Origin: an uncultured Pseudomonadota bacterium
GTDB lineage: Bacteria; Myxococcota_A; UBA796; SXON01
Reading direction: 5' to 3'
Length of the DNA: 64,000 nt
Assembly: GCA_903844155.1 (NCBI GenBank)
Contig: CAIMSU010000289.1
Coordinates: 1-64,000, forward strand
The notes under the pieces were generated by a model. It ran no database searches, was not told the DNA's origin, and worked only from the letters and a program-made list of their open reading frames with translations. Positions within the stretch are counted from its first letter, which is position 1; each line of letters begins with the position of its first letter. The position numbers and the translations under genes are program-made. Below are positions 1 through 64,000 of this stretch, piece by piece.

Positions 1-71
1 CCTTTGACCTGGGTGTCTGGGACCTTCTCGCCGTTGACGGCCTTGTTCAATGCGGTGGCTGCGGTGGTCAT
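1..71 (-). CDS. N-terminal fragment of an unknown protein (runs off the window)
   Basis: An ATG on the minus strand is preceded at about 5 bases by GAGGA, a good ribosome binding site. It opens a frame of 23 codons (begins MTTAATALNKAVNG) that continues past the window edge. Too little is visible to assign a family. It diverges from the secreted protein at 666, and the GCGGTY array lies between them, so that array could hold the control region of this gene. Confidence 0.5.
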   Translation of the reverse strand, partial: MTTAATALNKAVNGEKVPDTQVK

Positions 72-227
72 ACGTTCCTCGGAGGTGGGATCGGGCCGTG
101 CCCGGTGGGAGAGGGACCGGCGGGGCCGGCGGGGGAGTGGGGTCACCGGGGAGCCCGGCTGACAAGGACCACTATGCAGCCGATACGGCACTCGAAAAGC
201 CGATTTTGGCGAGTCGCCCCGACCGCG

Positions 228-475
228 GGAAACCGCACGGGCAGGGCACCCGGCGCGGTTTTGGCATCGGGTGTCGCGGTTGTACGCGGTCCCGGAATTG
301 GGTCGTCGCGGTTCGGGGCGGAGCCGGCGCGGTCAACGCGGTCCTGGGCGCGGTCGGGCGCTCAGGAGGGCGGTTCGGGCGACGACGGGCGGTTTGGGGC
401 GCGGTTCGGAATCAGGCCGATGCGGTTGCCGGTGCGGTTTTCGGACCGCGGGGGGTGCGGTTGGGCGGATCGGGC
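228..475. repeat. Noncoding array of GCGGTT/GCGGTC words (array A)
   Basis: The stretch from 72 to 665 has no convincing gene. About thirteen copies of GCGGTT or GCGGTC occur here, all in one orientation, at irregular 9-23 bp steps, with one AACCGC word in the opposite orientation near 230. A core GCGGTTGTACGCGGTCCCGG near 275-295 recurs almost exactly in array B at about 3.79 kb. The overlapping long frames on both strands are by-products of the repeated composition. Function unknown; possibilities are clustered protein-binding sites or a degenerate mobile repeat. Confidence 0.55.
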
Positions 476-665
476 AGGAAGGCCGGAATTTCGGCCCTCC
501 TATCGGGGAAAAACGAGCGTCTACGACCGCGCCGGACGCACACGAAGCTCGAATGGTCGTTGGCTGGGGCGCATCACGTCGTGGGCCGCACCGATCTACG
601 ACCCGGCCCCCGGGGGTCGCCGGCACGCCGCTCGGAGTGGTCACGTTTGGTGCTACCATTCATGG

Positions 666-1076
666 ATGCTCCCCTTCTTGCTTCTCTTCGCCCACAATGC
701 CGTCGCCAGGCCCCTGCAGCAGTGCGCCCCGGAGGCGGAGTTGATGAAGTTGGCGCCCACGTTTCCCATCCACTGGTCGATGACGCCCGGGGACGGGGGC
801 ACGGCTGTGGGTGTGAATCCCTGCCAGCTCATCGTCATGTTGCCGGGTCCGGATGGGCTCGACGCTCGCGACCAGCTCTGGGCAACGTGGACGACCTGGT
901 TGTCGTCGCAGGGGTTTGCCGCCAGCAACCACGACCAGCACATGCCGTGGAACGAGGTTCGCTGGCGGCAGTTCACGCGCGGCGACCTCATGGTCGAGCT
1001 TCAGGTCAGGCGCCCGTGGGGCAAGTCAGGCAACTGGTGGGTGCTGTTGTCGCCGGGGAGTTCGGGGAGGGCGTGA
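666..1076 (+). CDS. Small secreted protein of unknown function
   Basis: A 136-residue protein. The chosen ATG gives a short, plausible signal peptide (MLPFLLLFAHNAVA, cleavage likely after residue 14), whereas longer upstream frames run through repeat sequence. The mature part is small, Trp-rich and has two Cys residues, which could form a disulfide in the periplasm. No family recognised. It stands alone, with the barrel fragment converging on it from the right. Codon bias looks like the rest of the window. An overlapping ATG four bases upstream is in another frame. Confidence 0.6.
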   Translation: MLPFLLLFAHNAVARPLQQCAPEAELMKLAPTFPIHWSMTPGDGGTAVGVNPCQLIVMLPGPDGLDARDQLWATWTTWLSSQGFAASNHDQHMPWNEVRWRQFTRGDLMVELQVRRPWGKSGNWWVLLSPGSSGRA

Positions 1077-1153
1077 AGCCCGGCGGGGGTCGGGGGCCGC
1101 TCGACGAGTAGACCGGGGGTGGGCGCGCGGGCGCGGTCGGGCCCGGCCCCGGA

Positions 1154-1711
1154 TCAGAAGGCGCGGCCGAGCTGGAGGTCGGCCCAAGCCGTGGCTCCGG
1201 AGAGGCCGACGGTTGCGTAACCGCCATCCACATCGACCTCGAAAAACCATTTTGGTGCCGACCCCGTCCCGAAGCTGTGCGTCCACCCGACGACCGCACA
1301 AAGGTCCAGCCCCTTCCCGAACCGGACCCGGTCCTTCGGGGTGAGCTGGAGGCTCACGCCCGCCTCGGTCTCCAGCGGCGTCGTGAGCAGTCGTCTCTCC
1401 AGTCCCGGCTCGACGCTGAAGTTCCCGAAGTAGACGCTGAGCATCACGGGCACCGACACATCGAACCGGAGCCGGCCGCCGGACCCGATCGGCCCCTCGG
1501 CCGCGATGCCCGCCATGACGAAGACGTCGTCGAGGGTCCCGCAACTGAAGAAGCAGATCGCCGGTTCGAGCAGGTAGCCGGTGCCCCCGAAGATCGCGAG
1601 GTTCAACCTATCGTGCTGAACGACATTGTATCGGCCTGCAAGCGTGATCCAGTAGTCGGTCGGTGGGGCGGGGAAATCGTATAGCCCCACCCCCAGCGAC
1701 CCCGGAAGGTG
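1154..1711 (-). pseudogene. C-terminal fragment of an outer-membrane beta-barrel protein
   Basis: About 178 residues with alternating hydrophobic strands and a C-terminal Phe (ends LQLGRAF), the usual ending of Gram-negative outer-membrane barrels. There is no signal peptide: the frame is closed by a stop at 1712-1714 and the only start is a GTG at 1690. The missing N-terminus, with a signal peptide and the first strands, appears at 3457-3699 on the same strand, on the far side of an IS3 element. I infer that both pieces were one gene broken by insertion; only a short loop seems to be missing between them. Confidence 0.6.
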
Positions 1712-1827
1712 TCAAGAAGAATGAGACAGTCGGGAGAAAAGTTTAGCCGGCAAAACGTAGTGTGAGTGACGACGTCACTGGCGTGCGCTCCGACCTGCCG
1801 GGCCTGGCGCGGCCTATGGACGGATGG

Positions 1828-1935
1828 GGACAACCTCAGAGCCGGTTGCCCCCAACCGCCCATAAGCCGCTCGGACAACCCCAGGGCGGGTTGCCCGCAG
1901 TCCCTTGGACAACCCGATGCGGGTTGCCCACAGGT
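1828..1935. repeat. Three short hairpin repeats (CAACC...GGTTG)
   Basis: Three related units at 1828-1852, 1873-1897 and 1907-1930 each contain an inverted repeat: CAACC/GGTTG in the first, CAACCC/GGGTTG in the other two, with 5-7 base loops, and share the frame GGACAACC...GTTGCCC. They resemble small REP-type palindromes. They lie between the barrel fragment and the IS3 element in a noncoding stretch (1712-1961). Confidence 0.55.
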
Positions 1936-1961
1936 CGGATCGCACCAGTCAATATCAGGGA

Positions 1962-2978
1962 TCAGTTTAGATCCATGCGATCTGTCAATGATAGCTCGGT
2001 TGCGACGTCCGGCTTGTTGATCCAGACCGCCGTCGGGACCGCGCGAGCCTTCGGCCGGCCGCGCACGAAGCGCTCGGGATGCGCGAGATGCGCGGCTTCG
2101 AGCACGGCCGTGCGCGCCGCGACGCGTTCCGGACCCAGGCCGAAATGGAGGTCGTGCGGCGTGAGCAACGCGATGCCGGAATGATGGTGCTCGAGATTGT
2201 ACCAGGCGACGAACGCCCGGAAGTGGATGCGCGCGTCGGCGATGCAGCCGAAGCGTTCGGGGAAGCCGGGGCGGTACTTCAGCGTCTTGAAGGCGGACTC
2301 CGAGTACGGATTGTCATCCGAGACGTGCGGACGCGAATGCGTCTTGGTGACACCGAGATCGGCGAGGAGGAAGGCGACGGACTTCGACTTCATGGAGGAG
2401 CCGCGATCGGCGTGGAGGGTGAGCTGGCCGCGCGGAATCCCCTGCCGCTCGCAGGTGGTCTCGATGAGCCTCTCGGCGAGCGTGGCGCTCTCGTGCGTCG
2501 CGATCATCCAGCCCACGATGTAGCGGCTGAAGACGTCGATGATGACATAGAGATGGAAGTACGACCACTTCTGCGGTCCCATGAGCTTGGTGATGTCCCA
2601 GCTCCACAGCTGGTTGGGGGCCTCGGCGAGCAGTTCGGGCGCGGCGTACGCCGGATGGCGGAGCTGGTCGCGACGCTCGCGGACCTCGGCGTTGTCGCGG
2701 AGGATCCGGTACATCGTCGCGATCGAGCCGACGTAGCGTCCCTCGTCCAGGAGCGTGGCGTAGACCTCGGCGGGAGCCTGATCCATGAACCGCTCCTCGT
2801 GGAGCACGTCGAGCACCGCGGCGCGTTCCGTGGCGTCCAGCGCACGTGGACGCGCCGGAGCGGGCCGCGGCCCGTGCACCGGCGCGATCCACCGGTAGAA
2901 GCTGGCACGCGGCACGGCGAGCGCATCGCAGGCCGGCGCGATCCCCACCTCCCGTGCGACCTCGCGGACGGTCTCCAT
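1962..2978 (-). CDS. IS3-family transposase OrfB (DDE integrase core)
   Basis: 338 residues from an ATG that overlaps the OrfA stop as TGATG. The retroviral-integrase fold is complete: catalytic Asp in WSWDIT (about residue 128), Asp in HADRGS (about 191) and Glu in YSESAFK (about 227). It catalyses cleavage and strand transfer of the element ends, after fusion to OrfA by frameshifting or as a separate chain. All three catalytic residues are present, so the enzyme is probably functional. The last few codons lie outside the apparent terminal repeat. Confidence 0.85.
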   Translation of the reverse strand: METVREVAREVGIAPACDALAVPRASFYRWIAPVHGPRPAPARPRALDATERAAVLDVLHEERFMDQAPAEVYATLLDEGRYVGSIATMYRILRDNAEVRERRDQLRHPAYAAPELLAEAPNQLWSWDITKLMGPQKWSYFHLYVIIDVFSRYIVGWMIATHESATLAERLIETTCERQGIPRGQLTLHADRGSSMKSKSVAFLLADLGVTKTHSRPHVSDDNPYSESAFKTLKYRPGFPERFGCIADARIHFRAFVAWYNLEHHHSGIALLTPHDLHFGLGPERVAARTAVLEAAHLAHPERFVRGRPKARAVPTAVWINKPDVATELSLTDRMDLN

Positions 2979-3391
2979 CAGAGCACGTCTTCCAGGTCCA
3001 CCAACGGATTCCCCAGCAGAACAGACACTTTTTTTTGGAGTTCGACGAGAGTCTCCGCGCGTCTGGCGCGCTTCTCGAGCCGGACGATCTCGCGCTCGAG
3101 CTCGACGATGCGCGCATCGCGAGCGTCGATCTGCTTCGGCTTCGGACCGCGCGGCTTCGTGGCGCCGGCGAGGTCGCCGCGTTCCCGGGCCAGCTTCCAC
3201 TCCGAGACCAGCGAGCTGTGCAGGCCTTCACGGCGTAGCAGACCGCCAATCTCGCCGTGCTTCGAGCACGCGTCGAGCTCGCGGAGAACCCCGCGCTTGT
3301 ACTCGGCCGTGAACGTTCGGCGCCTCGGCTTCGAGGACACCTCGGTGGGCGGAGGCGTTGTGAGACTCGGTTTCTGGGACATCGTCAGCAT
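2978..3391 (-). CDS. IS3-family OrfA (helix-turn-helix DNA-binding protein)
   Basis: 137 residues: an N-terminal helix-turn-helix of the transposase-8 type (RRRTFTAEYKRGVLREL onward, about residues 23-75) and a C-terminal Leu/Arg-rich coiled coil (about 90-125). It binds the element ends and makes the OrfAB fusion. Near 3030-3037 the coding strand reads eight A residues followed by G, a slippery A-AAA-AAG run; a -1 shift there enters the OrfB frame (reading TPKKSVCSAG), giving the OrfAB transposase. Confidence 0.85.
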   Translation of the reverse strand: MLTMSQKPSLTTPPPTEVSSKPRRRTFTAEYKRGVLRELDACSKHGEIGGLLRREGLHSSLVSEWKLARERGDLAGATKPRGPKPKQIDARDARIVELEREIVRLEKRARRAETLVELQKKVSVLLGNPLVDLEDVL

Positions 3392-3456
3392 GATCCGTCG
3401 GGCGCCCTACTCGTTAAACTCGCGGGTGGACACTGTCTCGCTCAGCTTGACACAGA

Positions 3457-3699
3457 GGGCCCGCCAAGCCGCACGCGATCCGTGGGTGCCCAGGCACCTT
3501 CCAGGTACCAGGCGGACGATCCGTCCAACACTCGAAGCGCCGTCACGGCCACCTCCCCCGTGTGCGCGGGCTCCGGCGCGGCCGAAGGCAGGTACGTCGT
3601 CGGGCTGTAGGCGGCGGCCCAGGCCGGATTTGCAAGGAGGAAGGCGAGGAGCACGGTCCCTGATAACCGCGCGCCCCGCCCGCAGGGCCGAGAGCCCAT
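3457..3699 (-). pseudogene. N-terminal fragment of the broken outer-membrane barrel protein
   Basis: About 80 codons starting MGSRPCGRGARL, with a hydrophobic signal peptide core (LSGTVLLAFLLANPAWA) and the first barrel strand (GSSAWYLEGAWAPTDRVRLGG). The frame enters the IS3 terminus and stops within five codons. The sequence style matches the C-terminal fragment at 1154-1711 on the same strand. The gene is judged inactive. No strong ribosome binding site precedes this ATG, so the original start could differ by a few codons. Confidence 0.6.
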
Positions 3700-3785
3700 G
3701 CCAGGAGGAGCCAGAGCATCTTCTGGAGCGTCGCTGGATCCCAGCGTACGCGAGAGCTTCGCCGCAGGTTCGCCACTTGGAACCG

Positions 3786-3990
3786 TCGACGCGGTTGTAC
3801 GCGGTCCCGGAATTTGCTCGTCGCGGTCGCCGTCGAGAGGTCCGCGGTCGCGCCGTCCTGGCCGGCGGTCAAGCCCTCCACTGCGGCGGTTTCGCACGCT
3901 TGCCCGCGGTTCCCCCGGCGGTTCCGTCGTCGCCCGCCGCGGTCGCCAACGCGGTTCCCAAACCGCACGGCGCGCGGTTCGTGCGGTTTG
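3786..3990. repeat. Noncoding array of GCGGTT/GCGGTC words (array B)
   Basis: About twelve GCGGTT/GCGGTC words in one orientation at 10-22 bp steps. It begins with the core shared with array A (GCGGTTGTACGCGGTCCCGG) and ends with AAACCGCACGG, a sequence that in array A lies at the front. Occupies most of the gene-free stretch 3700-4091, upstream of the acidic three-gene operon. Frames running through it are artefacts of the repeat composition. Confidence 0.55.
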
Positions 3991-4040
3991 ACCTACAACG
4001 CCGAAATTCACTCCATTTTCAGCCTCTTGCGCTAAGTTCA

Positions 4041-4073
4041 GGGGGTCAACATGCTCAACAATTGAGCACCCCC
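4041..4073. promoter_or_regulatory. Palindromic operator candidate upstream of the acidic-linker operon
   Basis: TGCTCAA, a 3-base spacer, then TTGAGCA form a perfect 7-bp inverted repeat at 4052-4068. It is nested inside GGGGG (4041-4045) and CCCCC (4069-4073). It ends 23 bases before the ATG of the first gene, a position typical of a repressor site or leader hairpin. It also contains a four-codon frame ATG-CTC-AAC-AAT-TGA, probably accidental. Confidence 0.5.
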
Positions 4074-4091
4074 TTCGCCCTGGAGCCGACC

Positions 4092-5123
4092 ATGATCGAC
4101 GAACTGCAATTCGAAAAGCTGGACACCATCGAGACGGTGATCCGTCAACGCTGCACCCAGATCACGCACATCACCGTCCACGAGGTGATGGACCGGAGCG
4201 GCTACCCCCAGCTCGGGCGCATCTGCTTCAGCGGCGTGGACCTCCAGGCGTTCATCGAGCCCGACACCGACGACGGTGAAGACGACGACGACGAGGACCG
4301 CGACGACGATGGCGACGGGGCCGACACCGACGACGCCGAGTCTCTCGGCGATCTGGCCCGGATGGACAACGGCGTGACCTACGCCGTGCTCGCCGACGCG
4401 GCGATCCGCTGGATCAAGCACATGGCGGACCAGAACATGGTGGGCCAGCGCGAAGGCAAGTTCAAGGTGAACTTGTGGAAGGGCAAGTGCGACAAGGTGA
4501 TCTACAGCTCGCGCTTCCTCTGCACGAATACCGAGTGGGAGGAGCCGCCCGCTGCGGCCCCGTCGCCCACCGTGCCGCTGCCGACGCAGTACCCTGACAC
4601 CTCGCCCGATCCGCGCACCTGGCGGGCGCTCGGCGAGGCGTACCAGAACTTCGTCGGGCTCGTGCAGTCCAGCTACCAGCACATCGCGAACCTCCAGAGC
4701 GCGCACATCACGAGCACGGGTGGGCAGATCGCCCGGATGCAGCGGACGAACGAGAACATCGTCGGCCAGCTCACGAACCTGAAGATCGGGGTGTTCGAGG
4801 CCGAGTCCAACCAGCGCGGAGAGGACGGCGAGGGCCGCGTCGGCGCCGAGTTGGGCAAGCAGTTCATCGCGGAGCTGGGTGGCCTCGGCCGCGTGCTGGC
4901 CACCGCGAAGTTCGGCATGGCCCCCGAGATGATCGAGCTGGCCGACATCGTGAACGCCTCGCCCGAGCTGCTCGAAGCGATGAAGAACCCCGCGGTCAAG
5001 CGGATCCTGCGCGACGAGAAGACTCGCAAGGAGCTGGCAGCCCTGCTCATCATGGCGGCACAGGCCGGCGAGGCCCCCGCCAACGACCCCACCCCGCCGA
5101 CCGGCCAGTCCGCCGCGGCCTGA
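4092..5123 (+). CDS. Unknown protein with long acidic linker, first gene of a three-gene operon
   Basis: 343 residues. The ATG has GGAG seven bases upstream; the frame is open much further upstream only because of the IS and repeat composition. Layout: an N-terminal domain of about 55 residues, an Asp/Glu run (about residues 57-83), a second globular part with Trp/Lys-rich segments, a Pro-rich hinge (about 155-175), then a long helical region ending in an Ala-rich tail. No signal peptide or membrane segment, so cytoplasmic. Family not recognised. It is followed after 33 bases by a gene with a strong AAGGAGG site, and that gene also carries an acidic run, so the products probably act together. 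Confidence 0.7.
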   Translation: MIDELQFEKLDTIETVIRQRCTQITHITVHEVMDRSGYPQLGRICFSGVDLQAFIEPDTDDGEDDDDEDRDDDGDGADTDDAESLGDLARMDNGVTYAVLADAAIRWIKHMADQNMVGQREGKFKVNLWKGKCDKVIYSSRFLCTNTEWEEPPAAAPSPTVPLPTQYPDTSPDPRTWRALGEAYQNFVGLVQSSYQHIANLQSAHITSTGGQIARMQRTNENIVGQLTNLKIGVFEAESNQRGEDGEGRVGAELGKQFIAELGGLGRVLATAKFGMAPEMIELADIVNASPELLEAMKNPAVKRILRDEKTRKELAALLIMAAQAGEAPANDPTPPTGQSAAA

Positions 5124-5156
5124 TCCCGTCCCCGTTCACCCGAAAAGGAGGCTCCG

Positions 5157-5702
5157 ATGCCGGAGACCGCTACCCGTCTGCCCCGCGCCCGCACCCTCAC
5201 CACGCCCGAGTGGGCCCAGGTACTTCGCACCTTCTACGCCAAGAGCTTCGACACGGCGTCGGAAGACAGCTTCGTCGAGTCCGTGGAGGCGTTCTGCGCC
5301 CTCTCGCCCGACGAGCAGGCGTTCCACCAGGCGCACCTCGCCTACCGTCAGGTCCAGGGCCTCGACGACATCTACGGGTGCCTCCGGCGCATCGAGGCCG
5401 GGCTCCCGGCGCTCGATCCGAAGGCCCTCGGCGCGCTCCGGCACCTCCCTGGCATCCGCAAGGCGCTCGTCGTCATCGCGAAGGGCCAGGAAGAGATGCT
5501 CGACCTCCTCGAGTCCGGCGCAGGATCGGGCGGCGACGCCACGCGCGGCGACCGCGATGACGATGGCGACGACGACGAGGACGGCGAGCTGGCCGACGCG
5601 GTGGATGCCGACGAGGTCATCGAGAACGAGGACCACGGCGTGAGCGGGGGCGGCGCGCTCGTCCCCGAGGTGCTCCCGGCCCGCACCGTGGTGGTCCCGT
5701 GA
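5157..5702 (+). CDS. Unknown helical protein with acidic C-terminal region
   Basis: 181 residues, preceded by a near-perfect AAGGAGG ribosome site. The first 120 residues look helical and globular; residues about 131-159 are strongly acidic (GDRDDDGDDDEDG); the end is short and hydrophobic (ARTVVVP). No family recognised. It overlaps the next gene by GTGA, so the two are translationally coupled. The repeated use of an Asp-rich linker in two neighbouring genes suggests a shared partner that binds acidic surfaces, but this is inference. Confidence 0.7.
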   Translation: MPETATRLPRARTLTTPEWAQVLRTFYAKSFDTASEDSFVESVEAFCALSPDEQAFHQAHLAYRQVQGLDDIYGCLRRIEAGLPALDPKALGALRHLPGIRKALVVIAKGQEEMLDLLESGAGSGGDATRGDRDDDGDDDEDGELADAVDADEVIENEDHGVSGGGALVPEVLPARTVVVP

Positions 5703-6190
5703 ACGCCGCGTTGCGCGCCGATCCCGCCGCCATGCGGGTCAACCTCACCGTGCCGTCAACGGCGGTGCGGCTCGGGCCGTTCGCGTTCGACGGTCTCAAG
5801 GCGCTGCTCGGCGTGGACCTTGCCGACGTGCTCTCGTCCCTGATGATCGGGCCGAAGTTTGCGCGACCCGTCCTGGGCGGCGTCGTGGACGTGTACCCGC
5901 TCGCGATCCCTGACGGCGAAGGGCTCACGATCCCGATCAAGCTGTTCGGCGAGATCGGCTTCTACAACCTGCACTCGGCGCTCGTGCTCGTGGTGCCGAT
6001 CGCCGCGATGGACCTCGTGACGCCGCAGCTCGCCGCCGAGATCGCGTCGGGTGACGCGGCCGGGCCGAGGGTGCGCGCCGGGAGCAACGGTGGGCACGTC
6101 GCGGAGTACGCGGTCAGGTTGAAGCCGGGGATGCGGAAGGCGGTGCCGCTGGGCAGCTTCGGGGAGCTGGGGGTTGAGGCGGGGGCATGA
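5699..6190 (+). CDS. Unknown protein, third gene of the acidic-linker operon
   Basis: 163 residues from a GTG that overlaps the previous stop (GTGA). The protein is rich in beta-type hydrophobic segments (NLTVPSTAVRLGPFAFDGLKALLG; IPIKLFGEIGFYN) with no signal peptide. No family recognised. Position and coupling make it part of the same operon as the two acidic-linker proteins. The gene ends 112 bases before the next module, which has its own start. Confidence 0.65.
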   Translation: MNAALRADPAAMRVNLTVPSTAVRLGPFAFDGLKALLGVDLADVLSSLMIGPKFARPVLGGVVDVYPLAIPDGEGLTIPIKLFGEIGFYNLHSALVLVVPIAAMDLVTPQLAAEIASGDAAGPRVRAGSNGGHVAEYAVRLKPGMRKAVPLGSFGELGVEAGA

Positions 6191-6302
6191 GGTGCGCTCT
6201 CGGTGGACGCTGTTGCGTCACGGGATGGTCACGTCGGCTCGCCCGCCCGATTTCAGGCGACGGCCGCGTGATACCCTCACAGTCCAATGACGGTGCCGAA
6301 GC

Positions 6303-7001
6303 ATGGGTCTGGTGTGGTTTCACGCTTTTCGCGGTCGGTCCATCCCCGAGGTCTTCACCGTGCTGAAGGAAGGACCGGAGCCCAACCCCCTGCCGACGTG
6401 CAAGACCAAGATGAACGAGGCTGCACTCGGCATCGACCCCCCGCAGGTCTACGCCTACCTGGGTCGAACGTACGAGGAGTGTCTTGACGCCTGCTTGATG
6501 TTGAGCCTGCCCGCGCCGGGAGGCCAAGTTTCGCCGTTCGACACCGGGGGACTGGTCGGACACATCGGTCCCGTGAACGGCTGGGACGTCGATGACCGGA
6601 AGATCTTCTTGCTTGAGTACACCTGGCCCTCGGACGAGATCGAGGATCTGGTCGAGGCGTACCCGACGCTGGACCAGCCGGCCGTGAATGCCTACGTCCA
6701 GGGCGCGGCTCCGGCGCACGCGGGACCGCACCTCGTGTGGACCGGCCGGACGCCTGCTGAGATCTGGCTGCCGGCAAACGAGTGGCCTGCCTGGACGTGG
6801 GAGCTGCGCTGCGCGGGACGACTCCCCACCGGAGAGCGGATAGCGCGGTGGACCGGAGCACCAGGAATGTACCCCTTGCTTGTGGAGTATATCGAAAACA
6901 ACCCGGATCGGGCGGACGACCTGATCGAGCTGCTCGACACGTACTTCGAGGGTGGCGCGAGCGATCTTCATGCCGCCTACGTCCGCGGGGAGGTCGCTTG
7001 A
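6303..7001 (+). CDS. Unknown protein, first gene of a coupled pair
   Basis: 232 residues, no signal peptide or membrane segment. Conserved-looking motifs are VWFHAFRGRS near the N-terminus, VYAYLGRTYEE at about 50 and FLLEYTW at about 105. The order His, Tyr, Glu loosely recalls ADP-ribosyltransferase-fold toxins, but this is only an impression. The ribosome site is weak. The next gene starts on a TTG overlapping this stop (TTGA), so the two are made together. Located in the accessory region, where a toxin or defence role would not be surprising. Confidence 0.6.
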   Translation: MGLVWFHAFRGRSIPEVFTVLKEGPEPNPLPTCKTKMNEAALGIDPPQVYAYLGRTYEECLDACLMLSLPAPGGQVSPFDTGGLVGHIGPVNGWDVDDRKIFLLEYTWPSDEIEDLVEAYPTLDQPAVNAYVQGAAPAHAGPHLVWTGRTPAEIWLPANEWPAWTWELRCAGRLPTGERIARWTGAPGMYPLLVEYIENNPDRADDLIELLDTYFEGGASDLHAAYVRGEVA

Positions 7002-8848
7002 GCCGCGTTGTAGGGTACGAGGGCACGCTGCCCGAAGGCGCGGTCGCGAGCTGGCAGACAGCGATCCTGGACGACGGGCAGAGCCTTTTCAACCCCGTGA
7101 CGCACCGACGCTTCTCCCAGGCGCGCTTCGACGCGCTGGTGGAGGAGGGGCACGCTACCCCCATCCGCGCCGTGTCGCTTCCACGCTTCAGGCCCCATGA
7201 TCAGCCTGTGGTGTACATCGTGGCCAAGGGTGCAGCAGACTGTGCGCAGTTCCGGGTGAACACAAGCAAGTACGGCCCGTATGTCGAGGGCGTACACTCG
7301 TCGGACAGCTACCGCTGGGTGTTCGCAAAACGGTCGATCTTCGACGTGTTCAGGGAAGAGAAGCAGGACGGCCTCGTTGCGCACATCCTCGCCGATCTCG
7401 ATGAGGATGCACCTGCCGCCGCCGCTCTCGCGAGAGCGGGCCTCGCTCTCGGACGCGGTCACGCCGCCCTCAACGCGGTGTGGGTCCACTTCACCGCGGA
7501 GGATCGGCGGTCGCTCGCTCGCAGGCTCGCCGACGCGGGCGTGACGGCTCCCGCGGCGAAGCTCAGATTCCAAACCCTCCTCGCGTCGCTCTCAGCCGAC
7601 CATAAGTACAAGATCAAGTTCGACGGAGGCATCGCCGAAGGCGGCGGGCTCGACATTGATGCCGCGGCAGACACGCTCGGCACGCTCCGAGAACTGCATA
7701 GTAGCCTGGCCCCGGAGGTCGCCTGCCAGTTCGGATTCCTTGCCGCGAACCAGGTGCCGCAGTTGCACCTGCAAGAGCTGCTCGCAGCGAGCGCCAGCCT
7801 CGTGTTCTCCGTGCGGAGCAAGGGGAAGCTTCGCGATCAGGTTGCTCGTTATCTGGAGCTGAGCATCCTGGAAGAGTGCATTGCGGGCCAACTGCCGCAG
7901 CGGCTCGCCGAGGACAGCTCCTTCTGCGAATCGCTCGATCGCCTGCTTCATCCGAGTGACCAGACCACGGTCGAGCACACGCGCCTCGGTGCCATTGATG
8001 CCGTCGGGGTGCACCGCGACGTCGCCATTGCAACTGCGGAGGTTGTCCGTACCGATTCGCTGAGGGTTTTCTGCTTCCTGATCGGCATCTACCAGAACTC
8101 GGAGCGGGCCGAGGTCATGCTGGCGTCTCCCTTCCGGCGGCGCAGCGGGCGCGTCACCTTTTCGTTGCGGGATCGCGGCGACGGGGAGAGGCCCGAAGGG
8201 CTCGAACTCTTCGACGAGAGCAACGACTTCCTCTATCGGCCGTTCGTGGTCGACATGGATCGGCAGATCTTGGACAACGGCACGGAGCGCTACCTTCTGC
8301 AAGACGCCGTGAGTTTGGATCAGCACCCCGAGACGGTGTTCCGGGCGCTCCCGTCGTCCGTCGTTCCCGGAGCCTTCCTGATCGGAAGGGAGTACAAGGT
8401 GCGCCTGCTTCCCGGCCGGAAGCTCGTCATGCCGTTCTGGCAATTCGAGCTGGAACCACCCAAGAAAAGCCTGCCGACCACCGACATGGCTCAGTTCATG
8501 GCCGCCGCCGAAGTGGAGGAGTTGGAGCGCGCGAGCGACGAGCGCACCTCCTGGCTGGGACCGTCGCGGGCCCCTGTCCCCGGCGCCGCAGACCGGTGCA
8601 TCGTGGCCCTCCGCCACCTCGGGGGCTCGGCAGTGATCGGTGACGTGCTCGACGCGATGCACGACCGATACAACATGGTCCTCACTTCCTCGAACACGCT
8701 CACTGTCTGCAAGGGCGTGCCCAGTCTGGTCCTGGTCGAAGGGGAAGGGGAGGACGCCCGCCTCTCGCTAACGCCTCACGGAGCCTCCCACGCCTCTGTG
8801 TACGCCCGAGCGGGCGGCGATGAGGGCCGGACCCCCCCGGAGGAGTAG
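6998..8848 (+). CDS. Unknown 616-residue protein with likely C-terminal winged helix
   Basis: The TTG start is favoured because GGGGAGG lies just upstream and the codon overlaps the previous stop; upstream extension would run far into the neighbouring gene. The protein is cytoplasmic by appearance. An N-terminal alpha/beta part (about 1-120) is followed by a long helical middle (150-380), a beta-rich segment (380-500), then about 65 residues (AADRCIVALRHLGGSAVIGD onward) with the look of a winged-helix DNA-binding domain. No family assigned. It ends 23 bases from the convergent OB-fold gene. Confidence 0.65.
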   Translation: MSRVVGYEGTLPEGAVASWQTAILDDGQSLFNPVTHRRFSQARFDALVEEGHATPIRAVSLPRFRPHDQPVVYIVAKGAADCAQFRVNTSKYGPYVEGVHSSDSYRWVFAKRSIFDVFREEKQDGLVAHILADLDEDAPAAAALARAGLALGRGHAALNAVWVHFTAEDRRSLARRLADAGVTAPAAKLRFQTLLASLSADHKYKIKFDGGIAEGGGLDIDAAADTLGTLRELHSSLAPEVACQFGFLAANQVPQLHLQELLAASASLVFSVRSKGKLRDQVARYLELSILEECIAGQLPQRLAEDSSFCESLDRLLHPSDQTTVEHTRLGAIDAVGVHRDVAIATAEVVRTDSLRVFCFLIGIYQNSERAEVMLASPFRRRSGRVTFSLRDRGDGERPEGLELFDESNDFLYRPFVVDMDRQILDNGTERYLLQDAVSLDQHPETVFRALPSSVVPGAFLIGREYKVRLLPGRKLVMPFWQFELEPPKKSLPTTDMAQFMAAAEVEELERASDERTSWLGPSRAPVPGAADRCIVALRHLGGSAVIGDVLDAMHDRYNMVLTSSNTLTVCKGVPSLVLVEGEGEDARLSLTPHGASHASVYARAGGDEGRTPPEE

Positions 8849-8871
8849 GCTCTCGACCGAGCTGCACGCCC

Positions 8872-9285
8872 TCACGCCGCCCTCCCCGCCGCCGCTTCCC
8901 CCGCCGGGTCCGGTGCCTTCGGGATCGCGCAGTCCTTGAGCCTCACCGTCAAGCTACGCCCGCTCACGCACTCCCCGACCACCACGAGCCGCTGCCCGCG
9001 CCGGAGCGCCGCGAGCTCGTCGAACGCGGTCTCCGGGAAGGAGCACGCGACCGCGCCGAAGATGGACGCCGGCATGTTCACCACCAGCGCGCCGGAGCTC
9101 GCCCGGTGGACCATGCCCACCTCGCCGGTCACCGACAGGAGCTGCCCCGCGAACTGGCGCTCGGCGGCGAGGCCGTTCTCCTCGAAGGCGGCGACGAGGT
9201 CGTCCGCGTTGATGGCGCGGACCAGCGGCTCGTTGGCGGGCCCGATCTCGGGGATGCTGGGATCTCGCGGATCAAGGATGCGCAT
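8872..9285 (-). CDS. OB-fold protein of the tRNA_anti-like type
   Basis: 137 residues from an ATG with AGGAG six bases upstream. The pattern of a helix, then LLSVTGEV...GALVVNM...AVACSF...LRRGQRLVVVGECVSG...VRLKDCAI fits the small OB-fold family known as tRNA_anti-like, often found on phages and islands. Such proteins are thought to bind nucleic acid or act as inhibitors; the exact role is unknown. It lies just beyond the iteron cluster, on the same strand as the VapE helicase, so it could belong to the replication module as a single-strand-binding accessory. A longer frame upstream runs into the iterons and is not used. Confidence 0.7.
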   Translation of the reverse strand: MRILDPRDPSIPEIGPANEPLVRAINADDLVAAFEENGLAAERQFAGQLLSVTGEVGMVHRASSGALVVNMPASIFGAVACSFPETAFDELAALRRGQRLVVVGECVSGRSLTVRLKDCAIPKAPDPAGEAAAGRAA

Positions 9286-9344
9286 GACGGACTCCTGGGC
9301 GATGAAGCCGGGCCAAAGGGGACCGGCGGGGGAGAGCAAGGGCT

Positions 9345-9597
9345 GGCCACACCTGGCCACACCCCGGCCACACCTCGTGCTGAAGGTGTGGCCGCGAGTT
9401 ACGCGGCTTCACGGCGAAGTTCTCGGGGTGGCCACACCGGCCACACCTCGATCCACCACATTCCTTACGCGCGCGGGTGTGCGCTCCCGCGATGTTGGGA
9501 AAACAGGTGTGGCCGGTGTGGCCGGTGTGGACAACGCGCCTTGCACGCGGGTTCTGGCTGTCCACACCTCGAACGGGAGGTGTGGACAGGTGTGGCC
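9345..9597. repeat. Iteron cluster, probable origin of replication of the island
   Basis: Twelve copies of a 9-mer fill the gap between the OB-fold gene and the VapE gene (9286-9606 holds no gene). Exact GGCCACACC or its complement GGTGTGGCC: 9345, 9355, 9366, 9385 (reverse), 9430, 9439, 9506 (reverse), 9515 (reverse), 9589 (reverse). One-base variants GGTGTGGAC: 9524, 9560 (reverse), 9579. Left-half copies mostly point one way, right-half copies the other, facing a less GC-rich spacer (9448-9505, with TTCCTTAC and GGGAAAACA). Spacings of 9-11 bp match one helical turn. Location next to a primase-helicase operon supports an origin. Confidence 0.7.
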
Positions 9598-9606
9598 ACG
9601 CGCCGG

Positions 9607-10833
9607 TCACGCGACCTCGGGGGCGTCAGCGCGGGTCCACATCATCGCGCGACCGTCACCGACGCGGACGCGGCGCTTGGCGTACCCGAGGCGGGCGAGG
9701 ATCGAGGCCACACGCATCCCGTCGCGCTTCGTCTGCCTGCCGATCTCGACAGCCACGGCAGCGCCCAGCACGTCGGCGACCGTGAACGGCTCGCCGCGTT
9801 CGTCGGCCCATTTCTCGATGGGGGCCTCCCAGGCGTCCACCTCGCGGTAGGGCTCCGACGCCTCGACGCGCGCCTCCTCGCCCTCGGCGGAGAGCCACCA
9901 CGTCTCGTGCTGGTCGTACCGCCAGCGAGCCTCAGCCCAGAGCTGATCGCGCTCGGCCGCGAGCGCGTCGAGGTTGATCACCGTCACGGCGACGGGCCAG
10001 AACCGGCGGCTCCCGCTGGGGTCTCGAAGAAATTCGGGCTCGTTCGTGGTGCCGACGAACACCGTCTGCCGGGGAACGTCCACCGTGTTCCGCCCATAGG
10101 ACGGGCGGTAGTGGTCGATCTGCGCGCTGATGTACGCCTTCACCGCGCTCGTCTCGGAGCGACGGAGACTGTCCAGCTCCGCCAGCTCGAAGATCCAGAC
10201 GCCAGGGAGCTGCTGGTAGGCGTCCTTGCTCGCGAAGTCGATGGCGCTGTCGCTGAACCACTCCGGCCCGGCGAGGGTCGCGAACGCGCGGCTCTTTCCG
10301 ATGCCCTGCTGCCCTACGAGGATCAGCACGTTGTCCACCTTGCAGCCCGGTTGCATGACGCGAGCGACCGCGCCCACGAGGAAGCACCGGCCGAACTCGT
10401 GGATGAGCGGGGTGTCCTCAGCGCCGCAGTGCTCGGTCAGCCAGGTCTCGGTGCGGACCACGCCGTCCCAGACGAGGGCGTCGAGGTACTCCCGAGGGCC
10501 GTGCGTCGGGTGCTGGTTGCCGACGTGGCGCACCGCCTCGCCGACCAAGGGGGTTGAGGCACGAATTCCGTACATGCGGGCGATCTCCAGGTTGATGGCG
10601 GTTTCGTCGTCGTCGCGGACGGGCTGTCCATCGACGACGGTGCGGAGGCGGAAGTCGTCGCGCTGGCAGCGGCCGGTGAACTTGCGGTCGCCCTCCAGGA
10701 TCGTGACGAGGTTGAGGAGCGTCGCGAGCGGCACGCCGTCCTTGCCGGTCTCCAGCAGCTCGGCGACGGCGGGATCGGGCGCGACCGGGGTGACGCCGGC
10801 CACGTCCATCGAGGGCGGGGTGTCACTGGACAT
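9607..10833 (-). CDS. VapE-type superfamily 3-like replicative helicase
   Basis: 408 residues. The ATG at 10833 overlaps the primase stop by 11 bases. The AAA+ core of the virulence-associated protein E family is clear: Walker A GQQGIGKSR (about 174-182), Walker B VWIFELAELD (about 212-221), and TTNEPEFLRDPSGSRRFWPV (about 262-281), the family hallmark. Such proteins unwind origins of phages and phage satellites. The C-terminal part has a helical DNA-binding look (TKRDGMRVASILARLGYAKR). The gene ends ten bases from the iteron cluster, which it probably recognises or melts. The first 30 residues are Pro-rich and may be flexible. Confidence 0.85.
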   Translation of the reverse strand: MSSDTPPSMDVAGVTPVAPDPAVAELLETGKDGVPLATLLNLVTILEGDRKFTGRCQRDDFRLRTVVDGQPVRDDDETAINLEIARMYGIRASTPLVGEAVRHVGNQHPTHGPREYLDALVWDGVVRTETWLTEHCGAEDTPLIHEFGRCFLVGAVARVMQPGCKVDNVLILVGQQGIGKSRAFATLAGPEWFSDSAIDFASKDAYQQLPGVWIFELAELDSLRRSETSAVKAYISAQIDHYRPSYGRNTVDVPRQTVFVGTTNEPEFLRDPSGSRRFWPVAVTVINLDALAAERDQLWAEARWRYDQHETWWLSAEGEEARVEASEPYREVDAWEAPIEKWADERGEPFTVADVLGAAVAVEIGRQTKRDGMRVASILARLGYAKRRVRVGDGRAMMWTRADAPEVA

Positions 10834-11725
10834 CGACACCCCCACAGGCACCGTCGAGGAGGGCGTCGAGGAAGCCAGACCACCCGCACGTCTTCCGGTG
10901 GGCGCAGGCGGCTTTGCGCTTTCGTCTGGGGTCGAGCATGAACCATACCGAGGTGCGTCCGCAGGCCGGACACGGGATCTCCTTCGCGCTGATCGCGCCC
11001 ACGCGAGCACCCAGGCGCTGCGCGGCGCGCTCGCGGACCTCGGGGTCGTTGTTCAGCCTGAACTGCGCGACGCGCCGGGCCTGATCGACGCGCACCGGCA
11101 CCGGCGGGAGGGGGCGGCGCGGCGTTGGCGGGGCATCATCGTCGGGCACGACACGAGGCCCGGCGAGGACGGCGTCCACGTCGACGGCGTGACCGTCCCG
11201 ATGCTCATACACGGCCAGGTGCAGGCGCTCGGCGGGGCACGCTGGGATGTACCAGAGCCGCGCCACGTCGCGCGCCTTGCGGTCCGCGTGGCCCCCGAGG
11301 TCGGAGTCGAGCGCGGACCAGACCTTCGGGTACTCGCGCGGCCCGAGCGGGCGCGAAAGCGTGAGCACGACGCGAAAGCAGTTGTCGTCGTCGCCCGCGC
11401 TCTTGTGACTGAACGACGTGTAGAGGAGGTAGGCATAGCCGAGCCGCCGGAGGGCAGCGACGATGCCGCGCGCGACGGCCGCCGGGAGGTGGTCGAAGTC
11501 GAACACCAACGCCGTCACCCAGGTGACCCCGGCTTTCCCGCGTCCCGCGCCGTCCGAGTAGACGGCGAACGACAACGCGGGCGTACCCTTCTTCACGGCG
11601 CGCTCGACGTGGCGGCGCAGCGCGCGAGGCAGCGGACCTTGATCGGGTCGCGGGATCGCGTCCAGCTCGTTGTCGAAGTGGACGAACGCCACGACGTGCT
11701 CGCCGAGGTTGACGATGGCGCTCAT
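10823..11725 (-). CDS. Primase of the archaeo-eukaryotic superfamily with C-terminal zinc ribbon
   Basis: 300 residues from an ATG with GGGGAGG seven bases upstream, overlapping the preceding small gene by ATGA. FDFDHL (about 75-80) supplies the paired metal-binding acids, YTSFSH (102-107), FRVVLTLSRP (117-126) and ARLWYIPACP (155-164) follow the RepB/plasmid-primase pattern, and CPAC...C..H..C near residues 250-285 forms a zinc ribbon. It should make primers on the island's own DNA. Coupled to the VapE helicase by overlapping frames, the usual primase-helicase pair of satellites and prophages. A longer upstream frame through low-complexity sequence is not used. Confidence 0.8.
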   Translation of the reverse strand: MSAIVNLGEHVVAFVHFDNELDAIPRPDQGPLPRALRRHVERAVKKGTPALSFAVYSDGAGRGKAGVTWVTALVFDFDHLPAAVARGIVAALRRLGYAYLLYTSFSHKSAGDDDNCFRVVLTLSRPLGPREYPKVWSALDSDLGGHADRKARDVARLWYIPACPAERLHLAVYEHRDGHAVDVDAVLAGPRVVPDDDAPPTPRRPLPPVPVRVDQARRVAQFRLNNDPEVRERAAQRLGARVGAISAKEIPCPACGRTSVWFMLDPRRKRKAACAHRKTCGWSGFLDALLDGACGGVDVQ

Positions 11726-11874
11726 CGGCGACCTCCCCGGCGACCCTGGGGTCGGTAGGGGCACGGCGGCGGACCGACGTGGAGACCACGCGGGTCGAAC
11801 TTCGGCGGCGGCGGCTGCTTCTGCGGCGGCGTCGGACCCTTGGGGTTGGGCGGCGGGGGAAGGCGCTTCCTCAT
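11722..11874 (-). CDS. 50-residue Pro/Arg-rich small protein
   Basis: A very small frame with an ATG overlapping the preceding stop (ATGA) and a stop overlapping the primase start (ATGA). It is rich in Pro and Arg/Lys (MRKRLPPPPNPKGPTPPQ). Such double coupling is unlikely by chance, so it is probably translated. It may be a small DNA-binding or linker peptide, or may serve mainly to couple translation. No family recognised. Confidence 0.45.
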   Translation of the reverse strand: MRKRLPPPPNPKGPTPPQKQPPPPKFDPRGLHVGPPPCPYRPQGRRGGRR

Positions 11875-12098
11875 CGCGCACCCCCAGCGGCGACGGCGGC
11901 GGCCGCTTCTTCGCGCTCGCGGCGCTTCCATCCGGCGAGCACGCCAAGGAAGCCGCCGAGGTTGGCGACGATCTCGCGGCCGTCCTCCGGCCCGAGCTGG
12001 CGGGTGGTGCGGGGTTGGTATAGAGCAACTGCGCGATCTGCGAGATCACGAGTGCGGGACTCATCTTTTCGAGGACGCTTGGCGGTAACCACGAACAC
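11871..12098 (-). CDS. 75-residue small protein at the head of the replication operon
   Basis: Starts at a GTG inside the perfect palindrome at 12089-12111, and ends overlapping the next small gene. The C-terminal half (LGPEDGREIVANLGGFLGVLAGWKRREREE) looks like a real short helical protein. In a different frame, an ATG at the same place gives a plausible N-terminus (MECSWLPPSVLEKMSPALVI), so either the start is mis-set or an ancient frameshift joined two frames. Small genes here are candidates for a repressor or excision factor. Confidence 0.4.
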   Translation of the reverse strand: MFVVTAKRPRKDESRTRDLADRAVALYQPRTTRQLGPEDGREIVANLGGFLGVLAGWKRREREEAAAAVAAGGAR

Positions 12099-12154
12099 TC
12101 CATGTTCGTGGACGTGGCGGGAACTTCCGGTTCCTTTCTGGAACTCCGGGTTCC
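12089..12154. promoter_or_regulatory. Three palindromes in the control region of the replication operon
   Basis: A perfect inverted repeat CCACGAACA / TGTTCGTGG with a 5-base spacer occupies 12089-12111 and covers the first codons of the operon. Upstream of it are two copies of GGAAC-N5-GTTCC (12120-12134 and 12140-12154), 20 bases apart centre to centre, about two helical turns. Tandem, evenly phased palindromes just before the first gene are the classic layout of phage or island repressor operators. No promoter hexamers are clear. Confidence 0.6.
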
Positions 12155-12167
12155 TTTCACCGGCCGC

Positions 12168-14297
12168 CTACGCCGAAAGCCTCCACGTCATCGTTCCTTC
12201 GGGTTCGTAGGAGAGGTCCGTCCCCTTCTTGATCGTGTTCGCCAAGTGCCTTCCGACGCCGGGATGGCGCTTCTTGATGTTGGCGATGGCCTTGTCGACG
12301 GCCTTCCGCAGCCGGTCGCGGGCCCGGCGGAGTTCGGGTGGCTCCTCGCGTCCCCCGCCGCCGAGTTTGAGATCGGCGGCCAGCTGGTCCTCGATCCGCT
12401 CTCGCTCGATGCGGGCCCGCTCCGCCTCGTCCGGGTCGCCCAACGCCTCATCCTGCCGCAGTTCCTCGACTTTTTCCCGAAGCTCCCGAATTGCCTGGGG
12501 GTCGAGCGTCGCACCAATGCCCGGGACGCTCGCGGGTGGGGCGTCCGAAGGCTGGTCGCCGCGAGCGATGGCCTCCAACGCAAGCACACCGAAGGCCTGG
12601 CGCGGGTGGGCCAGCAGGAGGGCCAGGTACCGCATCCCGTCTGACGATTCGACGAGGCGGGCTTTCGTCCCCTTGAGGCCGACTACCCATGCGGCCCCGC
12701 CGTCGAAGAACGTGTCGCGGGCGAGCGCCTTCTCTTCGAGCACTGCGGTGACCGCCGCAGCCTCCGCATCGGGAGGTGGCGTCGGCGAGGGTGAAGTGGC
12801 GGGCGGCGCGTCCGGCGGCCCCCCGAACCGCCGTTCGCTCGCCTGCAAGCCGGTGCTCAGCACGCGAGCGAGCAATGAGCGCGGGTGAACCGAGCCCGTG
12901 GCCAGGCCCGAGATCCGCGCGGCAGTGAGCCGTCCCATGACGCCCATCACCATCTCGCCCTGACGGCGATGCAGATGGACGACCTCCTCGAGCATCGCGT
13001 CCTGCGAGCGTCCGTGGAGTTCGGCCAGCGCCGGCAGCGCGTCGCCGATCTCCCCGAACGTGGACTGGAATTCCCGAGGCGACACGATCCGGCGGAACGT
13101 CTCCGCGACGTTGACGTAGCCGAGCGCCAGCTTGACCTGTTCGGGCCTGACGAGCGCGTCCGCGAAGAGGTCGAAGTCGTACATCTCCTCGGGATCCTCG
13201 TCCGCCAGCCCTGCGGCGTGCATGGCGAAGCGCCGGTCGACGCATTGGGAGCAGATGCCGCAGAACGGGTGCTGGGTGGTCGCCCAGCGGACGTGCGCGC
13301 AGCTCCGCGAGTGCCGGAGCAGCTGCCGGGCCCCGGCGTCCCGGATGCGCTCAGCAACCTGTTGGCGAGTGAGGAGCTGGTAGGGGTTCTCCGCGACGAA
13401 GGGCTCGCCGATCACCGCGCCGAGCAGCGCTTGAAATCCCACGAGAACCCGTGGGTGAACCGTGCGCGTCGCCCGCGCCCCGAGGATCTCCCCCGCGATT
13501 GGCAGGTTCAGCGCGATGACCCCGTTTTCGTGGAACTTCACCCTCCGCTTTCCGGCGAACCACGCAACGGCGCCCGCGATGGCCGCGAACAACAGAGAGC
13601 GGGAGCGCTGGCTGTCCTCCTTGCGTAGGAGCTCGTCGTGCTTCTGCACGTCGAGGATCACATGGCACGGGGCTGCTCCGACGGGTGCCAGCCGTTGCAG
13701 CTCGGTCACCAGCTCCCTCTGAATGCTCGCCATCTTGGAGGACGAGCCGTGGCTGACCAGCAGCACCTTCCTCTTCTGCACCAGCGCGTGGTCGATCGCT
13801 CCGCCGAGGCTGTCCATGCCGCCGGAAAAGAGCAGCACCTCCTCGAACTGATCGAACGGGATGAAGGTCCGGCCGTTGGTCGGGGGCAGGGAGTCGATGA
13901 CCCGTCCCGCGTCCCCCTTCGCGGCCACGAATTCGAACCGGTAGCTGTCGTCGGACAGGAACCCGGCGGTGGCCTCCAGCAATCGCCGGACATCGGGCGC
14001 GTTCCAGAAATCCGGTTCCGCGACCGGGATCACGAAGCGGAAGTCGCGACGCCAGGTCGCGCCGTTGTCGAGCTTGCCGGGATCCCCCCGGAACGTGGCC
14101 CCGTCCGCTCCGAGGATGAACGACGAGATACAGATGAACTCGCGCAGTCGAGGGGGCAGCTTCCCGGTAAAGCCCTGCTCCATCCCCTCCAACTTGATGG
14201 ACATCTTCCGCCAGTCGCCATCGCCCAGCCCGATCCGCAGCGCGTTCGCGGGCGCGTCGGCATGGGTAGCGCCCGCGCATAGTACCCAGCGGGTCAT
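12168..14297 (-). CDS. QueC-like ATP-dependent enzyme of a defence operon (QatC/Cap9-like)
   Basis: 709 residues, starting on an ATG that overlaps the preceding stop. A PP-loop LLFSGGMDSLGG (about 155-166) and four cysteines (C333, C346, C349, C352 in HPFCGICSQC) match 7-cyano-7-deazaguanine synthase QueC; the zinc site is intact. An N-terminal extension of about 150 residues and a long C-terminal helical region (ending in a Lys-rich domain) are not in housekeeping QueC. Related long QueC-like proteins occur in the Qat system (QatC) and type IV CBASS (Cap9), where deazaguanine is attached to a protein N-terminus. Last gene of the defence operon. Confidence 0.75.
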   Translation of the reverse strand: MTRWVLCAGATHADAPANALRIGLGDGDWRKMSIKLEGMEQGFTGKLPPRLREFICISSFILGADGATFRGDPGKLDNGATWRRDFRFVIPVAEPDFWNAPDVRRLLEATAGFLSDDSYRFEFVAAKGDAGRVIDSLPPTNGRTFIPFDQFEEVLLFSGGMDSLGGAIDHALVQKRKVLLVSHGSSSKMASIQRELVTELQRLAPVGAAPCHVILDVQKHDELLRKEDSQRSRSLLFAAIAGAVAWFAGKRRVKFHENGVIALNLPIAGEILGARATRTVHPRVLVGFQALLGAVIGEPFVAENPYQLLTRQQVAERIRDAGARQLLRHSRSCAHVRWATTQHPFCGICSQCVDRRFAMHAAGLADEDPEEMYDFDLFADALVRPEQVKLALGYVNVAETFRRIVSPREFQSTFGEIGDALPALAELHGRSQDAMLEEVVHLHRRQGEMVMGVMGRLTAARISGLATGSVHPRSLLARVLSTGLQASERRFGGPPDAPPATSPSPTPPPDAEAAAVTAVLEEKALARDTFFDGGAAWVVGLKGTKARLVESSDGMRYLALLLAHPRQAFGVLALEAIARGDQPSDAPPASVPGIGATLDPQAIRELREKVEELRQDEALGDPDEAERARIERERIEDQLAADLKLGGGGREEPPELRRARDRLRKAVDKAIANIKKRHPGVGRHLANTIKKGTDLSYEPEGTMTWRLSA

Positions 14298-15070
14298 TTC
14301 GCGCCCAGCCGAAGCTCGGCGCGCAGCTTCTTCATCGAGTAGCCGATGAACCGGGCTGTGCGCTCGGGCGTCAGGTCGCGCTGGAAGCGCGCCTTCGAGT
14401 ACCAGCCCCCCGCGAAGGTCTCGACGATCTTCGACGCCTGCCGTGCGTGGGTGGCGACCGCGTCCTGGAACGCGCGTTGCTCAGTGGCCGTCTCGAACCG
14501 CTCACCGGAGCCGACGTGGAGGGGCAGCTCGCGGCTGACGTAGTGAACGAGGGTCCGCTCGGTCAGGCGCGCGAAGAAGTCTCGTGCAAAGACGCCGAAC
14601 TTCTGCTCGGTGTAGATCTGGGCTACTGCCGTGCGCGCGGCGTCTGGGTTCAGACCGAACAGGCCGGGGGACCGCTCGAACGCGGCCGCGGCGACCGTCT
14701 CCATCGCCGACAGACGGGCCATCTCTGCGAGGTCCGAGCGCGGCTGTCCGAGCGAGGTGGCGAACGTGTCCACGGCTCGCCCGAGCGCGGAAGCCAGCTC
14801 GGTGGACGACGGGCTGTCCGCCACATCCATCCCGAGCGCGCGCAGGTTGGCGGCGAAGTCGCCGACACGGGCAGCGTCAGGGAGCTGGGTGAGGAGCCAG
14901 ACGGTGCGGACGACGACCGGGTCATCGGCTGCGGCGAAGAACTGGCCTTCGGTCGCGTCGAGCGTCGCGTCGGCGACCTGTTCCGGCGAGCCCCCCTGTC
15001 CGACAAGGTTGATGACCTCGATCCAGCGTTTGGTTCGAGGAAGGCCCCCGCCAAGCCGGTTGTGCCCCAC
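14294..15070 (-). CDS. QueC-partner protein with N-terminal Met-Gly-His-Asn
   Basis: 258 residues from a GTG; the N-terminus reads MGHNRLGGGLPRTKRW. No signal peptide or membrane segment; mostly helical, ending KKLRAELRLGAK. It overlaps the QueC-like gene by ATGA, so the two are made together. After Met removal the chain would begin with Gly, the residue modified by QueC-like enzymes in type IV CBASS. I infer it is the substrate of its neighbour, like QatB in Qat, but sequence similarity to QatB cannot be judged here. Confidence 0.65.
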   Translation of the reverse strand: MGHNRLGGGLPRTKRWIEVINLVGQGGSPEQVADATLDATEGQFFAAADDPVVVRTVWLLTQLPDAARVGDFAANLRALGMDVADSPSSTELASALGRAVDTFATSLGQPRSDLAEMARLSAMETVAAAAFERSPGLFGLNPDAARTAVAQIYTEQKFGVFARDFFARLTERTLVHYVSRELPLHVGSGERFETATEQRAFQDAVATHARQASKIVETFAGGWYSKARFQRDLTPERTARFIGYSMKKLRAELRLGAK

Positions 15071-15102
15071 CTACGGCTCGCCGCGGGCGACGCGCGGTGC
15101 CG

Positions 15103-17817
15103 TCATGCCTTCCACCCGCGTGCCAGCCATTTCCGGCGTTCCAACTGATTCAGCACAGTCGAGCAGGATTCCCACGCTACGCGCTCGACCTTCTCGTGGC
15201 ATCGCACCTGGAAGGGGTGAACGGCGGGCACAGAGTCGATCGTCTGCTTGGCCTTCGCGATGTCCCCGAGGGCGACGTTGACCCAGGCGTCTTCGAGCAC
15301 GTCGGGGAGCTGACCGAACATCGACGAGATGTCCTGGAGCCGCTGCGAGAGGAGCTGGTGGACGCGATCCTCGACGGACTCCTTGTAGCGGAGGTTGTAA
15401 ATGAGCACGGTGTCGCGGAGCTGGCCGATCCGCTGGATACGGCCCTTCCTCTGCTCCAGCCGGGTCGGGTTCCAGGGCAAGTCGAGGTTGATCAACGTCC
15501 CGAGGCGTTGGAGGTTGAGGCCCTCGCTCGCGGCGTCGGTCCCGAGGACGAGCCTGATTGTTCCGGCCTTCACCCTCGCCTTGATCGTCTCTCGTGGCGT
15601 GGCCTGGAAGACTCCGCCGGTCAGAACTCCCGAACGTGCGCCACCCGCGTAGTAGGCAATCGGCTCCAGAGGCAGCTCGGCGGTGAGCTGCTCGCCGAGC
15701 GACTGGATCGAGTCGAAATACTGGGAGAACACGATGCAGCCCAGGTCGAGCCAGTGCTCTTCAAGGAGCAGCTTCCGCACCATCAGGTACTTCGGATCGC
15801 CGCTTTGGTCCGCGTTCAGCAAATCGACAAAGAGCTGTAGTTCATCGCGTTCTTTCCCGGTGAGGGCGCGGCCCTGGCCAGCGGCCTTGGCCTCGGACGT
15901 CGCCTCCTCGGCGAGGTCGTCTTCCTCCCCGCCGTCCTCGATCGCCTCCCACTCGTGGAGCATCCGAAGCGCAGTGCTTCGCCCGGCCTCGATGGAGCTC
16001 CCGAGGCGGCGGAGCAGGAGGGTCTTCAGGAACCCTGCGGCCTTCACGCGTCCGCCCAGGAGCTTGCAGAAGCTCTCGGCCTGTCGGTACGCATCTTCGA
16101 GGTACGGCGGCAGGGGGATCGCGTCCTCGTCACGCTCGCCGCGAAGGTCCACCGACACCGGCTTCAGGTACGGGTCGCCGGTCTCAGGGTCGATGGTGTT
16201 TTCGAGGTAGTCCCGGCTGCGTCGGATGATGTGCCGGATCACCGGGTTCAGCTCGACGCCGAAGGTGCGCGCCAGCCTCCCGACGCGGCTCCAGTCGGCA
16301 CCGTTGAACACCTCGTCGACCATCTGGTTCGGAACGATCACGTCGTCGCCGATGCCGAGCCGGCCGCGGAGCACCCTGATGTCCTGGTGCTCCTCTTTGG
16401 CCGGGAGGGGGTTCCGGATCCACTGCCAAGCGTCCTTCGGGTCGGCCGGTAGCGGCTCCTTCCCCATGATCACCGGGAGAGCGCGACCGGCGTTCTGCCA
16501 TTGGCTCCACCTGTTTCCAAGCACCCCGACGCGCCCGCGCGCGAGGAGATCGAGGAGGTCGTGAGCCTCGACCGGGTTCATCTGCACCGGCGTCGCAGTA
16601 GCGAGGAGAAGGCTGTGGGTCTGGACCGCAAGCTCTTGCAGGAACGCCATCAGGTTGTTCGGCGTGGCCTTCTCGTCCTCGGCACCTTGCCCGAGGTTGC
16701 GGCGACGGGCACGGTGGGCCTCATCGACGACGACGCAGGCGTAGTTCTGCTTCTTCAGGAACTCGGCCGAGGGGGACTTCGCCGAGATCAGCCCGTAGGA
16801 CACGATGCCGATCCGCCGGGGACAGGCCGCGAGCCCGGCCGGGCCGACCGCCGCGTGCTCGATGCCGTTCTCGTCCACCCACTGCCGCCCGTTCCACACC
16901 GCGCTCGGCACGTCGAGCATGTCCGTAAGCTCGCCTTGCCACTGCCAGATCAGCGTCTTCGGAGCGAGGACGAGGACCGGCTTGTCCGTGTGCAGCGCCA
17001 TGAGCTGCGCCGCCATGCCGAGCTGGATGGTCTTGCCCAGACCAACCTGATCCGCGAGCACGAACCGCGCGCCCTCCGCGGTCAAGTGCGCCTCGAACGC
17101 GCGCTTCACAAAATACTTCTGGTGCTCCCAGAGCCCGACCTCCTTCCGGTAGACCGGGGCCTCGACAATGGCTGCGGCCGGGTCGGCATCGGTGCGCCAG
17201 CTCGCCACGTCGGGGATGACCGACCGCTGGGCGATGCGGCCGATGTCCTCGACGACGAAGTCCGCGAGGTCGCACGCGTCGCCGTGGTTCCAGAGCGCGT
17301 CGAACTCCTCCTGCACCCACGTCGCCGCTTCGGGGGATTCGTCCTCCCAGATCAGCTCGTAATGGAGCTGCCAGCCCTCCCGCGTCTCGTTCGCGCTCCC
17401 GAGAAACGTCGTCTGTCGTCCGTCGGCCATCGTGATCACGCCGGCCTTGCCGTGAAGGAGCCCGAACCGCTCGTGGGGCAGGACGCGGACGCGCAGCTTC
17501 CCGCTCCGCAGGAACCCGTACAGGCGCGTGAACCGAAGCTGCGCGGGAACACCGAATTTCTCCGGCTCCGAGCCGCACCACTCCTGGCGCATCGCAACCT
17601 GGGCGGCCTTCGCCGTCGCGACATCGTGGGGGTTGAGGTGCGAGTTGCACACCACCCGGATCTGCCCCGCCACCGACTCCAGCGCCTCCCCGGCCATTTC
17701 CAGCACGGAAGAGCTGAAGTAGCCGGCGACTCGATCGTACCGCTGCGCCCCGGCGAGCCGGGAGGTCAGGAAGGAGGCATCGAGCGGCGAGCGCCGCGAG
17801 GAGAAGCGGTTGATCAC
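15103..17817 (-). CDS. PLD-SNF2 helicase of an anti-phage cassette
   Basis: 904 residues from a GTG four bases after the methylase stop. The N-terminus is a phospholipase-D-like domain with one half-site: H122 and K124 in LHGKAG, then GSAN (about 140). Superfamily 2 helicase motifs follow: ADQVGLGKT (about 255-263), VVVDEAH (about 362-368), LLATATP, and a C-terminal GRIQRIGQ. The protein should translocate on double-stranded DNA and may cut or remodel it. This PLD plus SNF2 layout recurs next to DUF1156 methylases in defence islands. Confidence 0.85.
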   Translation of the reverse strand: MINRFSSRRSPLDASFLTSRLAGAQRYDRVAGYFSSSVLEMAGEALESVAGQIRVVCNSHLNPHDVATAKAAQVAMRQEWCGSEPEKFGVPAQLRFTRLYGFLRSGKLRVRVLPHERFGLLHGKAGVITMADGRQTTFLGSANETREGWQLHYELIWEDESPEAATWVQEEFDALWNHGDACDLADFVVEDIGRIAQRSVIPDVASWRTDADPAAAIVEAPVYRKEVGLWEHQKYFVKRAFEAHLTAEGARFVLADQVGLGKTIQLGMAAQLMALHTDKPVLVLAPKTLIWQWQGELTDMLDVPSAVWNGRQWVDENGIEHAAVGPAGLAACPRRIGIVSYGLISAKSPSAEFLKKQNYACVVVDEAHRARRRNLGQGAEDEKATPNNLMAFLQELAVQTHSLLLATATPVQMNPVEAHDLLDLLARGRVGVLGNRWSQWQNAGRALPVIMGKEPLPADPKDAWQWIRNPLPAKEEHQDIRVLRGRLGIGDDVIVPNQMVDEVFNGADWSRVGRLARTFGVELNPVIRHIIRRSRDYLENTIDPETGDPYLKPVSVDLRGERDEDAIPLPPYLEDAYRQAESFCKLLGGRVKAAGFLKTLLLRRLGSSIEAGRSTALRMLHEWEAIEDGGEEDDLAEEATSEAKAAGQGRALTGKERDELQLFVDLLNADQSGDPKYLMVRKLLLEEHWLDLGCIVFSQYFDSIQSLGEQLTAELPLEPIAYYAGGARSGVLTGGVFQATPRETIKARVKAGTIRLVLGTDAASEGLNLQRLGTLINLDLPWNPTRLEQRKGRIQRIGQLRDTVLIYNLRYKESVEDRVHQLLSQRLQDISSMFGQLPDVLEDAWVNVALGDIAKAKQTIDSVPAVHPFQVRCHEKVERVAWESCSTVLNQLERRKWLARGWKA

Positions 17818-17820
17818 CCG

Positions 17821-20739
17821 CTACACCGAGTCGTTGCGGAGGGCGCCGGCGAGGAGGCGGGCACCCTCAGCGTCGGCCGTCCAATGGGGCAGCGTCATCC
17901 CGAGCCTCGAAAGGTAGTCAAGAATCCCGATGACGAGCATGCGCTTCGGCCAGTAGTCGGCCAACCCTTCGCGCAGGTAGCCCTTGCCGACTTGAGCGTC
18001 CGCTGCGCGCACCGTCTCACGCACGGCGAACAAGAGGGCGCGCATCGTGGACGCCCCGAAGCCGGCGTTGCCCAGATCGCGCGAGCCGAACTCGGACGCC
18101 GTCCTGATGCGCGTCTGGTTTACCTTGTTCGTTTCGATCAGCCCTTTGTAGTCCTTGACGCGGAATCCTCGGGCAAGCTCAGTGTACACGCCCGAGCGGT
18201 GCTCTCCGTGGGTTTCAACCTCCACGGCCTTGAGATAGAGGCGCTCCTCTGGGCCGAGTTGCTTCCAGTGGTCACCCCCAAAGCCCCTCGGAATCAGAAA
18301 GTCGCACGCGGTGCGCACGGCGTCCGCGATCAGCTCCTCGACCGGGTTCCTTTCCCCGGCCTGCCGGACGCGCGTGAGCTGGTCATGCACGTCGATGTCC
18401 TCGATGCCCTTGAACCGCGTGAGCACTCGAAGCGCAGCGGCGTAGGCGGCGAGCTGGTAGTCGGCGTCCCCGAAGCTGGGATCGTCTTTGTCGTCCAGCG
18501 ACAACATCGACGCAAGTTGGGAGCGAACCTCGTCCTCGACTTGCGGGTGAATCTCGTCGAGGAACGCCGTCTCTGCGGAGGTTTGCTTTCGTAGAACAAG
18601 GAGAACGGTCCCCTGAACGTAGTTGCCGTCCTTCAACGCGCTCGTCGTCTCCGTCGCGATGCACCACGCGGCGGACACGGCCAAGCCCGCTGCCCAGAGG
18701 ATCACTGCGAGATCGGCCCATACTCCAGCGTCCTGGTGGGTGAACATCACCACCTGTCGTCCATTGTCCGGCATCTTAGCCGTCAAATTGCGGTAGGTTT
18801 CGACCATTGCCCGCCGGAAGGTCGCCGGATCTCCGGTGACCGCAAGCGCCCGGCGGGAGTCGGAGTACCAGCCAGGAAAGGAGTCACGAATATGTACGGC
18901 GTACCAAGCCAGGAAATACTCGGTGAGTTCGTGATACATGATGGCGTCGGCATACGGCGGGTCCGTGATCCAGTAGTCGCACTCTTGGTCAATCTTGCGT
19001 GCGTCGCTCGGCACAATCGTCGATGTTCCCGCGATGTCCACTGGCGTCACACCGAACCTGACCGCATCTTCGAGCGCGTCAAGGCCGCGGGCGGCGTAGT
19101 TGTACATCGTGTTCAACGCCTGATTGCTGAACGTGCCTTCGGACTTGTCACCCACGGTGCGCAAGTGCCAACGGCAAAGACGGGAATTGTGGTCGGCGCA
19201 CCTGCCGAGCGCGAGCGCACCAACCATGCGTCCAAGTGGGTCCGAGCTGCCAAAGATCCGTGCGGTGGCCTCGGACATCAACCCCAGCATCAGGAGCTGC
19301 CGAGGCGTGTACAGGTGGTGCCACCACGTCCATCCTCGGGTCCGGATCGGCTCGTCGGTTTTCGCGCCCGGGGTGATCAGCTGGTTCGGGATGAACCCGG
19401 CCCGCTGCCAACGCTCGAACCGCTCGGCGAGCAGCGTCCGCACCTTCGCCTCGCGGGCCAGATCCTCCGGGCCCACGGAGCAGTAGTGCCTCTCCATCTG
19501 CGGCTTGTCGTCTTCATCGACCCAACGCTCCACCCAACGGATGCAGTACAGGCGCTCGTAGAATGGCTCCCCCGGTCGGCCTTCGATGTCCTCTCGCTCC
19601 CACCGTCGCAGCCCGTTTGCGAATCCCCCTTCACCGCGGCGATCGCCGCGGACCATCGACATTGGGGACTCGACAGCGCAGTGCGGGCAGACGAGCCGGG
19701 CGTCACGAACGCTTCCTTCACGATGGCGCTCGTACTCGTCGGGCGCGAGATCGGACTGAATCTCGATGCCGAATCTACGCGTCGCGTTGTCGGGGCGGAG
19801 GATTGCGGCTGCGCGATACTTGTCGCTGACGCACCAAGTCCCTGAGAGCGGAACGATCCAGGCGCATTCTGGACACGCGACCTCGACGCAGTACAGGAAT
19901 GCGTCGGCCCGCCACGCCGCCTCGTTCGTCTCAATCGCCCAGTCCGTGAACTGCCCGCTTACATCGGCCCATAGCCGTTCCTGCGCGGCCTCGATGCGCG
20001 GCCCCGCGTCGGCGCCTGCGCCCGCGACGTGGAGCGCGGCCCAGCTCATGAGAGTCGCCATCGGATTCAGGTCAGAACCCAGTGCGGAACACCCGATTCG
20101 AGCGGCCTCGAAGGGCACACTCCCGCCTCCGCAGAAGGCATCGCCGACCCGCGGCCTGCGCCCGAACCGCTGGTGGCCCAACTCGTCTACGAGCGCCGGG
20201 ATCGATGTGACCGAGGTGCCGAGGTGTCGGTTGATGCGTGCCCACGCAGCCGCGCTGGGACCAGGGACGTGCTCCGGGCGGCCACTGTACCCGAGGCGTT
20301 CGTCGTAGGTCATGCGCGAAAAGACGAGCTTCTGGAGTAGGTCGCGGTCCGCGCGCGTGGCACCCCGTTTCAGCTTCGGCTTCTCGTTCGGCTCCACGGC
20401 TTGAAACGATTTCGCTCTCTCCGCGGGGTGGAGCAGTCGGTACACTTCGGCGAGCGGAATCGGCTTCGAGCGGCGAAGTTCGAGCCCCTCATCGTCCATC
20501 GTCATCAGGGCCTGGAACACCGCGCGATCGGACGCAGGATCCGATGTAGAAGGCAGCAGGAGGCCGAGGACGGTCGCCCGTACCAAGACCAGCGGTTTGC
20601 GGCCCCACCACTTCCCAAGCCCGGTCAGCGTCTGCCCGTTCTTTGCGTCCCGCTCGCCGTAGCTCTCCTTCGAGAGCTTGGAGACGGGAAACTGGGTCTC
20701 GATAAAGCTCGGCGCATTCTTCCAGTCGATAGCGGCCAT
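17821..20739 (-). CDS. DUF1156 adenine-specific DNA methylase, anti-phage associated
   Basis: 972 residues. The N-terminal WWGRKP (about 44-49) is the DUF1156 signature. An SAM-binding FCGGGS (about 202-207) and a catalytic DPPY (593-596) mark an N6-adenine methylase with the motifs split by a large insertion that carries CPEC (289-292) and CPHC (351-354), likely a zinc site for DNA recognition. Neighbours (DUF499, DUF3780, PLD-helicase) are the known partners of this family. Methylation probably protects self DNA. The gene starts 18 bases after the DUF3780 stop, same operon. Confidence 0.88.
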   Translation of the reverse strand: MAAIDWKNAPSFIETQFPVSKLSKESYGERDAKNGQTLTGLGKWWGRKPLVLVRATVLGLLLPSTSDPASDRAVFQALMTMDDEGLELRRSKPIPLAEVYRLLHPAERAKSFQAVEPNEKPKLKRGATRADRDLLQKLVFSRMTYDERLGYSGRPEHVPGPSAAAWARINRHLGTSVTSIPALVDELGHQRFGRRPRVGDAFCGGGSVPFEAARIGCSALGSDLNPMATLMSWAALHVAGAGADAGPRIEAAQERLWADVSGQFTDWAIETNEAAWRADAFLYCVEVACPECAWIVPLSGTWCVSDKYRAAAILRPDNATRRFGIEIQSDLAPDEYERHREGSVRDARLVCPHCAVESPMSMVRGDRRGEGGFANGLRRWEREDIEGRPGEPFYERLYCIRWVERWVDEDDKPQMERHYCSVGPEDLAREAKVRTLLAERFERWQRAGFIPNQLITPGAKTDEPIRTRGWTWWHHLYTPRQLLMLGLMSEATARIFGSSDPLGRMVGALALGRCADHNSRLCRWHLRTVGDKSEGTFSNQALNTMYNYAARGLDALEDAVRFGVTPVDIAGTSTIVPSDARKIDQECDYWITDPPYADAIMYHELTEYFLAWYAVHIRDSFPGWYSDSRRALAVTGDPATFRRAMVETYRNLTAKMPDNGRQVVMFTHQDAGVWADLAVILWAAGLAVSAAWCIATETTSALKDGNYVQGTVLLVLRKQTSAETAFLDEIHPQVEDEVRSQLASMLSLDDKDDPSFGDADYQLAAYAAALRVLTRFKGIEDIDVHDQLTRVRQAGERNPVEELIADAVRTACDFLIPRGFGGDHWKQLGPEERLYLKAVEVETHGEHRSGVYTELARGFRVKDYKGLIETNKVNQTRIRTASEFGSRDLGNAGFGASTMRALLFAVRETVRAADAQVGKGYLREGLADYWPKRMLVIGILDYLSRLGMTLPHWTADAEGARLLAGALRNDSV

Positions 20740-20757
20740 GTACGGACTTCCGGGAGG

Positions 20758-21396
20758 TCAGGTCGCGGCGCGGCGCTTGGGCCGGGTCGCGGGGGGCGTT
20801 TCAGCCTCGTTGGGCTCGGAGAAGAGCGCCAGGTGTCGAGGCTGGGGGAGGAGGGAGGGGTCGGAGACAGGGTTGTCGGTGAGAGCGTACCGCACCGCGA
20901 CGCGCCATCCACGGCCGCGCCCCTGGATGGCGTGGCCGGTGGCGGCACTGGTCATCGTGTAGAGCCACCACCGCTCTTCGGGGGCCAGGCCGAGCCAGTT
21001 CTGGATGGCGACCGGGATGCGGCCGGGATCGGCATCCTCGATCGCCCAGGCAAGGAGCACCAGCTCCTTGCCGAACGACCGGGACAGCGGCACCTTGCCC
21101 ACCTTCCACTGGCCCGCCTTGCCCCCGACCTTCCGCAGCCGGGCGTTGAACTCCTGCCGGACGGCCTCCGCGATCGCGTCCCAGCGGTGCCGGTCGAGAG
21201 AGGCACGGATGATGTGGTCGCCGCTCATGGCGTAGGTGAGCTGATCGTCCTCTACCGACCCCGACCACGACAGGTGCTCGGTGATCGTCACCTCAGCGCG
21301 GTTGCCGTTCGGCACCCACAACAAGAAGTGTTGCTCGGACTCCTCGGGGGAGAAGCCGAAGCCGAGGGTGGCAGCCCGCGCGCTCACTGCTCCCAT
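20758..21396 (-). CDS. DUF3780 protein of the anti-phage cassette
   Basis: 212 residues, with the pattern FGFSPEESEQHFLLWVP...VPLSRSFGKELVLLAWAIED...WWLYTMT, matching the DUF3780 family that accompanies DUF499 and DUF1156 proteins. Biochemical role unknown; always found with the ATPase and methylase, so probably an adaptor. Two starts are possible: ATG at 21396 (13-base overlap with the DUF499 gene) or GTG at 21387 overlapping its stop (GTGA). Confidence 0.8.
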   Translation of the reverse strand: MGAVSARAATLGFGFSPEESEQHFLLWVPNGNRAEVTITEHLSWSGSVEDDQLTYAMSGDHIIRASLDRHRWDAIAEAVRQEFNARLRKVGGKAGQWKVGKVPLSRSFGKELVLLAWAIEDADPGRIPVAIQNWLGLAPEERWWLYTMTSAATGHAIQGRGRGWRVAVRYALTDNPVSDPSLLPQPRHLALFSEPNEAETPPATRPKRRAAT

Positions 21397-24300
21397 TCTC
21401 CGGATTTCAGCGTGGTCTTCGCTTCAGCGATCCAGTCCAGGAGAAGTTGGCCCGTGGGGAAGAGCAGCTTGCCGGCGCTCACGTCGATGGAGATCGCGTC
21501 GCCCTCGACGACCGGGCGCACGTTCTCGATGGCGCTCTCGATGACCTCCGCCGTGACGTGCAGGCGCTCGCCGAGGTTCAGCTCGGCCCAGGCGTCGCTC
21601 GTGTTCTCCCGCGTGAGGTAGACCTGGACGAGGACGAGCCGGGCCTGGTGCTTCTTGACGCGGGCGAGGAAGTCGTATGTGTCTTTCGTCCCTTTCGGGG
21701 AGTGACCGCGCTTCCAGGTGACCGGACGGGCAGGATCGAGCTTGGGGCCGGTCCCGCCGTCGCGGGGCACGTCGAACCGCAGGGTCGGCGAGTAGACGCC
21801 CGCCTTCTCCGCGACCGCCAGGACGAGGGCGGGCCGCTCGACCGCGAACGGGTCGGTGTACACGCCGCCTGCGTGGCGGGGCTCGCTCCCGTCGGTCGTG
21901 TAGCGCACCGTCGCGGTGGGTGCGGAGAGCAGCCGGACGCGCGTACCACCGGCGTCCTCGAACACACCCGCCCTGAGGACGGCCGGCTTGGTCCACTCGA
22001 CGGCCTCGCCGGTAGCGTGCTTCCCCGAGGAGTCCACGCAGAGGAAGGAGATCTTCACCTCAGTGGTGTCGTAGGGGACGGTGTGGTCGATCTTCGTTGA
22101 GGCCGCCGTCGCCTTGGCGCCGATCTCGGCGTAGACGGTGTCGCCGTTCACGGGGGTCAGGCGCAGGGTGACCACCCCGGTCTCCGGGTTGCGCTCCCCG
22201 TCCTTGATTCGCAGTTCGGTGCAAGGCGGGGGGAAAGGCCCCTTGTCCACGTAGTTACCGTTCTCGCGCCACTGCTGCTTCCCGACGAGGTCGTCCTTCA
22301 ACTTTTCGAGGGCGTCGGCGCGATGCCACTGCCACTTCGGCGTGGTGGCGGCCCGGCGCTTGATCTCGGCCCACTGCATCTCCCGCTGGGTGAAGATCCG
22401 CTGCTCCACCTTCTTCTTGAAGGTCTCGCCCGAGACCTCCTCGGTGAATTTCTGCTTCTGGGTCAGCGCAGCTCGCACCTGTTGCTCGCCCTTGTAGACG
22501 TTGTCCTTGAACTCCATCGTGAAGTCCGCGATCCGGAGTCCGGTGTCGCTCGGGAACCAGAGCTGGGTGAACGTCTCGCGGGCGGCCGACAGGAGCCGCA
22601 CCTGGATGCGGTCTTGCAGCTTCAGCGCTTCCTGCCGCTGGGGATCCTTGTCCGGCACCTTGTCCGCGTCCATCTCGCCGATGATCGTCTCGATGGCGCG
22701 TGACTCGGCGGCAACGGTGAGCAGCGATTGGAGCGTCTCTTTCGAGCCCGTCAGAAAGCCGACCCGGTTCTTGAACTCGAGCTGGTCGTAGTAGGTCCGA
22801 AGGTCGGGATGGATGTCCGCCCCGACTTGCGGTGCCGCGTGCGGCTCGTAGATGACGAGGGCCACGCGATCAGCGCCGACCTGGATCTCGTCGATGGCGG
22901 GCAGGACGTAGAGGTGCTGGTAGCAATCCTTCAAGGCGGGGGCGAACATCTCTTCGAGGCGCTTGCGCAGCTCGCGGCGCATCAACTCGGGGTTGCACGC
23001 CCTCGCGAGCGTCTGGAGCTTCGCGACGACGTTCTGCGTGTTCTTGAAGAAGAGCCGACCGTCGCGGCCCTGGTGGAGGTACCACGCCGCAGAGCCGAGC
23101 TGCGAGAGTACCTCGTGGCGGAGTCGCCCGACGTCGCGCCCCGGCGCGCACATGTAGTGGATGACCTCGGACTCCGTGAGCCCCAACGTCGCGTTCGACA
23201 CATTCGAGAGGGAGGAGACCAGGAGCAGCTTGCACACGTCGCTGGCGTCCGTGCCGCCGCGGTTGAAGTCCATCAACTCCGCCACCGCCTGCCCGTTGGC
23301 GGCAATGTCGTGCGGGATCGAGTTCGTAAGCGAGTTGTTGATGAGGTCGATCTGGCCGGTCGTCTCCTGGTTGTTCAGGTCGAGGTCGAAGGGTGCGACG
23401 AGGTAGCGCCCCTTCGCCCAGCCCGTGTCCGGGTCGTACATGCGGGACAGCATCACTCTCATCAGCCGCAGGATGCCGCGGGTCTGCTGAAAGCCTGGGT
23501 TCTCCTTGAAGCGCGCGTAGAGGTCGCGGATCGCTGGATGGAACGGGTAGGACTGCTTGACCGCCGCCGCGAATTGTTCAGGGGAGGCGCTGGTGATCTC
23601 CATCTGGCGCGCCTCGCGCACCGCTGCCGCGAATCCCTGGGCCACCTCATCGATCTCCGCCTCGGATGGGAGCGATCCGAAGAGTCGCTTGCGCAGGATG
23701 TTGTAGAGGTCGTCGTTGTTGGCCTGGACGGGGGAGAGCTGCAACGCGCTCCGGGTGGTCTCGTCCTGGAGGTCTTTGAGCAGCTTCTGGATCTGCTCGC
23801 TGCCTTCCTCATAGTTGGCCCGAAGGTCCGTGATGACGACGCAGACGTTTGACAGCTCCTCCTTGCCGACGGCGACGAAAAGGTTGGCGAGTGCCGTCAC
23901 CGTCAAGACAGCCAGGTTCGTGTCCCCGATCGTGCGACCCTTCGCCCCCACGAGGTAGGGCGGCAGCTCGTCGATGAGGATGAGCTTTGGTTCGCCTTTC
24001 AGGAGGTTGATCCAAGCCCCTTGTCCCGGCGGCTGCAAGGGCGTGTAGAGATCCTTGAACAGCTCCTTCTTGCCGAGCTGATCGGCGAGCGACCCCCAAA
24101 AGCCAAGCGGCGCGTCGCTCTCCCTACCCGAGAAGCCGAGCACCTTCACCTTCCCGAGCCCAGTTGCGGTGTAGGCGTCGCCGATCACGGCCTTGCGCAG
24201 CTCCGGGTGCTTCGCGAGCAGGCCCAGCGCGATCAGGTTGTGCGTCTTGCCGCCGCCCATCGCCTGAGTGAGGGTGAACACGCCGTGCGGCGAGTCCCCG

Positions 24301-24488
24301 GAGAACCGGCGGAATGCCTCTCGCAACAGGGTTTTCATCCCGTCCGTGGCGAAGTTCTCGCCAAAGAACTCGTCCGCATTGATGCGCTCGCCGGGGGCCA
24401 GCAGGTCCGTCAAATCGAGGACCGTGTCTCTCTTCGCGGCGTCGAACACGCTCGCGCGGGGCTTACAAGCATCAAGGAGCGACTTCAT
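21384..24488 (-). CDS. DUF499 AAA-type ATPase of the anti-phage cassette
   Basis: 1034 residues. AMGGGKTHNL (Walker A, about 76-85) and KLILIDELPPYL (Walker B, about 168-179) in the arrangement of DUF499 ATPases. The large remainder is helical, with a beta-rich part near the C-terminus (FEDAGGTRVRLLSAPTATVR) and a final DUF499-type domain. These ATPases are thought to sense or process foreign DNA. First gene of the leftward six-gene operon; 118 bases separate it from the divergent HhH gene, so a shared control region is likely there. Confidence 0.85.
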   Translation of the reverse strand: MKSLLDACKPRASVFDAAKRDTVLDLTDLLAPGERINADEFFGENFATDGMKTLLREAFRRFSGDSPHGVFTLTQAMGGGKTHNLIALGLLAKHPELRKAVIGDAYTATGLGKVKVLGFSGRESDAPLGFWGSLADQLGKKELFKDLYTPLQPPGQGAWINLLKGEPKLILIDELPPYLVGAKGRTIGDTNLAVLTVTALANLFVAVGKEELSNVCVVITDLRANYEEGSEQIQKLLKDLQDETTRSALQLSPVQANNDDLYNILRKRLFGSLPSEAEIDEVAQGFAAAVREARQMEITSASPEQFAAAVKQSYPFHPAIRDLYARFKENPGFQQTRGILRLMRVMLSRMYDPDTGWAKGRYLVAPFDLDLNNQETTGQIDLINNSLTNSIPHDIAANGQAVAELMDFNRGGTDASDVCKLLLVSSLSNVSNATLGLTESEVIHYMCAPGRDVGRLRHEVLSQLGSAAWYLHQGRDGRLFFKNTQNVVAKLQTLARACNPELMRRELRKRLEEMFAPALKDCYQHLYVLPAIDEIQVGADRVALVIYEPHAAPQVGADIHPDLRTYYDQLEFKNRVGFLTGSKETLQSLLTVAAESRAIETIIGEMDADKVPDKDPQRQEALKLQDRIQVRLLSAARETFTQLWFPSDTGLRIADFTMEFKDNVYKGEQQVRAALTQKQKFTEEVSGETFKKKVEQRIFTQREMQWAEIKRRAATTPKWQWHRADALEKLKDDLVGKQQWRENGNYVDKGPFPPPCTELRIKDGERNPETGVVTLRLTPVNGDTVYAEIGAKATAASTKIDHTVPYDTTEVKISFLCVDSSGKHATGEAVEWTKPAVLRAGVFEDAGGTRVRLLSAPTATVRYTTDGSEPRHAGGVYTDPFAVERPALVLAVAEKAGVYSPTLRFDVPRDGGTGPKLDPARPVTWKRGHSPKGTKDTYDFLARVKKHQARLVLVQVYLTRENTSDAWAELNLGERLHVTAEVIESAIENVRPVVEGDAISIDVSAGKLLFPTGQLLLDWIAEAKTTLKSGEWEQ

Positions 24489-24606
24489 CAGCAGGGCATC
24501 CCGGGGAAGGCCCTCATGTAGCCGGGTGATCGCGAAGGTGCCGGGATCCCGGCGAAGTCCAGGACGGCGCGCGGCGCATGGCGCGCGTGCTGGCTACGTT
24601 GACCAG

Positions 24607-24996
24607 ATGTCCACCGATCCGGCGTCTCCGACCGCCTCCCTCGTCTCCGCCCTCCTCGCGGTCAACTTCTACCCGGTGGACCGCGCGTACGGCCTCATGC
24701 CCGCGTTCGCGGAGCGTGGCCTGCTGGACCCACAGCGGGTGGCCGCCATGCCGCAGCCGGAGCTGATCGAGGCGATGAGGGCCGCAGGGTACGAGCGGGG
24801 CGGGTTCCTCCCAATCCTCTCCTTCCGCCTCTACAAGCTCATGGAGGCCATCGCGACGGGCAGCTTGGCCGCCCTCCCCGGCCTCGCCGCTGCGGACAAG
24901 AAGGCCGAGTTCGTCGCCGCGTTGGCGGCCGTGGAGGGCTTCGGGCCGACGACGGCTGAGACGGCGTGGGCGCTGTTCAGGGCTGCGGCAGTCTGA
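24607..24996 (+). CDS. Small HhH-type protein, probably a truncated DNA glycosylase relative
   Basis: 129 residues. The helical pattern LVSALLAVNFYPVDRAYGLM and a helix-hairpin-helix near the end (VEGFGPTTAETAWALF) match the endonuclease III/OGG fold, but the chain stops just after the hairpin, before the catalytic Asp position. So it may bind DNA without glycosylase activity. It lies divergent from the DUF499 operon and convergent, with abutting stops, to the next gene. Start chosen at the ATG after an open non-coding frame. Confidence 0.55.
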   Translation: MSTDPASPTASLVSALLAVNFYPVDRAYGLMPAFAERGLLDPQRVAAMPQPELIEAMRAAGYERGGFLPILSFRLYKLMEAIATGSLAALPGLAAADKKAEFVAALAAVEGFGPTTAETAWALFRAAAV

Positions 24997-26055
24997 CTAC
25001 GGCTTCACCGCCACGAGGCGGGCGAGAATCCCGTCCTCGATCAGCTCCTCGGTGCGCGCGAGCATCCATCGCTTAAACGACTCGGCGTGGTCGGCGTCGC
25101 CGAGGATCGCGTCGAGGGGCTCTCGGGCGTCAAGGAGGAACCACCACTTCGAGGACGCCTCGCGCAGAACGGCATCGTCACGCAGCTCCCACCGGTGGAC
25201 CGCGTCCTGAAACGGTCCGTCGTGCCAGAGCGCACTTGCCCGAGCGCTCTCGTGGTTGAGGTTCACCATGAACCGCAGATCGGGCACATCGGAGACGCGG
25301 AGGGCCCGACTCGCATTACCCGCGAACAAGCCAACGAACAGGCCGAAGTTCTCGTTCTCGATGAACGGAGCGGGCCAGATGAACCTCCCGAGGCGGCGGT
25401 GAGCCCGCTGGAGCTTCTCGCGTCGGCCATCCTCCTTCAGCACCCACGCTGCACCCGCCTTCACCAGCCGTCGCTGCACCGCCGAGGCCGCAGGCCCCAT
25501 CCAGTCGGTCACCCGGTCGAAGGCGTCCCACGCCGGGACGAGGGCGGCGAGCGCGCCAGGATCAAGGTTCGGCATGGCGGCTCCAACAGCGTCGATGAGA
25601 TGGTGAAGCTGCCGCCACACCGGCGGCGCCTCGGGCCAGGTGAGCGCCCGAAGCTCCCCCCACGTCGTCATCGGCAGCACTCCCGCGATCGCGTAAGGCA
25701 CGGACCACCGGGCGATGGCGCTGACGCTCGCGCCAGGGTGACCCTTGACGTAGCGTTCGAGCTGCTCGGCGCTGGGCGGAGCCCAGGGCTTCAGCTCGAT
25801 GATGAGGCGTTCGCCGCCGGACCAGCTCAGGTGGATGTCCGCCCGTCCCTCGCCGGCGACGACCTGGGTGACGACGGCCTGCGGGTTCGACGACGGCAGG
25901 ACGCTCCAGGCCGGATGCGAGCGACGCAGCTCGGCCCAGACTCCGGGTAGCTCCAGCGCGGCGGCGAGCGCGTCTTCGAGGAAGCCTTCGTGCTGAACGA
26001 CGCCTCCGCGGGCGCGGGCGTAGAGCTTCGCGGGGAGGTGGTCGGCGCGGGACAT
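24997..26055 (-). CDS. Putative PD-(D/E)XK nuclease-fold protein
   Basis: 352 residues from an ATG nine bases after the previous stop. The order E23, D73 (in GRADIHLSW) and E87-x-K89 (in LIIELKPW) matches the PD-(D/E)XK restriction-nuclease core with all acids and the lysine present. The rest is helical with a Trp-rich C-terminus (SSKWWFLLDAREP). It is in one transcription unit with the next, similar-sized protein. Role in restricting foreign DNA is inferred from fold and place. Confidence 0.6.
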   Translation of the reverse strand: MSRADHLPAKLYARARGGVVQHEGFLEDALAAALELPGVWAELRRSHPAWSVLPSSNPQAVVTQVVAGEGRADIHLSWSGGERLIIELKPWAPPSAEQLERYVKGHPGASVSAIARWSVPYAIAGVLPMTTWGELRALTWPEAPPVWRQLHHLIDAVGAAMPNLDPGALAALVPAWDAFDRVTDWMGPAASAVQRRLVKAGAAWVLKEDGRREKLQRAHRRLGRFIWPAPFIENENFGLFVGLFAGNASRALRVSDVPDLRFMVNLNHESARASALWHDGPFQDAVHRWELRDDAVLREASSKWWFLLDAREPLDAILGDADHAESFKRWMLARTEELIEDGILARLVAVKP

Positions 26056-26063
26056 CCCGTTGT

Positions 26064-27143
26064 CTACCCTTCCGCGAGCCAGACTGCCCGCACCGCGGCC
26101 CGCAGTTGGCCTTCGTCGATGGCCTGCTGGCCCGTGAGGCGCTCGCCGCCGCCCTTCTTCAAAGCGCTGACGCCGACCCAGACGCCGGGGGTACCGTCCT
26201 TCCACCACACCCAGACCCATCCTCGGTATGGAAGCTTCGCCGATACGTATCGCCCCCCGTGGGATCCCTCCACGAAGGTGCGGCCGCACGATCCGGTGAG
26301 ACCCGTGACGATCGCTTGAGCAACCTCACGGGCGGCGGCCTCGCGGGAGTCCCGCGACCCGGACGAATCGAGGGCTCCCGCAGCGTGGCTCGCCATCGTC
26401 AGGCCGAGCCATTCGGGGTGTTCCCCCGACGCCGGCAGCGCAGCGAGATCGACCCGGGCCACCGTGGCTCGCGCACCATCATGGCTGAAGTTGGCGCACG
26501 TCACGGCGCTCTCGACGCCGAGAATCTCCGGATGCTGCGAGACGAGCTGCTGGTACCAGTAGCGGTAGGGGGAGAGACGAATCAGGGCGCCCTGTTTCGC
26601 GTGATTGGCGTTGTAGTAATCCTCGCCCGAGTACCGCAATGGCCACTCCGAACGGAGCCGCCATGCGTCCGGCAGGACGGTGAAGATGAGGTAGGGCACC
26701 GGCCGATCCTTGGCGGCGAACGCCTGCCACGCGGCGACGTCCTTCGGGGACAGGCGGGCGTCGCTGCTGTTCGGGCTTTCGAGATCGACGTAGAGCAGTT
26801 CGGCACGGTCGTACCCTCGCAGAAGGAGATCCGGCTGAAACTTGCCGCGATCCTCGTTTAGTCGAACGTCGATCTCTGGCACCGCGACGCGCGGGAGCGA
26901 AGCGGCGGCGGCGGCGATGATCCCCCAAAGTCGGGGGTGAGTGAAGTTCGACCCGGTCGTGGTGTGCTCGAAGGTGTCGAAGAAGGCCCTTGGAAGCAGG
27001 GCGGCAGGCGTCGCGTCCAGCCGCGCCTGGACGGCCACGAGAAGATCGTCGGTGATTGACGAAGTAGCCGGGCCCGGGGGGCACGATGGGCTGGATGGGC
27101 TGGATGGGCTGGATGGGCTGGATGGGCTGGACGGTAACGGCAC
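26064..27143 (-). CDS. Putative nuclease-fold protein with Ser-Ser-Pro repeat leader
   Basis: 359 residues if the GTG at 27143 is used; the first 20 residues are then SSP repeats encoded by a 9-bp tandem repeat, which is suspicious, but no other in-frame ATG or GTG occurs before residue 36. A possible PD-(D/E)XK core (PDLLLRGYDRAELLYVDLES) has Asp, Asp and Glu, but Ser replaces the expected Lys, so activity is doubtful. A Trp-rich C-terminal part (YRGWVWVWWKDGTPGVWVG) follows. Overlapping frames on the same strand are shadows. Divergent from the serine recombinase. Confidence 0.55.
   Translation of the reverse strand: MPLPSSPSSPSSPSSPSSPSCPPGPATSSITDDLLVAVQARLDATPAALLPRAFFDTFEHTTTGSNFTHPRLWGIIAAAAASLPRVAVPEIDVRLNEDRGKFQPDLLLRGYDRAELLYVDLESPNSSDARLSPKDVAAWQAFAAKDRPVPYLIFTVLPDAWRLRSEWPLRYSGEDYYNANHAKQGALIRLSPYRYWYQQLVSQHPEILGVESAVTCANFSHDGARATVARVDLAALPASGEHPEWLGLTMASHAAGALDSSGSRDSREAAAREVAQAIVTGLTGSCGRTFVEGSHGGRYVSAKLPYRGWVWVWWKDGTPGVWVGVSALKKGGGERLTGQQAIDEGQLRAAVRAVWLAEG
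27085..27131. repeat. Tandem 9-bp repeat (GATGGGCTG, five copies)
   Basis: Five exact copies of GATGGGCTG from 27085 to 27129. On the minus strand they encode Ser-Ser-Pro repeats at the start of the neighbouring gene. Copy-number change would add or remove three codons without shifting the frame, so it alters length but not on/off state. Confidence 0.8.
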
Positions 27144-27243
27144 GGATAGTGTCCACGGTGATCCAGCGGGCGTAACACCCGATTCCGACGGGTGGCGCTT
27201 CGTAATTATGTAAGGTATAACCTACACCCTCCCCACGGTCCCC

Positions 27244-28905
27244 ATGCCCCCAGCCCCTCCTGCCCCCCGCGCTCCCGCGCCCCCCGCCCGCTCCCCCGCC
27301 AACCGCTCCGCCCCGGTCAGCCCGGCGTCCCGCGCCTCCGCCCCGGTCCCGGCCGCCCCGCGCCGCGAAGCCGTCCTGTACGCCCGCGTGTCCTCGAAGG
27401 ATCAGGAGAAGGAGGGCTTCTCGATCCCGGCCCAGCAGAAGCTCCTCCGCGGCTACGCCGACGACCAGAACCTGATGGTGGTCAAGGAGTTCACCGACGT
27501 GGAGACCGCGAAGCGGGCTGGTCGGACGCAGTTCGGCAAGATGCTGGAGTACCTCAAGAAGCACGAGAAGACCTGCAAGATCATCCTCGTGGAGAAGACT
27601 GACCGGCTCTACCGCAACCTCAAGGACTGGGTGACGCTCGACGAGCTGGACCTGGAGATCCACCTCGCGAAGGAGGGGGTCGTGCTCTCCGACGACTCCC
27701 GGTCGTCCGAGAAGTTCATGCACGGCATCAAGGTGCTCATGGCCAAAAACTACATCGACAACCTGTCGGAAGAGGCGTTCAAGGGGATGCGCGAGAAGGC
27801 CGCGCAGGGGATCTGGCCGAGCAAGGCCCCGCTCGGGTATCGCAACGTGCCCCGGGCCGACGGGAAGAAGGGCGTTGAGACCGACCCGACCTCGGCCCCG
27901 GCGCTGACCAAGCTCTTCGAGGACGCCGCGGCCGGCAACCTTTCGATGAAGGATCTCACGAAGATGGCGAACGCCGCGGGGCTGCGGATGCGGAAGAGCG
28001 GCGGCAAGATCCACAACTCGACGCTGCACCGCATCCTGCGGAACCCTTTCTACTTCGGCGAGTACGACTGGGCGGGCGAGCGCCACAACGGCACGCACCG
28101 ACCCCTCGTGACCCGCGCGCTGTGGGAGCGCGTTCAGGCCGTCCTTGACGGCCGCTACAACGACCAGCACGGCAAGGAGCGCAAGAACGAGTTCCCGTTC
28201 AGCGGGCTCGTCCGGTGCGCGCACTGCGGCTGCATGCTCACGGCCGAGGTCAAGAAGGAGAAGTACGTCTACTACCACTGCACAGGAGCAAAGGGCGATT
28301 GCGGCGAGAAGTACGTCCGCCAGGAGGTGCTCTCCGAGCAGTTCACCGAGGCGATGCAGGCGATCCGCTTCGACGCCGAGACCCTCGACCTGATGCGGGC
28401 TGCCCTGCGGTCCAGCCACGAGGACGAGGAGAAGTTCCACCGCGAGGCCGTCACCCGGCTCGAAGACGTCTGCGCTCGCCTCCAGAAGCGCATCGACGCC
28501 ATGTACCTGGACAAGCTCGACGGTGTGATCGACGGCCCCTTCTTCGAGCGGCACGCCTCCGAGTGGCGCGAGGAGCAGCGCCGTACCCGCCGCCTGATCG
28601 TCGAGCACGAGACCGCCAACCAGTCCTACATGGAGGAGGGGATCCTGCTGCTGGAGCTGGCGCACGAGGCCGGGCGGCTCTTCGCCAAGCAGCCCGCCGA
28701 CGAGCAGCGGAAGCTGCTTCTTTTCCTACTATCGAACTCGGAATTCGGCGAAGGTGCGCTCACCGTTCATTGGCGGCAACCCTTCGATATACTTGCCGAA
28801 TCTGTCGGTCCCGGAAGTGAGGATGGGGGAGCGAATTCCGTAGAATCCGCTCCCCCATCCCGTTTGGTAGTCCCAACGGGATTCGAACCCGTGTCGCCGC
28901 CGTGA
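27244..28905 (+). CDS. Large serine recombinase (integrase of the island)
   Basis: 553 residues. A Pro/Ala-rich leader of about 40 residues precedes the resolvase domain, whose nucleophile is the Ser of LYARVSSKDQ (about residue 50). Then a recombinase domain (MREKAAQGIWPSKAPLGYRN), a zinc ribbon (CAHCGCML...C...C), and a coiled coil follow, as in large serine integrases. It integrates and excises DNA between short att sites. The last dozen codons (LVVPTGFEPVSPP) are antisense tRNA-Glu, so its 3' end was joined to the tRNA, presumably by the element's own insertion. The true start may lie after the leader. Confidence 0.88.
   Translation: MPPAPPAPRAPAPPARSPANRSAPVSPASRASAPVPAAPRREAVLYARVSSKDQEKEGFSIPAQQKLLRGYADDQNLMVVKEFTDVETAKRAGRTQFGKMLEYLKKHEKTCKIILVEKTDRLYRNLKDWVTLDELDLEIHLAKEGVVLSDDSRSSEKFMHGIKVLMAKNYIDNLSEEAFKGMREKAAQGIWPSKAPLGYRNVPRADGKKGVETDPTSAPALTKLFEDAAAGNLSMKDLTKMANAAGLRMRKSGGKIHNSTLHRILRNPFYFGEYDWAGERHNGTHRPLVTRALWERVQAVLDGRYNDQHGKERKNEFPFSGLVRCAHCGCMLTAEVKKEKYVYYHCTGAKGDCGEKYVRQEVLSEQFTEAMQAIRFDAETLDLMRAALRSSHEDEEKFHREAVTRLEDVCARLQKRIDAMYLDKLDGVIDGPFFERHASEWREEQRRTRRLIVEHETANQSYMEEGILLLELAHEAGRLFAKQPADEQRKLLLFLLSNSEFGEGALTVHWRQPFDILAESVGPGSEDGGANSVESAPPSRLVVPTGFEPVSPP
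28821..28860 (-). terminator. Strong hairpin just downstream of tRNA-Glu
   Basis: GGATGGGGGAGCG and CGCTCCCCCATCC form a perfect 13-bp inverted repeat with a 14-base loop, four bases after the tRNA 3' CCA on the tRNA strand. It probably ends or processes the tRNA transcript, although no T-run follows. It also lies within the recombinase frame, near the presumed integration junction. Confidence 0.6.
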
Positions 28906-28940
28906 GAGGGCGGTGTCCTAGGCCTCTAGACGATGGGACC
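28865..28940 (-). tRNA. tRNA-Glu (anticodon CTC)
   Basis: 76 bases including an encoded CCA. Acceptor stem GGTCCCA/TGGGACT (7 bp with one G-U), D-stem GTCT/AGGAC, anticodon stem CCGCC/GGCGG around CTCTCAC giving anticodon CTC, T-stem ACGGG/CCCGT, discriminator A. Sits downstream of gltX on the same strand, and is the probable integration target of the island. Confidence 0.95.
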
Positions 28941-28953
28941 GAAAAATCGGTCC

Positions 28954-29028
28954 TGGCGTGACGGTCGGGGCTGAACCCGAGTGAACACGACGCTCACATC
29001 ACGTCCGCCGTTCTAACCGGCCATCGCC
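28954..29028 (-). other. tRNA-like segment, probably a degenerate tRNA
   Basis: On the minus strand 75 bases have a D-arm look (GCCGGTTAGAACGGC), a T-arm (TCGGG, TTCAGC, CCCGA) and partial acceptor pairing (GGCG with CGCC), between gltX and tRNA-Glu. The anticodon arm does not fold properly: GACG/CGTC leaves a 9-base loop with no usable U33. It seems to be a decayed second tRNA of a former cluster. Confidence 0.3.
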
Positions 29029-29082
29029 GAGCGTCAAGCGCGGGCCGCCGCGGCCCCTTCGGCCGCGCTGCGTCATACAAGC

Positions 29083-30507
29083 CTACCCGATCGCGGCGCG
29101 CAACCTGCTCAATGACGCATCGCGGCCAAGCACGTGGAGCGTCTGGTAGAGCCCCGGCCCGGTCTTCTGGCCGCACAACGCCACCCTCACGGGCTGCGCG
29201 ACCTTGCCGAGCTTCACCCCGTTCGCCTCGCACCACCCGTGGACCGCAGCCTCCAACGCGGGCTCCGACCAGTCCGCTACCCCCTCGAGGACCTCGCCGA
29301 CCCGGCTGAGCACGTCCCTGGCGCCCGGCAACGTTGCGGAAATGACCGCCTCGTCTCTTGGATACTCATCCCCGAAGAACATCCGCGCCGCATCCGCGAG
29401 TTCAACCAGCGTGCGCGTCCGCTCCCGCAAGCACGCGACCAGCGCCTCCTCCCGCGGGTGCTCGGCCCACCCGCGCGCCGCAAAGAACGCTCGCGCCCGC
29501 ATCGCCACCGTGGCGAGCGGCAGCGCACGCATCCAGTGCCCATTGACCCAGGCCAGCTTCTCGAGATCCCACTTCGCCCCGCCAGTGCCCAGACCCTGCG
29601 TGGTGAACACCACTTTAAGCTCGTCCAACGTGAATATCTCCTGATCGCCGCAGGACCACCCCAGCCGAACCAGGTAGCCCAGCAGCGCCTCCGGATGAAA
29701 CCCCAGCTCCCGGTACTCCCTGGTGGCTGTCGCGCCGTCGCGCTTGGATAGCTTTCGCCCGTCCTTCCCAAGGATCAACGGCATGTGTCCAAAGCGCGGC
29801 GGGGTTGCACCCATGGCTGCGTAGATGAGCAATTGCTTGGGTGTATTGATCAGGTGCTCGTCCCCCCGCAACACATGAGTGATACGCATCGCCACGTCGT
29901 CCGCGACCACCACGAAATTGTACATCGGCATGCCGAACGCCCCGGCCTCCGCCCCGGACCGCGCGATGACGAAGTCCTCGATGTCCGCATTCGCAAATGA
30001 AACCGAACCTTTGACGAGGTCGTCGACGATGGTCTCACCCTCCGGCACTTTGAGACGTATCACGTGCTTGCCACACGTGGAATCCAGGTTCAACGCTCGG
30101 CAGTGGCCGTCATACCCCCGCCGCGACGCCTTGGACGCCTCCTGCTCGGCTCTGAGGCCATCGACGCGCTCCTCGGTACAGTTGCATCGATAGGCCCCAC
30201 CGCTCTCCAGGAGCTGTGAAAGCACCGCTTCGTAGCTGGTCATCCGCTCGCTCTGCCGGTACGGCGGATGCGGGCCGCCAACGTCCGGGCCCTCATCCCA
30301 ATCCAATCCAAGCCAACGCAGCTCGGCGAGCATCGCATCCTCAAAGGCCCGTTTTGAGCGCTCCAGGTCGGTGTCCTCGACGCGGATGATGAACTGCCCG
30401 CCCGACTTCCGTGCCAGCAACCAGTTGAAGATCGCTGTCCTCGCCCCACCGATGTGCAGGTTGCCCGTGGGGCTGGGGGCGAAGCGCAGACGCAGAGGCG
30501 TGGTCAT
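29083..30507 (-). CDS. gltX: Glutamyl-tRNA synthetase
   Basis: 474 residues, normal family length. HIGG (about 17-20; the HIGH motif) and KLSKR (the KMSKS motif, about 247) are in place. It charges tRNA-Glu with glutamate in the cytoplasm. The ATG is chosen because the typical start MTTPLRLRFAPSPTG follows; the longer frame upstream overlaps non-coding sequence. Its cognate tRNA-Glu is about 140 bases downstream on the same strand, possibly in one transcript. Divergent from hpt. Confidence 0.95.
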   Translation of the reverse strand: MTTPLRLRFAPSPTGNLHIGGARTAIFNWLLARKSGGQFIIRVEDTDLERSKRAFEDAMLAELRWLGLDWDEGPDVGGPHPPYRQSERMTSYEAVLSQLLESGGAYRCNCTEERVDGLRAEQEASKASRRGYDGHCRALNLDSTCGKHVIRLKVPEGETIVDDLVKGSVSFANADIEDFVIARSGAEAGAFGMPMYNFVVVADDVAMRITHVLRGDEHLINTPKQLLIYAAMGATPPRFGHMPLILGKDGRKLSKRDGATATREYRELGFHPEALLGYLVRLGWSCGDQEIFTLDELKVVFTTQGLGTGGAKWDLEKLAWVNGHWMRALPLATVAMRARAFFAARGWAEHPREEALVACLRERTRTLVELADAARMFFGDEYPRDEAVISATLPGARDVLSRVGEVLEGVADWSEPALEAAVHGWCEANGVKLGKVAQPVRVALCGQKTGPGLYQTLHVLGRDASLSRLRAAIG

Positions 30508-30684
30508 GAGAAACTCGGGAGCACGCGCGGCTAACCCGGGCGCGGGGGATTCCGGCTCCCTTGGGCGGCTCGCCCGGCCCCGCTCCGTTCCAGATCCCAC
30601 ACGGAACGCCGCGTTACCCCCACACGGGTGACCCGCGACGCGCCCGGCGCGCCGGTTATGCCCCGGCGCGCGCTCGGAGCATCC

Positions 30685-31215
30685 ATGGACTACGAACCCC
30701 TCATCACAGAAGCCCAGATCGCCGAGCGCATGCCCGCGCTGGCCGCAGAAATCGCGCGCGGACTTCCCGATACACGCGAAGGCCTCGTCGTGGTCGGGCC
30801 GCTCAAGGGTTGCCTTGTGTTCATGGCCGACCTTTCGCGGGCGTTGTGGAAGGTCGGCGTGGCGCACGACTATGACTTCCTGCGGCTCGCGAGCTATGGC
30901 AAAGGCACCGAATCCACGGGGAAGGTGCAGATGGAGAGCGACCTCATCCACAGCGTAGCCGGCCGGCCGGTCCTCCTTGTCGACGACATCTGCGACAGCG
31001 GCCGCACGCTCACCTTCGCGCGCGCCCACCTGCTCACCCGCGGCGCCGCGAGCATCACCACGTCCGTGCTGATGGACAAGCCTGCTCGTCGCGCCGTTCC
31101 GTTCGCCGTCGACCACGTCGGGTTCACCATCCCGGACGCGTTCGTCGTCGGGTACGGCTGCGATCTGGCCGAGGCGCTCCGTGGCCTGCCGTACATCGGG
31201 CTCTACAAGGCCTGA
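30685..31215 (+). CDS. hpt: Hypoxanthine phosphoribosyltransferase
   Basis: 176 residues, typical length. The PRPP-binding loop VLLVDDICDSGRT (about 96-108) is complete. It salvages hypoxanthine and guanine to nucleotides. Start set at the ATG with GGAG six bases upstream; a longer frame adds about ten residues that are not typical. The 3' end overlaps by 13 bases the end of the convergent xanthine-dehydrogenase-like gene, so purine salvage and purine oxidation enzymes sit tail to tail. Confidence 0.9.
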   Translation: MDYEPLITEAQIAERMPALAAEIARGLPDTREGLVVVGPLKGCLVFMADLSRALWKVGVAHDYDFLRLASYGKGTESTGKVQMESDLIHSVAGRPVLLVDDICDSGRTLTFARAHLLTRGAASITTSVLMDKPARRAVPFAVDHVGFTIPDAFVVGYGCDLAEALRGLPYIGLYKA

Positions 31216-33506
31216 CCCGGCCGCGCCTGTCGGACACCTGCGGCTCGAGCCGCAGCCGAGTCCTTCATCGGCAGGTGATCCCTGGGCTTTCCCTCAAACG
31301 CCGAAACCGCGTTGGCGATGGCCGCGGCGGTCGCAGCGAGTGCCGCATCCGCGGAGTCCACCTCGGCGTCCTCACCGTCCAGCCCCACGCCCTGCCAGGG
31401 GACGGCGTAGCCGATGATCGTCGGGCTGACCTTGCTTTTCAGCACCCCGAGCATCCGGAACCGCGTCTCGGGCAGACCATCGGCCAAGGTCGCGACCTCC
31501 TCCGAGAGCGCCACGCCAACCCCCATGTGCGCGGATCCCTCCGCGACCCGGCGGATGTCCAACGGGTCCTGGTTCGGACCGCAGGGGACCGCGACGTGCA
31601 CCTCCGTCAACTGGCCTTCGGGGCCGAGGATCGCGATGGCCGCGGCGTGACCGGAGCCGGCGTCCTCGTTCCCGCACGCCGACAGCTCCACCCCGATCAA
31701 CCCCCCAAACCGGGCTGCCTGCTCGCGGAGGCCCTCGCCAAGGACCCCCGCGGTGGCCTCCACAGGCCGCCAGGCGTCCGCGCCCGTCACCTCGGGGTCG
31801 CCCCAGAGGACGGTGAACAAGGCAGGATCAAGTCCGCTCTCACGCGCAACCAGGCGCACCAGCGCCGCGTCTCGGCCCTGCCCGAGCTCCGGCACGTTGC
31901 AGGTGAGCTCCACTCCATCGGCGCGGACCTTCGCGTGGATGCAAACGTCGCCGAACCCCGTTCCGCCGCTGGCCAGCGCGACGCCACGCGCCTGCGGTGC
32001 CCCTGTCCAGACGGCTGCGAGCGCCCCAAGGAGCGCGCCCGCGAGAGGATCGGCGGAGGCCAGACGAACGTCCAACTGGTCGAGCCCGGCTCCTCTTGCG
32101 TAGGCATCCACCGCCGACTCGACGGCGAACGCCCCAAGCAGCACCGTCGCCCCCCGCACCGCCCCGGCGGACTCGGCGCAGGCCGCCGCTCGGAGCGCCT
32201 CGACGAGACCTCCGCAAGCATACGGCAGGTCGAGAGTACCGAACCGCCGATCAAGACCCCCGTCCTCGTCGACCTCGACCGTGAGCTCACCGATCCGCCC
32301 CAGCGCATCCCCCGTCACCGCCGCGGTCGCCGTCCCACCCGGCCGCCGCGGGTGCAGCCGCATCCCCTCCTCCAGATCCAACGACAGCTTCACAGGGCGC
32401 CCGGTTCGCATCGCGATCATCACCGCCGCCTTCGCAGGGATCGTACTGGTCTTTCCACCGTAGCTCCCACCGGACGGCAGCACCCGGCTCTCGACGTCGA
32501 AGCCGAGGCCACGCAGCTCCGCCAACTCCGCCGCAGGGCGCTGCGATGCCGTGTACAGCCGGATCCGGCCCGACTCCAGCGGCACGGCGAGCACCGCCTC
32601 GGGCTCCAGATACACGGGATCACTCGTCGCAACGGTGACACATATTGTGGACTGGACCCCGTCGCCCATGCGATCCGGGCGAGCGACCACGGGGCCACGC
32701 GAGTCCTCCTCCGCAGGCATGCCCGGAGTGAACGGCGCGACCAGCCCCCTCGCACGTGCCTTCGCAGCCGCCTGGGTATCGGCGTATACCGCCGCGAAAG
32801 GCTCGCACGCGTGGCGGACCTCGCGCGTCAAGACGAGTACGCCATCGGCATCCGCGACCTCCACCGTCCCTACGGCGCCGGGCGCCCACACGAGCACCGC
32901 GTAGACCATGTCGGGCCGGACCAGGTCGTCGACGAACGGCCGCTCCCCGAGCACCTGCTCGCGGGCTTCTGGCCGGATGGAGGGTGGGATCTCGGACTCA
33001 CCCCGCAGGCAGGCCCCGGCGAGCTTGATGCTGTCGACGATCCCGGTGTAGCCGGTGCACCGGCAGAGGTGGGGTGCGAGGGCGCGGTGAATCGCGTCGT
33101 CCGCGGGCGTCGGGCGCAGGCCGTCTTCGCCAGGGGCGAGGAGCGCCGACGCTGATAGCGCGATGCCCGGCGTGCAGTAGCCGCACTGCGTCCCGCCCTC
33201 GGCCTCGAAGGCAGCGGCGAGAGCGTCCCGGACGACGGGATCGACGCCCTCCAGCGTGACGACGGACTTGCCGGCAAGGCTCTTGATGGGCAGCGTGCAC
33301 GTCAGCCGCGGCTTGCCGTCGATGAGCGCGGTGCAGCACCCGCATAGCCCCTGCGGTGCGCAGCCCGCCTTCATCGTCAGCACGCCGAGGGACTCCCGGA
33401 GCACGTCGAGGACGGAGGTTTTGGGGTCTGTCGAGACGGCGGTCTCGGCCCCGTTCAGCGTGAAGACGAACGTGGGGGCGACCGGTTCGGGCAACGGCTC
33501 AGACAA
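31203..33506 (-). CDS. Single-chain xanthine dehydrogenase/aldehyde oxidase-like protein without FAD domain
   Basis: 767 residues. The TTG start has GGAG six bases upstream; the frame continues upstream without a better start. Residues 1-160 are two [2Fe-2S] domains: C49, C55, C58 and C70 (plant-type), then QCGYC (C108, C111) and CRC (C148, C150). A hammerhead and molybdopterin-type part follow (GGSYGGKT near 340, ELGQGRDAAL). The FAD subunit is absent and the molybdenum part is shorter than normal, so it resembles the Mop-type aldehyde oxidoreductase layout but is about 140 residues shorter. Substrate unknown. Confidence 0.75.
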   Translation of the reverse strand: MSEPLPEPVAPTFVFTLNGAETAVSTDPKTSVLDVLRESLGVLTMKAGCAPQGLCGCCTALIDGKPRLTCTLPIKSLAGKSVVTLEGVDPVVRDALAAAFEAEGGTQCGYCTPGIALSASALLAPGEDGLRPTPADDAIHRALAPHLCRCTGYTGIVDSIKLAGACLRGESEIPPSIRPEAREQVLGERPFVDDLVRPDMVYAVLVWAPGAVGTVEVADADGVLVLTREVRHACEPFAAVYADTQAAAKARARGLVAPFTPGMPAEEDSRGPVVARPDRMGDGVQSTICVTVATSDPVYLEPEAVLAVPLESGRIRLYTASQRPAAELAELRGLGFDVESRVLPSGGSYGGKTSTIPAKAAVMIAMRTGRPVKLSLDLEEGMRLHPRRPGGTATAAVTGDALGRIGELTVEVDEDGGLDRRFGTLDLPYACGGLVEALRAAACAESAGAVRGATVLLGAFAVESAVDAYARGAGLDQLDVRLASADPLAGALLGALAAVWTGAPQARGVALASGGTGFGDVCIHAKVRADGVELTCNVPELGQGRDAALVRLVARESGLDPALFTVLWGDPEVTGADAWRPVEATAGVLGEGLREQAARFGGLIGVELSACGNEDAGSGHAAAIAILGPEGQLTEVHVAVPCGPNQDPLDIRRVAEGSAHMGVGVALSEEVATLADGLPETRFRMLGVLKSKVSPTIIGYAVPWQGVGLDGEDAEVDSADAALAATAAAIANAVSAFEGKPRDHLPMKDSAAARAAGVRQARPGQAL

Positions 33507-33589
33507 CGAAGACTCCAGCAGCGCCGCAACGTAGCCCCTCCTCAACCACACGACGCGCCTGCGAGACGGGTGGGAGGTTACCGGAAGGG

Positions 33590-35770
33590 ATGCGCGTCTG
33601 GATGTTCGCCCTGCTGCTCCCCGCGTTCGTGCCCGCCGCGCGCGCCTCCAACGACTCCGGCGCCCCCGAGGTCCCGGCGGTCCCTCCGGACGTCGCCCAG
33701 CAGATCTGGCAGGTCGAGCTGCTGCGGCTCCCGCCCGACGCCTTGTCGGCCTGGCTTGTGGATAAGTCGCCGGACGTGCGGGCGCGGGCGGTGGAGGCGT
33801 TGGGACGCTTGAGGACGGCAAGCGCGATCCCGTCGCTGACCACCGCGGCTGCCGATCCGGACCCGAAGGTGCGGATCGCTGCCGCCTTTGCGCTCGGGCA
33901 AACACCCGGAACGGAGGGCATGCTCGTGCGACGGTGGAACGTGGAGAGCACCCCCGAGATCCGGCGGGCGCTGGCGGTGGCGCTCGGGAAGCAGGGCGGC
34001 CCAGCCGCGGTTGAGCTGCTGCTGAACGCCCTCGACGAGCCCGGCGTGGCCCCTGGTGCGGCGGAGGGGCTGGGTCGCCTCGGTTCGCGAAAGGTCGACG
34101 GTGCCGCCCGGGAGAGCGTACTTCGCAGCTTGACCCTGCATATCTCGCCGATCCCGGTCGGTGACACCCGGGCCCTGGCGGCCTGGGCCATCTCAAGGAC
34201 CGCTTGGACCAGCGCAGACAAGGCCACGCTGGACCGGATGGCCAGGATCATCCACGATGATCCGGATGCACATGTCCGCGCATGGGTCCTCCGGGCGTGG
34301 GCTGGGCTCTCGTCGCCGGAGACGCGCAGCGCCGTCCTCGCGGGCGCCGCTGCCGACTCGGAAGACGGCGTGCGGATCGCCGCAGCCCGGGCCATCGGGA
34401 AGCAGGGGATGGCCGGGGCAGACGTCGTCCTCGCCGCGCTGCTGAAGGACCCGGAAGAGGGCGTGCGGCTGGAGGCGATCACCGCCGTCGGCACGTGCCC
34501 GGGAGTCTCGGCGGCCGGGCTCCTGATGCCGGCGTTCAACTCGACGAATCCGCTGGAGGCGGCCGCTGCGCTGAAGGCGCTCGCATTGAAGGGCGACCTG
34601 CCAAAGCCGGCGTCGGACTACCTCTCCGCGGCGATCTACCTGCCGGTTCGCCAGGCGGCTGCCGAGTCGTTGAACGACAACGGGGCCCTCATCGACCTCG
34701 CCCTCCACGCGACCGAGCCCTCGCTGCGCAGCTCGGCCGCCGGCCACCTTTTTGAGCGCGACCAGACAAAGCCAGCCGACGCCGTGGCCGTCCTGGCAGC
34801 CGCGGACCCGCTGATCGCCCAGGCCGCCGCGGATTGGCTGAAGGAGCACCTCCCCGGCCCCGTCCAGCACTTGCAGGCCGCCGCGCCGGTCGAGCTGGCC
34901 AGCCTCCGTGGCGACCCGGCCTCCAGGTCCAAGAAGAAGGCGAAGGTCGCGGAGAAACCGGTGCCGTCGCCCTCCCCCGTACCCACGCCTTCCGCCGCGA
35001 AGGCCGACGCCGCCCTGGAACGCCCGCTGCTCGACCGCATCAAGAAGGGCGACCTGGACGCCACCGAGCTGCCGAGCTTCATCAGCGCGCTCGCCCGTGT
35101 GTATGAGGCTGGAAAGCTGGCAAAACCCGCGTCGGACGCGAAAGCCATCCTCGCTCCGTTGCTCGGGATAAGCGGCCTGGGCGCGGACGGTGTGAAGGTC
35201 GCGGCGATGCTTGGGCTCCCTGCGCCCCCGAGCGACCACGAGGACCGCCGCATCCCCGCGCTCACGGACGTCGAAAACATCGTCTCGGCGCGCATTTTCA
35301 CCGACGCCGGTGAGATCCGGATCGCCCTTCGTCCCGACGAAGCGCCGTACGCCGTCTGGAACTTCGCGACGTTGGCAGACGAGAAGTACTTCGACGGCGT
35401 CCGGTTTCATCGCGTCGTCCCCGATTTCGTGATCCAGTCGGGGGACCCTCGCGGCGACGGTTGGGGCGGTCCCGGGTGGGACATCCCGGACGAGATCAAC
35501 GACCTGCCCTACGACGAAGGCGCAGTCGGCATGGCCCTCTCCGGGCCCGACACCGGCGGGAGCCAGTGGTTCATCACGCTCTCGCCCCAGCCCCACCTCG
35601 AAGGCACGTACACGGTGTTCGGGCACGTCACCTACGGCCAGCGCGCCGCGGAGGCCATCGATCAGGGTGCGCGCATCGACCACATCGTGATTGAGCGCCT
35701 GCACCCCCCGGTTGCCGCCGCCCCGGTGCAGGCCCCCGCGCCAACCACGGCGACGCCCGCAGGGTCATGA
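33590..35770 (+). CDS. Exported HEAT-repeat protein with C-terminal cyclophilin domain
   Basis: 726 residues. Signal peptide about 1-19 (MRVWMFALLLPAFVPAARA). Residues about 50-370 contain HEAT-type repeats (VRARAVEALGRL, VRIAAAFALGQ, VRIAAARAIGKQ). A Lys/Pro-rich hinge near 445-475 leads to a cyclophilin domain (about 555-705) with FDGVRFHRVVPDFVIQSGD and GSQWFITLSPQPHLEGTYTVFG, conserved catalytic regions. It should isomerise prolyl bonds of envelope proteins. The next gene overlaps by ATGA. Divergent from the xanthine-dehydrogenase-like gene with an 83-base gap holding both promoters. Confidence 0.85.
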   Translation: MRVWMFALLLPAFVPAARASNDSGAPEVPAVPPDVAQQIWQVELLRLPPDALSAWLVDKSPDVRARAVEALGRLRTASAIPSLTTAAADPDPKVRIAAAFALGQTPGTEGMLVRRWNVESTPEIRRALAVALGKQGGPAAVELLLNALDEPGVAPGAAEGLGRLGSRKVDGAARESVLRSLTLHISPIPVGDTRALAAWAISRTAWTSADKATLDRMARIIHDDPDAHVRAWVLRAWAGLSSPETRSAVLAGAAADSEDGVRIAAARAIGKQGMAGADVVLAALLKDPEEGVRLEAITAVGTCPGVSAAGLLMPAFNSTNPLEAAAALKALALKGDLPKPASDYLSAAIYLPVRQAAAESLNDNGALIDLALHATEPSLRSSAAGHLFERDQTKPADAVAVLAAADPLIAQAAADWLKEHLPGPVQHLQAAAPVELASLRGDPASRSKKKAKVAEKPVPSPSPVPTPSAAKADAALERPLLDRIKKGDLDATELPSFISALARVYEAGKLAKPASDAKAILAPLLGISGLGADGVKVAAMLGLPAPPSDHEDRRIPALTDVENIVSARIFTDAGEIRIALRPDEAPYAVWNFATLADEKYFDGVRFHRVVPDFVIQSGDPRGDGWGGPGWDIPDEINDLPYDEGAVGMALSGPDTGGSQWFITLSPQPHLEGTYTVFGHVTYGQRAAEAIDQGARIDHIVIERLHPPVAAAPVQAPAPTTATPAGS

Positions 35771-37545
35771 CCCTCCCGCGCTGGCGTTGGGCGCTCTACC
35801 TGCTCCCCGCAATCCTCGGCGTTCTCCCGACGCTGCTGTCGCCAGGCCACATCGTGGGCGACGGCGTGGATGCGTACGGCACCGGCTGGTTCTACTGGTG
35901 GATCCGCACCTGCGTGACCCACTTCGGAAACCCAAGCTGGACGCCGCTTTTCTTCGCGCCCGACGGCAAGAACGTGTTCGCCGACACCGGCAACAACTTC
36001 GTGGACGCCGTGTTCGCCATCCCGTTCCAACTCCTCTTCCGCTCGGCCTGGTCCGCACCGTTCACCGTGTTCTTGCTGGCGGGCAACGCCTGGACCTTTG
36101 AAAATATGGCGATCGCGCTCTGGGGTCGTGTCCCTGGCGAAGGCGCTCTCCGCGACGTGATCGCCGCGACCACCGCGTGGATGGTGAACCCCTACGTCAT
36201 CTTCGAGCTGACCGCCGGACGGCCGACGCAGGCGCTGATGTGGTGGTTCCCCCTGGCGATCCTGTTCCTGCACCGGATCTGCATCGGCGACCGCAGCGCA
36301 AGGACGGCCGTGAGCTTTGGTGTCGCCGTGGCGCTCACCGGCTGGACGTACTGGTTCGCCGCCTATTTCCTGGTGTTCCTGCTCCTGCCGCTCGCGATCT
36401 GGTGGAGCGCGGGGAACCGGCTCGGTGCGGCGAGGTCCATCGCGATTGCGGTCGTTGTTTGCGTTGTTCTCGTCGCCCCGATGGCCATGGCGATGAACAT
36501 CGCCTGGAACGCCGGCATCGTCCCCGGCGTGGCGTCCGGCGGGCCCGAGGCCGCGAACGTCGACGCGGACCTGCACGGCGTGTGGTTGATGGAGACGCGG
36601 GGCGCCCCCCTGCTCAGCCAACCCGCCTGGCTTCTGGCTGCGATCCTGGGTGCCGTCGTCGGGAAGCGGGAGGGGCGGACGTGGCTCGGCATGGCCCTCG
36701 GGCTTGTCGCCATCGGCGCTGGCGCCCGGCTCGGAGGCGCGCGCATCGTCAACCCGATCTGGTCGGTCCTAAGCCACCTTCCGTTCCTGGCAAGGCTGTG
36801 GTTTCCGTACCGGATCACCATGGTCGTCATGCTGCCCTGGACGGCGCTCGCGCTGCTGGCCTTTCAGCGCTACGGCCGTAAATGGTTGCTTCTCACTGGC
36901 TTTATCGCACTTGCGCTCGGTGGCGAGGCGTTCTCTGGGACCTTCCCGTTCAACCACAAGGACGCGAGCTGCCCGCCGCTCGTGCTCGACGCGGCGCGTG
37001 AGCCCGGCACCTTCCTGGTCCTCCCCGGTGGCATCCAGTCCGACGATCTCCTCTGGCAAACATCCTTCCAACGCCCGATGTTCGCGGGGATGGGCGAATC
37101 GGCCCCGGCCTTCTGGCCAGCCGGCTACGCCAACCGCAAGAAGGAGCCCTGGATCCAGGCGTTGCAGGACGCCTCCGCCTCGCCTCACCGCCAGCACCCC
37201 GCGCCGCCGACCTCACCGCCAGCGCCCGACGCGCTGAAAACCCTCGGTGTCCGGTGGGTATTGCTGCGACGTGACCTCATCATCGGCATCTGGCGCAACG
37301 AGCGCAGCCGGGGCGGCAAGGACGCGCTCAGGGCCCGCGACGCCGCTGCCATCGCGCAGCTCACCGGCATGCTCGGCCAACCGGCTGCTGCAGATGACCG
37401 GTTGATCCTCTGGGATGTCCTCGGCACCTACACGGACCCCGCCTTTCCCGTCACCCCCGAAAAGCTGGGGACGCCGCCGCTGGAGGACGTGGAGCGGCCG
37501 GGGTTCGAGTGGGGGATGATCCGCATGCACCGGATGCCCGAGTAG
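35767..37545 (+). CDS. Polytopic membrane protein, glycosyltransferase-like
   Basis: 592 residues with about ten hydrophobic helices (LYLLPAILGVLPTLL, WFAAYFLVFLLLPLAIWW and others) and a soluble C-terminal domain (about 400-592). This is the usual shape of membrane glycosyltransferases of the GT-C type, but the Asp-based active-site motif is not clear beyond DGVDAY near residue 32. It overlaps the HEAT-cyclophilin gene by ATGA and is presumably in its operon. Substrate unknown; envelope glycan assembly is possible. Confidence 0.6.
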   Translation: MTLPRWRWALYLLPAILGVLPTLLSPGHIVGDGVDAYGTGWFYWWIRTCVTHFGNPSWTPLFFAPDGKNVFADTGNNFVDAVFAIPFQLLFRSAWSAPFTVFLLAGNAWTFENMAIALWGRVPGEGALRDVIAATTAWMVNPYVIFELTAGRPTQALMWWFPLAILFLHRICIGDRSARTAVSFGVAVALTGWTYWFAAYFLVFLLLPLAIWWSAGNRLGAARSIAIAVVVCVVLVAPMAMAMNIAWNAGIVPGVASGGPEAANVDADLHGVWLMETRGAPLLSQPAWLLAAILGAVVGKREGRTWLGMALGLVAIGAGARLGGARIVNPIWSVLSHLPFLARLWFPYRITMVVMLPWTALALLAFQRYGRKWLLLTGFIALALGGEAFSGTFPFNHKDASCPPLVLDAAREPGTFLVLPGGIQSDDLLWQTSFQRPMFAGMGESAPAFWPAGYANRKKEPWIQALQDASASPHRQHPAPPTSPPAPDALKTLGVRWVLLRRDLIIGIWRNERSRGGKDALRARDAAAIAQLTGMLGQPAAADDRLILWDVLGTYTDPAFPVTPEKLGTPPLEDVERPGFEWGMIRMHRMPE

Positions 37546-37670
37546 CGCCGCCAACACCGCCCCTTCAGTCCGGTGTCGCCTGATTCTCCGGGGTCGGGCC
37601 TCCCCATTCAGGCAGGCCCGTTGCCCGGGCCCTTCCGGGGGATAGCTTCGATACCAACAACAGGTGCTTC

Positions 37671-40115
37671 ATGGCCTTCGAAAACCCCGGTGACACGCAG
37701 CCGGTCAACCTTCCCCCCGAACTCTCCATCCCCATCCTGGCGATCCGCAACACGGTCATCTTCCCGGTGCTCGCCTTCCCGATCAACGTCGGGCGAAACA
37801 AGTCATTGGAGGCCGTCGAACGCGCGCTCGCGGGCGACAAGCTGCTCGGCATCGTCGCGCAGCAGGACGCGAAGAACGAAGACCCCGAGGTGAGCGAGCT
37901 CTACACCATCGGCACAGTCGTCAAGATCCTGAAGATGGTCAAGATGCCAGGGAACAAGCTCAATGTCATCATCCAGGGGCTGGCGCGCGTCAAGATCCAG
38001 AAGTGGGAGCAGATCAACCCGTGCCTCCGCGCGCAGGTGAAGGTCTACGAGGAGTCGACGGAAACGACGCCCGAGCTCGAAAAGATGATGGGCAACCTTC
38101 GGGAATTGGCGCAGAAGGTCATCGACATCTCGCCGCAGATCCCCAGCGAGGCGAGCTTTCTGGTCCGCAGCATCGACAACCCGGGCATCCTCGCGGACAT
38201 CGTCGCCTCGCACATCAACATCGACGTCGAAGAGAAGCAGGGCTTGTTGGAGACGATCGACTGCCAGGAGCGCATGACCAAGGTCATCGCGCTGTTGAAC
38301 AAGGAGATCCAGGTCGTCGAATTGTCCAACAAGATCCAGACGGAAGTGAAGGGCGAGATGGACAAGGCCCAGCGCGAGTACTTCCTGCGCGAGCAGATGA
38401 AGGCGATCCAGAAGGAGCTCGGCGAGACGGACGACCGGCAGGAGGAGTTCGAGGAGCTGAAGAAGAACATCCGCAAGGCGAAGATGCCGCAGGACGTCGA
38501 GAAGGTGGCGTTGAAGGAGCTCAAGCGCATGGCGCGCATGAGCCCGGGCGCGGCCGAGTACACGGTGAGCCGCACCTACATCGACTGGCTCGTCGAACTC
38601 CCCTGGAAAAACCAGACGGAAGACGTGATGGACGTCCTGGAGGCCGGCCGCATCCTCGATGAGGACCACTACGGATTGCTGAAGGTCAAGCAGCGCATTT
38701 TGGAGTACCTCGCCGTCCGCAAGCTCAAGGCCGACATGAAGGGCCCGATCCTCTGCCTCGTCGGTCCGCCGGGCGTCGGCAAGACCTCGCTCGCCAAGTC
38801 CGTCGCCCGCGCATTGGGGCGGAAGATGGTGCGTATCTCGCTGGGTGGGGTGCGGGACGAGGCCGAGATCCGCGGTCACCGTCGCACGTACATCGGCTCG
38901 CTCCCGGGCAAGATCATCAAGTCGATCAAGAAGGCGGGGACGAACAACCCGGTCTTCGTGCTCGACGAGATCGACAAGCTCGGCATGGACTACCGCGGCG
39001 ACCCGTCCAGCGCGCTGCTGGAGGTCCTCGACCCCGAGCAGAACGACACGTTCGTCGACCACTATCTCGACGTCCCGTTCGATTTGTCGAAGGTCCTCTT
39101 CATCGCCACCGCGAACCTCGCCGACCCCATCCCCGGTCCGCTGCGCGACCGCATGGAGATCATCGAGATCCCCGGCTACACGATGGAGGAGAAGATGAAG
39201 ATCGCCCGGCAGTATCTCCTGCCCGAAGCGATCGAGGAGCACGGCCTGCAGAAGGACGCGCTGGAGATCCCGGACGCTGCGCTGAAGTTCCTCATCACCA
39301 GCTACACGCGCGAAGCAGGCGTTCGCGGCCTGAAGCGCGAGGTCGCTGCCGTCGCGCGGTGGACCGCGAAGGAGGTCGCGAGCAACAAGCTCTCCGAAAA
39401 GCTGGTGCTGACGACCGAGAAGATCGAGGAGATCCGCGGGCCCATCCACTTCTTCGCCGAAGCGGCGGGGCGCACCAGCGTTCCGGGCGTGGCGACGGGC
39501 CTGGCGTGGACCGCAGCGGGCGGCGACATCCTGTTCATCGAAGCGACGAAGATGAAGGGCAAAGGCGGCGTTCAGCTCTCGGGCTCACTCGGCGACGTGA
39601 TGAAGGAGTCCGTCGGCGTCGCGCGCTCCTACATCCGCGCGAGCGCGCTTGAACTCGGCATTGATCCGGACGTCTTTGACCACACGGACATCCACGTGCA
39701 CGTCCCGTCCGGCGCCATCCCCAAGGACGGTCCGAGCGCGGGCGTCACGATGCTGACCGCGATGGTCTCGTTGCTGACCGGCTTGAAGGTCGACCCGCTC
39801 GTCGCGATGACGGGCGAGGCCACGCTCCGCGGCGCGGTCCTGCCGGTCGGCGGCATCAAGGAGAAGGTGCTGGCGGCCCATCGCGCAGGGATCAAGACGA
39901 TCATCCTGCCCGAGCGCTGCAAGAAGGATCTCGTGGAGGTGCCGGAGGAGATCCGCGCCGAGATGACGTTCCACCTGTGCTCGCGCATGGAGGAAGTCCT
40001 GGAGTACGCGTTCGGAAAGGAGGCGTTGGACGCGCGCAAGGCCGAGGTCGTAGCCGAGATCGAGAAGCGGAAGGCTGCGGGCGAGAAGAAGCCGCAGGAG
40101 ACCGCGGAGGCGTAG
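37671..40115 (+). CDS. lon: ATP-dependent protease Lon
   Basis: 814 residues, full length. N-terminal substrate-binding domain (about 25-215), coiled linker, AAA+ module with Walker A GPPGVGKT (365-372) and [11 protein letters not shown], and a protease domain with catalytic S689 (KDGPSAG) and K730 (GGIKEKV). Degrades damaged and regulatory proteins. It has its own 125-base upstream region; the ribosome site is weak (GGTG). No sign of operon partners. Confidence 0.95.
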
Positions 40116-40168
40116 GCGGTCAGCGCAGGGGCCGGTGCGAGGTTCGCCGAGCGCTGGCCTCGACGGGG

Positions 40169-40621
40169 TCAGGGCGTGGGCGACGTTGCCCACCCCCCGA
40201 TCTGCTCGCTCATCCGCTGCGATAGCGCGTCGAAGATCCGCTTCCGGTCGGGGATCTGGCCGGTGTCGCCGACCCAATCCTCGACCGAGAACGTGCGGCC
40301 GACGGGCCCGCGGTCCACGCGCGCCACCAGCCGGGCATGGTACCAGATGCCGCCGCCTGGCCCGGTCGGTGCTGCGCGCATCGCGGGATCGAGCGCAGCC
40401 TCGGTGATGGTGACGACGAGCGGAGCGTCGCCGCCGAGCGCCCCACGCGCCGCCAGGTCGCGCGTGACATCCGACTTCATCGCCTCGTCGACCCCCGGCT
40501 CAGCGACCGGGGCCAGCACCTGCACCTCGCTGAAAACGGGCCTCCCGACGGCGTCAGCCCCCACGTTCGTTGGGATGAGGCCCAGGTGCAGGCAGCCGAG
40601 CAGGGTTGACAGGATGACCAC
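40169..40621 (-). CDS. LptE-like lipoprotein
   Basis: About 150 residues from a GTG (MVILSTLLGCLHL); LLGC is a lipobox with the lipidated Cys at about residue 10. The pattern IPTNVGADAVGRPVFSEVQ and then a mixed alpha/beta domain fits LptE, the outer-membrane partner of LptD in lipopolysaccharide delivery. The ribosome site is poor, so the start could be a nearby alternative. Convergent with lon. Divergent with the barrel gene at 40679. Confidence 0.6.
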   Translation of the reverse strand: MVILSTLLGCLHLGLIPTNVGADAVGRPVFSEVQVLAPVAEPGVDEAMKSDVTRDLAARGALGGDAPLVVTITEAALDPAMRAAPTGPGGGIWYHARLVARVDRGPVGRTFSVEDWVGDTGQIPDRKRIFDALSQRMSEQIGGWATSPTP

Positions 40622-40678
40622 GGGGAGCGAGGATGGCCCCGCGCGACGGGTCTTGTCAACCGTCCCGCCCGGAAACCG

Positions 40679-41482
40679 ATGCTCCTCCCCCTCCTCGCCA
40701 TCGTCCTGCACTCCCCCGTCGCCCGCGCCGCGGATCAAGTCCCGGCCCCTCCGTCGACGATCCCGGCGCCCGGCTCCACGACCGCCTCGACGACCACTGC
40801 TCCCACGACCGCGACGACGACCCCGCAAAAGACCCGGAGCTACCTCATGGAGGTCAACTTCCGCGGGCGCTACGAGTTCCTCCCCGACTCGCTCCTGAAC
40901 ATCTGGTACGAGACCCACGCCGGCGAGACCATCCAGCGCCCGAAGGTCAATGCCTACAGCCTCGGCCTCGAATTCGACGTCCGGAACAAGGAGGCGAACG
41001 GCATCTTCTACGTCGACTACATGAGCTCGCTCATCAAGCCCGGGTACTGGGACGACATCGACAGCCCGCCGGACTACCTGGACGGCGAGTACATCCAGCC
41101 GCAGAACTTCGGGGTTGTGATGATCGGCGCGGACTACGCCTACGAGCTGCACGCCACCAACTGGTTCTCCGTGATGTTCGGCGCCGGGCTGGGCGTGGCG
41201 ATCAAGACCGGCGATCTCGTGAAGTGGGAGCCGGGCGGAAACGTCGGAAACACCGACCCGAACTGCGGCGCGACCGCACCGGCCTACGAGCGCGCGCTCG
41301 GGCTCTCGGACGGCGGCGACGCGTGCGCGAATGACGGTGTGAAGGACATCCCCACGGTGCTGCCGGTGCTCGACATCAACCTTGGCGTGCGCTTCAACAT
41401 CGACGATCACGCCAGCGTGCGGCTTGAAGGCGGACTGCACGACCTGCCCTACGGCGGCGGGTCGGTCGGCATCACGTTCTAG
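40679..41482 (+). CDS. Outer-membrane beta-barrel protein
   Basis: 267 residues: signal peptide (MLLPLLAIVLHSPVARA, about 1-17), a Thr/Pro/Ala-rich linker (20-50), alternating beta strands, and a C-terminal Phe (GGSVGITF). Typical small barrel of this organism. A central loop includes NCGATAPAYERALGLSDGG with two Cys that may pair. Its stop directly abuts the stop of the convergent metallohydrolase gene (no bases between). Confidence 0.75.
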   Translation: MLLPLLAIVLHSPVARAADQVPAPPSTIPAPGSTTASTTTAPTTATTTPQKTRSYLMEVNFRGRYEFLPDSLLNIWYETHAGETIQRPKVNAYSLGLEFDVRNKEANGIFYVDYMSSLIKPGYWDDIDSPPDYLDGEYIQPQNFGVVMIGADYAYELHATNWFSVMFGAGLGVAIKTGDLVKWEPGGNVGNTDPNCGATAPAYERALGLSDGGDACANDGVKDIPTVLPVLDINLGVRFNIDDHASVRLEGGLHDLPYGGGSVGITF

Positions 41483-42307
41483 TCAGCAGACCCGCGCCGC
41501 GACAATCACCGGCGCCAACGCCGCATGTTGCAGCGCGCATTGCAGGTTCACGCGCCCCAGGACGCCGGCGCCGTCCAACACGGTTCGTGCCGACGACATG
41601 GCCTTCTGCGGCGTGTTGTTCTCCTCGGAGAGGTGGGCGAGGATCAGATGGTCGAGGCGGGGGCCGAGGCCATCTGCGAGGAGCTGGGCGGCCTGGGTGT
41701 TGGACAAGTGGCCGTGATTGCCGCGAATGCGCTGCTTGAGGTGGTAGGGGTAGGGCCCGTTCCAGAGCATGTCCTCGTCGTGATTGAACTCCAGGACCGC
41801 GGCGCGGCACTCGCGCAGCGCCCGGGCGAGCAGGGCTGTGGGCTTGCCGAGGTCCGTGACCACCGCGACAGGGGCGTCGCCGACGATGACGCGGTACGAG
41901 ACGGGGTCGCGGACGTCGTGGGGCACCGGGAGCGGCTCGACGATGAGGTGGCGGACGCGAAACGGTGTTCCGGCCTCGATGATCTCAAGCCCGTCGGGGC
42001 AGCAGCGGGGGTCCATGCCGTCCCGGGTGCCGGCGGTGCAGTAGAAGGGCACGGCCTTTCCGCGCTTTCGCAAGGCGCGGGAGAGGACACCGGCGGCCCC
42101 CACGTGATCCTTGTGCTCGTGCGTGAGGAGGACCGCGTCAATTGGCGCGTCCACGAGCCCCGCAGCCTCCAGGCGCCCGAGGATCTGCTTGGTCGCCACA
42201 CCGCAATCCACCAGCACCCCCGCGCGGCCGTCCCCGATGTACGTCGCGTTCCCGGCAGAGCCGGATGAGAGTACGCACACCGTCACGTCGCGGGTGAAAA
42301 GCGTCAT
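41483..42307 (-). CDS. MBL-fold metallohydrolase of the YycJ/WalJ type
   Basis: 274 residues. LLTHEHKDHVGA (about residues 60-71) gives the HxHxDH metal site; further His residues follow (VPHDVRDP, HLSEENN). The N-terminus CVLSSGSAGNATYI is the mark of the YycJ-like family, soluble cytoplasmic metallo-phosphodiesterase-like enzymes. Natural substrate uncertain. Starts from an ATG 66 bases from the next gene of the same strand. Confidence 0.8.
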   Translation of the reverse strand: MTLFTRDVTVCVLSSGSAGNATYIGDGRAGVLVDCGVATKQILGRLEAAGLVDAPIDAVLLTHEHKDHVGAAGVLSRALRKRGKAVPFYCTAGTRDGMDPRCCPDGLEIIEAGTPFRVRHLIVEPLPVPHDVRDPVSYRVIVGDAPVAVVTDLGKPTALLARALRECRAAVLEFNHDEDMLWNGPYPYHLKQRIRGNHGHLSNTQAAQLLADGLGPRLDHLILAHLSEENNTPQKAMSSARTVLDGAGVLGRVNLQCALQHAALAPVIVAARVC

Positions 42308-42373
42308 TCGGGAGCCTCGCAGGCGTGACCGGCGGGAACCGGTCGGGGGGACGAATTGGGTAACCCGCTCCCG

Positions 42374-44320
42374 CTATTTGCGACGCGCGATCAGCATCGA
42401 CGGATCGAGCTTCAGGGCCGTGCTGAAGCACTGCCGGGCCTCGTCCAGCTCGCCGCGCGCCGTGGCGATCTCGCCGCGAAAGTTCCAGGCGATGGCGCAG
42501 TTGATGTCGAATTGCAGCGCCAGCTCGACCAGGTCGGCGCCGTCCTCCTCCCGGGCCTCCTTCCCCTGGTCCGGGTTGTTGAAGCGCGCCCAGCCGAGAT
42601 GCGCCACCGCGACCGCGTTGTCCGGCGACTGCTGCCTCGCCTGGGTGAAGCAGCGGTCCGCGCGCGCCCAGTCCTTGCCGGAGAGCGCCGACATCCCCTG
42701 CTTCATCATCCCGTCGAACATCGGCTCCGCGCTCGTCACCCGCCCGCTCACCAGCTCCGTCTCGGCGCGCTCGATCATCGTGACGATCTCGGCAGCCAGG
42801 GTGCGGGCCTCGGCGTTCGGGTCCTTCTCCATCATCCGATACCGGTGCTTCATCCGCTGCGCCGCGGTCTGGATCATCTCGGGCGGAGCACGACGGGGGA
42901 TGCCGAGCACGGTCCACCCATCCGCGGTGCGCAGGATGTCGACCTCCCGACGCAGGCGCGTGAGCGGGATCATGCTCGCGGTCGCGTGCGTGTTGGGGTC
43001 GTCCATTCGCTCCACGGTCGACCCCTCAGGCGCGGTCGGCGGGTCGGCGGCGGGCTCCGGGCGACGACGCGGCGCCTCGGTGACCACGAAGGGACGTTCG
43101 ATGTGGGAGGGCGGGTCGACGACGTGTTCGCGGCGGGTGACCGAGAGCGAGTCGTGTGCGGACTCGATGGAGCGCGAGGCGGATGCACCGCGGCCCGCTC
43201 CCATCGACGGGGGGTCGGCGACGGGGTCGACGTCCGGGGCGCCCGCTTCGCGCAACGTGATGAGGCCCAGCCACCGGAGGGCCGCCAGGTCCAGCGCCAC
43301 ATCGGCGACCGGGGCGCCTTCCCGTCGCGCCAACCCCTGGACGCTCAAGCCGCCGGCAACGCGCGCCAGGCAGCGCCGGGTGGCGGCCGTCAAGGGCATC
43401 TCGCTGGCGCCGGACACCGCGCCTGTCGCGCCGGGGACGAGGTCGAGGACCGACTCTCCCGCCACCGCTTCGCGAGCCGCACGCCACACCAGACGCGCCA
43501 GGGCGGCGCGGTCGCCCTCCTCCTCCACATCGCACGCGTCCAACGAGACTTCGCCTCCGACGAGTGCCTCCTCAACGGCGGTGACCCCGTCCGGGCCCAC
43601 CGGGCCGCCACGGGAGATGAGCACCCAGGAGCTCGTGCCCGCCCGTTCAACCCGGAGGACCCCGGTCCCCTTGCGCACCCACCAACGCGTCAGCGCGCGG
43701 GCGTTGGCCATGTTCCAGGATCGCCGCCCGCGAGTGTCCGGCCGGGCCGGGGATCGCTGGTCCGTCGGCGGGAGCGACGCCCGGGGACGCGTCGGGGGAG
43801 GCGTGGGCTCGGGGGGGGGGCCGGCTTCGGGGCCAGGGAGGAAATAGAGCGGCGGCTCGCCGTCGTCGACCACCCCGGACGGCGCGCTCGTGCCGGCACG
43901 GGGGTCTGCCGGCGTGACCACGGCCGGGCCGGAGTGGCTGGAATTCCGGTCGTCCGCGCCGTCGGCCATCGAGCGCCGGATCACGTCCGCGAGATCCAGG
44001 AGGCTGGCCGGCTTGCTCATCACGTGCGCGCCGCTCGCTTCGGCGCGACGACGCACGGCCCCGTCGCCCCGTTCGTAGAGCACAATCACGGGAGCCGTGT
44101 CGGCCAGGTGCCCAGCAGCCCGGAGGTCACGGACCAGCGGCAAGGCATCGCCGTCGGGCTGATCCGCGTCGAGGACCAGGGCGCCGATCGGGAACCCGGG
44201 GGGCAATTGCCGGGCGTCCGCCAGGCAGACGCAGGGCTCCACGCGGCACCCATCCGGGCCGAGGAGGGCGCTCAAGACCCGAACGATCTCGGAGCCAGGA
44301 CTGACGATCAGGACGTTCAC
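42374..44320 (-). CDS. Receiver domain protein with J-like/TPR C-terminus
   Basis: 648 residues. Residues 1-125 form a response-regulator receiver domain with acidic D51/D53 (LVLDADQPDGD) and K near 107. A long low-complexity Pro/Arg/Ala-rich centre follows (about 145-200 and 330-450). The C-terminal 200 residues have a J-domain-like helix pair (WTVLGIPRRAPPEMIQTAAQ) and TPR-like repeats (AVAVAHLGWARFNNPDQG). Such receiver-TPR hybrids are common in Myxococcota and may link signalling to protein assembly. No histidine kinase adjacent. Confidence 0.75.
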   Translation of the reverse strand: MNVLIVSPGSEIVRVLSALLGPDGCRVEPCVCLADARQLPPGFPIGALVLDADQPDGDALPLVRDLRAAGHLADTAPVIVLYERGDGAVRRRAEASGAHVMSKPASLLDLADVIRRSMADGADDRNSSHSGPAVVTPADPRAGTSAPSGVVDDGEPPLYFLPGPEAGPPPEPTPPPTRPRASLPPTDQRSPARPDTRGRRSWNMANARALTRWWVRKGTGVLRVERAGTSSWVLISRGGPVGPDGVTAVEEALVGGEVSLDACDVEEEGDRAALARLVWRAAREAVAGESVLDLVPGATGAVSGASEMPLTAATRRCLARVAGGLSVQGLARREGAPVADVALDLAALRWLGLITLREAGAPDVDPVADPPSMGAGRGASASRSIESAHDSLSVTRREHVVDPPSHIERPFVVTEAPRRRPEPAADPPTAPEGSTVERMDDPNTHATASMIPLTRLRREVDILRTADGWTVLGIPRRAPPEMIQTAAQRMKHRYRMMEKDPNAEARTLAAEIVTMIERAETELVSGRVTSAEPMFDGMMKQGMSALSGKDWARADRCFTQARQQSPDNAVAVAHLGWARFNNPDQGKEAREEDGADLVELALQFDINCAIAWNFRGEIATARGELDEARQCFSTALKLDPSMLIARRK

Positions 44321-44359
44321 CGGCGCGGAAACCCCACGGGGACGCTAAGCTAACCGGAA

Positions 44360-45601
44360 ATGTCGCGGCTGCCGTCGAAGCTTGCTTGGGACCCCTGGTT
44401 CGACGATGGCGGTCCGATGAGGCGTTGCGCCGAAATATTTTCCCGGCTTCGCGACTGTGGACCGTGTTTTCTGGCCTGGCTGGGGCCCGATCTCGTGGTT
44501 GGTCGCCTTGGGGCGCCGCCGCCGCTCACGAGCTGGGCGGACGTTGCGGCGCTCGTGCGGTCCGCACCTCCCCCGCTCGCGCCTGGGATCCCCGGGCACG
44601 TGGGATACTTCAGCTACGAAGCGGGCCGTTGGACGCACCCGATCGCCACCCGCACCTCCGCCCCGGCAGACGCGTTTCTCGCGCCCTGCCTCGGTGGCGT
44701 GACGTTTGCGCCCGGGGGCGTCGCCCGTTCGTGGGGCGAGGGGGTGGAAGCGCCCGCGCCGGCCGTCCTGCTCCCACAACCGCACGGACGGCCCCCGGAG
44801 TGGTCCTCGCCCGCCGCCTATGAGCAGTCCGTCCGCATCGCCCTCAACCACATCCGCGAGGGCGACTGCTACCAGGTCAACCTGGCCCGTACGGTGACGG
44901 TAGCTGACCCCGGCGATCCGCTCCACGCCTGGCTCCGCCTCGCCCGCACCAACCCCGCCCGGCGGGCGATGCTCCTGTACACCGGTGAGCGCACCATCCT
45001 GTCCAACTCGCCGGAGCTGCTCCTCGGTGCCCGTGGGCGGGAGCTGCTCTCGGTGCCGATCAAGGGCACCCGCCCCCTCGCCGCCTCACCGCTCGACCTG
45101 CTGCACTCGCCGAAGGAGCGGGCCGAGCTGACGATGATCGTCGACCTGGTGCGCGCCGACCTCGCCAACGTCGCCCGGTTGGGGTCGGTCCACGCAGGCC
45201 CGCGGCGAGTCGGGCGGGTCGGGCACCTCTGGCACGCCATGCAGCGCGTCCGCGCCACGCTCGACGAGGGCTTTGACGCCGTCGACGCGCTGCGCGCCCT
45301 GTTTCCCGCAGGCAGCGTCACCGGCGCACCACGCGTCCGGGCGACCGAGTTGATCGCGGCGCTGGAGGAGGCACCCCGCGGCGCCTACTGTGGCACGATG
45401 GGCTGGTTCGGCGGCGACGGATCCGCCTCGTGGAATGTCGCGATCCGCACGATCACGTTCACGGGCAACGTCACCCGCCCGGACCTGGCGAGCATGCACT
45501 TCGGCTCCGGGATCGTCTGGGGCAGTGACCCGGTGCGCGAGCGCGAGGAGACCGAGTGGAAGGCGAGGAAGATCCTTGCAGCCTTGTGCGAGGCGCCGTG
45601 A
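44360..45601 (+). CDS. pabB: Aminodeoxychorismate synthase component I
   Basis: 413 residues, typical for a PabB without fused PabA. SVPIKGTRPL (K235) is the chorismate-binding lysine motif; DCYQVNLART, LFPAGSVTGAPRVRA and GWFGGDGSASWNVAIRT follow in family order. It makes 4-amino-4-deoxychorismate for folate together with an amidotransferase not present here. Overlaps the next gene by GTGA. The ATG has only a weak ribosome site (CCGGA). Confidence 0.9.
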   Translation: MSRLPSKLAWDPWFDDGGPMRRCAEIFSRLRDCGPCFLAWLGPDLVVGRLGAPPPLTSWADVAALVRSAPPPLAPGIPGHVGYFSYEAGRWTHPIATRTSAPADAFLAPCLGGVTFAPGGVARSWGEGVEAPAPAVLLPQPHGRPPEWSSPAAYEQSVRIALNHIREGDCYQVNLARTVTVADPGDPLHAWLRLARTNPARRAMLLYTGERTILSNSPELLLGARGRELLSVPIKGTRPLAASPLDLLHSPKERAELTMIVDLVRADLANVARLGSVHAGPRRVGRVGHLWHAMQRVRATLDEGFDAVDALRALFPAGSVTGAPRVRATELIAALEEAPRGAYCGTMGWFGGDGSASWNVAIRTITFTGNVTRPDLASMHFGSGIVWGSDPVREREETEWKARKILAALCEAP

Positions 45602-46182
45602 CGGGCACCGAAGCGCTCCCTCGCGGCCTCTACGGCATGCTCGACGTCCCCTACGACGAGCCCGAGCGGGACACGCTCGATCGCGCCTTGTTCCTTACTG
45701 ATCGGGGCGTTCAGGCGATCCAGCTACGGGCGAAGCACCTCGACCTCGACGGGATCGCGGGCCTGGCAGAGCGGCTGGTTCGCACCGTGCCGCTGCTGAT
45801 CGTCAACGACCATGTTCCCCTCGCAGCCGCGCTGGGCGTCTGGGCCCACGTCGGCCAGGAGGATGGGCCCGACCCGGGCGTGCCCTTCGGACGGTCGACA
45901 CACACGACCGCGCAGGTGGAGCGCCCCGGCGCCGCCACCTACGTCGGCTACGGGCCGGTCTTCGGGTCGACCACGAAGGCGACCGGCTACGCTGCACGGG
46001 GCGTGGACGGGCTGCGCGCTGCGGTCCTTGCGAGCCGCATCCCGGTGGTGGCGATCGGCGGCATCACGGCCGAGAACATCGACGCCGTCCGGGCGACGGG
46101 GGTGCACGCCTGGGCGCCGATCTCGGGCTTCTGGTCCATCCGCGCCGACCGCGCCGCCCTTGACCGCTTGACGCGTCAGTAG
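45598..46182 (+). CDS. thiE: Thiamine-phosphate synthase-like protein
   Basis: 194 residues from the GTG overlapping the pabB stop. TIM-barrel pattern: VQAIQLRAKHL, LLIVNDHVPLA, AHVGQEDGPDP, YVGYGPVFGSTTKA and VVAIGGITAENID, matching ThiE/TenI. It joins the thiazole and pyrimidine halves of thiamine. Slightly shorter than usual. Pairing with pabB suggests a vitamin cofactor operon. Its stop codon lies inside the inverted repeat that follows. Confidence 0.8.
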   Translation: MTGTEALPRGLYGMLDVPYDEPERDTLDRALFLTDRGVQAIQLRAKHLDLDGIAGLAERLVRTVPLLIVNDHVPLAAALGVWAHVGQEDGPDPGVPFGRSTHTTAQVERPGAATYVGYGPVFGSTTKATGYAARGVDGLRAAVLASRIPVVAIGGITAENIDAVRATGVHAWAPISGFWSIRADRAALDRLTRQ

Positions 46183-46210
46183 CCCGATCCGCCTCATGCG
46201 GATCGGGCTA
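46180..46210 (+). terminator. Hairpin with perfect 13-bp stem after thiE
   Basis: TAGCCCGATCCGC, loop CTCAT, GCGGATCGGGCTA. The first three bases are the thiE stop codon. It is followed by TTGACGCG rather than a clear T-run, so it could be a Rho-assisted terminator. A second imperfect copy of the left arm with its flank (TTGACGCGTCGATAGCCCGATCCGC) follows at 46211-46235. Confidence 0.55.
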
Positions 46211-46251
46211 TTGACGCGTCGATAGCCCGATCCGCATCGGGCGGATCGGGC
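46211..46251. repeat. Degenerate copy of the hairpin arm and GATCGGGCG repeats
   Basis: TTGACGCGTC plus GATAGCCCGATCCGC repeats the end of thiE (46169-46192), then ATCGGGCGG is repeated about three times. This fills part of the gap 46183-46483 before mgtE. Looks like local duplication of the terminator region. Confidence 0.6.
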
Positions 46252-46284
46252 GGATCGGGCGATCCCGGCATCCTCCATTGAAGG

Positions 46285-46311
46285 TTGACGGCGTCGACCT
46301 CGCCGGATAAT
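46285..46311 (+). promoter_or_regulatory. Possible sigma-70-type promoter of mgtE
   Basis: TTGACG (46285-46290) and GATAAT (46306-46311) with a 15-base spacer, a little short. About 170 bases before the mgtE start, within the 301-base gap. I see no recognisable magnesium (M-box) riboswitch fold in the leader, though structure cannot be computed here. Confidence 0.35.
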
Positions 46312-46483
46312 TTTGGCGGTCAGCGCAAATCCCCGTTCTCGCGAGGTCCGTTCCGTGGACGATCCAGGTCGAAGTAGGCAAATCCTTTAGCTTGAGCCGG
46401 GCCGCCTCGGAACTCAAGGTTCGAGGCGAAATGAACGCGAATCCCAGCACCATCGCACCGGATCTCCGGGCAAGCGCGCGTCC

Positions 46484-47791
46484 GTGAGCACGGCCGTCGA
46501 TCCGAACGGCTTCCCCGATCCCCCGGAGCGGTGGGAGGAGAGCCCGTCGACGGCGAACATGTTCCGGGCGCTCGACCGGGCAACGGCCACGGAGGTGTTC
46601 CTCAAGCTGCCCTCGGCCGAACAATACCGCCTGCTTGAGGAGATGCCCCCCGGTGAGCAGCGCTTGTGGATGCGGGTGCTCGCGCCCGACGACGCCGCAG
46701 ACGTCATGCAATGCGCCCCTGAGGACGAGCGCGCGACGCTCATGGCGCACCTCGATCCCTCCACCCAGCGCGAGGTCAAGGCCCTCGCCGCCTACGCAGA
46801 GGACGACGCCGGCGGCCTGATGTCCCCGCGATTCGCAGCGTTGCGCGCGGACATGACCGTGGACGAGGCCATCCACTACCTCCGCCGCAAGGCCCGCGAC
46901 GGCGTCGAGACCATCTACACCGCCTACGTCCTCGACCACGATCAGCGGCTCGTCGGCGTCGTCAGCTTCCGCGAGCTGTTCTCGGCACAGGCATCGGCGC
47001 CGGTTCGCGACGTCATGCGCCCCGCGCTGACCGTCACGGAGGATCTCGACCAGGAGCACGTCGCCCGCATCATCGCCGAGCACAACCTCCTCGCCGTGCC
47101 CGTCGTCGACGCAGACGGCCGGATGAAGGGCATCGTGACGGTCGACGACGTGGTCGACGTCGTGCAGGAAGAGGCGACCGAGGACATCCAGAAGCTGGGC
47201 GGCATGGAGGCCCTCGACGAGTCGTACATGCACACGAGCTTTGGGCTCCTCCTGAAAAAGCGGGCGGGCTGGCTCGCGATCCTGTTCGTCGGCGAGATGC
47301 TGACCGCCAGCGCCATGAGCGTGTTCGAGGCCGAGATCGAAAAGGCGGTGGTCCTCGCGCTCTTCGTCCCGCTCATCATCTCAAGCGGCGGCAACTCGGG
47401 CTCCCAGGCCTCCTCGCTGATCATGCGCGCGCTCGCGCTCGGGGAAGTGACGTTTGCGGACTTCTGGCGGATCATCCGGCGGGAGGTGCTGAGCGGCATC
47501 GCGCTCGGCGCCATCCTCGGCTCCATCGCCATGGTCCGCATCTTCGTGTGGCAGGGGCTTTTTCACCTCTACGATCACGTCGTCCTGCTGGCGCTCACCA
47601 TCTCGGTCTCGTTGGTGGGGGTCGTGACGAGCGGGACGTTGATGGGGGCGGCCCTCCCGCTGTTGCTCAGGCGCATCGGCCTCGACCCGGCGACAGCGAG
47701 CGCGCCGATGGTCGCCACCCTGGTGGACGTGACCGGGCTCATCATCTACTTCTCGGTGGCATCGATCATCCTGTTGGGAGCGCTGAAGTAG
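46484..47791 (+). CDS. mgtE: Magnesium transporter MgtE
   Basis: 435 residues from a GTG. N-terminal superhelical domain (about 20-125), two CBS modules (about 130-250, MRPALTVTEDLDQEHVARII and IVTVDDVVDVVQEEATEDI), then five membrane helices (about 265-435) with LIISSGGNSGSQASSLIMRAL, the pore segment. Imports magnesium and gates by cytoplasmic magnesium level. The following methyltransferase starts directly after its stop, possibly co-transcribed. Confidence 0.92.
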   Translation: MSTAVDPNGFPDPPERWEESPSTANMFRALDRATATEVFLKLPSAEQYRLLEEMPPGEQRLWMRVLAPDDAADVMQCAPEDERATLMAHLDPSTQREVKALAAYAEDDAGGLMSPRFAALRADMTVDEAIHYLRRKARDGVETIYTAYVLDHDQRLVGVVSFRELFSAQASAPVRDVMRPALTVTEDLDQEHVARIIAEHNLLAVPVVDADGRMKGIVTVDDVVDVVQEEATEDIQKLGGMEALDESYMHTSFGLLLKKRAGWLAILFVGEMLTASAMSVFEAEIEKAVVLALFVPLIISSGGNSGSQASSLIMRALALGEVTFADFWRIIRREVLSGIALGAILGSIAMVRIFVWQGLFHLYDHVVLLALTISVSLVGVVTSGTLMGAALPLLLRRIGLDPATASAPMVATLVDVTGLIIYFSVASIILLGALK

Positions 47792-48607
47792 GTGCACGGA
47801 CAGGCTACCCGCGATGGCGGCAGAGCGATAGACTGGAGCTTGTCCGCCGATGACTACGGGGCCTTCCGACCAGGCCCGCCGCCGAGCTTCTACGCCCGGC
47901 TCGGCGCCCTGGGGATCGGCCTGCCCGGGCAGCGCATCCTCGACCTTGGGACGGGAACTGGCGTTCTCGCCCGACAGTTTGCGACGCAGGGCGGGGTGGT
48001 GACGGGCGTGGACGTGGCCATCGGGCAGATCGCGGTCGGGCTACGGTTGGCGGCCGAAAGCGACCTGGCCGTGGAGTTCCGCGTCGCCACGGCGGAGGAG
48101 ACCGGCGCGGCAGACGCCTCCTTTGACGTCGTCACCGCGAATCAATGCTGGTTGTACTTTGACAAGGCGCGGGTGCTCGCGGAGGTCCGGCGCGTGCTGG
48201 CGCCGGGCGGGGTGCTCGTCACCTCCCACTTCTCATACCTCTCGACCGACCCCGTCGCCCGGGCAACCGAGGCGTTGATCCTGCGCTACAACCCGGATTG
48301 GCAGGGTGCGAACTGGTCCGGCGAGGTGCCGACGCTGCCGGCGTGGTCGGTCGGACGGGCGACGGTGCGGAGCTCCTTCATCTACGACGAGGCCATCCCG
48401 TTCACGCGCGAGGCGTGGCGCGGGCGCATGCGGGCGTGCCGCGGCGTCGGGCCGACGTTGACGGCCGACGAGGTCGCGCGGTTTGACGGCGAACATGCGG
48501 CGCTTCTGGAGTCGACGATGCCGGAGGCCTTCACCGTGACGCACCGGATCGACGCGCACGTTTTTGAGGTTTCCCCCGAGCGAGTAGGCGTGGGGGCAAC
48601 TGGATGA
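47792..48607 (+). CDS. Class I SAM-dependent methyltransferase
   Basis: 271 residues from a GTG immediately after the mgtE stop. ILDLGTGTGVLARQF (about 49-63) is motif I; VVTGVDVAIGQI and DASFDVVTANQCWLYFDKA follow in the usual order. Small-molecule methyltransferase of the UbiE-like group; substrate unknown. The first ten codons include an ATA and an AGA, rare here, so the true start could be a little later. Confidence 0.75.
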   Translation: MHGQATRDGGRAIDWSLSADDYGAFRPGPPPSFYARLGALGIGLPGQRILDLGTGTGVLARQFATQGGVVTGVDVAIGQIAVGLRLAAESDLAVEFRVATAEETGAADASFDVVTANQCWLYFDKARVLAEVRRVLAPGGVLVTSHFSYLSTDPVARATEALILRYNPDWQGANWSGEVPTLPAWSVGRATVRSSFIYDEAIPFTREAWRGRMRACRGVGPTLTADEVARFDGEHAALLESTMPEAFTVTHRIDAHVFEVSPERVGVGATG

Positions 48608-48874
48608 TCATCGAACGTTCTGGCTCGATCCGGAGGGGATGGAGCCGGACGGGTTGATGGCGTTCAAGGGGGGGTTTGGGGCGACCGTGTCGCACGGGCG
48701 AGCTGCGAAGCAACGGTCATGCGCGCGCCTGCCGACGCCCGGGAGGCTGAGCGGCCGGGCGGGTGGAGGAGGCACACCTGCGCAGGTTCGGGCGAGCGCG
48801 ACCGCTGCTGACCGCGTCGAAGGCACGCTTCGTGCGGGGCACGAAGTCGCGCCTTCAACTTGGCCAGCCGACCG

Positions 48875-49375
48875 CTACCTCCCCTCGCCAGCCTCAACCC
48901 CCTCCGACTCGCCCTCTTCTTCCGCGGCTTCGGTCTCGGTCATCGGGGTGCCGTTACTGTCGAGGACGACCTCCTGGGTGGACGTTCCCTTCTTGAGCGC
49001 GGCGTCAAACACGGTCTGCGAGCGGGTCACCGCGCGCTCGACCTGACTGACGGTCCACCCGGCGTACCTGGCCTTCAGCGTCGCCTGGACCGCCGCGGGC
49101 GCGTTGGTCACCGGGATGACCTCCTCCTCTTCGATCACCGTGCCGTCCGTCGCAAAGGCGAGGTCCAGCGAGCGGGTGCCGATGTGAACGGTGGCCTCGT
49201 AGCGATCGACCCCCTTGATCTTCTCCCGGCTGGCCCCGGCGGTGGTGCCACCTACGTACTTCGCGGCGATGGTGGCCTTGATGTTCGCGGGCAAGGCGCC
49301 GGCATCGATCCGGACCTCCCCAGCGTGGGCAGGGTGCGCAAGGCAAAGGGCGAGCAGGATGGAGAACATGATCAT
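48875..49375 (-). CDS. Secreted PepSY-like protein
   Basis: 166 residues: signal peptide (MIMFSILLALCLAHPAHA, about 1-18), then two PepSY/BLIP-like repeats (ALPANIKATIAAKYVGGTT and APAAVQATLKARYAGWTVS) of the type found in periplasmic inhibitor-like proteins, and an acidic tail. Likely periplasmic. It is divergent from the lipoprotein at 49556, with a 180-base gap containing a possible -10 (TATAAC) near 49485. The 267 bases before it (48608-48874) contain no convincing gene. Confidence 0.7.
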   Translation of the reverse strand: MIMFSILLALCLAHPAHAGEVRIDAGALPANIKATIAAKYVGGTTAGASREKIKGVDRYEATVHIGTRSLDLAFATDGTVIEEEEVIPVTNAPAAVQATLKARYAGWTVSQVERAVTRSQTVFDAALKKGTSTQEVVLDSNGTPMTETEAAEEEGESEGVEAGEGR

Positions 49376-49555
49376 GTCCGGGGTTGGGGGAAGGGAGCCG
49401 CCTGAGGATTGCCCTGGCTGGCCGTCGGCTCCGGTGTACCGTTGCTACACACCGTTCTGTCGCGCCAAGTCATAAAGGTATAACGGTCGGAATCTTCCGG
49501 GGCGGTGCCGAATCTCTTCCGGCAGCCGGCCGAATCTGGTGTGTACTGAAGGCCC

Positions 49556-50218
49556 ATGTCGCACACCGCCGGACACCCGCTCCTCCTCGCCGCTCTCGTC
49601 CTCGTCGCGGGTTGCGGCGCCACGACGACCCCGTCGGCGCCCGTCTCCGACACACACCCGACCCCTGCGGCTGCGGTCCCTCCGGTGTCGGCTCCAGCCG
49701 CGGTCGAGGCCCCGATCGCTGCGGTGGAGACCGCCGTCGAGCCCGAGAAGAACCCTCCCGGCGACATGCCGGACAGTCAGGTGTTCGTCGCCTACACCTC
49801 ACCCACCGATGGCGTCACGCTCCAGATCCCGGAGGGGTGGGCGCGAACGGAGGTTCCGGGCGGCGCGCAGTGGATCGACAAGTTCGACGGGGTGAAAGTC
49901 GTCGCAGCGCCCGCCAACGCGGCCCCGACTGCCGCCACCGCGGCGAGCACGCTCGTTCCGGCGCTTCAGGGAAGCGGACACGCCGTTGAGATCGGTGCCG
50001 TGAGCGCCGTGACGTTGCCGGGCGGCTCGGCGGTCCGCATCGACTACCACGCGAATTCGGAGCCGAACGCAGTGACCGACAAGAAGGTCCGGCTCGAAGC
50101 CAGCAACTACTACTACTTCCACGACGGGAAGCTGCTGACGCTCACGGTCTGGGCACCCGCCGGGGCCGACAACGTCGACCAGTGGGACCTGATGTCCAAG
50201 AGCCTGAGATGGCCGTAG
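49556..50218 (+). CDS. Lipoprotein, intact copy of a duplicated gene
   Basis: 220 residues. LAALVLVAGC is a clear lipobox (Cys about residue 20). A Thr/Pro/Ala-rich linker (to about 70) leads to a compact domain (PDSQVFVAYTSPTDG...VQIPEGWART...LLTLTVWAPAGADN) probably sitting in the periplasm. Unknown function. Its last 90 bases are nearly identical to the end of the copy at 51234-51887. Transcribed with the barrel protein that follows. Confidence 0.8.
   Translation: MSHTAGHPLLLAALVLVAGCGATTTPSAPVSDTHPTPAAAVPPVSAPAAVEAPIAAVETAVEPEKNPPGDMPDSQVFVAYTSPTDGVTLQIPEGWARTEVPGGAQWIDKFDGVKVVAAPANAAPTAATAASTLVPALQGSGHAVEIGAVSAVTLPGGSAVRIDYHANSEPNAVTDKKVRLEASNYYYFHDGKLLTLTVWAPAGADNVDQWDLMSKSLRWP
50122..50208 (+). 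repeat. 87-bp direct repeat, first copy (mate at 51791-51877)
   Basis: Starts CGACGGGAAGCTGCTGACGC and differs from 51791-51877 at about two positions. Two 87-bp near-identical segments in the same orientation, 1.67 kb apart, point to recent duplication or gene conversion and could delete the barrel gene between them by recombination. Confidence 0.85.
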
Positions 50219-50282
50219 CCAAGGGCCGGAGTCCCCGGTCCTCGGCCGGCGCTCTGTCGATCGCTCGCACCTGCTGGGGGTC

Positions 50283-51158
50283 ATGATGAAACCACGATTT
50301 TTCGCCGCTGCTCTGCTCGCATTCGCGGTCGCTCGCCCCGTCCTCGCAAGTGGCGGCGACCCCGCGGCCCCGGCTGACCCGACGCCGGGTCCGGACGCCC
50401 AGCCGACGCCCGTCGACACCGGGGTCGGGCTGGGTCCCGACAAGCCGGCCCTGCGGCTCTCGACGGGCACGTCCGCAGAATTTCAGGGCGACGCCACCAG
50501 CTTCGAGCTGAGCGTGCCGGTGTTCATCGAATGGGGGATCACGCAGCGCCTCACGGTTCTCGCAGAGCCTCGCTTCAAGTACGTCACGTACCAGGGCGTG
50601 GACACCACCTACGGTCTCGGTGATCTCGTGACCGCCGCCACCTTCGAGTTCGTGCACGAGGGCAAGGTTGCTCCCGCGCTGGCCGCGGAGGGCGAGGTCA
50701 AAGTGCCGATCGCGATGAACGGCCTCGGCACGGGCAAGCCCGACTACTCGGTCGGGCTCGTGGCGCGCAAATCGCTGGGGCCCGTGAGCCTCGATGTGCG
50801 GGCGATCTACACGTTCGTCGGCAGCCCGACCGGCGCGAACCTGAGCAACACGCTGCGCGGCACCGTGGCCGGCGAGTGGCAGGTCTCACAGCGCCTGGAT
50901 GTGCTGGGCGAGGTGGCGTTCGGCAATGGGACCGGCGGGGATGTCACCCTCCTTCTCCACCGGGGCGAGGTCCCGGAGTCGGGCATCGAGGTGGAGGGGA
51001 CGGTCGGGCTCGCTGAGCACGTCACCGACCGCCTGAAGCTGGTGCAAGAGGGGTCCTACTCCTCGAGCGGCTCGAAGCGGGGCATGTTCGGCCTGGAGTG
51101 GGACTTCGGCGCCGCCTCGACGACTTTGCACAGTTGGACCAACGATCCCGTCGACTGA
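50283..51158 (+). CDS. Outer-membrane transporter-like beta-barrel
   Basis: 291 residues. Signal peptide (MMKPRFFAAALLAFAVARPVLA, about 1-22), Pro-rich linker, then beta strands with SFELSVPVFIEWGITQRLTVLAEPRFKY and regular alternation, of the phenol-degradation MetA-like barrel type. It ends with Asp rather than aromatic, after a strand ending in WDFG. Between the two copies of the lipoprotein gene, in the same direction. Confidence 0.7.
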   Translation: MMKPRFFAAALLAFAVARPVLASGGDPAAPADPTPGPDAQPTPVDTGVGLGPDKPALRLSTGTSAEFQGDATSFELSVPVFIEWGITQRLTVLAEPRFKYVTYQGVDTTYGLGDLVTAATFEFVHEGKVAPALAAEGEVKVPIAMNGLGTGKPDYSVGLVARKSLGPVSLDVRAIYTFVGSPTGANLSNTLRGTVAGEWQVSQRLDVLGEVAFGNGTGGDVTLLLHRGEVPESGIEVEGTVGLAEHVTDRLKLVQEGSYSSSGSKRGMFGLEWDFGAASTTLHSWTNDPVD

Positions 51159-51233
51159 CTCTGCGGAGTCGTCCTTCCATCATCGCGCCCCTGACCGGGA
51201 GCGGCCCCACGCCCCACGCACCGGAGTCCCCAG

Positions 51234-51887
51234 ATGCACCGTCCTCCCCTGTCACCCGATCTGCGCCAGCGCAGCCCCGTCCTTTCGGCGTTGCTCCTCT
51301 GCGCTTTCGTCCGCCTCGGGCCAGTTGCGTTCGCAGGCACGCCGGAGACGGCGGTCGCTCCGTCGGAACCCGTGGTCGCGCCGGAGGTCAACCCGCCGGG
51401 CGACATCCCCGACTCCCAGGTGTTCGTCCGCTACACGTCGGCCTCCGGCGGCTTCGCGCTCAAGGTGCCCGAAGGCTGGGCCCGAACCGAATCCCCGACA
51501 AGCGTCGCCACGCCGCCGGCCGCGACCGCCCCAGTCCAGACCTGGGTCCGGTGGATCGACAAGCTCGATGGCGTCGTCGTCACCGTGGCTCCCGCGACCG
51601 CTACGCCGACCTCCGACTAAGTCCGAGCCACCTTGCTGTCCTCCGGACGCGCCGTCACCGTCGACAAGGTCGCGACCGTCACGTTGCCCATCGGCTCCGC
51701 ATTGCGCGCCGACCTCCACGCGAATTCCGACCCCAACCCGGTGACGACCAAGCAGGTCCGACTTGAGGAGGCCGCCTGGTTCGTCTACCGCGACGGGAAG
51801 CTGCTGACGCTCACGGTCTGGGCACCCGCCGGAGCCGACAACGTCGACCCGTGGGACCTGATGTCCAAGAGCCTGACATGGAAATAG
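51234..51887 (+). pseudogene. Second copy of the lipoprotein, interrupted by one in-frame stop
   Basis: The frame runs from ATG 51234 (signal peptide to VAFAG) through PPGDIPDSQVFVRYTS and PEGWARTES to a TAA at 51618-51620, then continues in the same frame (VRATLLSSGRAVTVDKVATV...LTWK) to a TAG at 51885-51887. Only one stop separates the two parts; length and order match the intact copy at 49556. It may be a recent nonsense mutation or a read error. It lacks the lipobox Cys of the first copy, having a plain signal peptide. The next gene starts inside its 3' end. Confidence 0.7.
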
Positions 51888-52594
51888 CAAGCGGCGCACC
51901 GGTACAAACTGCGACCGGCCCCGTCCTTGAGGCCTTCGACCTCTACCGCTTCTTCCACACGGGAGACGACGAGACGCTCGCGTTGCGCGGCGTGAGCCTG
52001 ACCGTCGCGGCTGGCGAGATCGTCGTTGTGGTCGGCGCGTCGGGAAGCGGAAAGTCCACGCTGCTCAACTGCCTCGCAGGGCTCGACGAGCCGGACGGCG
52101 GCTACGTCGTGCTCCTCGGGGAGCGGCTGACGCGGCGCCCGGAGGCCGAGCGAGCGTCGCGGCGAGCGGCGCACGTCGGCGTGCTTTTGCAGGCCGGGAA
52201 CCTGTTCCCCTCACTCACGGTCGCCGAAAATGTCCGCCTCCAGATGGCGATGGCTCGGGTCCGCGAGCCGGGGCGCGTGGACCAGCTCCTCGAACAGGTC
52301 GGGCTGGCCGACCGACACGGCGCGCTGCCCTCCCAGCTCTCGGGCGGGGAGGCTGCGAGGGCCGGACTCGCTGTCGCGCTCGCCGCGTCACCAAAGCTGC
52401 TGCTCGCAGATGAGCCCACCGGGGAGGTGGACGCGGCGACGGAGGCCAAACTGCTGGCGATCTTCGCCGATCGACGGAAGAGCGGGGCGGCAACGGTGAT
52501 CGCGACGCACAGCCCGGCGGTCGCGGCGCTGGCCGATCGCGTGGTTCACCTCGTGGACGGCCGGATTGTCGACGGGGAGGCTGCTCATGTCTGA
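51878..52594 (+). CDS. ABC transporter ATPase (LolD/MacB type)
   Basis: 238 residues. Walker A GASGSGKST (53-61), signature LSGGEAARAG (about 148-157), Walker B LLLADEP. Its ATG lies 10 bases inside the end of the preceding frame; a longer frame upstream is not favoured. Overlaps the second ATPase gene by 8 bases. With the permease it should form a LolCDE/MacB-like complex working on envelope substrates. Confidence 0.85.
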   Translation: MEIASGAPVQTATGPVLEAFDLYRFFHTGDDETLALRGVSLTVAAGEIVVVVGASGSGKSTLLNCLAGLDEPDGGYVVLLGERLTRRPEAERASRRAAHVGVLLQAGNLFPSLTVAENVRLQMAMARVREPGRVDQLLEQVGLADRHGALPSQLSGGEAARAGLAVALAASPKLLLADEPTGEVDAATEAKLLAIFADRRKSGAATVIATHSPAVAALADRVVHLVDGRIVDGEAAHV

Positions 52595-53273
52595 TCCTGT
52601 CGCCGCCACCGGGCCGCTCGTCGTCGGGACGGGCGTGGGCCGGACGTTCGGCGACCTCGTCGCGTTGGACGGCGCCACGTTCACGATCCCGGCTGCAGCG
52701 CGCATCGCGCTCGTCGGCCCCTCCGGGTGCGGCAAGTCCACGTTGCTCCACCTGATCGCCGGGCTGGATACCCCGACCGCCGGGACGCTCGCCTGGCCCG
52801 CGCTCGGGCCTCAGCAGTCGCTTCGGCCGCTCCACGTCGGCTTCGTCTTCCAGGCCCCGAGCCTCGTCGCGCCGCTGACGGTCGTGGAGAACGTCGAATT
52901 GCCGCTCCTGCTCGAAAAGCGAGCCCCCGCGGAAGCCCGCGCTGCTGCCCTGGCGATGCTCGAACGCATCGGGCTCGCGGACCTCGCGGACAAGCTGCCG
53001 GAGGAGATCTCCGGTGGGCAGGCCCAACGGGTCGCCGTCGCGCGCGCGCTTGTCCACCAGCCCGCCCTCCTCTGCGCGGACGAGCCCACCGGACAGCTTG
53101 ACCGGGCCACCGCGAAGCACCTGATGGACGTGCTCCTCGCCGCGATCGAGGGGACTGCGACGTCGCTTGTGGTCGCGACCCACGACCCGGAGATCGCCGC
53201 TCGCCTGACGAAGCAATGGAGCATGCAGCACGGCATCCTGAACGCCGTCGCCCTGCCGACGGGTGCACCATGA
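52587..53273 (+). CDS. Second ABC transporter ATPase (LolD/MacB type)
   Basis: 228 residues from an ATG with GGGGAGG upstream. Walker A GPSGCGKST (about 46-54), signature ISGGQAQRVAVARAL, Walker B ALLCADEPTGQLD. A heterodimer of two different ATPases with one long permease is suggested. The permease ATG overlaps the stop (ATGA). Confidence 0.85.
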   Translation: MSDPVAATGPLVVGTGVGRTFGDLVALDGATFTIPAAARIALVGPSGCGKSTLLHLIAGLDTPTAGTLAWPALGPQQSLRPLHVGFVFQAPSLVAPLTVVENVELPLLLEKRAPAEARAAALAMLERIGLADLADKLPEEISGGQAQRVAVARALVHQPALLCADEPTGQLDRATAKHLMDVLLAAIEGTATSLVVATHDPEIAARLTKQWSMQHGILNAVALPTGAP

Positions 53274-55921
53274 TGGGCTGGCTGTGGCTACGTGGTCTGA
53301 CCCTCCGGCGGCCGGGCCGGCTGCTCGGCACCATCGCCGGCGTCGCGCTGACCGTAGCGCTGCCAGCCGCGATCGGGGCGTTCATCGCCCAGAGCGCGGC
53401 GACGATGACGGATCGTGCGATCCACGACGTCCCCGTGGACTGGCAGGTCCAGCTCACACCCGGCGCAGACCCGGCGGCGATCCAGGCCGCGCTCGGTTCG
53501 ACCGCCGAGACGGTCGACGCGGTCGGGTACGGCAGCGTCACAGCGCTGACCGCCACGACGGGAGGCTCGACCCAGACCACCGGCGCAGGCGTGGTCCTCG
53601 GCGTCGGACCGACGTGGTCGACTGACTTCCCCGGTGAGGTGCGCGCCCTGGTCGGTCCGACGAGCGGGGTCGTCGTCGCCCAACAAACGGCGGCAAACCT
53701 GCACGTCGGTGTCGGGGACACCGTCACGCTGCAGCGGGTTGGCGCGCCCGACGCCGATGTTCGCATCGACGGCGTGATCGACCTCCCGAACGCCGACTCC
53801 CTCTTCCAGGCCGTTGGCGTCCCTGCGGGCTCCGGCCCGGCAGCGCCGCCCGACAACGTCCTCGTCCTGCCCGTCGACCTCTGGCACACGCTGTTCGACG
53901 CACAGGCGGCCGCCCGGCCGGACTCGGTCCACCTGCAGCTACATGCCCGGATTGTCCACGACCTTCCACCCGATCCCGGCGACGCGTTCCTCGCCGTCCA
54001 GGGGCGCGCCCACAACCTTGAAGCGCGCATCGCGGGCAGCGGGCTCGTCGGCGACAACCTCGCCGCCCGGCTCGACGGCGTGCGCGAAGATGCGCTCTAC
54101 GCCCGCGTGCTGTTCCTCTTCCTCGGGCTTCCGGGCGCCATCCTCGCGCTCCTGCTCACGCTGGAGATCGCGGCATCCGGCGGCCAGCGGCGGCAGCATG
54201 AGCAGGCGTTGTTGCGCACCCGCGGCGCATCCACGTCCCGCATCCTGCGGCTTGCCGGGATCGAGGCGATGGCGGCCGGGATCCCCGGGACAGCGCTCGG
54301 CCTCGGGCTGGCTGCGGGGGCGACCGCCCTCGTCGCACCGGGGAGCCACCTGTTCGGCGCGCAGAGCCTGCCATGGACCATTGGAGCTGCCATTCTCGGC
54401 CTCGTCCTGGCCACGAGCGTCGTCCTCCTCCCCGCCTGGCATCAGGCGCGGACCGTGACGGTCGCGTCGGCTCGGGCGACGATCGGGCGCGCTGGCACCC
54501 CGCTTTGGGAGCGCCTCGGCCTCGACTTCGCCGTCCTCGCGCTCGCCGGCTTCGCGTTCTGGCGCACGGCGAGCACCGGCTACGCGGTGGTGCTCGCGCC
54601 CGAAGGCGTGAGCCAGACATCCGTTTCCTACGCCGCTTTCATCGCCCCGCTGGGATTGTGGCTCGGGGCCGCCCTCCTCGCGCTGCGACTGTGGCGCGTC
54701 GGGCTCGTGTGGGGTCGCCGACCGCTCGCGTTCCTGCTCCGCCCGCTCGCTCACGGCCTGTCCGCCGTCGTCGTCGCCTCCCTCGGCCGACAGCGCGCGC
54801 GTGTGGCCCGTGCGGCTGTGATGGTCACCCTAGCGTTCTCTTTCGCCGCCTCGACCGCCATCTTCAACACGACGTACAACGCCCAGTCCGTCGTGGACGC
54901 GGAGTTGACGAACGGCGCGGACGTGTCGGTCACCGGGTCCTCGGCCTCGCCCGCGGACGCCGTGCTCCCGACCCTCTCGGCCCTCCCCGGCGTCGCCGGA
55001 AGCGCGACGCTGCAACACCGCTTCGCCTACGTCGGCAGCGACCTCCAGGACCTCTACGGCATCGACGTGGCGCACATCGGCGAGGCGACGACGATGGCCA
55101 ACGCCTACTTCGCCGGTGGGGATGCCAAGGCGACGCTCGGGGACCTCGCCGCGCACGAGGACGGCGTCCTCGTCTCGCAGGAGACCGTGAACGACTTCCA
55201 GCTTGTGCTCGGCGACCCGCTCAATCTCCGGCTCCAGGACGCCGCCGACCACCAGTACAAGGTCGTCGCGTTCCACTTTCGGGGCGTCGCCCGCGAATTC
55301 CCGACGGCACCGCATGATTCCTTCCTCGTCGCGAACGCCTCGTACGTCGCCGCCCAGACCGGCAGCGGCGCCGCCGAGATCGTGCTGCTCCGCGCGAAAG
55401 GCGACCCGGCGAACCTCGCGAAGGACGTATCGGCCGCACTCTCCGCAAACCCAGCGCTCCGCGTCTCCGACATCGCCACGGCACAGCACACGATCAGCTC
55501 CAGCCTGACCTCTGTGGACCTTCGCGGACTCACCCGGTTGGAGCTTGGCTTTGCCATCCTGCTCGTCGCCGGGGCGACCGGGCTCGCGCTCGCGCTGGGG
55601 CTGGCTGAGCGCCGTCGCACGTTCGCGATCCTCGCTGCGTTGGGCGCGAGGCCCGCCCAGCTCGGCGCGTTCCTGTGGTCGGAAGGGCTGCTGGTGCTGG
55701 TGGGAGGAATGGTCGTCGGGCTGGCGCTTGGCCTCGGGGTGGCGGCGCTGCTGGTCAAGGTGCTGACAGGCGTCTTCGATCCGCCCCCGGACGCGCTCGC
55801 GGTGCCCTGGGCCTACCTCGGACTGCTGGTGGCCTGCGGTGCGGGGACGACGGTCCTGGCGATCCTCGGTGCCCTTCGGGCCTCCCGGAGCGGTGTGATC
55901 GCCGCGTTGCGGGAGATGTAG
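53270..55921 (+). CDS. ABC transporter permease of the FtsX/LolC/MacB family
   Basis: 883 residues with eight to ten membrane helices in two repeats: an N-terminal helix (about 10-35), a large periplasmic part, helices at about 285-420, a second group at about 440-550, a second periplasmic domain, and final helices (about 760-880) ending LRASRSGVIAALREM, a typical FtsX end. Fused double-unit permeases of this length occur in lipoprotein- or peptide-export systems. Ends 3 bases before the tRNA-Ile on the opposite strand. Upstream lipoproteins could be its cargo, by inference. Confidence 0.85.
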   Translation: MMGWLWLRGLTLRRPGRLLGTIAGVALTVALPAAIGAFIAQSAATMTDRAIHDVPVDWQVQLTPGADPAAIQAALGSTAETVDAVGYGSVTALTATTGGSTQTTGAGVVLGVGPTWSTDFPGEVRALVGPTSGVVVAQQTAANLHVGVGDTVTLQRVGAPDADVRIDGVIDLPNADSLFQAVGVPAGSGPAAPPDNVLVLPVDLWHTLFDAQAAARPDSVHLQLHARIVHDLPPDPGDAFLAVQGRAHNLEARIAGSGLVGDNLAARLDGVREDALYARVLFLFLGLPGAILALLLTLEIAASGGQRRQHEQALLRTRGASTSRILRLAGIEAMAAGIPGTALGLGLAAGATALVAPGSHLFGAQSLPWTIGAAILGLVLATSVVLLPAWHQARTVTVASARATIGRAGTPLWERLGLDFAVLALAGFAFWRTASTGYAVVLAPEGVSQTSVSYAAFIAPLGLWLGAALLALRLWRVGLVWGRRPLAFLLRPLAHGLSAVVVASLGRQRARVARAAVMVTLAFSFAASTAIFNTTYNAQSVVDAELTNGADVSVTGSSASPADAVLPTLSALPGVAGSATLQHRFAYVGSDLQDLYGIDVAHIGEATTMANAYFAGGDAKATLGDLAAHEDGVLVSQETVNDFQLVLGDPLNLRLQDAADHQYKVVAFHFRGVAREFPTAPHDSFLVANASYVAAQTGSGAAEIVLLRAKGDPANLAKDVSAALSANPALRVSDIATAQHTISSSLTSVDLRGLTRLELGFAILLVAGATGLALALGLAERRRTFAILAALGARPAQLGAFLWSEGLLVLVGGMVVGLALGLGVAALLVKVLTGVFDPPPDALAVPWAYLGLLVACGAGTTVLAILGALRASRSGVIAALREM

Positions 55922-55924
55922 GCG

Positions 55925-55997
55925 TGGGCCCGGCTGGATTTGAACCAGCGACCAGGCGGATATAAGCCGCCCGCTCTGACCCCTGAGCTACGGGCCC
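55925..55997 (-). tRNA. tRNA-Ile with anticodon TAT
   Basis: 73 bases without encoded CCA. Acceptor GGGCCCG/CGGGCCC, D-stem GCTC/GAGC, anticodon stem GGCGG/CCGCC closing CTTATAT, so the anticodon is TAT reading the codon ATA; T-stem GCTGG/CCAGC; discriminator A. Bacteria normally read ATA with a CAT tRNA converted by TilS, so TAT is unusual. Confidence 0.9.
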
Positions 55998-56050
55998 GCG
56001 AGTGCGCGCTAACCCGGGCTGGACCCCGGAACATCGGGTACGATCGGGCG

Positions 56051-56881
56051 ATGTCCAGAATCCCAGGGCCGGCGCTCGCGCTCCTTCTGGCTCCCGCCTG
56101 CGCCCGTGACCCCGCGTTCTGCGGTACGTACATCCCGGCGACGCAGACGCTGCTCGGACCGATGGCGACGTGGGTCTCGGACCCGGCGGGCGGGAGTCTT
56201 TGGGACCCGAGGTTGGCGAACGGGAATTGGACCCTCAACGAATCATTCGCCGGTAGAGGTCCCCCGTTGCACTACGAGTACGGCGCGGACGGGCACGTCC
56301 ACAGGGAGCTGGTGGTCCACAAGGACGGCAGCCCTGACTACGACGTCGAGATCACCTGGACAGACGAGTGCCCTGTGGCCGCGTCGGACGAGAACTCGGT
56401 TGACTTCGGGGGCTACGGCGCCAACAATTGGACGGCGACGTGCGACGACCACCACCAGCCCCTCAGCTTCCACCATACCGACGGCAGGCTCGATGAAACC
56501 TGGGTGAACACCTACGACGAGGGCGACCACCTCATCACCTCCGGGTATGTCGACACCAGGGGCTCAGGCGTGCTGACGTTCACGTGGGACGGCGACAGGC
56601 TGACAGGCGCCGAGGACGCTTACGACGACCCACACACCGGCGCTGCCACGGATGACGTCTACGCCTGGACCTTGGACGGCGACCACCTCACGGCCGGGAA
56701 GCATGAATTGACCATGCTGGACGTCGCGACCGAGACCGACCGCGTCTGGACCTACGACGGCCGCGGTGACGTGCGGTCCCTCACCGTCACCGATGCCACG
56801 GGGTCGACCACCACGCAGTACACATACGAAGCGAACAACGCCCACTTTCCCGTCGAAGCCGGGAGTCTTGAGTGCTTGTGA
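56051..56881 (+). CDS. Secreted protein with YD-like repeats
   Basis: 276 residues; signal sequence MSRIPGPALALLLAPACARD (the Cys context LAPAC is not a standard lipobox). Several short motifs (YEYGADGHVHREL, TFTWDGDRLTGAED, VWTYDGRGDVRSLTV) look like degenerate RHS/YD repeats. Five cysteines suggest disulfides. Unknown role, envelope or secreted. A start just inside the tRNA region was rejected. Confidence 0.65.
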   Translation: MSRIPGPALALLLAPACARDPAFCGTYIPATQTLLGPMATWVSDPAGGSLWDPRLANGNWTLNESFAGRGPPLHYEYGADGHVHRELVVHKDGSPDYDVEITWTDECPVAASDENSVDFGGYGANNWTATCDDHHQPLSFHHTDGRLDETWVNTYDEGDHLITSGYVDTRGSGVLTFTWDGDRLTGAEDAYDDPHTGAATDDVYAWTLDGDHLTAGKHELTMLDVATETDRVWTYDGRGDVRSLTVTDATGSTTTQYTYEANNAHFPVEAGSLECL

Positions 56882-56921
56882 CCCGCGCGCGGCGATCGGA
56901 CGCCGCAACAATCCTCCTCCC

Positions 56922-56950
56922 GCATTTCGTATCGACGCGTGATGAAATGC
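56922..56950. terminator. Hairpin between convergent genes
   Basis: GCATTTC / GAAATGC, a 7-bp stem around a 15-base loop, lies between genes that both end here (56881 and 56963). It may serve both directions. No T-run. Confidence 0.3.
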
Positions 56951-56962
56951 ACGCCGGAATTC

Positions 56963-57556
56963 TCACTTCGACGGCGTCGACCGCTCCAGCATCGTCATCC
57001 GGAAGATCTCCTCGCCCTGCCGCTCGGTCGTGAAGAGCACCGGCGGGCCGGGCATGGTCTTGGAGAACTCGTAGCGTTTGACGAGCATGATCCCGTCGTC
57101 GCCGGGGACGGTGACCGTGTAGAGCCACGTGTCGAGGTGGCCGAGCGGGCCGTCGATGGTGTCGTCCGTGCGAGTCGTGGCGGCGGCGGGGAAGCTGGCG
57201 TGTTTTTCGAGCTCGGTCCAGGGCGTGGTGGCCTCGCCCTCGTCCGTCAGCAGGGTGCCGTTGGTGTCGTAGACCTTGGACGCGATGGTCGCGGCGTCTG
57301 CCGTGCATTTTGTGAACTCCCAGCGCTGCTCGACCGTCGGCTGGCCGGCCTGCTCGATGCCGAGGCGAATCTTCGTCCCTTGCGGAATCCCGGCTGCCAA
57401 TGCCGCGGATGGGAAGGGGCGAGGGGCGAGCGCCTCCTCGGCGGAGGCTGACGGGGTCGGTGTGGAGGTCGCCGCAGACGACGAGGGCGCGACGACGCCA
57501 CTGACGGGGCTCGGGGACGGGTGTGCGCAGGCGAGGAAGAGCGGCAGGAGCAACAT
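56963..57556 (-). CDS. Lipoprotein
   Basis: 197 residues with lipobox LFLAC near residue 10, then a Ser/Thr/Pro/Ala-rich linker (about 12-50) and a globular domain with two more Cys. No family recognised. Divergent from the SRPBCC gene at 57580 with 23 bases between starts, so promoters overlap. Confidence 0.65.
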   Translation of the reverse strand: MLLLPLFLACAHPSPSPVSGVVAPSSSAATSTPTPSASAEEALAPRPFPSAALAAGIPQGTKIRLGIEQAGQPTVEQRWEFTKCTADAATIASKVYDTNGTLLTDEGEATTPWTELEKHASFPAAATTRTDDTIDGPLGHLDTWLYTVTVPGDDGIMLVKRYEFSKTMPGPPVLFTTERQGEEIFRMTMLERSTPSK

Positions 57557-57579
57557 CCGCGCGGGATAACCGGGGACGG

Positions 57580-58047
57580 ATGCCGACGTTCACGACCGTT
57601 TCCACAAATCCCGCGTCGCCCGAAGCCAATTTCACCTTCGTCACCAACCTCGAAAACTGGCCGACGTTCACCGGTTTCGGCCCGCTCCCCGGCATCCGGC
57701 GCGCGACGGCCAACGCGCCCCTCGCGCTCGGCACCCGCGTCCGCGTCGAGAACACCGACAACAGCGTCCACCAGGAGATCGTCACTGCTTTTGAGCCCGG
57801 TCGGCGCTACGCCGTTCGGATGGAGGTCGTCCCACCGGCGAGCTGGCTGATGCGCCACATTGACGAAGAGCTCTTGCTCGAACCGGTCGAAGCTGGCACA
57901 CGCGTCCACCGCCGGTTCACCACCGTCGCCCGCTCGTGGCTCACGGCTCCGGTCGTCTGGTTCATCACCTTCTTCCTGCTCAAGCCGGCGGTCCTGAAGC
58001 ACGACGCGGTCGCGGCTCAGGCGCTGGCCGGGTCGACGACGGGGTAG
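57580..58047 (+). CDS. SRPBCC-fold (polyketide cyclase/START-like) protein
   Basis: 155 residues beginning MPTFTTVSTNPASPE; the ATG is taken over an earlier start lacking domain sequence. Pattern FVTNLENWPTFTGFGPLPGIRRA and RRYAVRMEVVPPASWLMRHIDEELLLEP fits SRPBCC proteins, which bind hydrophobic ligands. A hydrophobic helix near the end (APVVWFITFFLLKPAV) may anchor it to a membrane. The 3' end overlaps the convergent gene by 31 bases. Confidence 0.7.
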   Translation: MPTFTTVSTNPASPEANFTFVTNLENWPTFTGFGPLPGIRRATANAPLALGTRVRVENTDNSVHQEIVTAFEPGRRYAVRMEVVPPASWLMRHIDEELLLEPVEAGTRVHRRFTTVARSWLTAPVVWFITFFLLKPAVLKHDAVAAQALAGSTTG

Positions 58048-58568
58048 CGGACGGCGGCGACGGTTTGGAGGAGGATGCAGGGCACCCAGACCGGCGCCCA
58101 CAGGATCGCCACCGCAGACTCCTCGTCGCTACCCCACGGATGGCGCCCGCCCGCAAGGGCGTCGATCGCGGGCGAAAGAGCACAGGCAACCGGGGCAAAA
58201 AGGACGACGAGCACCACGCCGACGAGCGCCGTGCTCGCGGGACGTCGCGACCGGATGTAGAAGAGCGCGGACGTCGCGAAGCCGAGCGCCACGAGCGCGC
58301 TAAGGTCGCCGGCGTCCGGATCGTGCGCCAGGATCGCCGGGATCGAGGCGAGGACGCCGAACACCGCGCAGACGGCCGCCACCACAAACCCGCCCCGCCG
58401 GCTCGTGACGAGCGCAAAAGGTGCGACGGCCGAGGCGAATGTCACCCCGCACACCCCGAGGAATTCCCCGCCAATCGCTGCCGGAAACGTCAACAATCCG
58501 GTGACGAGCGCCACCGCGACCACCACCATCACCGCCCCGACGATCCTCCGCCGCACGACGCCGTCCAC
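58017..58568 (-). CDS. Small membrane protein, paralogue of its neighbour
   Basis: 183 residues from the GTG at 58568, chosen to match the neighbouring paralogue's start (VVRRRIVG against VVGRRIVG). About five hydrophobic helices. No family recognised. It follows the paralogue (46-base gap) in the sucCD operon, on the same strand. Confidence 0.6.
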   Translation of the reverse strand: MDGVVRRRIVGAVMVVVAVALVTGLLTFPAAIGGEFLGVCGVTFASAVAPFALVTSRRGGFVVAAVCAVFGVLASIPAILAHDPDAGDLSALVALGFATSALFYIRSRRPASTALVGVVLVVLFAPVACALSPAIDALAGGRHPWGSDEESAVAILWAPVWVPCILLQTVAAVRYPVVDPASA

Positions 58569-58614
58569 GCTCACCGCCCCGGCCCGAGTGAGGAGGCCGG
58601 GACGAAAGGAGCGC

Positions 58615-59226
58615 TCATTCCATGGACTTGTCGGGTGCCGCGCCTCGCTGTACCACCGGAAACCACACCGCCGCGCCCGTCTGCACGAGCGTGAACACCG
58701 CGCCCATCGCCCAGAGCAGGCCTTCGTAGAACAACGTCCCCTCGCCCTGCCAGGGTCCGGGAGGCCCGATGAGGGCGTCCATGGGCTGCGGTTCGGAGAC
58801 GAACGGGAGAAGGACATTCCACAACGCGATGCCCAGCGCGTAGCTCGCAGGAACGGTGGCGGCGGCGAGTCCGACGCCCACGACGGCAACCGAGCTCGAC
58901 CGCGCAGCGCGCAGCGCGAAGATACCGGCCGTGTTCACGCAGAGCACAACCGGGCCGCCGAGGCTCGAAATCGGCGCTCCCGGCCGAGTGGCGCAGCAGC
59001 CGACGAGCAGGGCCGCCATCCCGAGCGCCGCCCAGGCCGCGACCCGGCTCGCGTGCGCAGAGGTGACGAGCGCAAACGGTGAAACGGCCAGCGTGATCAG
59101 CACCACAATCGCCGTCCCGAGCCCAGCCAGGCCAGCGGGGTGGAGCCGAAGAAGCAGCGTCGACAGCGCCACGCTCAGGGCGACCAGCCCCCAACCGACG
59201 ATCCGCCGTCCGACGACGACGTCCAC
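58615..59226 (-). CDS. Small membrane protein, paralogue of its neighbour
   Basis: 203 residues from a GTG only 2 bases after the sucD stop. About five membrane helices (LVALSVALSTLLLRLH, LAVSPFALVTS, VVGVGLAAATVPASYALGIAL). It shares RRIVG...PFALVTS...PVV with the downstream copy, so they arose by duplication. Position suggests transcription with sucCD. Function unknown. Confidence 0.6.
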   Translation of the reverse strand: MDVVVGRRIVGWGLVALSVALSTLLLRLHPAGLAGLGTAIVVLITLAVSPFALVTSAHASRVAAWAALGMAALLVGCCATRPGAPISSLGGPVVLCVNTAGIFALRAARSSSVAVVGVGLAAATVPASYALGIALWNVLLPFVSEPQPMDALIGPPGPWQGEGTLFYEGLLWAMGAVFTLVQTGAAVWFPVVQRGAAPDKSME

Positions 59227-59228
59227 CG

Positions 59229-60109
59229 TCAGTGACCCAGGATCTCCGCCATCTTCCTTCCCATCTCCGCGGGGCTGCGGACGATGTGGATGCCGGCCGC
59301 GATCATCGCCTCGTACTTCGCCTCGGCCGTCCCCTGCCCGCCCGAGATGATGGCGCCAGCGTGGCCCATGCGTCGACCGGGAGGGGCGGTGGCGCCGGCG
59401 ATGAAGCCGACGATGGGCTTGGTCATGTTCGCCTTGGCCCAGGCCGCGGCTTCTTCCTCGTTCGTCCCGCCGATCTCGCCGATCATGATGACGGCGTCCG
59501 TGTCGGGGTCGGCGTGGAAGAGCTTGAGCGCGTCGATGTGGCGGGTGCCGATGATCGGGTCGCCGCCGATGCCGATGGCGGTCGATTGTCCAAGGCCAAC
59601 GCGCGAAAGCTGGCCGACGGCCTCATACGTGAGCGTGCCGGAGCGGGAGAGGACGCCGATGCGCCCGGGCGTGTGGATGTGCCCGGGCATGATGCCGATC
59701 TTGCACTCGCCGGGCGTGATGATGCCGGGGCAGTTCGGACCGATCATCGTGGTGTTCTTGCCCTGCAGGTAGCGCCAGGCGGTGACCATGTCCTTGACCG
59801 GGATGCCCTCGGTGATGGGCACGACGAGCCGCATGTTCGCGTCTGCGGCTTCCATGATCGCATCTGCGGCGAACGGCGGCGGGACGAAGATGACGCTGGC
59901 GTCCGCGCCCGTCGCCTCAACGGCCTCTTTTACCGTGTTGAAAATGGGCACGCGGAAGCTGCCAGACTCAAAGAAGGTGCCGCCCTTGCCAGGCGTGACG
60001 CCGCCGACGAACTGCGTGCCGTACGCGAGCATCTGGCCCGAATGGAACGCGCCGGCCGCTCCGGTGATGCCCTGACAGATGACGCGGGTGTGCTTGTTGA
60101 CGAGGATGC

Positions 60110-60113
<4 letters not shown>
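59229..60113 (-). CDS. sucD: Succinyl-CoA ligase alpha subunit
   Basis: 294 residues. [21 protein letters not shown] is the CoA-binding start, [11 protein letters not shown] contains the phosphorylated His. Catalyses succinyl-CoA to succinate with NTP formation in the citric-acid cycle. The ATG overlaps the sucC stop (ATGA). Confidence 0.95.
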
Positions 60114-61390
<1,277 letters not shown>

Positions 61391-61570
61391 GGTCGCTCGC
61401 AGGCCGCAGGGTGGGCCGCGGATCTATCGGATTGGCCCTCCCGACGCCATCGCCGGACGCAGCCGGGGGTGGTGCGGACCGGCTGGGGAGGAACCATTGC
61501 GGACCGGGCAACTCCCGCTTTCCGTCAGAACATGGTAGGCTCCCCTCGCAGCACCTCGCAGGAGAGCAGC

Positions 61571-63358
61571 GTGGCCGTCTCTCAAGTCAAAAAAGGCGAC
61601 GTGATCGCCAAGAAATACGAACTCGACAGCTTGCTGGGCCAGGGCCCGGCGGGGCAAACGTGGGCGGCTCGCGCGCTCTCGACCCAGAAAAAAGTCGTCG
61701 TGAAGATCCTGAATGTGGAAACGACCGAAACGGCGCCCGTACAGGCGATGTTCGACCGGATTCGCGCCGTGAAGGCCGACACGTTGCCAGCGATGCTGGA
61801 CGTCGGCATTCACGGGGATCACCCCTACGTGGTGCAGGAGTACTCGGACGGTGAGTCGCTCCGGCAGCTCATGGACCAGTATGCCAAGGAGCAGCGCTTC
61901 TTCAGCTTGCAGGAGGCGGCGGCGATCGTCGTCAAGGTGCTGGAAGCTGCGGACGCGGCGCATCGCGCCGGGCTGATCCACCGTCACATCAAGCCCACCA
62001 ACGTGCTCGTGCAGTCACGCGCGGTCGGGCCGGGCCAGAGCAAGACCGTCCGTTCTGTCGTCCTGACCGGCCTCGGCCTGGCCGAGATGCTGCCGGCGAG
62101 CGCCTTTGGCGACATCCAGGAGCGCGGCGACCATCGCTACATGGGCCCAGAGCTGGAGTCGCCGATCACGGGCGGTGGCCCGCAGACGGACGTCTACTCC
62201 TGCGGCGTGCTCCTCTACGAGCTGCTCACGGGTCAGACACCGCGCGGAACCTACCTTTCGCCGTCCCAGATCCGGGAAGACCTGCCCGCCGGCGTGGATG
62301 ACATCGTCGACCTCGCGCTCGCCTCCAACCCGGAAGACCGCTTTCCGACCGCGCGTGACATGATCAACGCGATCCAGCGCTCGTTCCAGGAGGATGCACC
62401 TGCTGAATCCGGCGTGTCGCGCCGGCTGATCGTCACCATCGCCGCGGCGACGCTGGTCCTCCTCGCCATCATGACGGCCGCGCTCTACACCAACGACCCG
62501 CTCGCCGCCGCCAAGAAGTCGGACGAGACCGTTCGCGCGCAGCTCGTGAAGACGAACCCGCTGCCGGACGAGGCGACGATGCGGGAGAAGCTCGTCGGCC
62601 ACGCGGACATGACGTACATCCCCGCCGGTACGTTCCTTCGCGGCCGGCTCAACGCCGAGTCGCAGAACGTCGCCAAGGCGACGGAGCCGCTCGCGCAGGT
62701 CACCAAGACCAAGGCCTACTACATCGACCGGCTCGAGTGGCCGAACGTGAAGGGCGAGCACCCCGTCGTGAACGTGACGTTGAGCGTCGCGAGCGACATG
62801 TGCGCCTCCGCTGGCAAGCGGCTTTGTTCGTCCGAGGAGTGGGAGCGCGCGTGCAAGGGCCCCGAGTCCAAGGTCTACACGTACGGGGACACGTACAATG
62901 ACACGGCGTGCGGCGGCGACACGTCCGTGGACGCCGACAAGGACGGAAAGAGCGACCGTACCGCCGGCAGTCTGGAGAAGTGCGTGAGCGGCTGGGGCGT
63001 GTTTGACATGAGCGGCGGAGTCCGGGAGTGGACCAGCTCCCCGGACCCGAGCCAGGCCAGGTTCCGGCAGGTGAAGGGCGGCAAGACCGGCGATCCGGAG
63101 AGCGGATCGCGCTGCGCCTACGCGGATTCCCGCAACCCCGAGCTCACCGACCGGACCATCGGATTCCGCTGTTGCATCGATGCGGACGCAGCCGTGGTTG
63201 TCCCTGCACCCGCACCAGCGGACGGCGCGGCCGCCCCGGATGGCGCCGCTGCCGCGACCGGCGCGACCCCAGACGCTGCCGGCGCGACCCCAGCCGCTCC
63301 GGGTGCCCCAGCCGGCGCGCCCCCTGCGGCCCCCTCGACGGCGCCAGCCCACCCGTAG
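61571..63358 (+). CDS. Pseudokinase fused to a SUMF1/FGE-type domain
   Basis: 595 residues. GTG start with AGGAG eight bases upstream; an in-frame ATG at 61532 would add 13 residues. Residues 15-275 have the protein-kinase fold: K45 (VVVKIL) is present but HRD is HRH (LIHRHIKPTNVL, H139 in place of the catalytic Asp) and DFG is TGLG (166-169), so phosphotransfer is unlikely. One helix (about 275-300, LIVTIAAATLVLLAIMTAALY) is followed by an FGE-sulfatase-type domain (about 325-540: MTYIPAGTFLRG, KRLCSSEEWERACKG, DMSGGVREW, IGFRCC) and an Ala/Pro-rich tail. Likely a membrane sensor or scaffold. Confidence 0.85.
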   Translation: MAVSQVKKGDVIAKKYELDSLLGQGPAGQTWAARALSTQKKVVVKILNVETTETAPVQAMFDRIRAVKADTLPAMLDVGIHGDHPYVVQEYSDGESLRQLMDQYAKEQRFFSLQEAAAIVVKVLEAADAAHRAGLIHRHIKPTNVLVQSRAVGPGQSKTVRSVVLTGLGLAEMLPASAFGDIQERGDHRYMGPELESPITGGGPQTDVYSCGVLLYELLTGQTPRGTYLSPSQIREDLPAGVDDIVDLALASNPEDRFPTARDMINAIQRSFQEDAPAESGVSRRLIVTIAAATLVLLAIMTAALYTNDPLAAAKKSDETVRAQLVKTNPLPDEATMREKLVGHADMTYIPAGTFLRGRLNAESQNVAKATEPLAQVTKTKAYYIDRLEWPNVKGEHPVVNVTLSVASDMCASAGKRLCSSEEWERACKGPESKVYTYGDTYNDTACGGDTSVDADKDGKSDRTAGSLEKCVSGWGVFDMSGGVREWTSSPDPSQARFRQVKGGKTGDPESGSRCAYADSRNPELTDRTIGFRCCIDADAAVVVPAPAPADGAAAPDGAAAATGATPDAAGATPAAPGAPAGAPPAAPSTAPAHP

Positions 63359-63389
63359 CGCGGCGGCCCTTCGCTGCCGCAAAGCCGGT

Positions 63390-64000
63390 CTACCCGACCG
63401 GCTTCTCCCAGAGTCCCGCGTGTTCCCAGCGGACCTGGTTGAATCCCGCGTCCCAGCGCTCCACGCTCGCGCGCGCTACCCAGCGCAGACCGAGCGCCCG
63501 CGCTGCTTCGTCGTGGATCGTCCACGAGTCGATGCGCCGGGTGCCGACCTGACCATCCCCGACGAGCACGCAAACGCGCCCACCCGGAACCAGCGCCCGG
63601 CTCGCGGCCTTCAACCAGCGCGACGTGTCAGTCTTCCACTCGGTCAACGCCTCCGCGCGACCAGCCCGGAACGCGCGACGGCTGCCGATCTCGTCGCGGA
63701 GCGTGTTGGTGTCGTCGAGCCCGAGCCAGTACCGGCGTAGGGACTGGATCGGCGCGTAGTCGTAGACACCCGGGTAGGGGGGCGAGGTGACGACGAGCCC
63801 GTAGCCCTCCAGGCGTAGCTCCCGCGCGTCCTCGCGATGCACCCGCGCGGTGCCTGGCAGCGCCTCCACCGTTTCCAGCATCCGGGCGAACTCCCGGGCC
63901 TTCTTATGGAACAACGTCGCGGTGGTCCCGGGCGGGCGCTCCTCGTCGACCATCTCGTTGCGGGTGTCCGAGGCGCGGCGGCTGACCTTGATGCAGATCG
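63390..64000 (-). CDS. DNA or RNA methylase with SPPY motif (partial, runs off the window)
   Basis: The minus-strand frame is open to the window edge; about 203 codons are visible. VVTSPPYPGVYDY is motif IV of amino-methyltransferases and VPGGRVCVLVGDGQVG follows. SAM motif I would lie beyond the edge. Chromosomal by location, so either an orphan DNA methylase or an RNA base methylase. It converges with the pseudokinase gene. Confidence 0.7.
   Translation of the reverse strand, partial: ICIKVSRRASDTRNEMVDEERPPGTTATLFHKKAREFARMLETVEALPGTARVHREDARELRLEGYGLVVTSPPYPGVYDYAPIQSLRRYWLGLDDTNTLRDEIGSRRAFRAGRAEALTEWKTDTSRWLKAASRALVPGGRVCVLVGDGQVGTRRIDSWTIHDEAARALGLRWVARASVERWDAGFNQVRWEHAGLWEKPVG

Follow-up and report, generated by a model that had tools for sequence, protein, structure and literature searches.

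A mirror-arranged cluster of twelve iterons beside a VapE helicase-primase operon is a probable replication origin of a Myxococcota defence island

Results

The window, i.e. the whole stretch of 64,000 nucleotides that was analysed, carries a dense cluster of short repeats (iterons) next to the gene of a VapE-family helicase, and further along a primase, defence genes and a large serine recombinase. The features, with coordinates in the window, are as follows.

4104-6190, plus strand: three-gene block, converging on the proposed origin
8872-9285, minus strand: OB-fold (tRNA_anti-like) protein, just beyond the proposed origin (PF12869, E=8.3e-10; start chosen by eye)
9345-9353, minus strand: iteron 12, GGTGTGGCC, left arm (on the plus strand), outermost
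9355-9363, minus strand: iteron 11, GGTGTGGCC, left arm
9366-9374, minus strand: iteron 10, GGTGTGGCC, left arm
9385-9393, plus strand: iteron 9, GGTGTGGCC, inverted copy of the left arm
9430-9438, minus strand: iteron 8, GGTGTGGCC, left arm
9439-9447, minus strand: iteron 7, GGTGTGGCC, left arm, innermost
9448-9505, no strand: 58-bp spacer, proposed unwinding site or sites
9506-9514, plus strand: iteron 6, GGTGTGGCC, VapE-side arm, innermost
9515-9523, plus strand: iteron 5, GGTGTGGCC, VapE-side arm
9524-9532, plus strand: iteron 4, GGTGTGGAC, VapE-side arm
9560-9568, minus strand: iteron 3, GGTGTGGAC, inverted copy of the VapE-side arm
9579-9587, plus strand: iteron 2, GGTGTGGAC, VapE-side arm
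9589-9597, plus strand: iteron 1, GGTGTGGCC, VapE-side arm, outermost, adjoining the VapE stop codon
9607-10833, minus strand: VapE-family helicase, proposed initiator (Rep) (PF05272, E=1.2e-79; start chosen at the ATG at 10833)
10823-11725, minus strand: archaeo-eukaryotic-type (AEP) primase by predicted fold, with a C-terminal Cys/His zinc motif (PHROG, AF2, Foldseek, alignment)
12168-24488, minus strand: defence cargo between recombinase and primase (PADLOC and Pfam)
12168-14297, minus strand: QatC-like gene, with a neighbour gene at 14294-15070
15103-24488, minus strand: PLD-helicase, DUF1156 methylase, DUF3780 and DUF499, consecutive, with matches to PADLOC models for a single candidate defence set
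24997-26289, minus strand: possible nuclease of the PD-(D/E)XK kind, judged by eye (weak PADLOC match to PDC-S26, E=0.0034)
27244-28905, plus strand: large serine recombinase (PF00239, PF07508, PF13408), frame ending inside the tRNA-Glu
28865-28940, minus strand: tRNA-Glu(CTC), proposed integration site, as suggested by the recombinase overlap and by relatives

The replication genes

The VapE protein matches PF05272 with 267.3 bits, against a curated cut-off of 25, and its AF2 model (pLDDT 90.6, from a 35-sequence alignment) is predicted to fold like PriRep1. Foldseek aligns the model with 7pds_A (PriRep1 with double-stranded DNA) at a TM-score of 0.79 and E 1.7e-31, and VIA-align does so with Z 34.6 over 381 residues at an rmsd of 3.5, the next best match having Z 14.6; the model thus shares over its length the fold of the solved member of the VapE-type self-loading helicases (PF05272). 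The last 70 residues of the predicted structure make up a winged helix, with the order HHH-EE at residues 336-401. The origin-binding domain of P4 alpha is absent from the Foldseek and VIA match lists of this fold, which is uninformative either way. The protein encoded upstream, whose gene overlaps the start of VapE by 11 nt, is an AEP-type primase by its predicted fold. Its PHROG matches, obtained with a longer ORF (10823-12160), are to helicase-primases and primases, the best Foldseek match of its AF2 model (pLDDT 80.2) is 6zp9, the AEP domain of S-2L PrimPol (E=9.4e-8), with modest TM-scores among the fold matches (0.34 and 0.52), and the C-terminal Cys/His motif is invariant in 10 sequences. 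On the other side of the cluster, the OB-fold gene starts 60 nt past the last iteron, on the same strand as VapE, and is retained in two relatives (L041/L063 and L062); its product might serve as a single-strand binding helper.

The iteron cluster and its mirror layout

The cluster is intergenic, lying between the stop side of VapE (gene end 9607) and the start of the same-strand OB-fold gene at about 9285. Nine exact copies of GGTGTGGCC and three of GGTGTGGAC occupy positions 9345-9597, the three variants being one identical word, and all 12 copies of GGTGTGG[AC]C in the 64-kb window fall within these limits. When one mismatch is allowed, the count over the whole window is unremarkable (34 observed, 28.4 expected), and it is the clustering that is unusual: at the frequency found in the rest of the genome, a stretch of 253 bp would hold 0.004 exact copies, and the Poisson probability of at least nine is 4.5e-28. 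The single 9-mer is not enriched genome-wide (131 copies, compared with 142 of the reversed word as a control), and all five tandem pairs of the iteron word in the 8.13-Mb genome (375 contigs) lie in this cluster. The density elsewhere in the genome, which the original prediction had named as one of its tests, revealed no second cluster.

Along the coding strand of VapE the iterons are oriented < < > < < < on one side of the spacer and > > < > > > on the other, with steps of 10, 19, 36, 9 and 9, then 67 across the spacer, then 9, 45, 19, 11 and 10. On the plus strand the left arm reads -,-,-,+,-,- and the right arm +,+,+,-,+,+, i.e. each arm holds one inverted copy. Measured outwards from the spacer, the arm offsets are 0, 9, 18, 54, 73 and 83 on the VapE side and 0, 9, 54, 73, 84 and 94 on the left, and the copy at 54 is the inverted one in both. 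Four of the five outer sites coincide between the arms within 1 nt and in sense, which random layouts equalled in 162 of 200,000 cases. Relative to the published text descriptions of PICI and SaPI origins, the mirroring of two six-repeat arms is a new detail. The inter-iteron sequence of the two arms is identical at 18 of 40 positions, and because of this it is possible that the arms stem from an old inverted duplication. The spacer has 60.3% GC compared with 68.4% for the window, which places it only at the 12.8th percentile, and consists of two shoulders of 50% AT (9450-9469 and 9490-9509, the latter running a few bases into an iteron) around a GC-rich core (9470-9489, 15% AT). The original prediction had thus counted the nine exact and three one-base-variant copies in 253 bp correctly, had named the helicase and primase neighbours that the PF05272 match and the AEP-type fold now bear out, and had seen that left copies mostly face one way and right copies the other; its less GC-rich spacer stands as an average but not for the core. 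In the related locus L013, the spacer contains CCCAACATT, an inverted repeat equidistant from both innermost iterons, which is imperfect in the window.

The island around the cluster

The recombinase scores below the NCBIfam cut-offs of the Ccr models (CcrB 86.3 bits, cut-off 900; CcrA 59.8, cut-off 700; CcrC 19.7, cut-off 900), and its matches to NCBIfam XisF/Ccr are likewise under cut-off. A recombinase match (E<=1e-4) occurs in 14 of 47 fetched stretches, and in six of these 14 (L065, L070, L073, L078, L079, L085) the frame terminates within a tRNA or tmRNA, while in L071 and L075 it runs past the end of the stretch; in an earlier set, 10 of 17 VapE stretches held a match. Among the cargo genes, the QatC-like protein is extended by a long additional C-terminal part and has a small neighbour, and no match to QatA or QatD was found among the proteins scanned. 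The three-gene block is also found by tblastn in L062 and L041/L063 and partly in L064. Judged by its gene order, the related island in G047 is built on the window's plan with different cargo: a recombinase 45% identical to the window's ends in a tRNA-Val, and is followed by primase, VapE, an origin with the same iteron word, the OB-fold gene and the three-gene block, ordered as in the window, and a type I restriction system and an RtcR-like regulator lie between recombinase and primase. The window's own genome holds another island built on this plan (L085, 4253-14845, contig C79), whose recombinase frame ends inside a tmRNA.

From the cluster to the tRNA-Glu the distance is 19.3 kb; the opposite end of the island lies beyond the contig, which starts at base 1 of the window. 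No copy of the tRNA-Glu 3' end of at least 14 nt was found in the window, the genome holds a single copy of its last 20 nt, and seven recombinase-RNA loci yielded no att repeat of at least 11 nt. No empty site was found, the sequences after tRNA-Glu in two genomes of the same genus matching neither each other nor the window. One of these post-tRNA sequences (L059, 3457-4384) has 199 matches in the window's genome and belongs to a large dispersed repeat family.

Concerted iteron change between the window and its relative L013

The three nearest relatives (L013, L014, L015) retain repeats 3' of VapE. In L013, whose VapE is 74% identical, there are again 12 iterons, all oriented as in the window, and the steps are the same except for the spacer (67 in the window, 93 in L013) and the last step (10 and 9). 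The L013 words are GGTG[CT]GTCC or GGTGTGGAC, and a site-by-site comparison shows agreement at 89 of 108 iteron bases; from the window to L013, position 7 changes from G to T in 11 of 12 iterons and position 5 from T to C in 6 of 12. Such concerted change of dispersed sites, a new detail, is what a shared binding protein would be expected to enforce. L014, treated with L041 as one locus (VapE 60%), has the same iteron word as the window and the register 36, 9, 9 on one side and 9, 45, 19, 11 on the other. Homologous islands with primase-VapE and no repeats would have refuted the original prediction; L013, L014 and L015 keep the repeats, and L016/L064, one contig (47%), has none adjoining VapE. 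In L064, ten GGGGTAGCG-like copies stand at 4287-4528, 3.9 kb 3' of VapE and adjoining a homologue of the gene block, and this iteron cluster seems to have moved.

Repeat clusters 3' of VapE in genomes, viruses and plasmids

VapE homologues were collected from 21 of 141 related genomes, along with seven from the window's own genome and seven from named genome contigs. Of 41 tabulated loci, 36 were usable, their sequence including the stop codon and continuing for 200 nt or more after it, and five (L008, L017, L020, L030 and L037) were dropped. A cluster was called where no more than 2 of 200 dinucleotide shuffles equalled the 8-mer clustering seen within 300 nt on the 3' side of VapE. Significant 3' clusters were present at 26 of the 36 loci, compared with none of 33 5' flanks and none of 36 gene ends; the 36 include the near-copy loci L018/L021/L039 and L007/L012/L040, and the word that clusters at L011 resembles coding sequence. 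Ten loci fell below the cut, among them L009, L010, L019 and L027 with no cluster 3' of VapE, and L022, L025 and L033 with a few copies by eye. On viral contigs (49 VapE loci found, 47 listed, 46 usable; at most 1 of 100 shuffles), 32 of 46 loci have a 3' cluster and the controls gave 0 of 41 and 0 of 46. A tandem-pair pattern, tried on the viral contigs, returned 11 pairs, each isolated and lacking a VapE match, and was treated as chance.

The words vary by lineage, for instance GGTTGGGCC, GGTTGTGAC, GTCTGACGG and GATCGGACT, and iteron similarity tracks VapE relatedness (Mantel r 0.55-0.58, with words picked by eye at 29 loci). The core repeat is, as far as these loci indicate, common to close relatives only, and each VapE lineage carries its own. 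The expectation that the repeats would recur beside primase-VapE homologues elsewhere is therefore upheld for the clusters and not for the word itself. We rejected the C-terminal domain as sole carrier of specificity, as iteron identity follows the ATPase domain and the C-terminal domain alike (partial r 0.30 and 0.32; same 29 loci).

For arm spacing and dyad symmetry, L011, L033, L034, L027 and L115 were removed by eye (low-complexity or coding words), and the totals exclude the group to which the window itself belongs (L006, L013). The summed dyad symmetry of the 26 other iteron families is 55, compared with null means of 42-46 and a maximum of 52 in 500 draws per null under three nulls; taken singly, the symmetry is clear in the window, L013 and L031. 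A fixed arm spacing was found in 8 of the 26 families (null 4.4-5.0, p 0.04-0.10) and is weakly supported as a universal rule; we reject it as such and keep it only for the window's group. At L093, two differing clusters surround one VapE, a palindromic GGTGCACC on the 5' side (11616-11776) and GGGAGCAC on the 3' side (9662-9930).

The natural Gluconobacter plasmid pGO128, circular and 4,340 bp long with five genes listed, has a VapE 37.6% identical over 95%, the sole replication gene listed in a PLSDB gene table that is incomplete. Directly after this gene, as in the window, stands a repeat cluster, here of eight TAGTGCTG-like sites; pGO128 differs in its iteron word, in its asymmetric layout and in listing neither a primase nor a large serine recombinase. 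Clusters also lie 3' of the VapE-type primase gene of Marinobacter phage PS3 and, beyond one further gene, of that of Pseudomonas phage vB_Pae_U5.

Discussion

The alpha-crr system of phage P4 has an iteron-type origin that is recognised by the winged-helix part of its primase-helicase. The P4 iteron words, which we take to differ from those of the island, belong to a system with a fused alpha protein, whereas primase and helicase are here separate, overlapping genes. The likeness lies in an iteron-type origin and, as proposed here, in its recognition by a winged helix. P4 is also mentioned in the passages of PMC6092414 that deal with PICIs.

According to these passages, PICI origins lie immediately 3' of rep and always comprise an AT-rich region with an iteron set on either side, a plasmid made of rep and ori was able to replicate in E. 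coli, and a size of 12-15 kb served as a screening criterion (PMC6092414). Passages of PMC7581432 describe that the SaPI Rep reads iterons 3' of its gene via its C-terminal domain, and that in SCC the repeats bound by the helicase Cch2 likewise follow the helicase gene on its 3' side. The comparison with PICI origins that had been proposed at the outset, extended here to SaPIs, gives agreement in place and layout, as far as those passages describe them: the primase adjoins a Rep helicase, the origin is immediately 3' of rep, the initiator has the VapE/PriRep1 fold, and two iteron sets surround a spacer, with AT-richness only mild. The island differs from PICIs and SaPIs in its large serine recombinase, in the GC-rich spacer core, in that no helper phage or packaging genes were identified for it, and in size, as the 19.3 kb from origin to tRNA-Glu alone exceed the PICI range. 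With SCC elements, as described in passages of PMC7581432 and PMC6222049, the latter covering islands with serine recombinases, it shares a large serine recombinase, a helicase-primase operon, an iteron origin 3' of the helicase and variable cargo. It differs from SCC in having VapE instead of Cch/Cch2 (PF05272 alone is found in the helicase, and not the DUF927 of Cch), an AEP primase instead of CCPol-MP, a recombinase under the Ccr cut-offs, and a recombinase gene that abuts and overlaps tRNA-Glu instead of an insertion in rlmH. The organisation of the island resembles that of PICI/SaPI origins and its mode of working would be that of SCC, yet by the membership features compared it belongs to neither.

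We propose that the cluster serves an integrated mobile island as its replication origin, where the VapE helicase encoded by the island itself would bind, a reading to which we assign a probability of about 0.86. The clusters 3' of VapE at 26 genomic and 32 viral loci support the original suggestion of an island origin beside a primase-VapE operon; its corollary, replication of the island once excised, is an inference. In the proposed mechanism, the serine recombinase would excise the island from tRNA-Glu as a circle, and VapE, as a self-loading initiator helicase, would bind the iterons via the winged helix at its C terminus. Two VapE hexamers could be seated on the pair of six-iteron arms, facing apart across the spacer, the AT shoulders next to the innermost iterons would melt, and the helicases would load and unwind bidirectionally, while the co-transcribed AEP primase would make primers and the host polymerase would complete replication. 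Counting against this reading are the mildly AT-rich spacer with its GC core, the 10 of 36 loci that fail, the L064 cluster 3.9 kb off, the correlations that do not single out the C-terminal domain, the weak support for a fixed arm spacing across families, and the att repeat of at least 11 nt and the empty site that were sought and not found.

The missing second att copy, and the imperfect form in the window of the dyad CCCAACATT of L013, would also suit a decayed island, in which the origin is genuine by descent and no longer works; we consider this unlikely, as all 12 iterons and the VapE, primase and recombinase reading frames are intact. Less likely still is a regulatory role, in which the repeats would serve not as an origin but as operators through which a repressor or activator controls convergent or downstream genes. 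The intergenic place and the same-strand OB-fold gene (8872-9285) starting just past the last iteron would permit this, but twelve mirror-arranged sites over 253 bp exceed usual operators, the clusters stay 3' of VapE in phages, plasmids and islands despite differing next genes, and the iterons change in concert with the VapE lineage. Equally improbable is a defence device in which helicase-primase and repeats sense or copy DNA in place with no replication of a circle, for although defence genes surround the locus and passages of PMC10061031 raise a defence role for helicase-primase pairs on serine-recombinase islands, the VapE-repeat unit occurs on the natural circular plasmid pGO128 and in tailed phages, and the replication block is constant between islands while the cargo varies.

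The origin reading concerns a VapE-linked origin of a known general type, in a host group and an island type for which no description was found in the open-licence literature. It adds Myxococcota defence islands to the satellite/cassette type of replicon and explains how such islands could gain copies or spread. More tentatively, and with somewhat less than an even chance of being right as a whole, these islands may represent a Myxococcota lineage of defence-carrying cassettes that use a large serine recombinase to enter tRNA or tmRNA genes and replicate from a strictly mirror-symmetric 6+6 origin seating two back-to-back VapE hexamers, with diversified iteron-VapE pairs forming a readable recognition code. 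The differing VapE-iteron pairs, together with the one pair, window and L013, whose 12 sites all changed in concert, provide material on DNA recognition by VapE, and the mirror 6+6 layout renders the two-hexamer loading model directly testable.

Follow-up and report, generated by a model that had tools for sequence, protein, structure and literature searches.

Two described immune systems provide the closest points of comparison for the locus considered here. In type IV CBASS, the QueC-family enzyme Cap9 conjugates 7-carboxy-7-deazaguanine (CDG) to an N-terminal glycine; Cap9 and QueC hold the deazaguanine with a Tyr/Asp pair, whereas QatC, the related enzyme of the Qat system, has Thr-x-Thr instead (PMC13279940). 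QatB and QatC alone are sufficient for defence against some phages, and defence is lost in the QatB G2D mutant and in QatC PP-loop or Thr mutants (PMC13279940). QatC enzymes carry a signature composed of D..R..WxR, DxY/WxxxF, SGGxDS, RxR, ENG, Thr-x-Thr, HP, PxxxxT(K/R), a Cys4 zinc site, and a Tyr (PMC13329287, PMC13279940). Here, we describe a two-gene mobile module that, judging from its genes and their relatives, most likely acts against phages or plasmids in the manner of QatBC and Cap9-CdnD, a reading to which we assign a probability of roughly 0.58.

The window (the whole 64,000-nucleotide stretch of DNA that was analysed) encodes, on the minus strand, an all-helical protein of 258 amino acids belonging to no known family (the "MGH" protein, the putative substrate protein; positions 14294..15070) and a QatC-like PP-loop enzyme of 709 amino acids with a C-terminal extension (12168..14297). 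The two ORFs share 4 nt and correspond to those of the original prediction, which had described a partner beginning MGHNRLG that overlaps a QueC-like gene. The N-terminus of the partner is MGHNRLGGGLPRTKRW, read from a GTG start codon, and its motif M-G-H-N-R-L-G-G-G-L-P-R-T-K-R-W (15023..15070, minus strand) includes Gly2 as the putative acceptor. An in-frame TAG sits immediately 5' of the GTG, which rules out a longer start; a different true start would have counted against the prediction, and the start is confirmed. Wherever both genes of a homologous locus are in range, the enzyme gene lies immediately 3' of the partner gene, typically with an overlap of 4–11 nt; the pair is obligate and widespread. 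As had been expected, no searched library or paper names such a pair, and a literature search for a named system covering it returned just the QatC and Cap9 papers.

The enzyme is matched by the PADLOC QatC profile (9.8e-49) and by QatC in the PDB, both in sequence (1.6e-24) and in fold (9y02_B; E 3.7e-17, TM 0.71 by target), and it also matches the fold of Cap9 (9nto_B; E 1.2e-3). It differs from Qat enzymes in scoring under the cut-off of the NCBIfam QatC equivalog model NF041925 (178 vs. 280 bits; three relatives reach 201–216 bits) and in having an extra, swappable C-terminal domain. Assignment as a canonical QueC was rejected: the 2pg3 fold is matched at E 1e-5 and PF06508 at only 15 bits (cut-off 22), and, while the PP-loop and zinc site are shared with canonical QueC, the substrate residues differ and the enzyme has large extensions.

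The catalytic signature of QatC is kept across 48 aligned partner-linked enzymes, with Ser in place of the first Thr in 18 of them and with a spacing of the zinc Cys residues that differs from the QatC signature. The PP-loop SGGMDS (residues 158–163; 13809..13826, minus strand, as for all motifs given here) has S158, G159, G160, D162, and S163 each in 48/48 enzymes. R231 and R233 are equally invariant (48/48) in the RxR at residues 231–233 (13599..13607), which corresponds to the ATP-site motif of QatC (QatC R233; PMC13279940). The QatC-type substrate motif T-R-T-x-H-P (residues 277–282; 13452..13469) replaces the Tyr-x-Asp of Cap9 and QueC: T277 and T279 align with QatC T278 and T280, the former being Thr in 30 and Ser in 18 enzymes and the latter Thr in 47 and Ser in one, and H281 and P282 are found in all 48. 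All four Cys of the zinc site C333...C346-G-x-C349-x-Q-C352 (13242..13301) are likewise present in 48/48. Both the PP-loop and the zinc site, given as intact in the original prediction, are preserved in the window enzyme and in every aligned partner-linked relative. Loss of the PP-loop in relatives would have weighed against the prediction, and it was encountered only in the absence of a detected MGH partner, in a distant QatC-like relative with the degraded loop TGDLAS (L020:8462-10516). Two small ORFs near this gene resemble, by eye, those at window positions 5157-6190. A second QatC-like gene for which no MGH partner was detected (L026:4072-6804) has a C-terminus that appears by eye to be a calcineurin-type phosphoesterase. 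A tree built from 61 enzyme cores places all ten Qat enzymes in a single group (support 99/94); opposite it fall the partner-linked enzymes and the two outliers L026 and L020. The enzyme family is a sister group of Qat QatC.

There is no match to the partner in Pfam, PADLOC, or NCBIfam. Its AlphaFold2 model is all-helical (pLDDT 91.7, pTM 0.89), with residues 1–6 predicted to be disordered (pLDDT below 50), and fold searches of the PDB and of BFVD (viral structures) gave no match with E <= 0.001; the PDB library searched includes QatB-QatC entries. The partner also lacks a match to NF041924 (QatB), and profile comparison with QatB gave an hhalign probability of 1.6%. Identification of the partner as QatB was accordingly rejected, and the fold shared with QatB that had been anticipated was found neither by profile nor by structure.

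The arrangement nevertheless parallels Qat, in which the gene of a small all-helical Met-Gly partner likewise immediately precedes that of a QueC-like enzyme sharing the fold and the active-site signature, including Thr-x-Thr. Conserved Leu, Pro, and Trp residues occur shortly after Met-Gly in both partners: in eight QatB sequences, M-G-T-S is followed by invariant Leu16, Pro18, and Trp20. The motifs themselves differ (MGHxRLGxLPxTxxW vs. MGTS...PLVPxW), as does the tail, which is short in the MGH partner vs. 30–90 residues in QatB; moreover, qatA (KAP ATPase) and qatD (TatD) were not found near the window pair, which has a VapE-type gene and a BREX-related cassette as neighbours. With Cap9-CdnD of type IV CBASS, the pair has in common a QueC-family enzyme and a companion protein with a Gly acceptor at its N-terminus, but there is no CD-NTase or Cap10 among its annotated neighbours, the nucleobase-binding Tyr/Asp of the enzyme is replaced, and the partner is unrelated by fold search.

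A seed alignment of eight partners was used to retrieve homologous loci, yielding 73 genome loci and 18 viral-contig loci. About 90 further pairs were found, a figure that counts loci rather than independent lineages because two routes sometimes led to the same contig. They are distributed across many phyla (Myxococcota, Planctomycetota, Bacteroidota, Chloroflexi, Nitrospirae, Bacillota, Pseudomonadota, and others), including viral or mobile contigs; a Leptospira plasmid likewise carries the pair, and many of the carrier hosts are metagenome-assembled genomes (MAGs). The host of the window is probably myxococcal, close relatives belonging to Myxococcota, Polyangia, and Deltaproteobacteria. Searching with the enzyme gave a few close relatives, in the class and phylum of the host, and a genome scan by the enzyme alone, using window-specific patterns, gave no match.

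The consensus of 85 complete partner N-termini is MGHxRLGxLP(R/K)TxxW. Variation of Gly2 among homologues was a further outcome that would have counted against the prediction, and Gly2 is present in 85/85; His3 (one Gln) and Trp15 (Trp16 in the window) are each found in 84, Arg5 in 82, Leu9 and Pro10 in 80, and Gly7 in 79. The only invariant columns in partner alignments of 83 and 84 rows are M1, G2, W16, W223, K226, and K248, of which W223 and K226 belonged to the search pattern for partner loci; the N-terminal motif stays invariant down to ~21% identity. A script assigned the starts to a [MVL]G close to where the profile begins, a procedure that in itself is biased towards Gly2; His3, Arg5, and Trp15 nevertheless fall in register, indicating that the chosen starts are right. 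Retrieval of the loci from the genome collection relied solely on a C-terminal pattern, so the N-terminal conservation is no artefact of the search. The conservation of Gly2 and His3 is far beyond chance.

That His3 is nearly as conserved as Gly2 would also be expected if the N-terminus were a docking peptide, or a metal-binding Gly-His terminus, that carries no covalent modification, and Trp15 and Pro10 do suggest a binding peptide. Such a role would leave the invariant ATP-pyrophosphatase site of the obligate partner enzyme unexplained, and QatB has a parallel requirement for G2 (PMC13279940); we therefore regard it as very unlikely. Rather, because the second residue is always Gly and the enzyme is related to QatC, attachment of a group to Gly2 of the partner is suggested, which would arm or restrain an interchangeable defence domain.

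The identity of the attached group was considered in relation to the host pathway for CDG. The prediction had been one of N-terminal deazaguanine conjugation, of which the glycine, the start, the PP-loop, and the zinc site stand, but the deazaguanine as worded is not supported, the substrate residues T277/T279 being QatC-type. If, as in type IV CBASS, CDG were conjugated to Gly2 and an NDG-type N-terminal deazaguanine resulted, this would accord with the QueC-superfamily fold and Cap9 match of the enzyme and with the invariant Gly2. The host genome of the window encodes PTPS (QueD family; 1.5e-23) and QueE (5.5e-79), so that CDG is plausibly made there; a search of the same genome for canonical QueC found none. 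Most tested genomes of the host phylum, including that of the window, have both QueE and PTPS. Four genomes (G000, G034, G059, and G089) encode PTPS and QueE and have no canonical QueC match, and they seem to make CDG without a recognisable preQ0 synthase. Set against the CDG reading is the replacement of the Tyr/Asp that holds CDG by Thr (or Ser) and Thr, as in QatC, and in Qat the exchange of the QatC Thr pair for Tyr/Asp abolishes defence (PMC13279940). Furthermore, among 50 other carriers, 22 have no QueC above the cut-off, and in eight (G384, G395, G397, G405, G406, G410, G413, and G414) neither PTPS, nor QueC above the cut-off, nor a match to any of three QueE models was detected. These eight argue against a CDG substrate in a suggestive way only, since they are mostly MAGs, in which incompleteness is possible, and since the QueE models are not exhaustive, all three having missed at least one QueC-positive genome (G407). 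We consider CDG unlikely to be the group attached. The conjugated molecule is probably the same substrate as that of Qat, with deazaguanine possible too.

The C-terminal module of the window enzyme (residues ~511–709; 12171..12767, minus strand) consists of a winged-helix-like unit and, after it, a helical coiled region, and may bind DNA. It occupies a swappable position: many relatives have a module of the same type, and others have a TIR domain (L092; 1.9e-15), a Trypsin_2 protease (L076; 9.6e-14; L083 clusters with L076), a DpnII/MboI nuclease (L062 and L079; DpnII-MboI 1.7e-14), or an OmpR-type winged helix (L109; Trans_reg_C 3.9e-8). Intact PD/AD...ExK residues are present in 25 enzymes, a count that is the only informative product of pairwise clustering of the C-terminal domains, which merged most of them, probably via the end of the core that they have in common. 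Residues 522-708 of the window enzyme also match a stand-alone protein that lacks a QatC domain (L008; G069:C522:964-1527), so the window-type module may circulate independently as well. Bacterial immune systems commonly have interchangeable enzymatic ends, and the interchangeable C-termini are the strongest argument for a defence role of the pair.

Directly upstream of the window pair, on the same strand, lies a complete four-gene core of a Type-2 BREX-related system, the published core of which consists of DUF499, a DUF1156 methyltransferase, an HKD/SNF2 helicase, and DUF3780 (PMC12839542). In the window, these are a PLD (HKD) and SNF2 helicase (PLD_Helicase; 15103..17817, minus strand; PADLOC 1.2e-230; Pfam PLDc_2 and SNF2), a DUF1156 adenine methyltransferase (17821..20739, minus strand; PADLOC 2.9e-281), a DUF3780 protein (20758..21396, minus strand; Pfam 1.9e-50), and a DUF499 ATPase with a C-terminal CHB_HEX_C_1/Fn3_assoc domain (21384..24488, minus strand; Pfam 3.1e-26, PADLOC 2.7e-195). 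Neither this cassette nor the exchangeable C-terminus of the enzyme figured in the original prediction. The partner starts only 32 nt past the end of the helicase gene, and DUF499, DUF1156-type, or helicase genes of related cassettes occur near the pair in five other loci (L031, L041, L046, L049, and L118), as would be expected of an accessory that modifies a BREX-related subunit or regulates the system. A DUF499 cassette is missing from the vicinity of most pairs, however, and around several of them no gene was called within 2.5 kb; the published description gives four core genes, and QueC, PP-loop, and queuosine are absent from its text (PMC12839542). An accessory role of this kind is thus improbable, and the pair was rejected as a fixed component of BREX-related systems in general.

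Across pairs, neighbours are frequently restriction, BREX-related, or mobile-element genes. The nearest upstream genes (n = 66; raw counts) include seven Helicase_C/ResIII, four N6-methylase, and two DUF499 genes, with single BsuBI/PstI restriction, GmrSD, AbiEii, and SIR2 genes; recombinases and DUF2924 also occur among them. PADLOC identified Hma, DrmD, and BrxH helicases among upstream neighbours, and downstream neighbours include one Shedu SduA and one type IIG enzyme.

In the window, a large serine recombinase gene (27244-28905) runs at its 3' end into a tRNA-Glu (CTC) gene (28865-28940), from which we infer a mobile element integrated at tRNA-Glu. A search of the window and the contig end for a second att copy of the tRNA-Glu end gave only chance-like matches of 11–16 bases, along with one local inverted repeat. 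Downstream of the pair are a VapE-type gene (1.2e-79) and, preceding it, an ORF with a sub-threshold BT4734-like_N match (together 9607-12160, minus strand), which are probably the replication module of the element; a small protein with a tRNA_anti-like OB-fold domain (8e-10) is encoded near the VapE gene (8872-9360, minus strand). Two ORFs between the recombinase and DUF499 genes (24997-26289 and 26064-27143, both minus strand) have no Pfam match, and one of them has, by eye, a D...ELK motif typical of PD-(D/E)xK nucleases.

These surroundings would also fit a regulatory pair that controls lysogeny, excision, or replication of the element, in which the partner would be the regulator and the winged helix would bind element DNA: beyond the tRNA-Glu gene and recombinase adjoining the window element, up to 25 loci contain ORFs that cluster with serine recombinases, prim-pol and VapE genes lie near pairs, and winged-helix C-termini, such as Trans_reg_C in L109, are found in many members. 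Regulation of this sort is quite unlikely, as TIR, protease, and restriction-nuclease C-termini together with defence-rich neighbours are typical of immunity, and defence genes are often carried by phages and their satellites (PMC9122126).

For the preferred reading, a Qat-like defence module, we propose a sequence of four steps. The initiator Met of the partner would be removed, exposing Gly2, and the flexible partner N-terminus would then enter the active site of the QatC-like enzyme, a docking mode shared with QatBC that is only assumed because the partner is not detectably QatB. The PP-loop would bind ATP, and a carboxylated small molecule in the T-R-T-x-H-P pocket would be adenylated and transferred to the Gly2 amine, consistent with the conservation of these residues. 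Finally, the C-terminal domain of the enzyme itself may be switched by the modification, or when the modification fails or is removed during infection, with outputs that would differ by lineage: a DpnII/MboI-like nuclease, TIR, trypsin-like protease, or winged-helix domain, the window having the winged-helix/coil form. The module would thus be a previously undescribed one that performs ATP-dependent conjugation of an acid to Gly2.

More tentatively, the pair may represent a third immune system of the QueC family, hitherto undescribed, whose fused, interchangeable nuclease, TIR, protease, or DNA-binding effectors are controlled by a small-molecule tag on the N-terminal Gly of a protein of new fold, the tag being a new modification that is shared with Qat and not derived from CDG. 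The MGH-linked enzymes constitute a large independent sister group with a QatC active site, a shorter N-terminal tail, and a different partner fold, and the family offers new proteins with which to find the QatC-type substrate and the effect of the modification; the fused effector outputs (NAD+ loss, proteolysis, and DNA cleavage) are easy to assay. The findings suggest that QueC-family enzymes modify N-terminal glycine as a general strategy of immunity and not just in two isolated cases.
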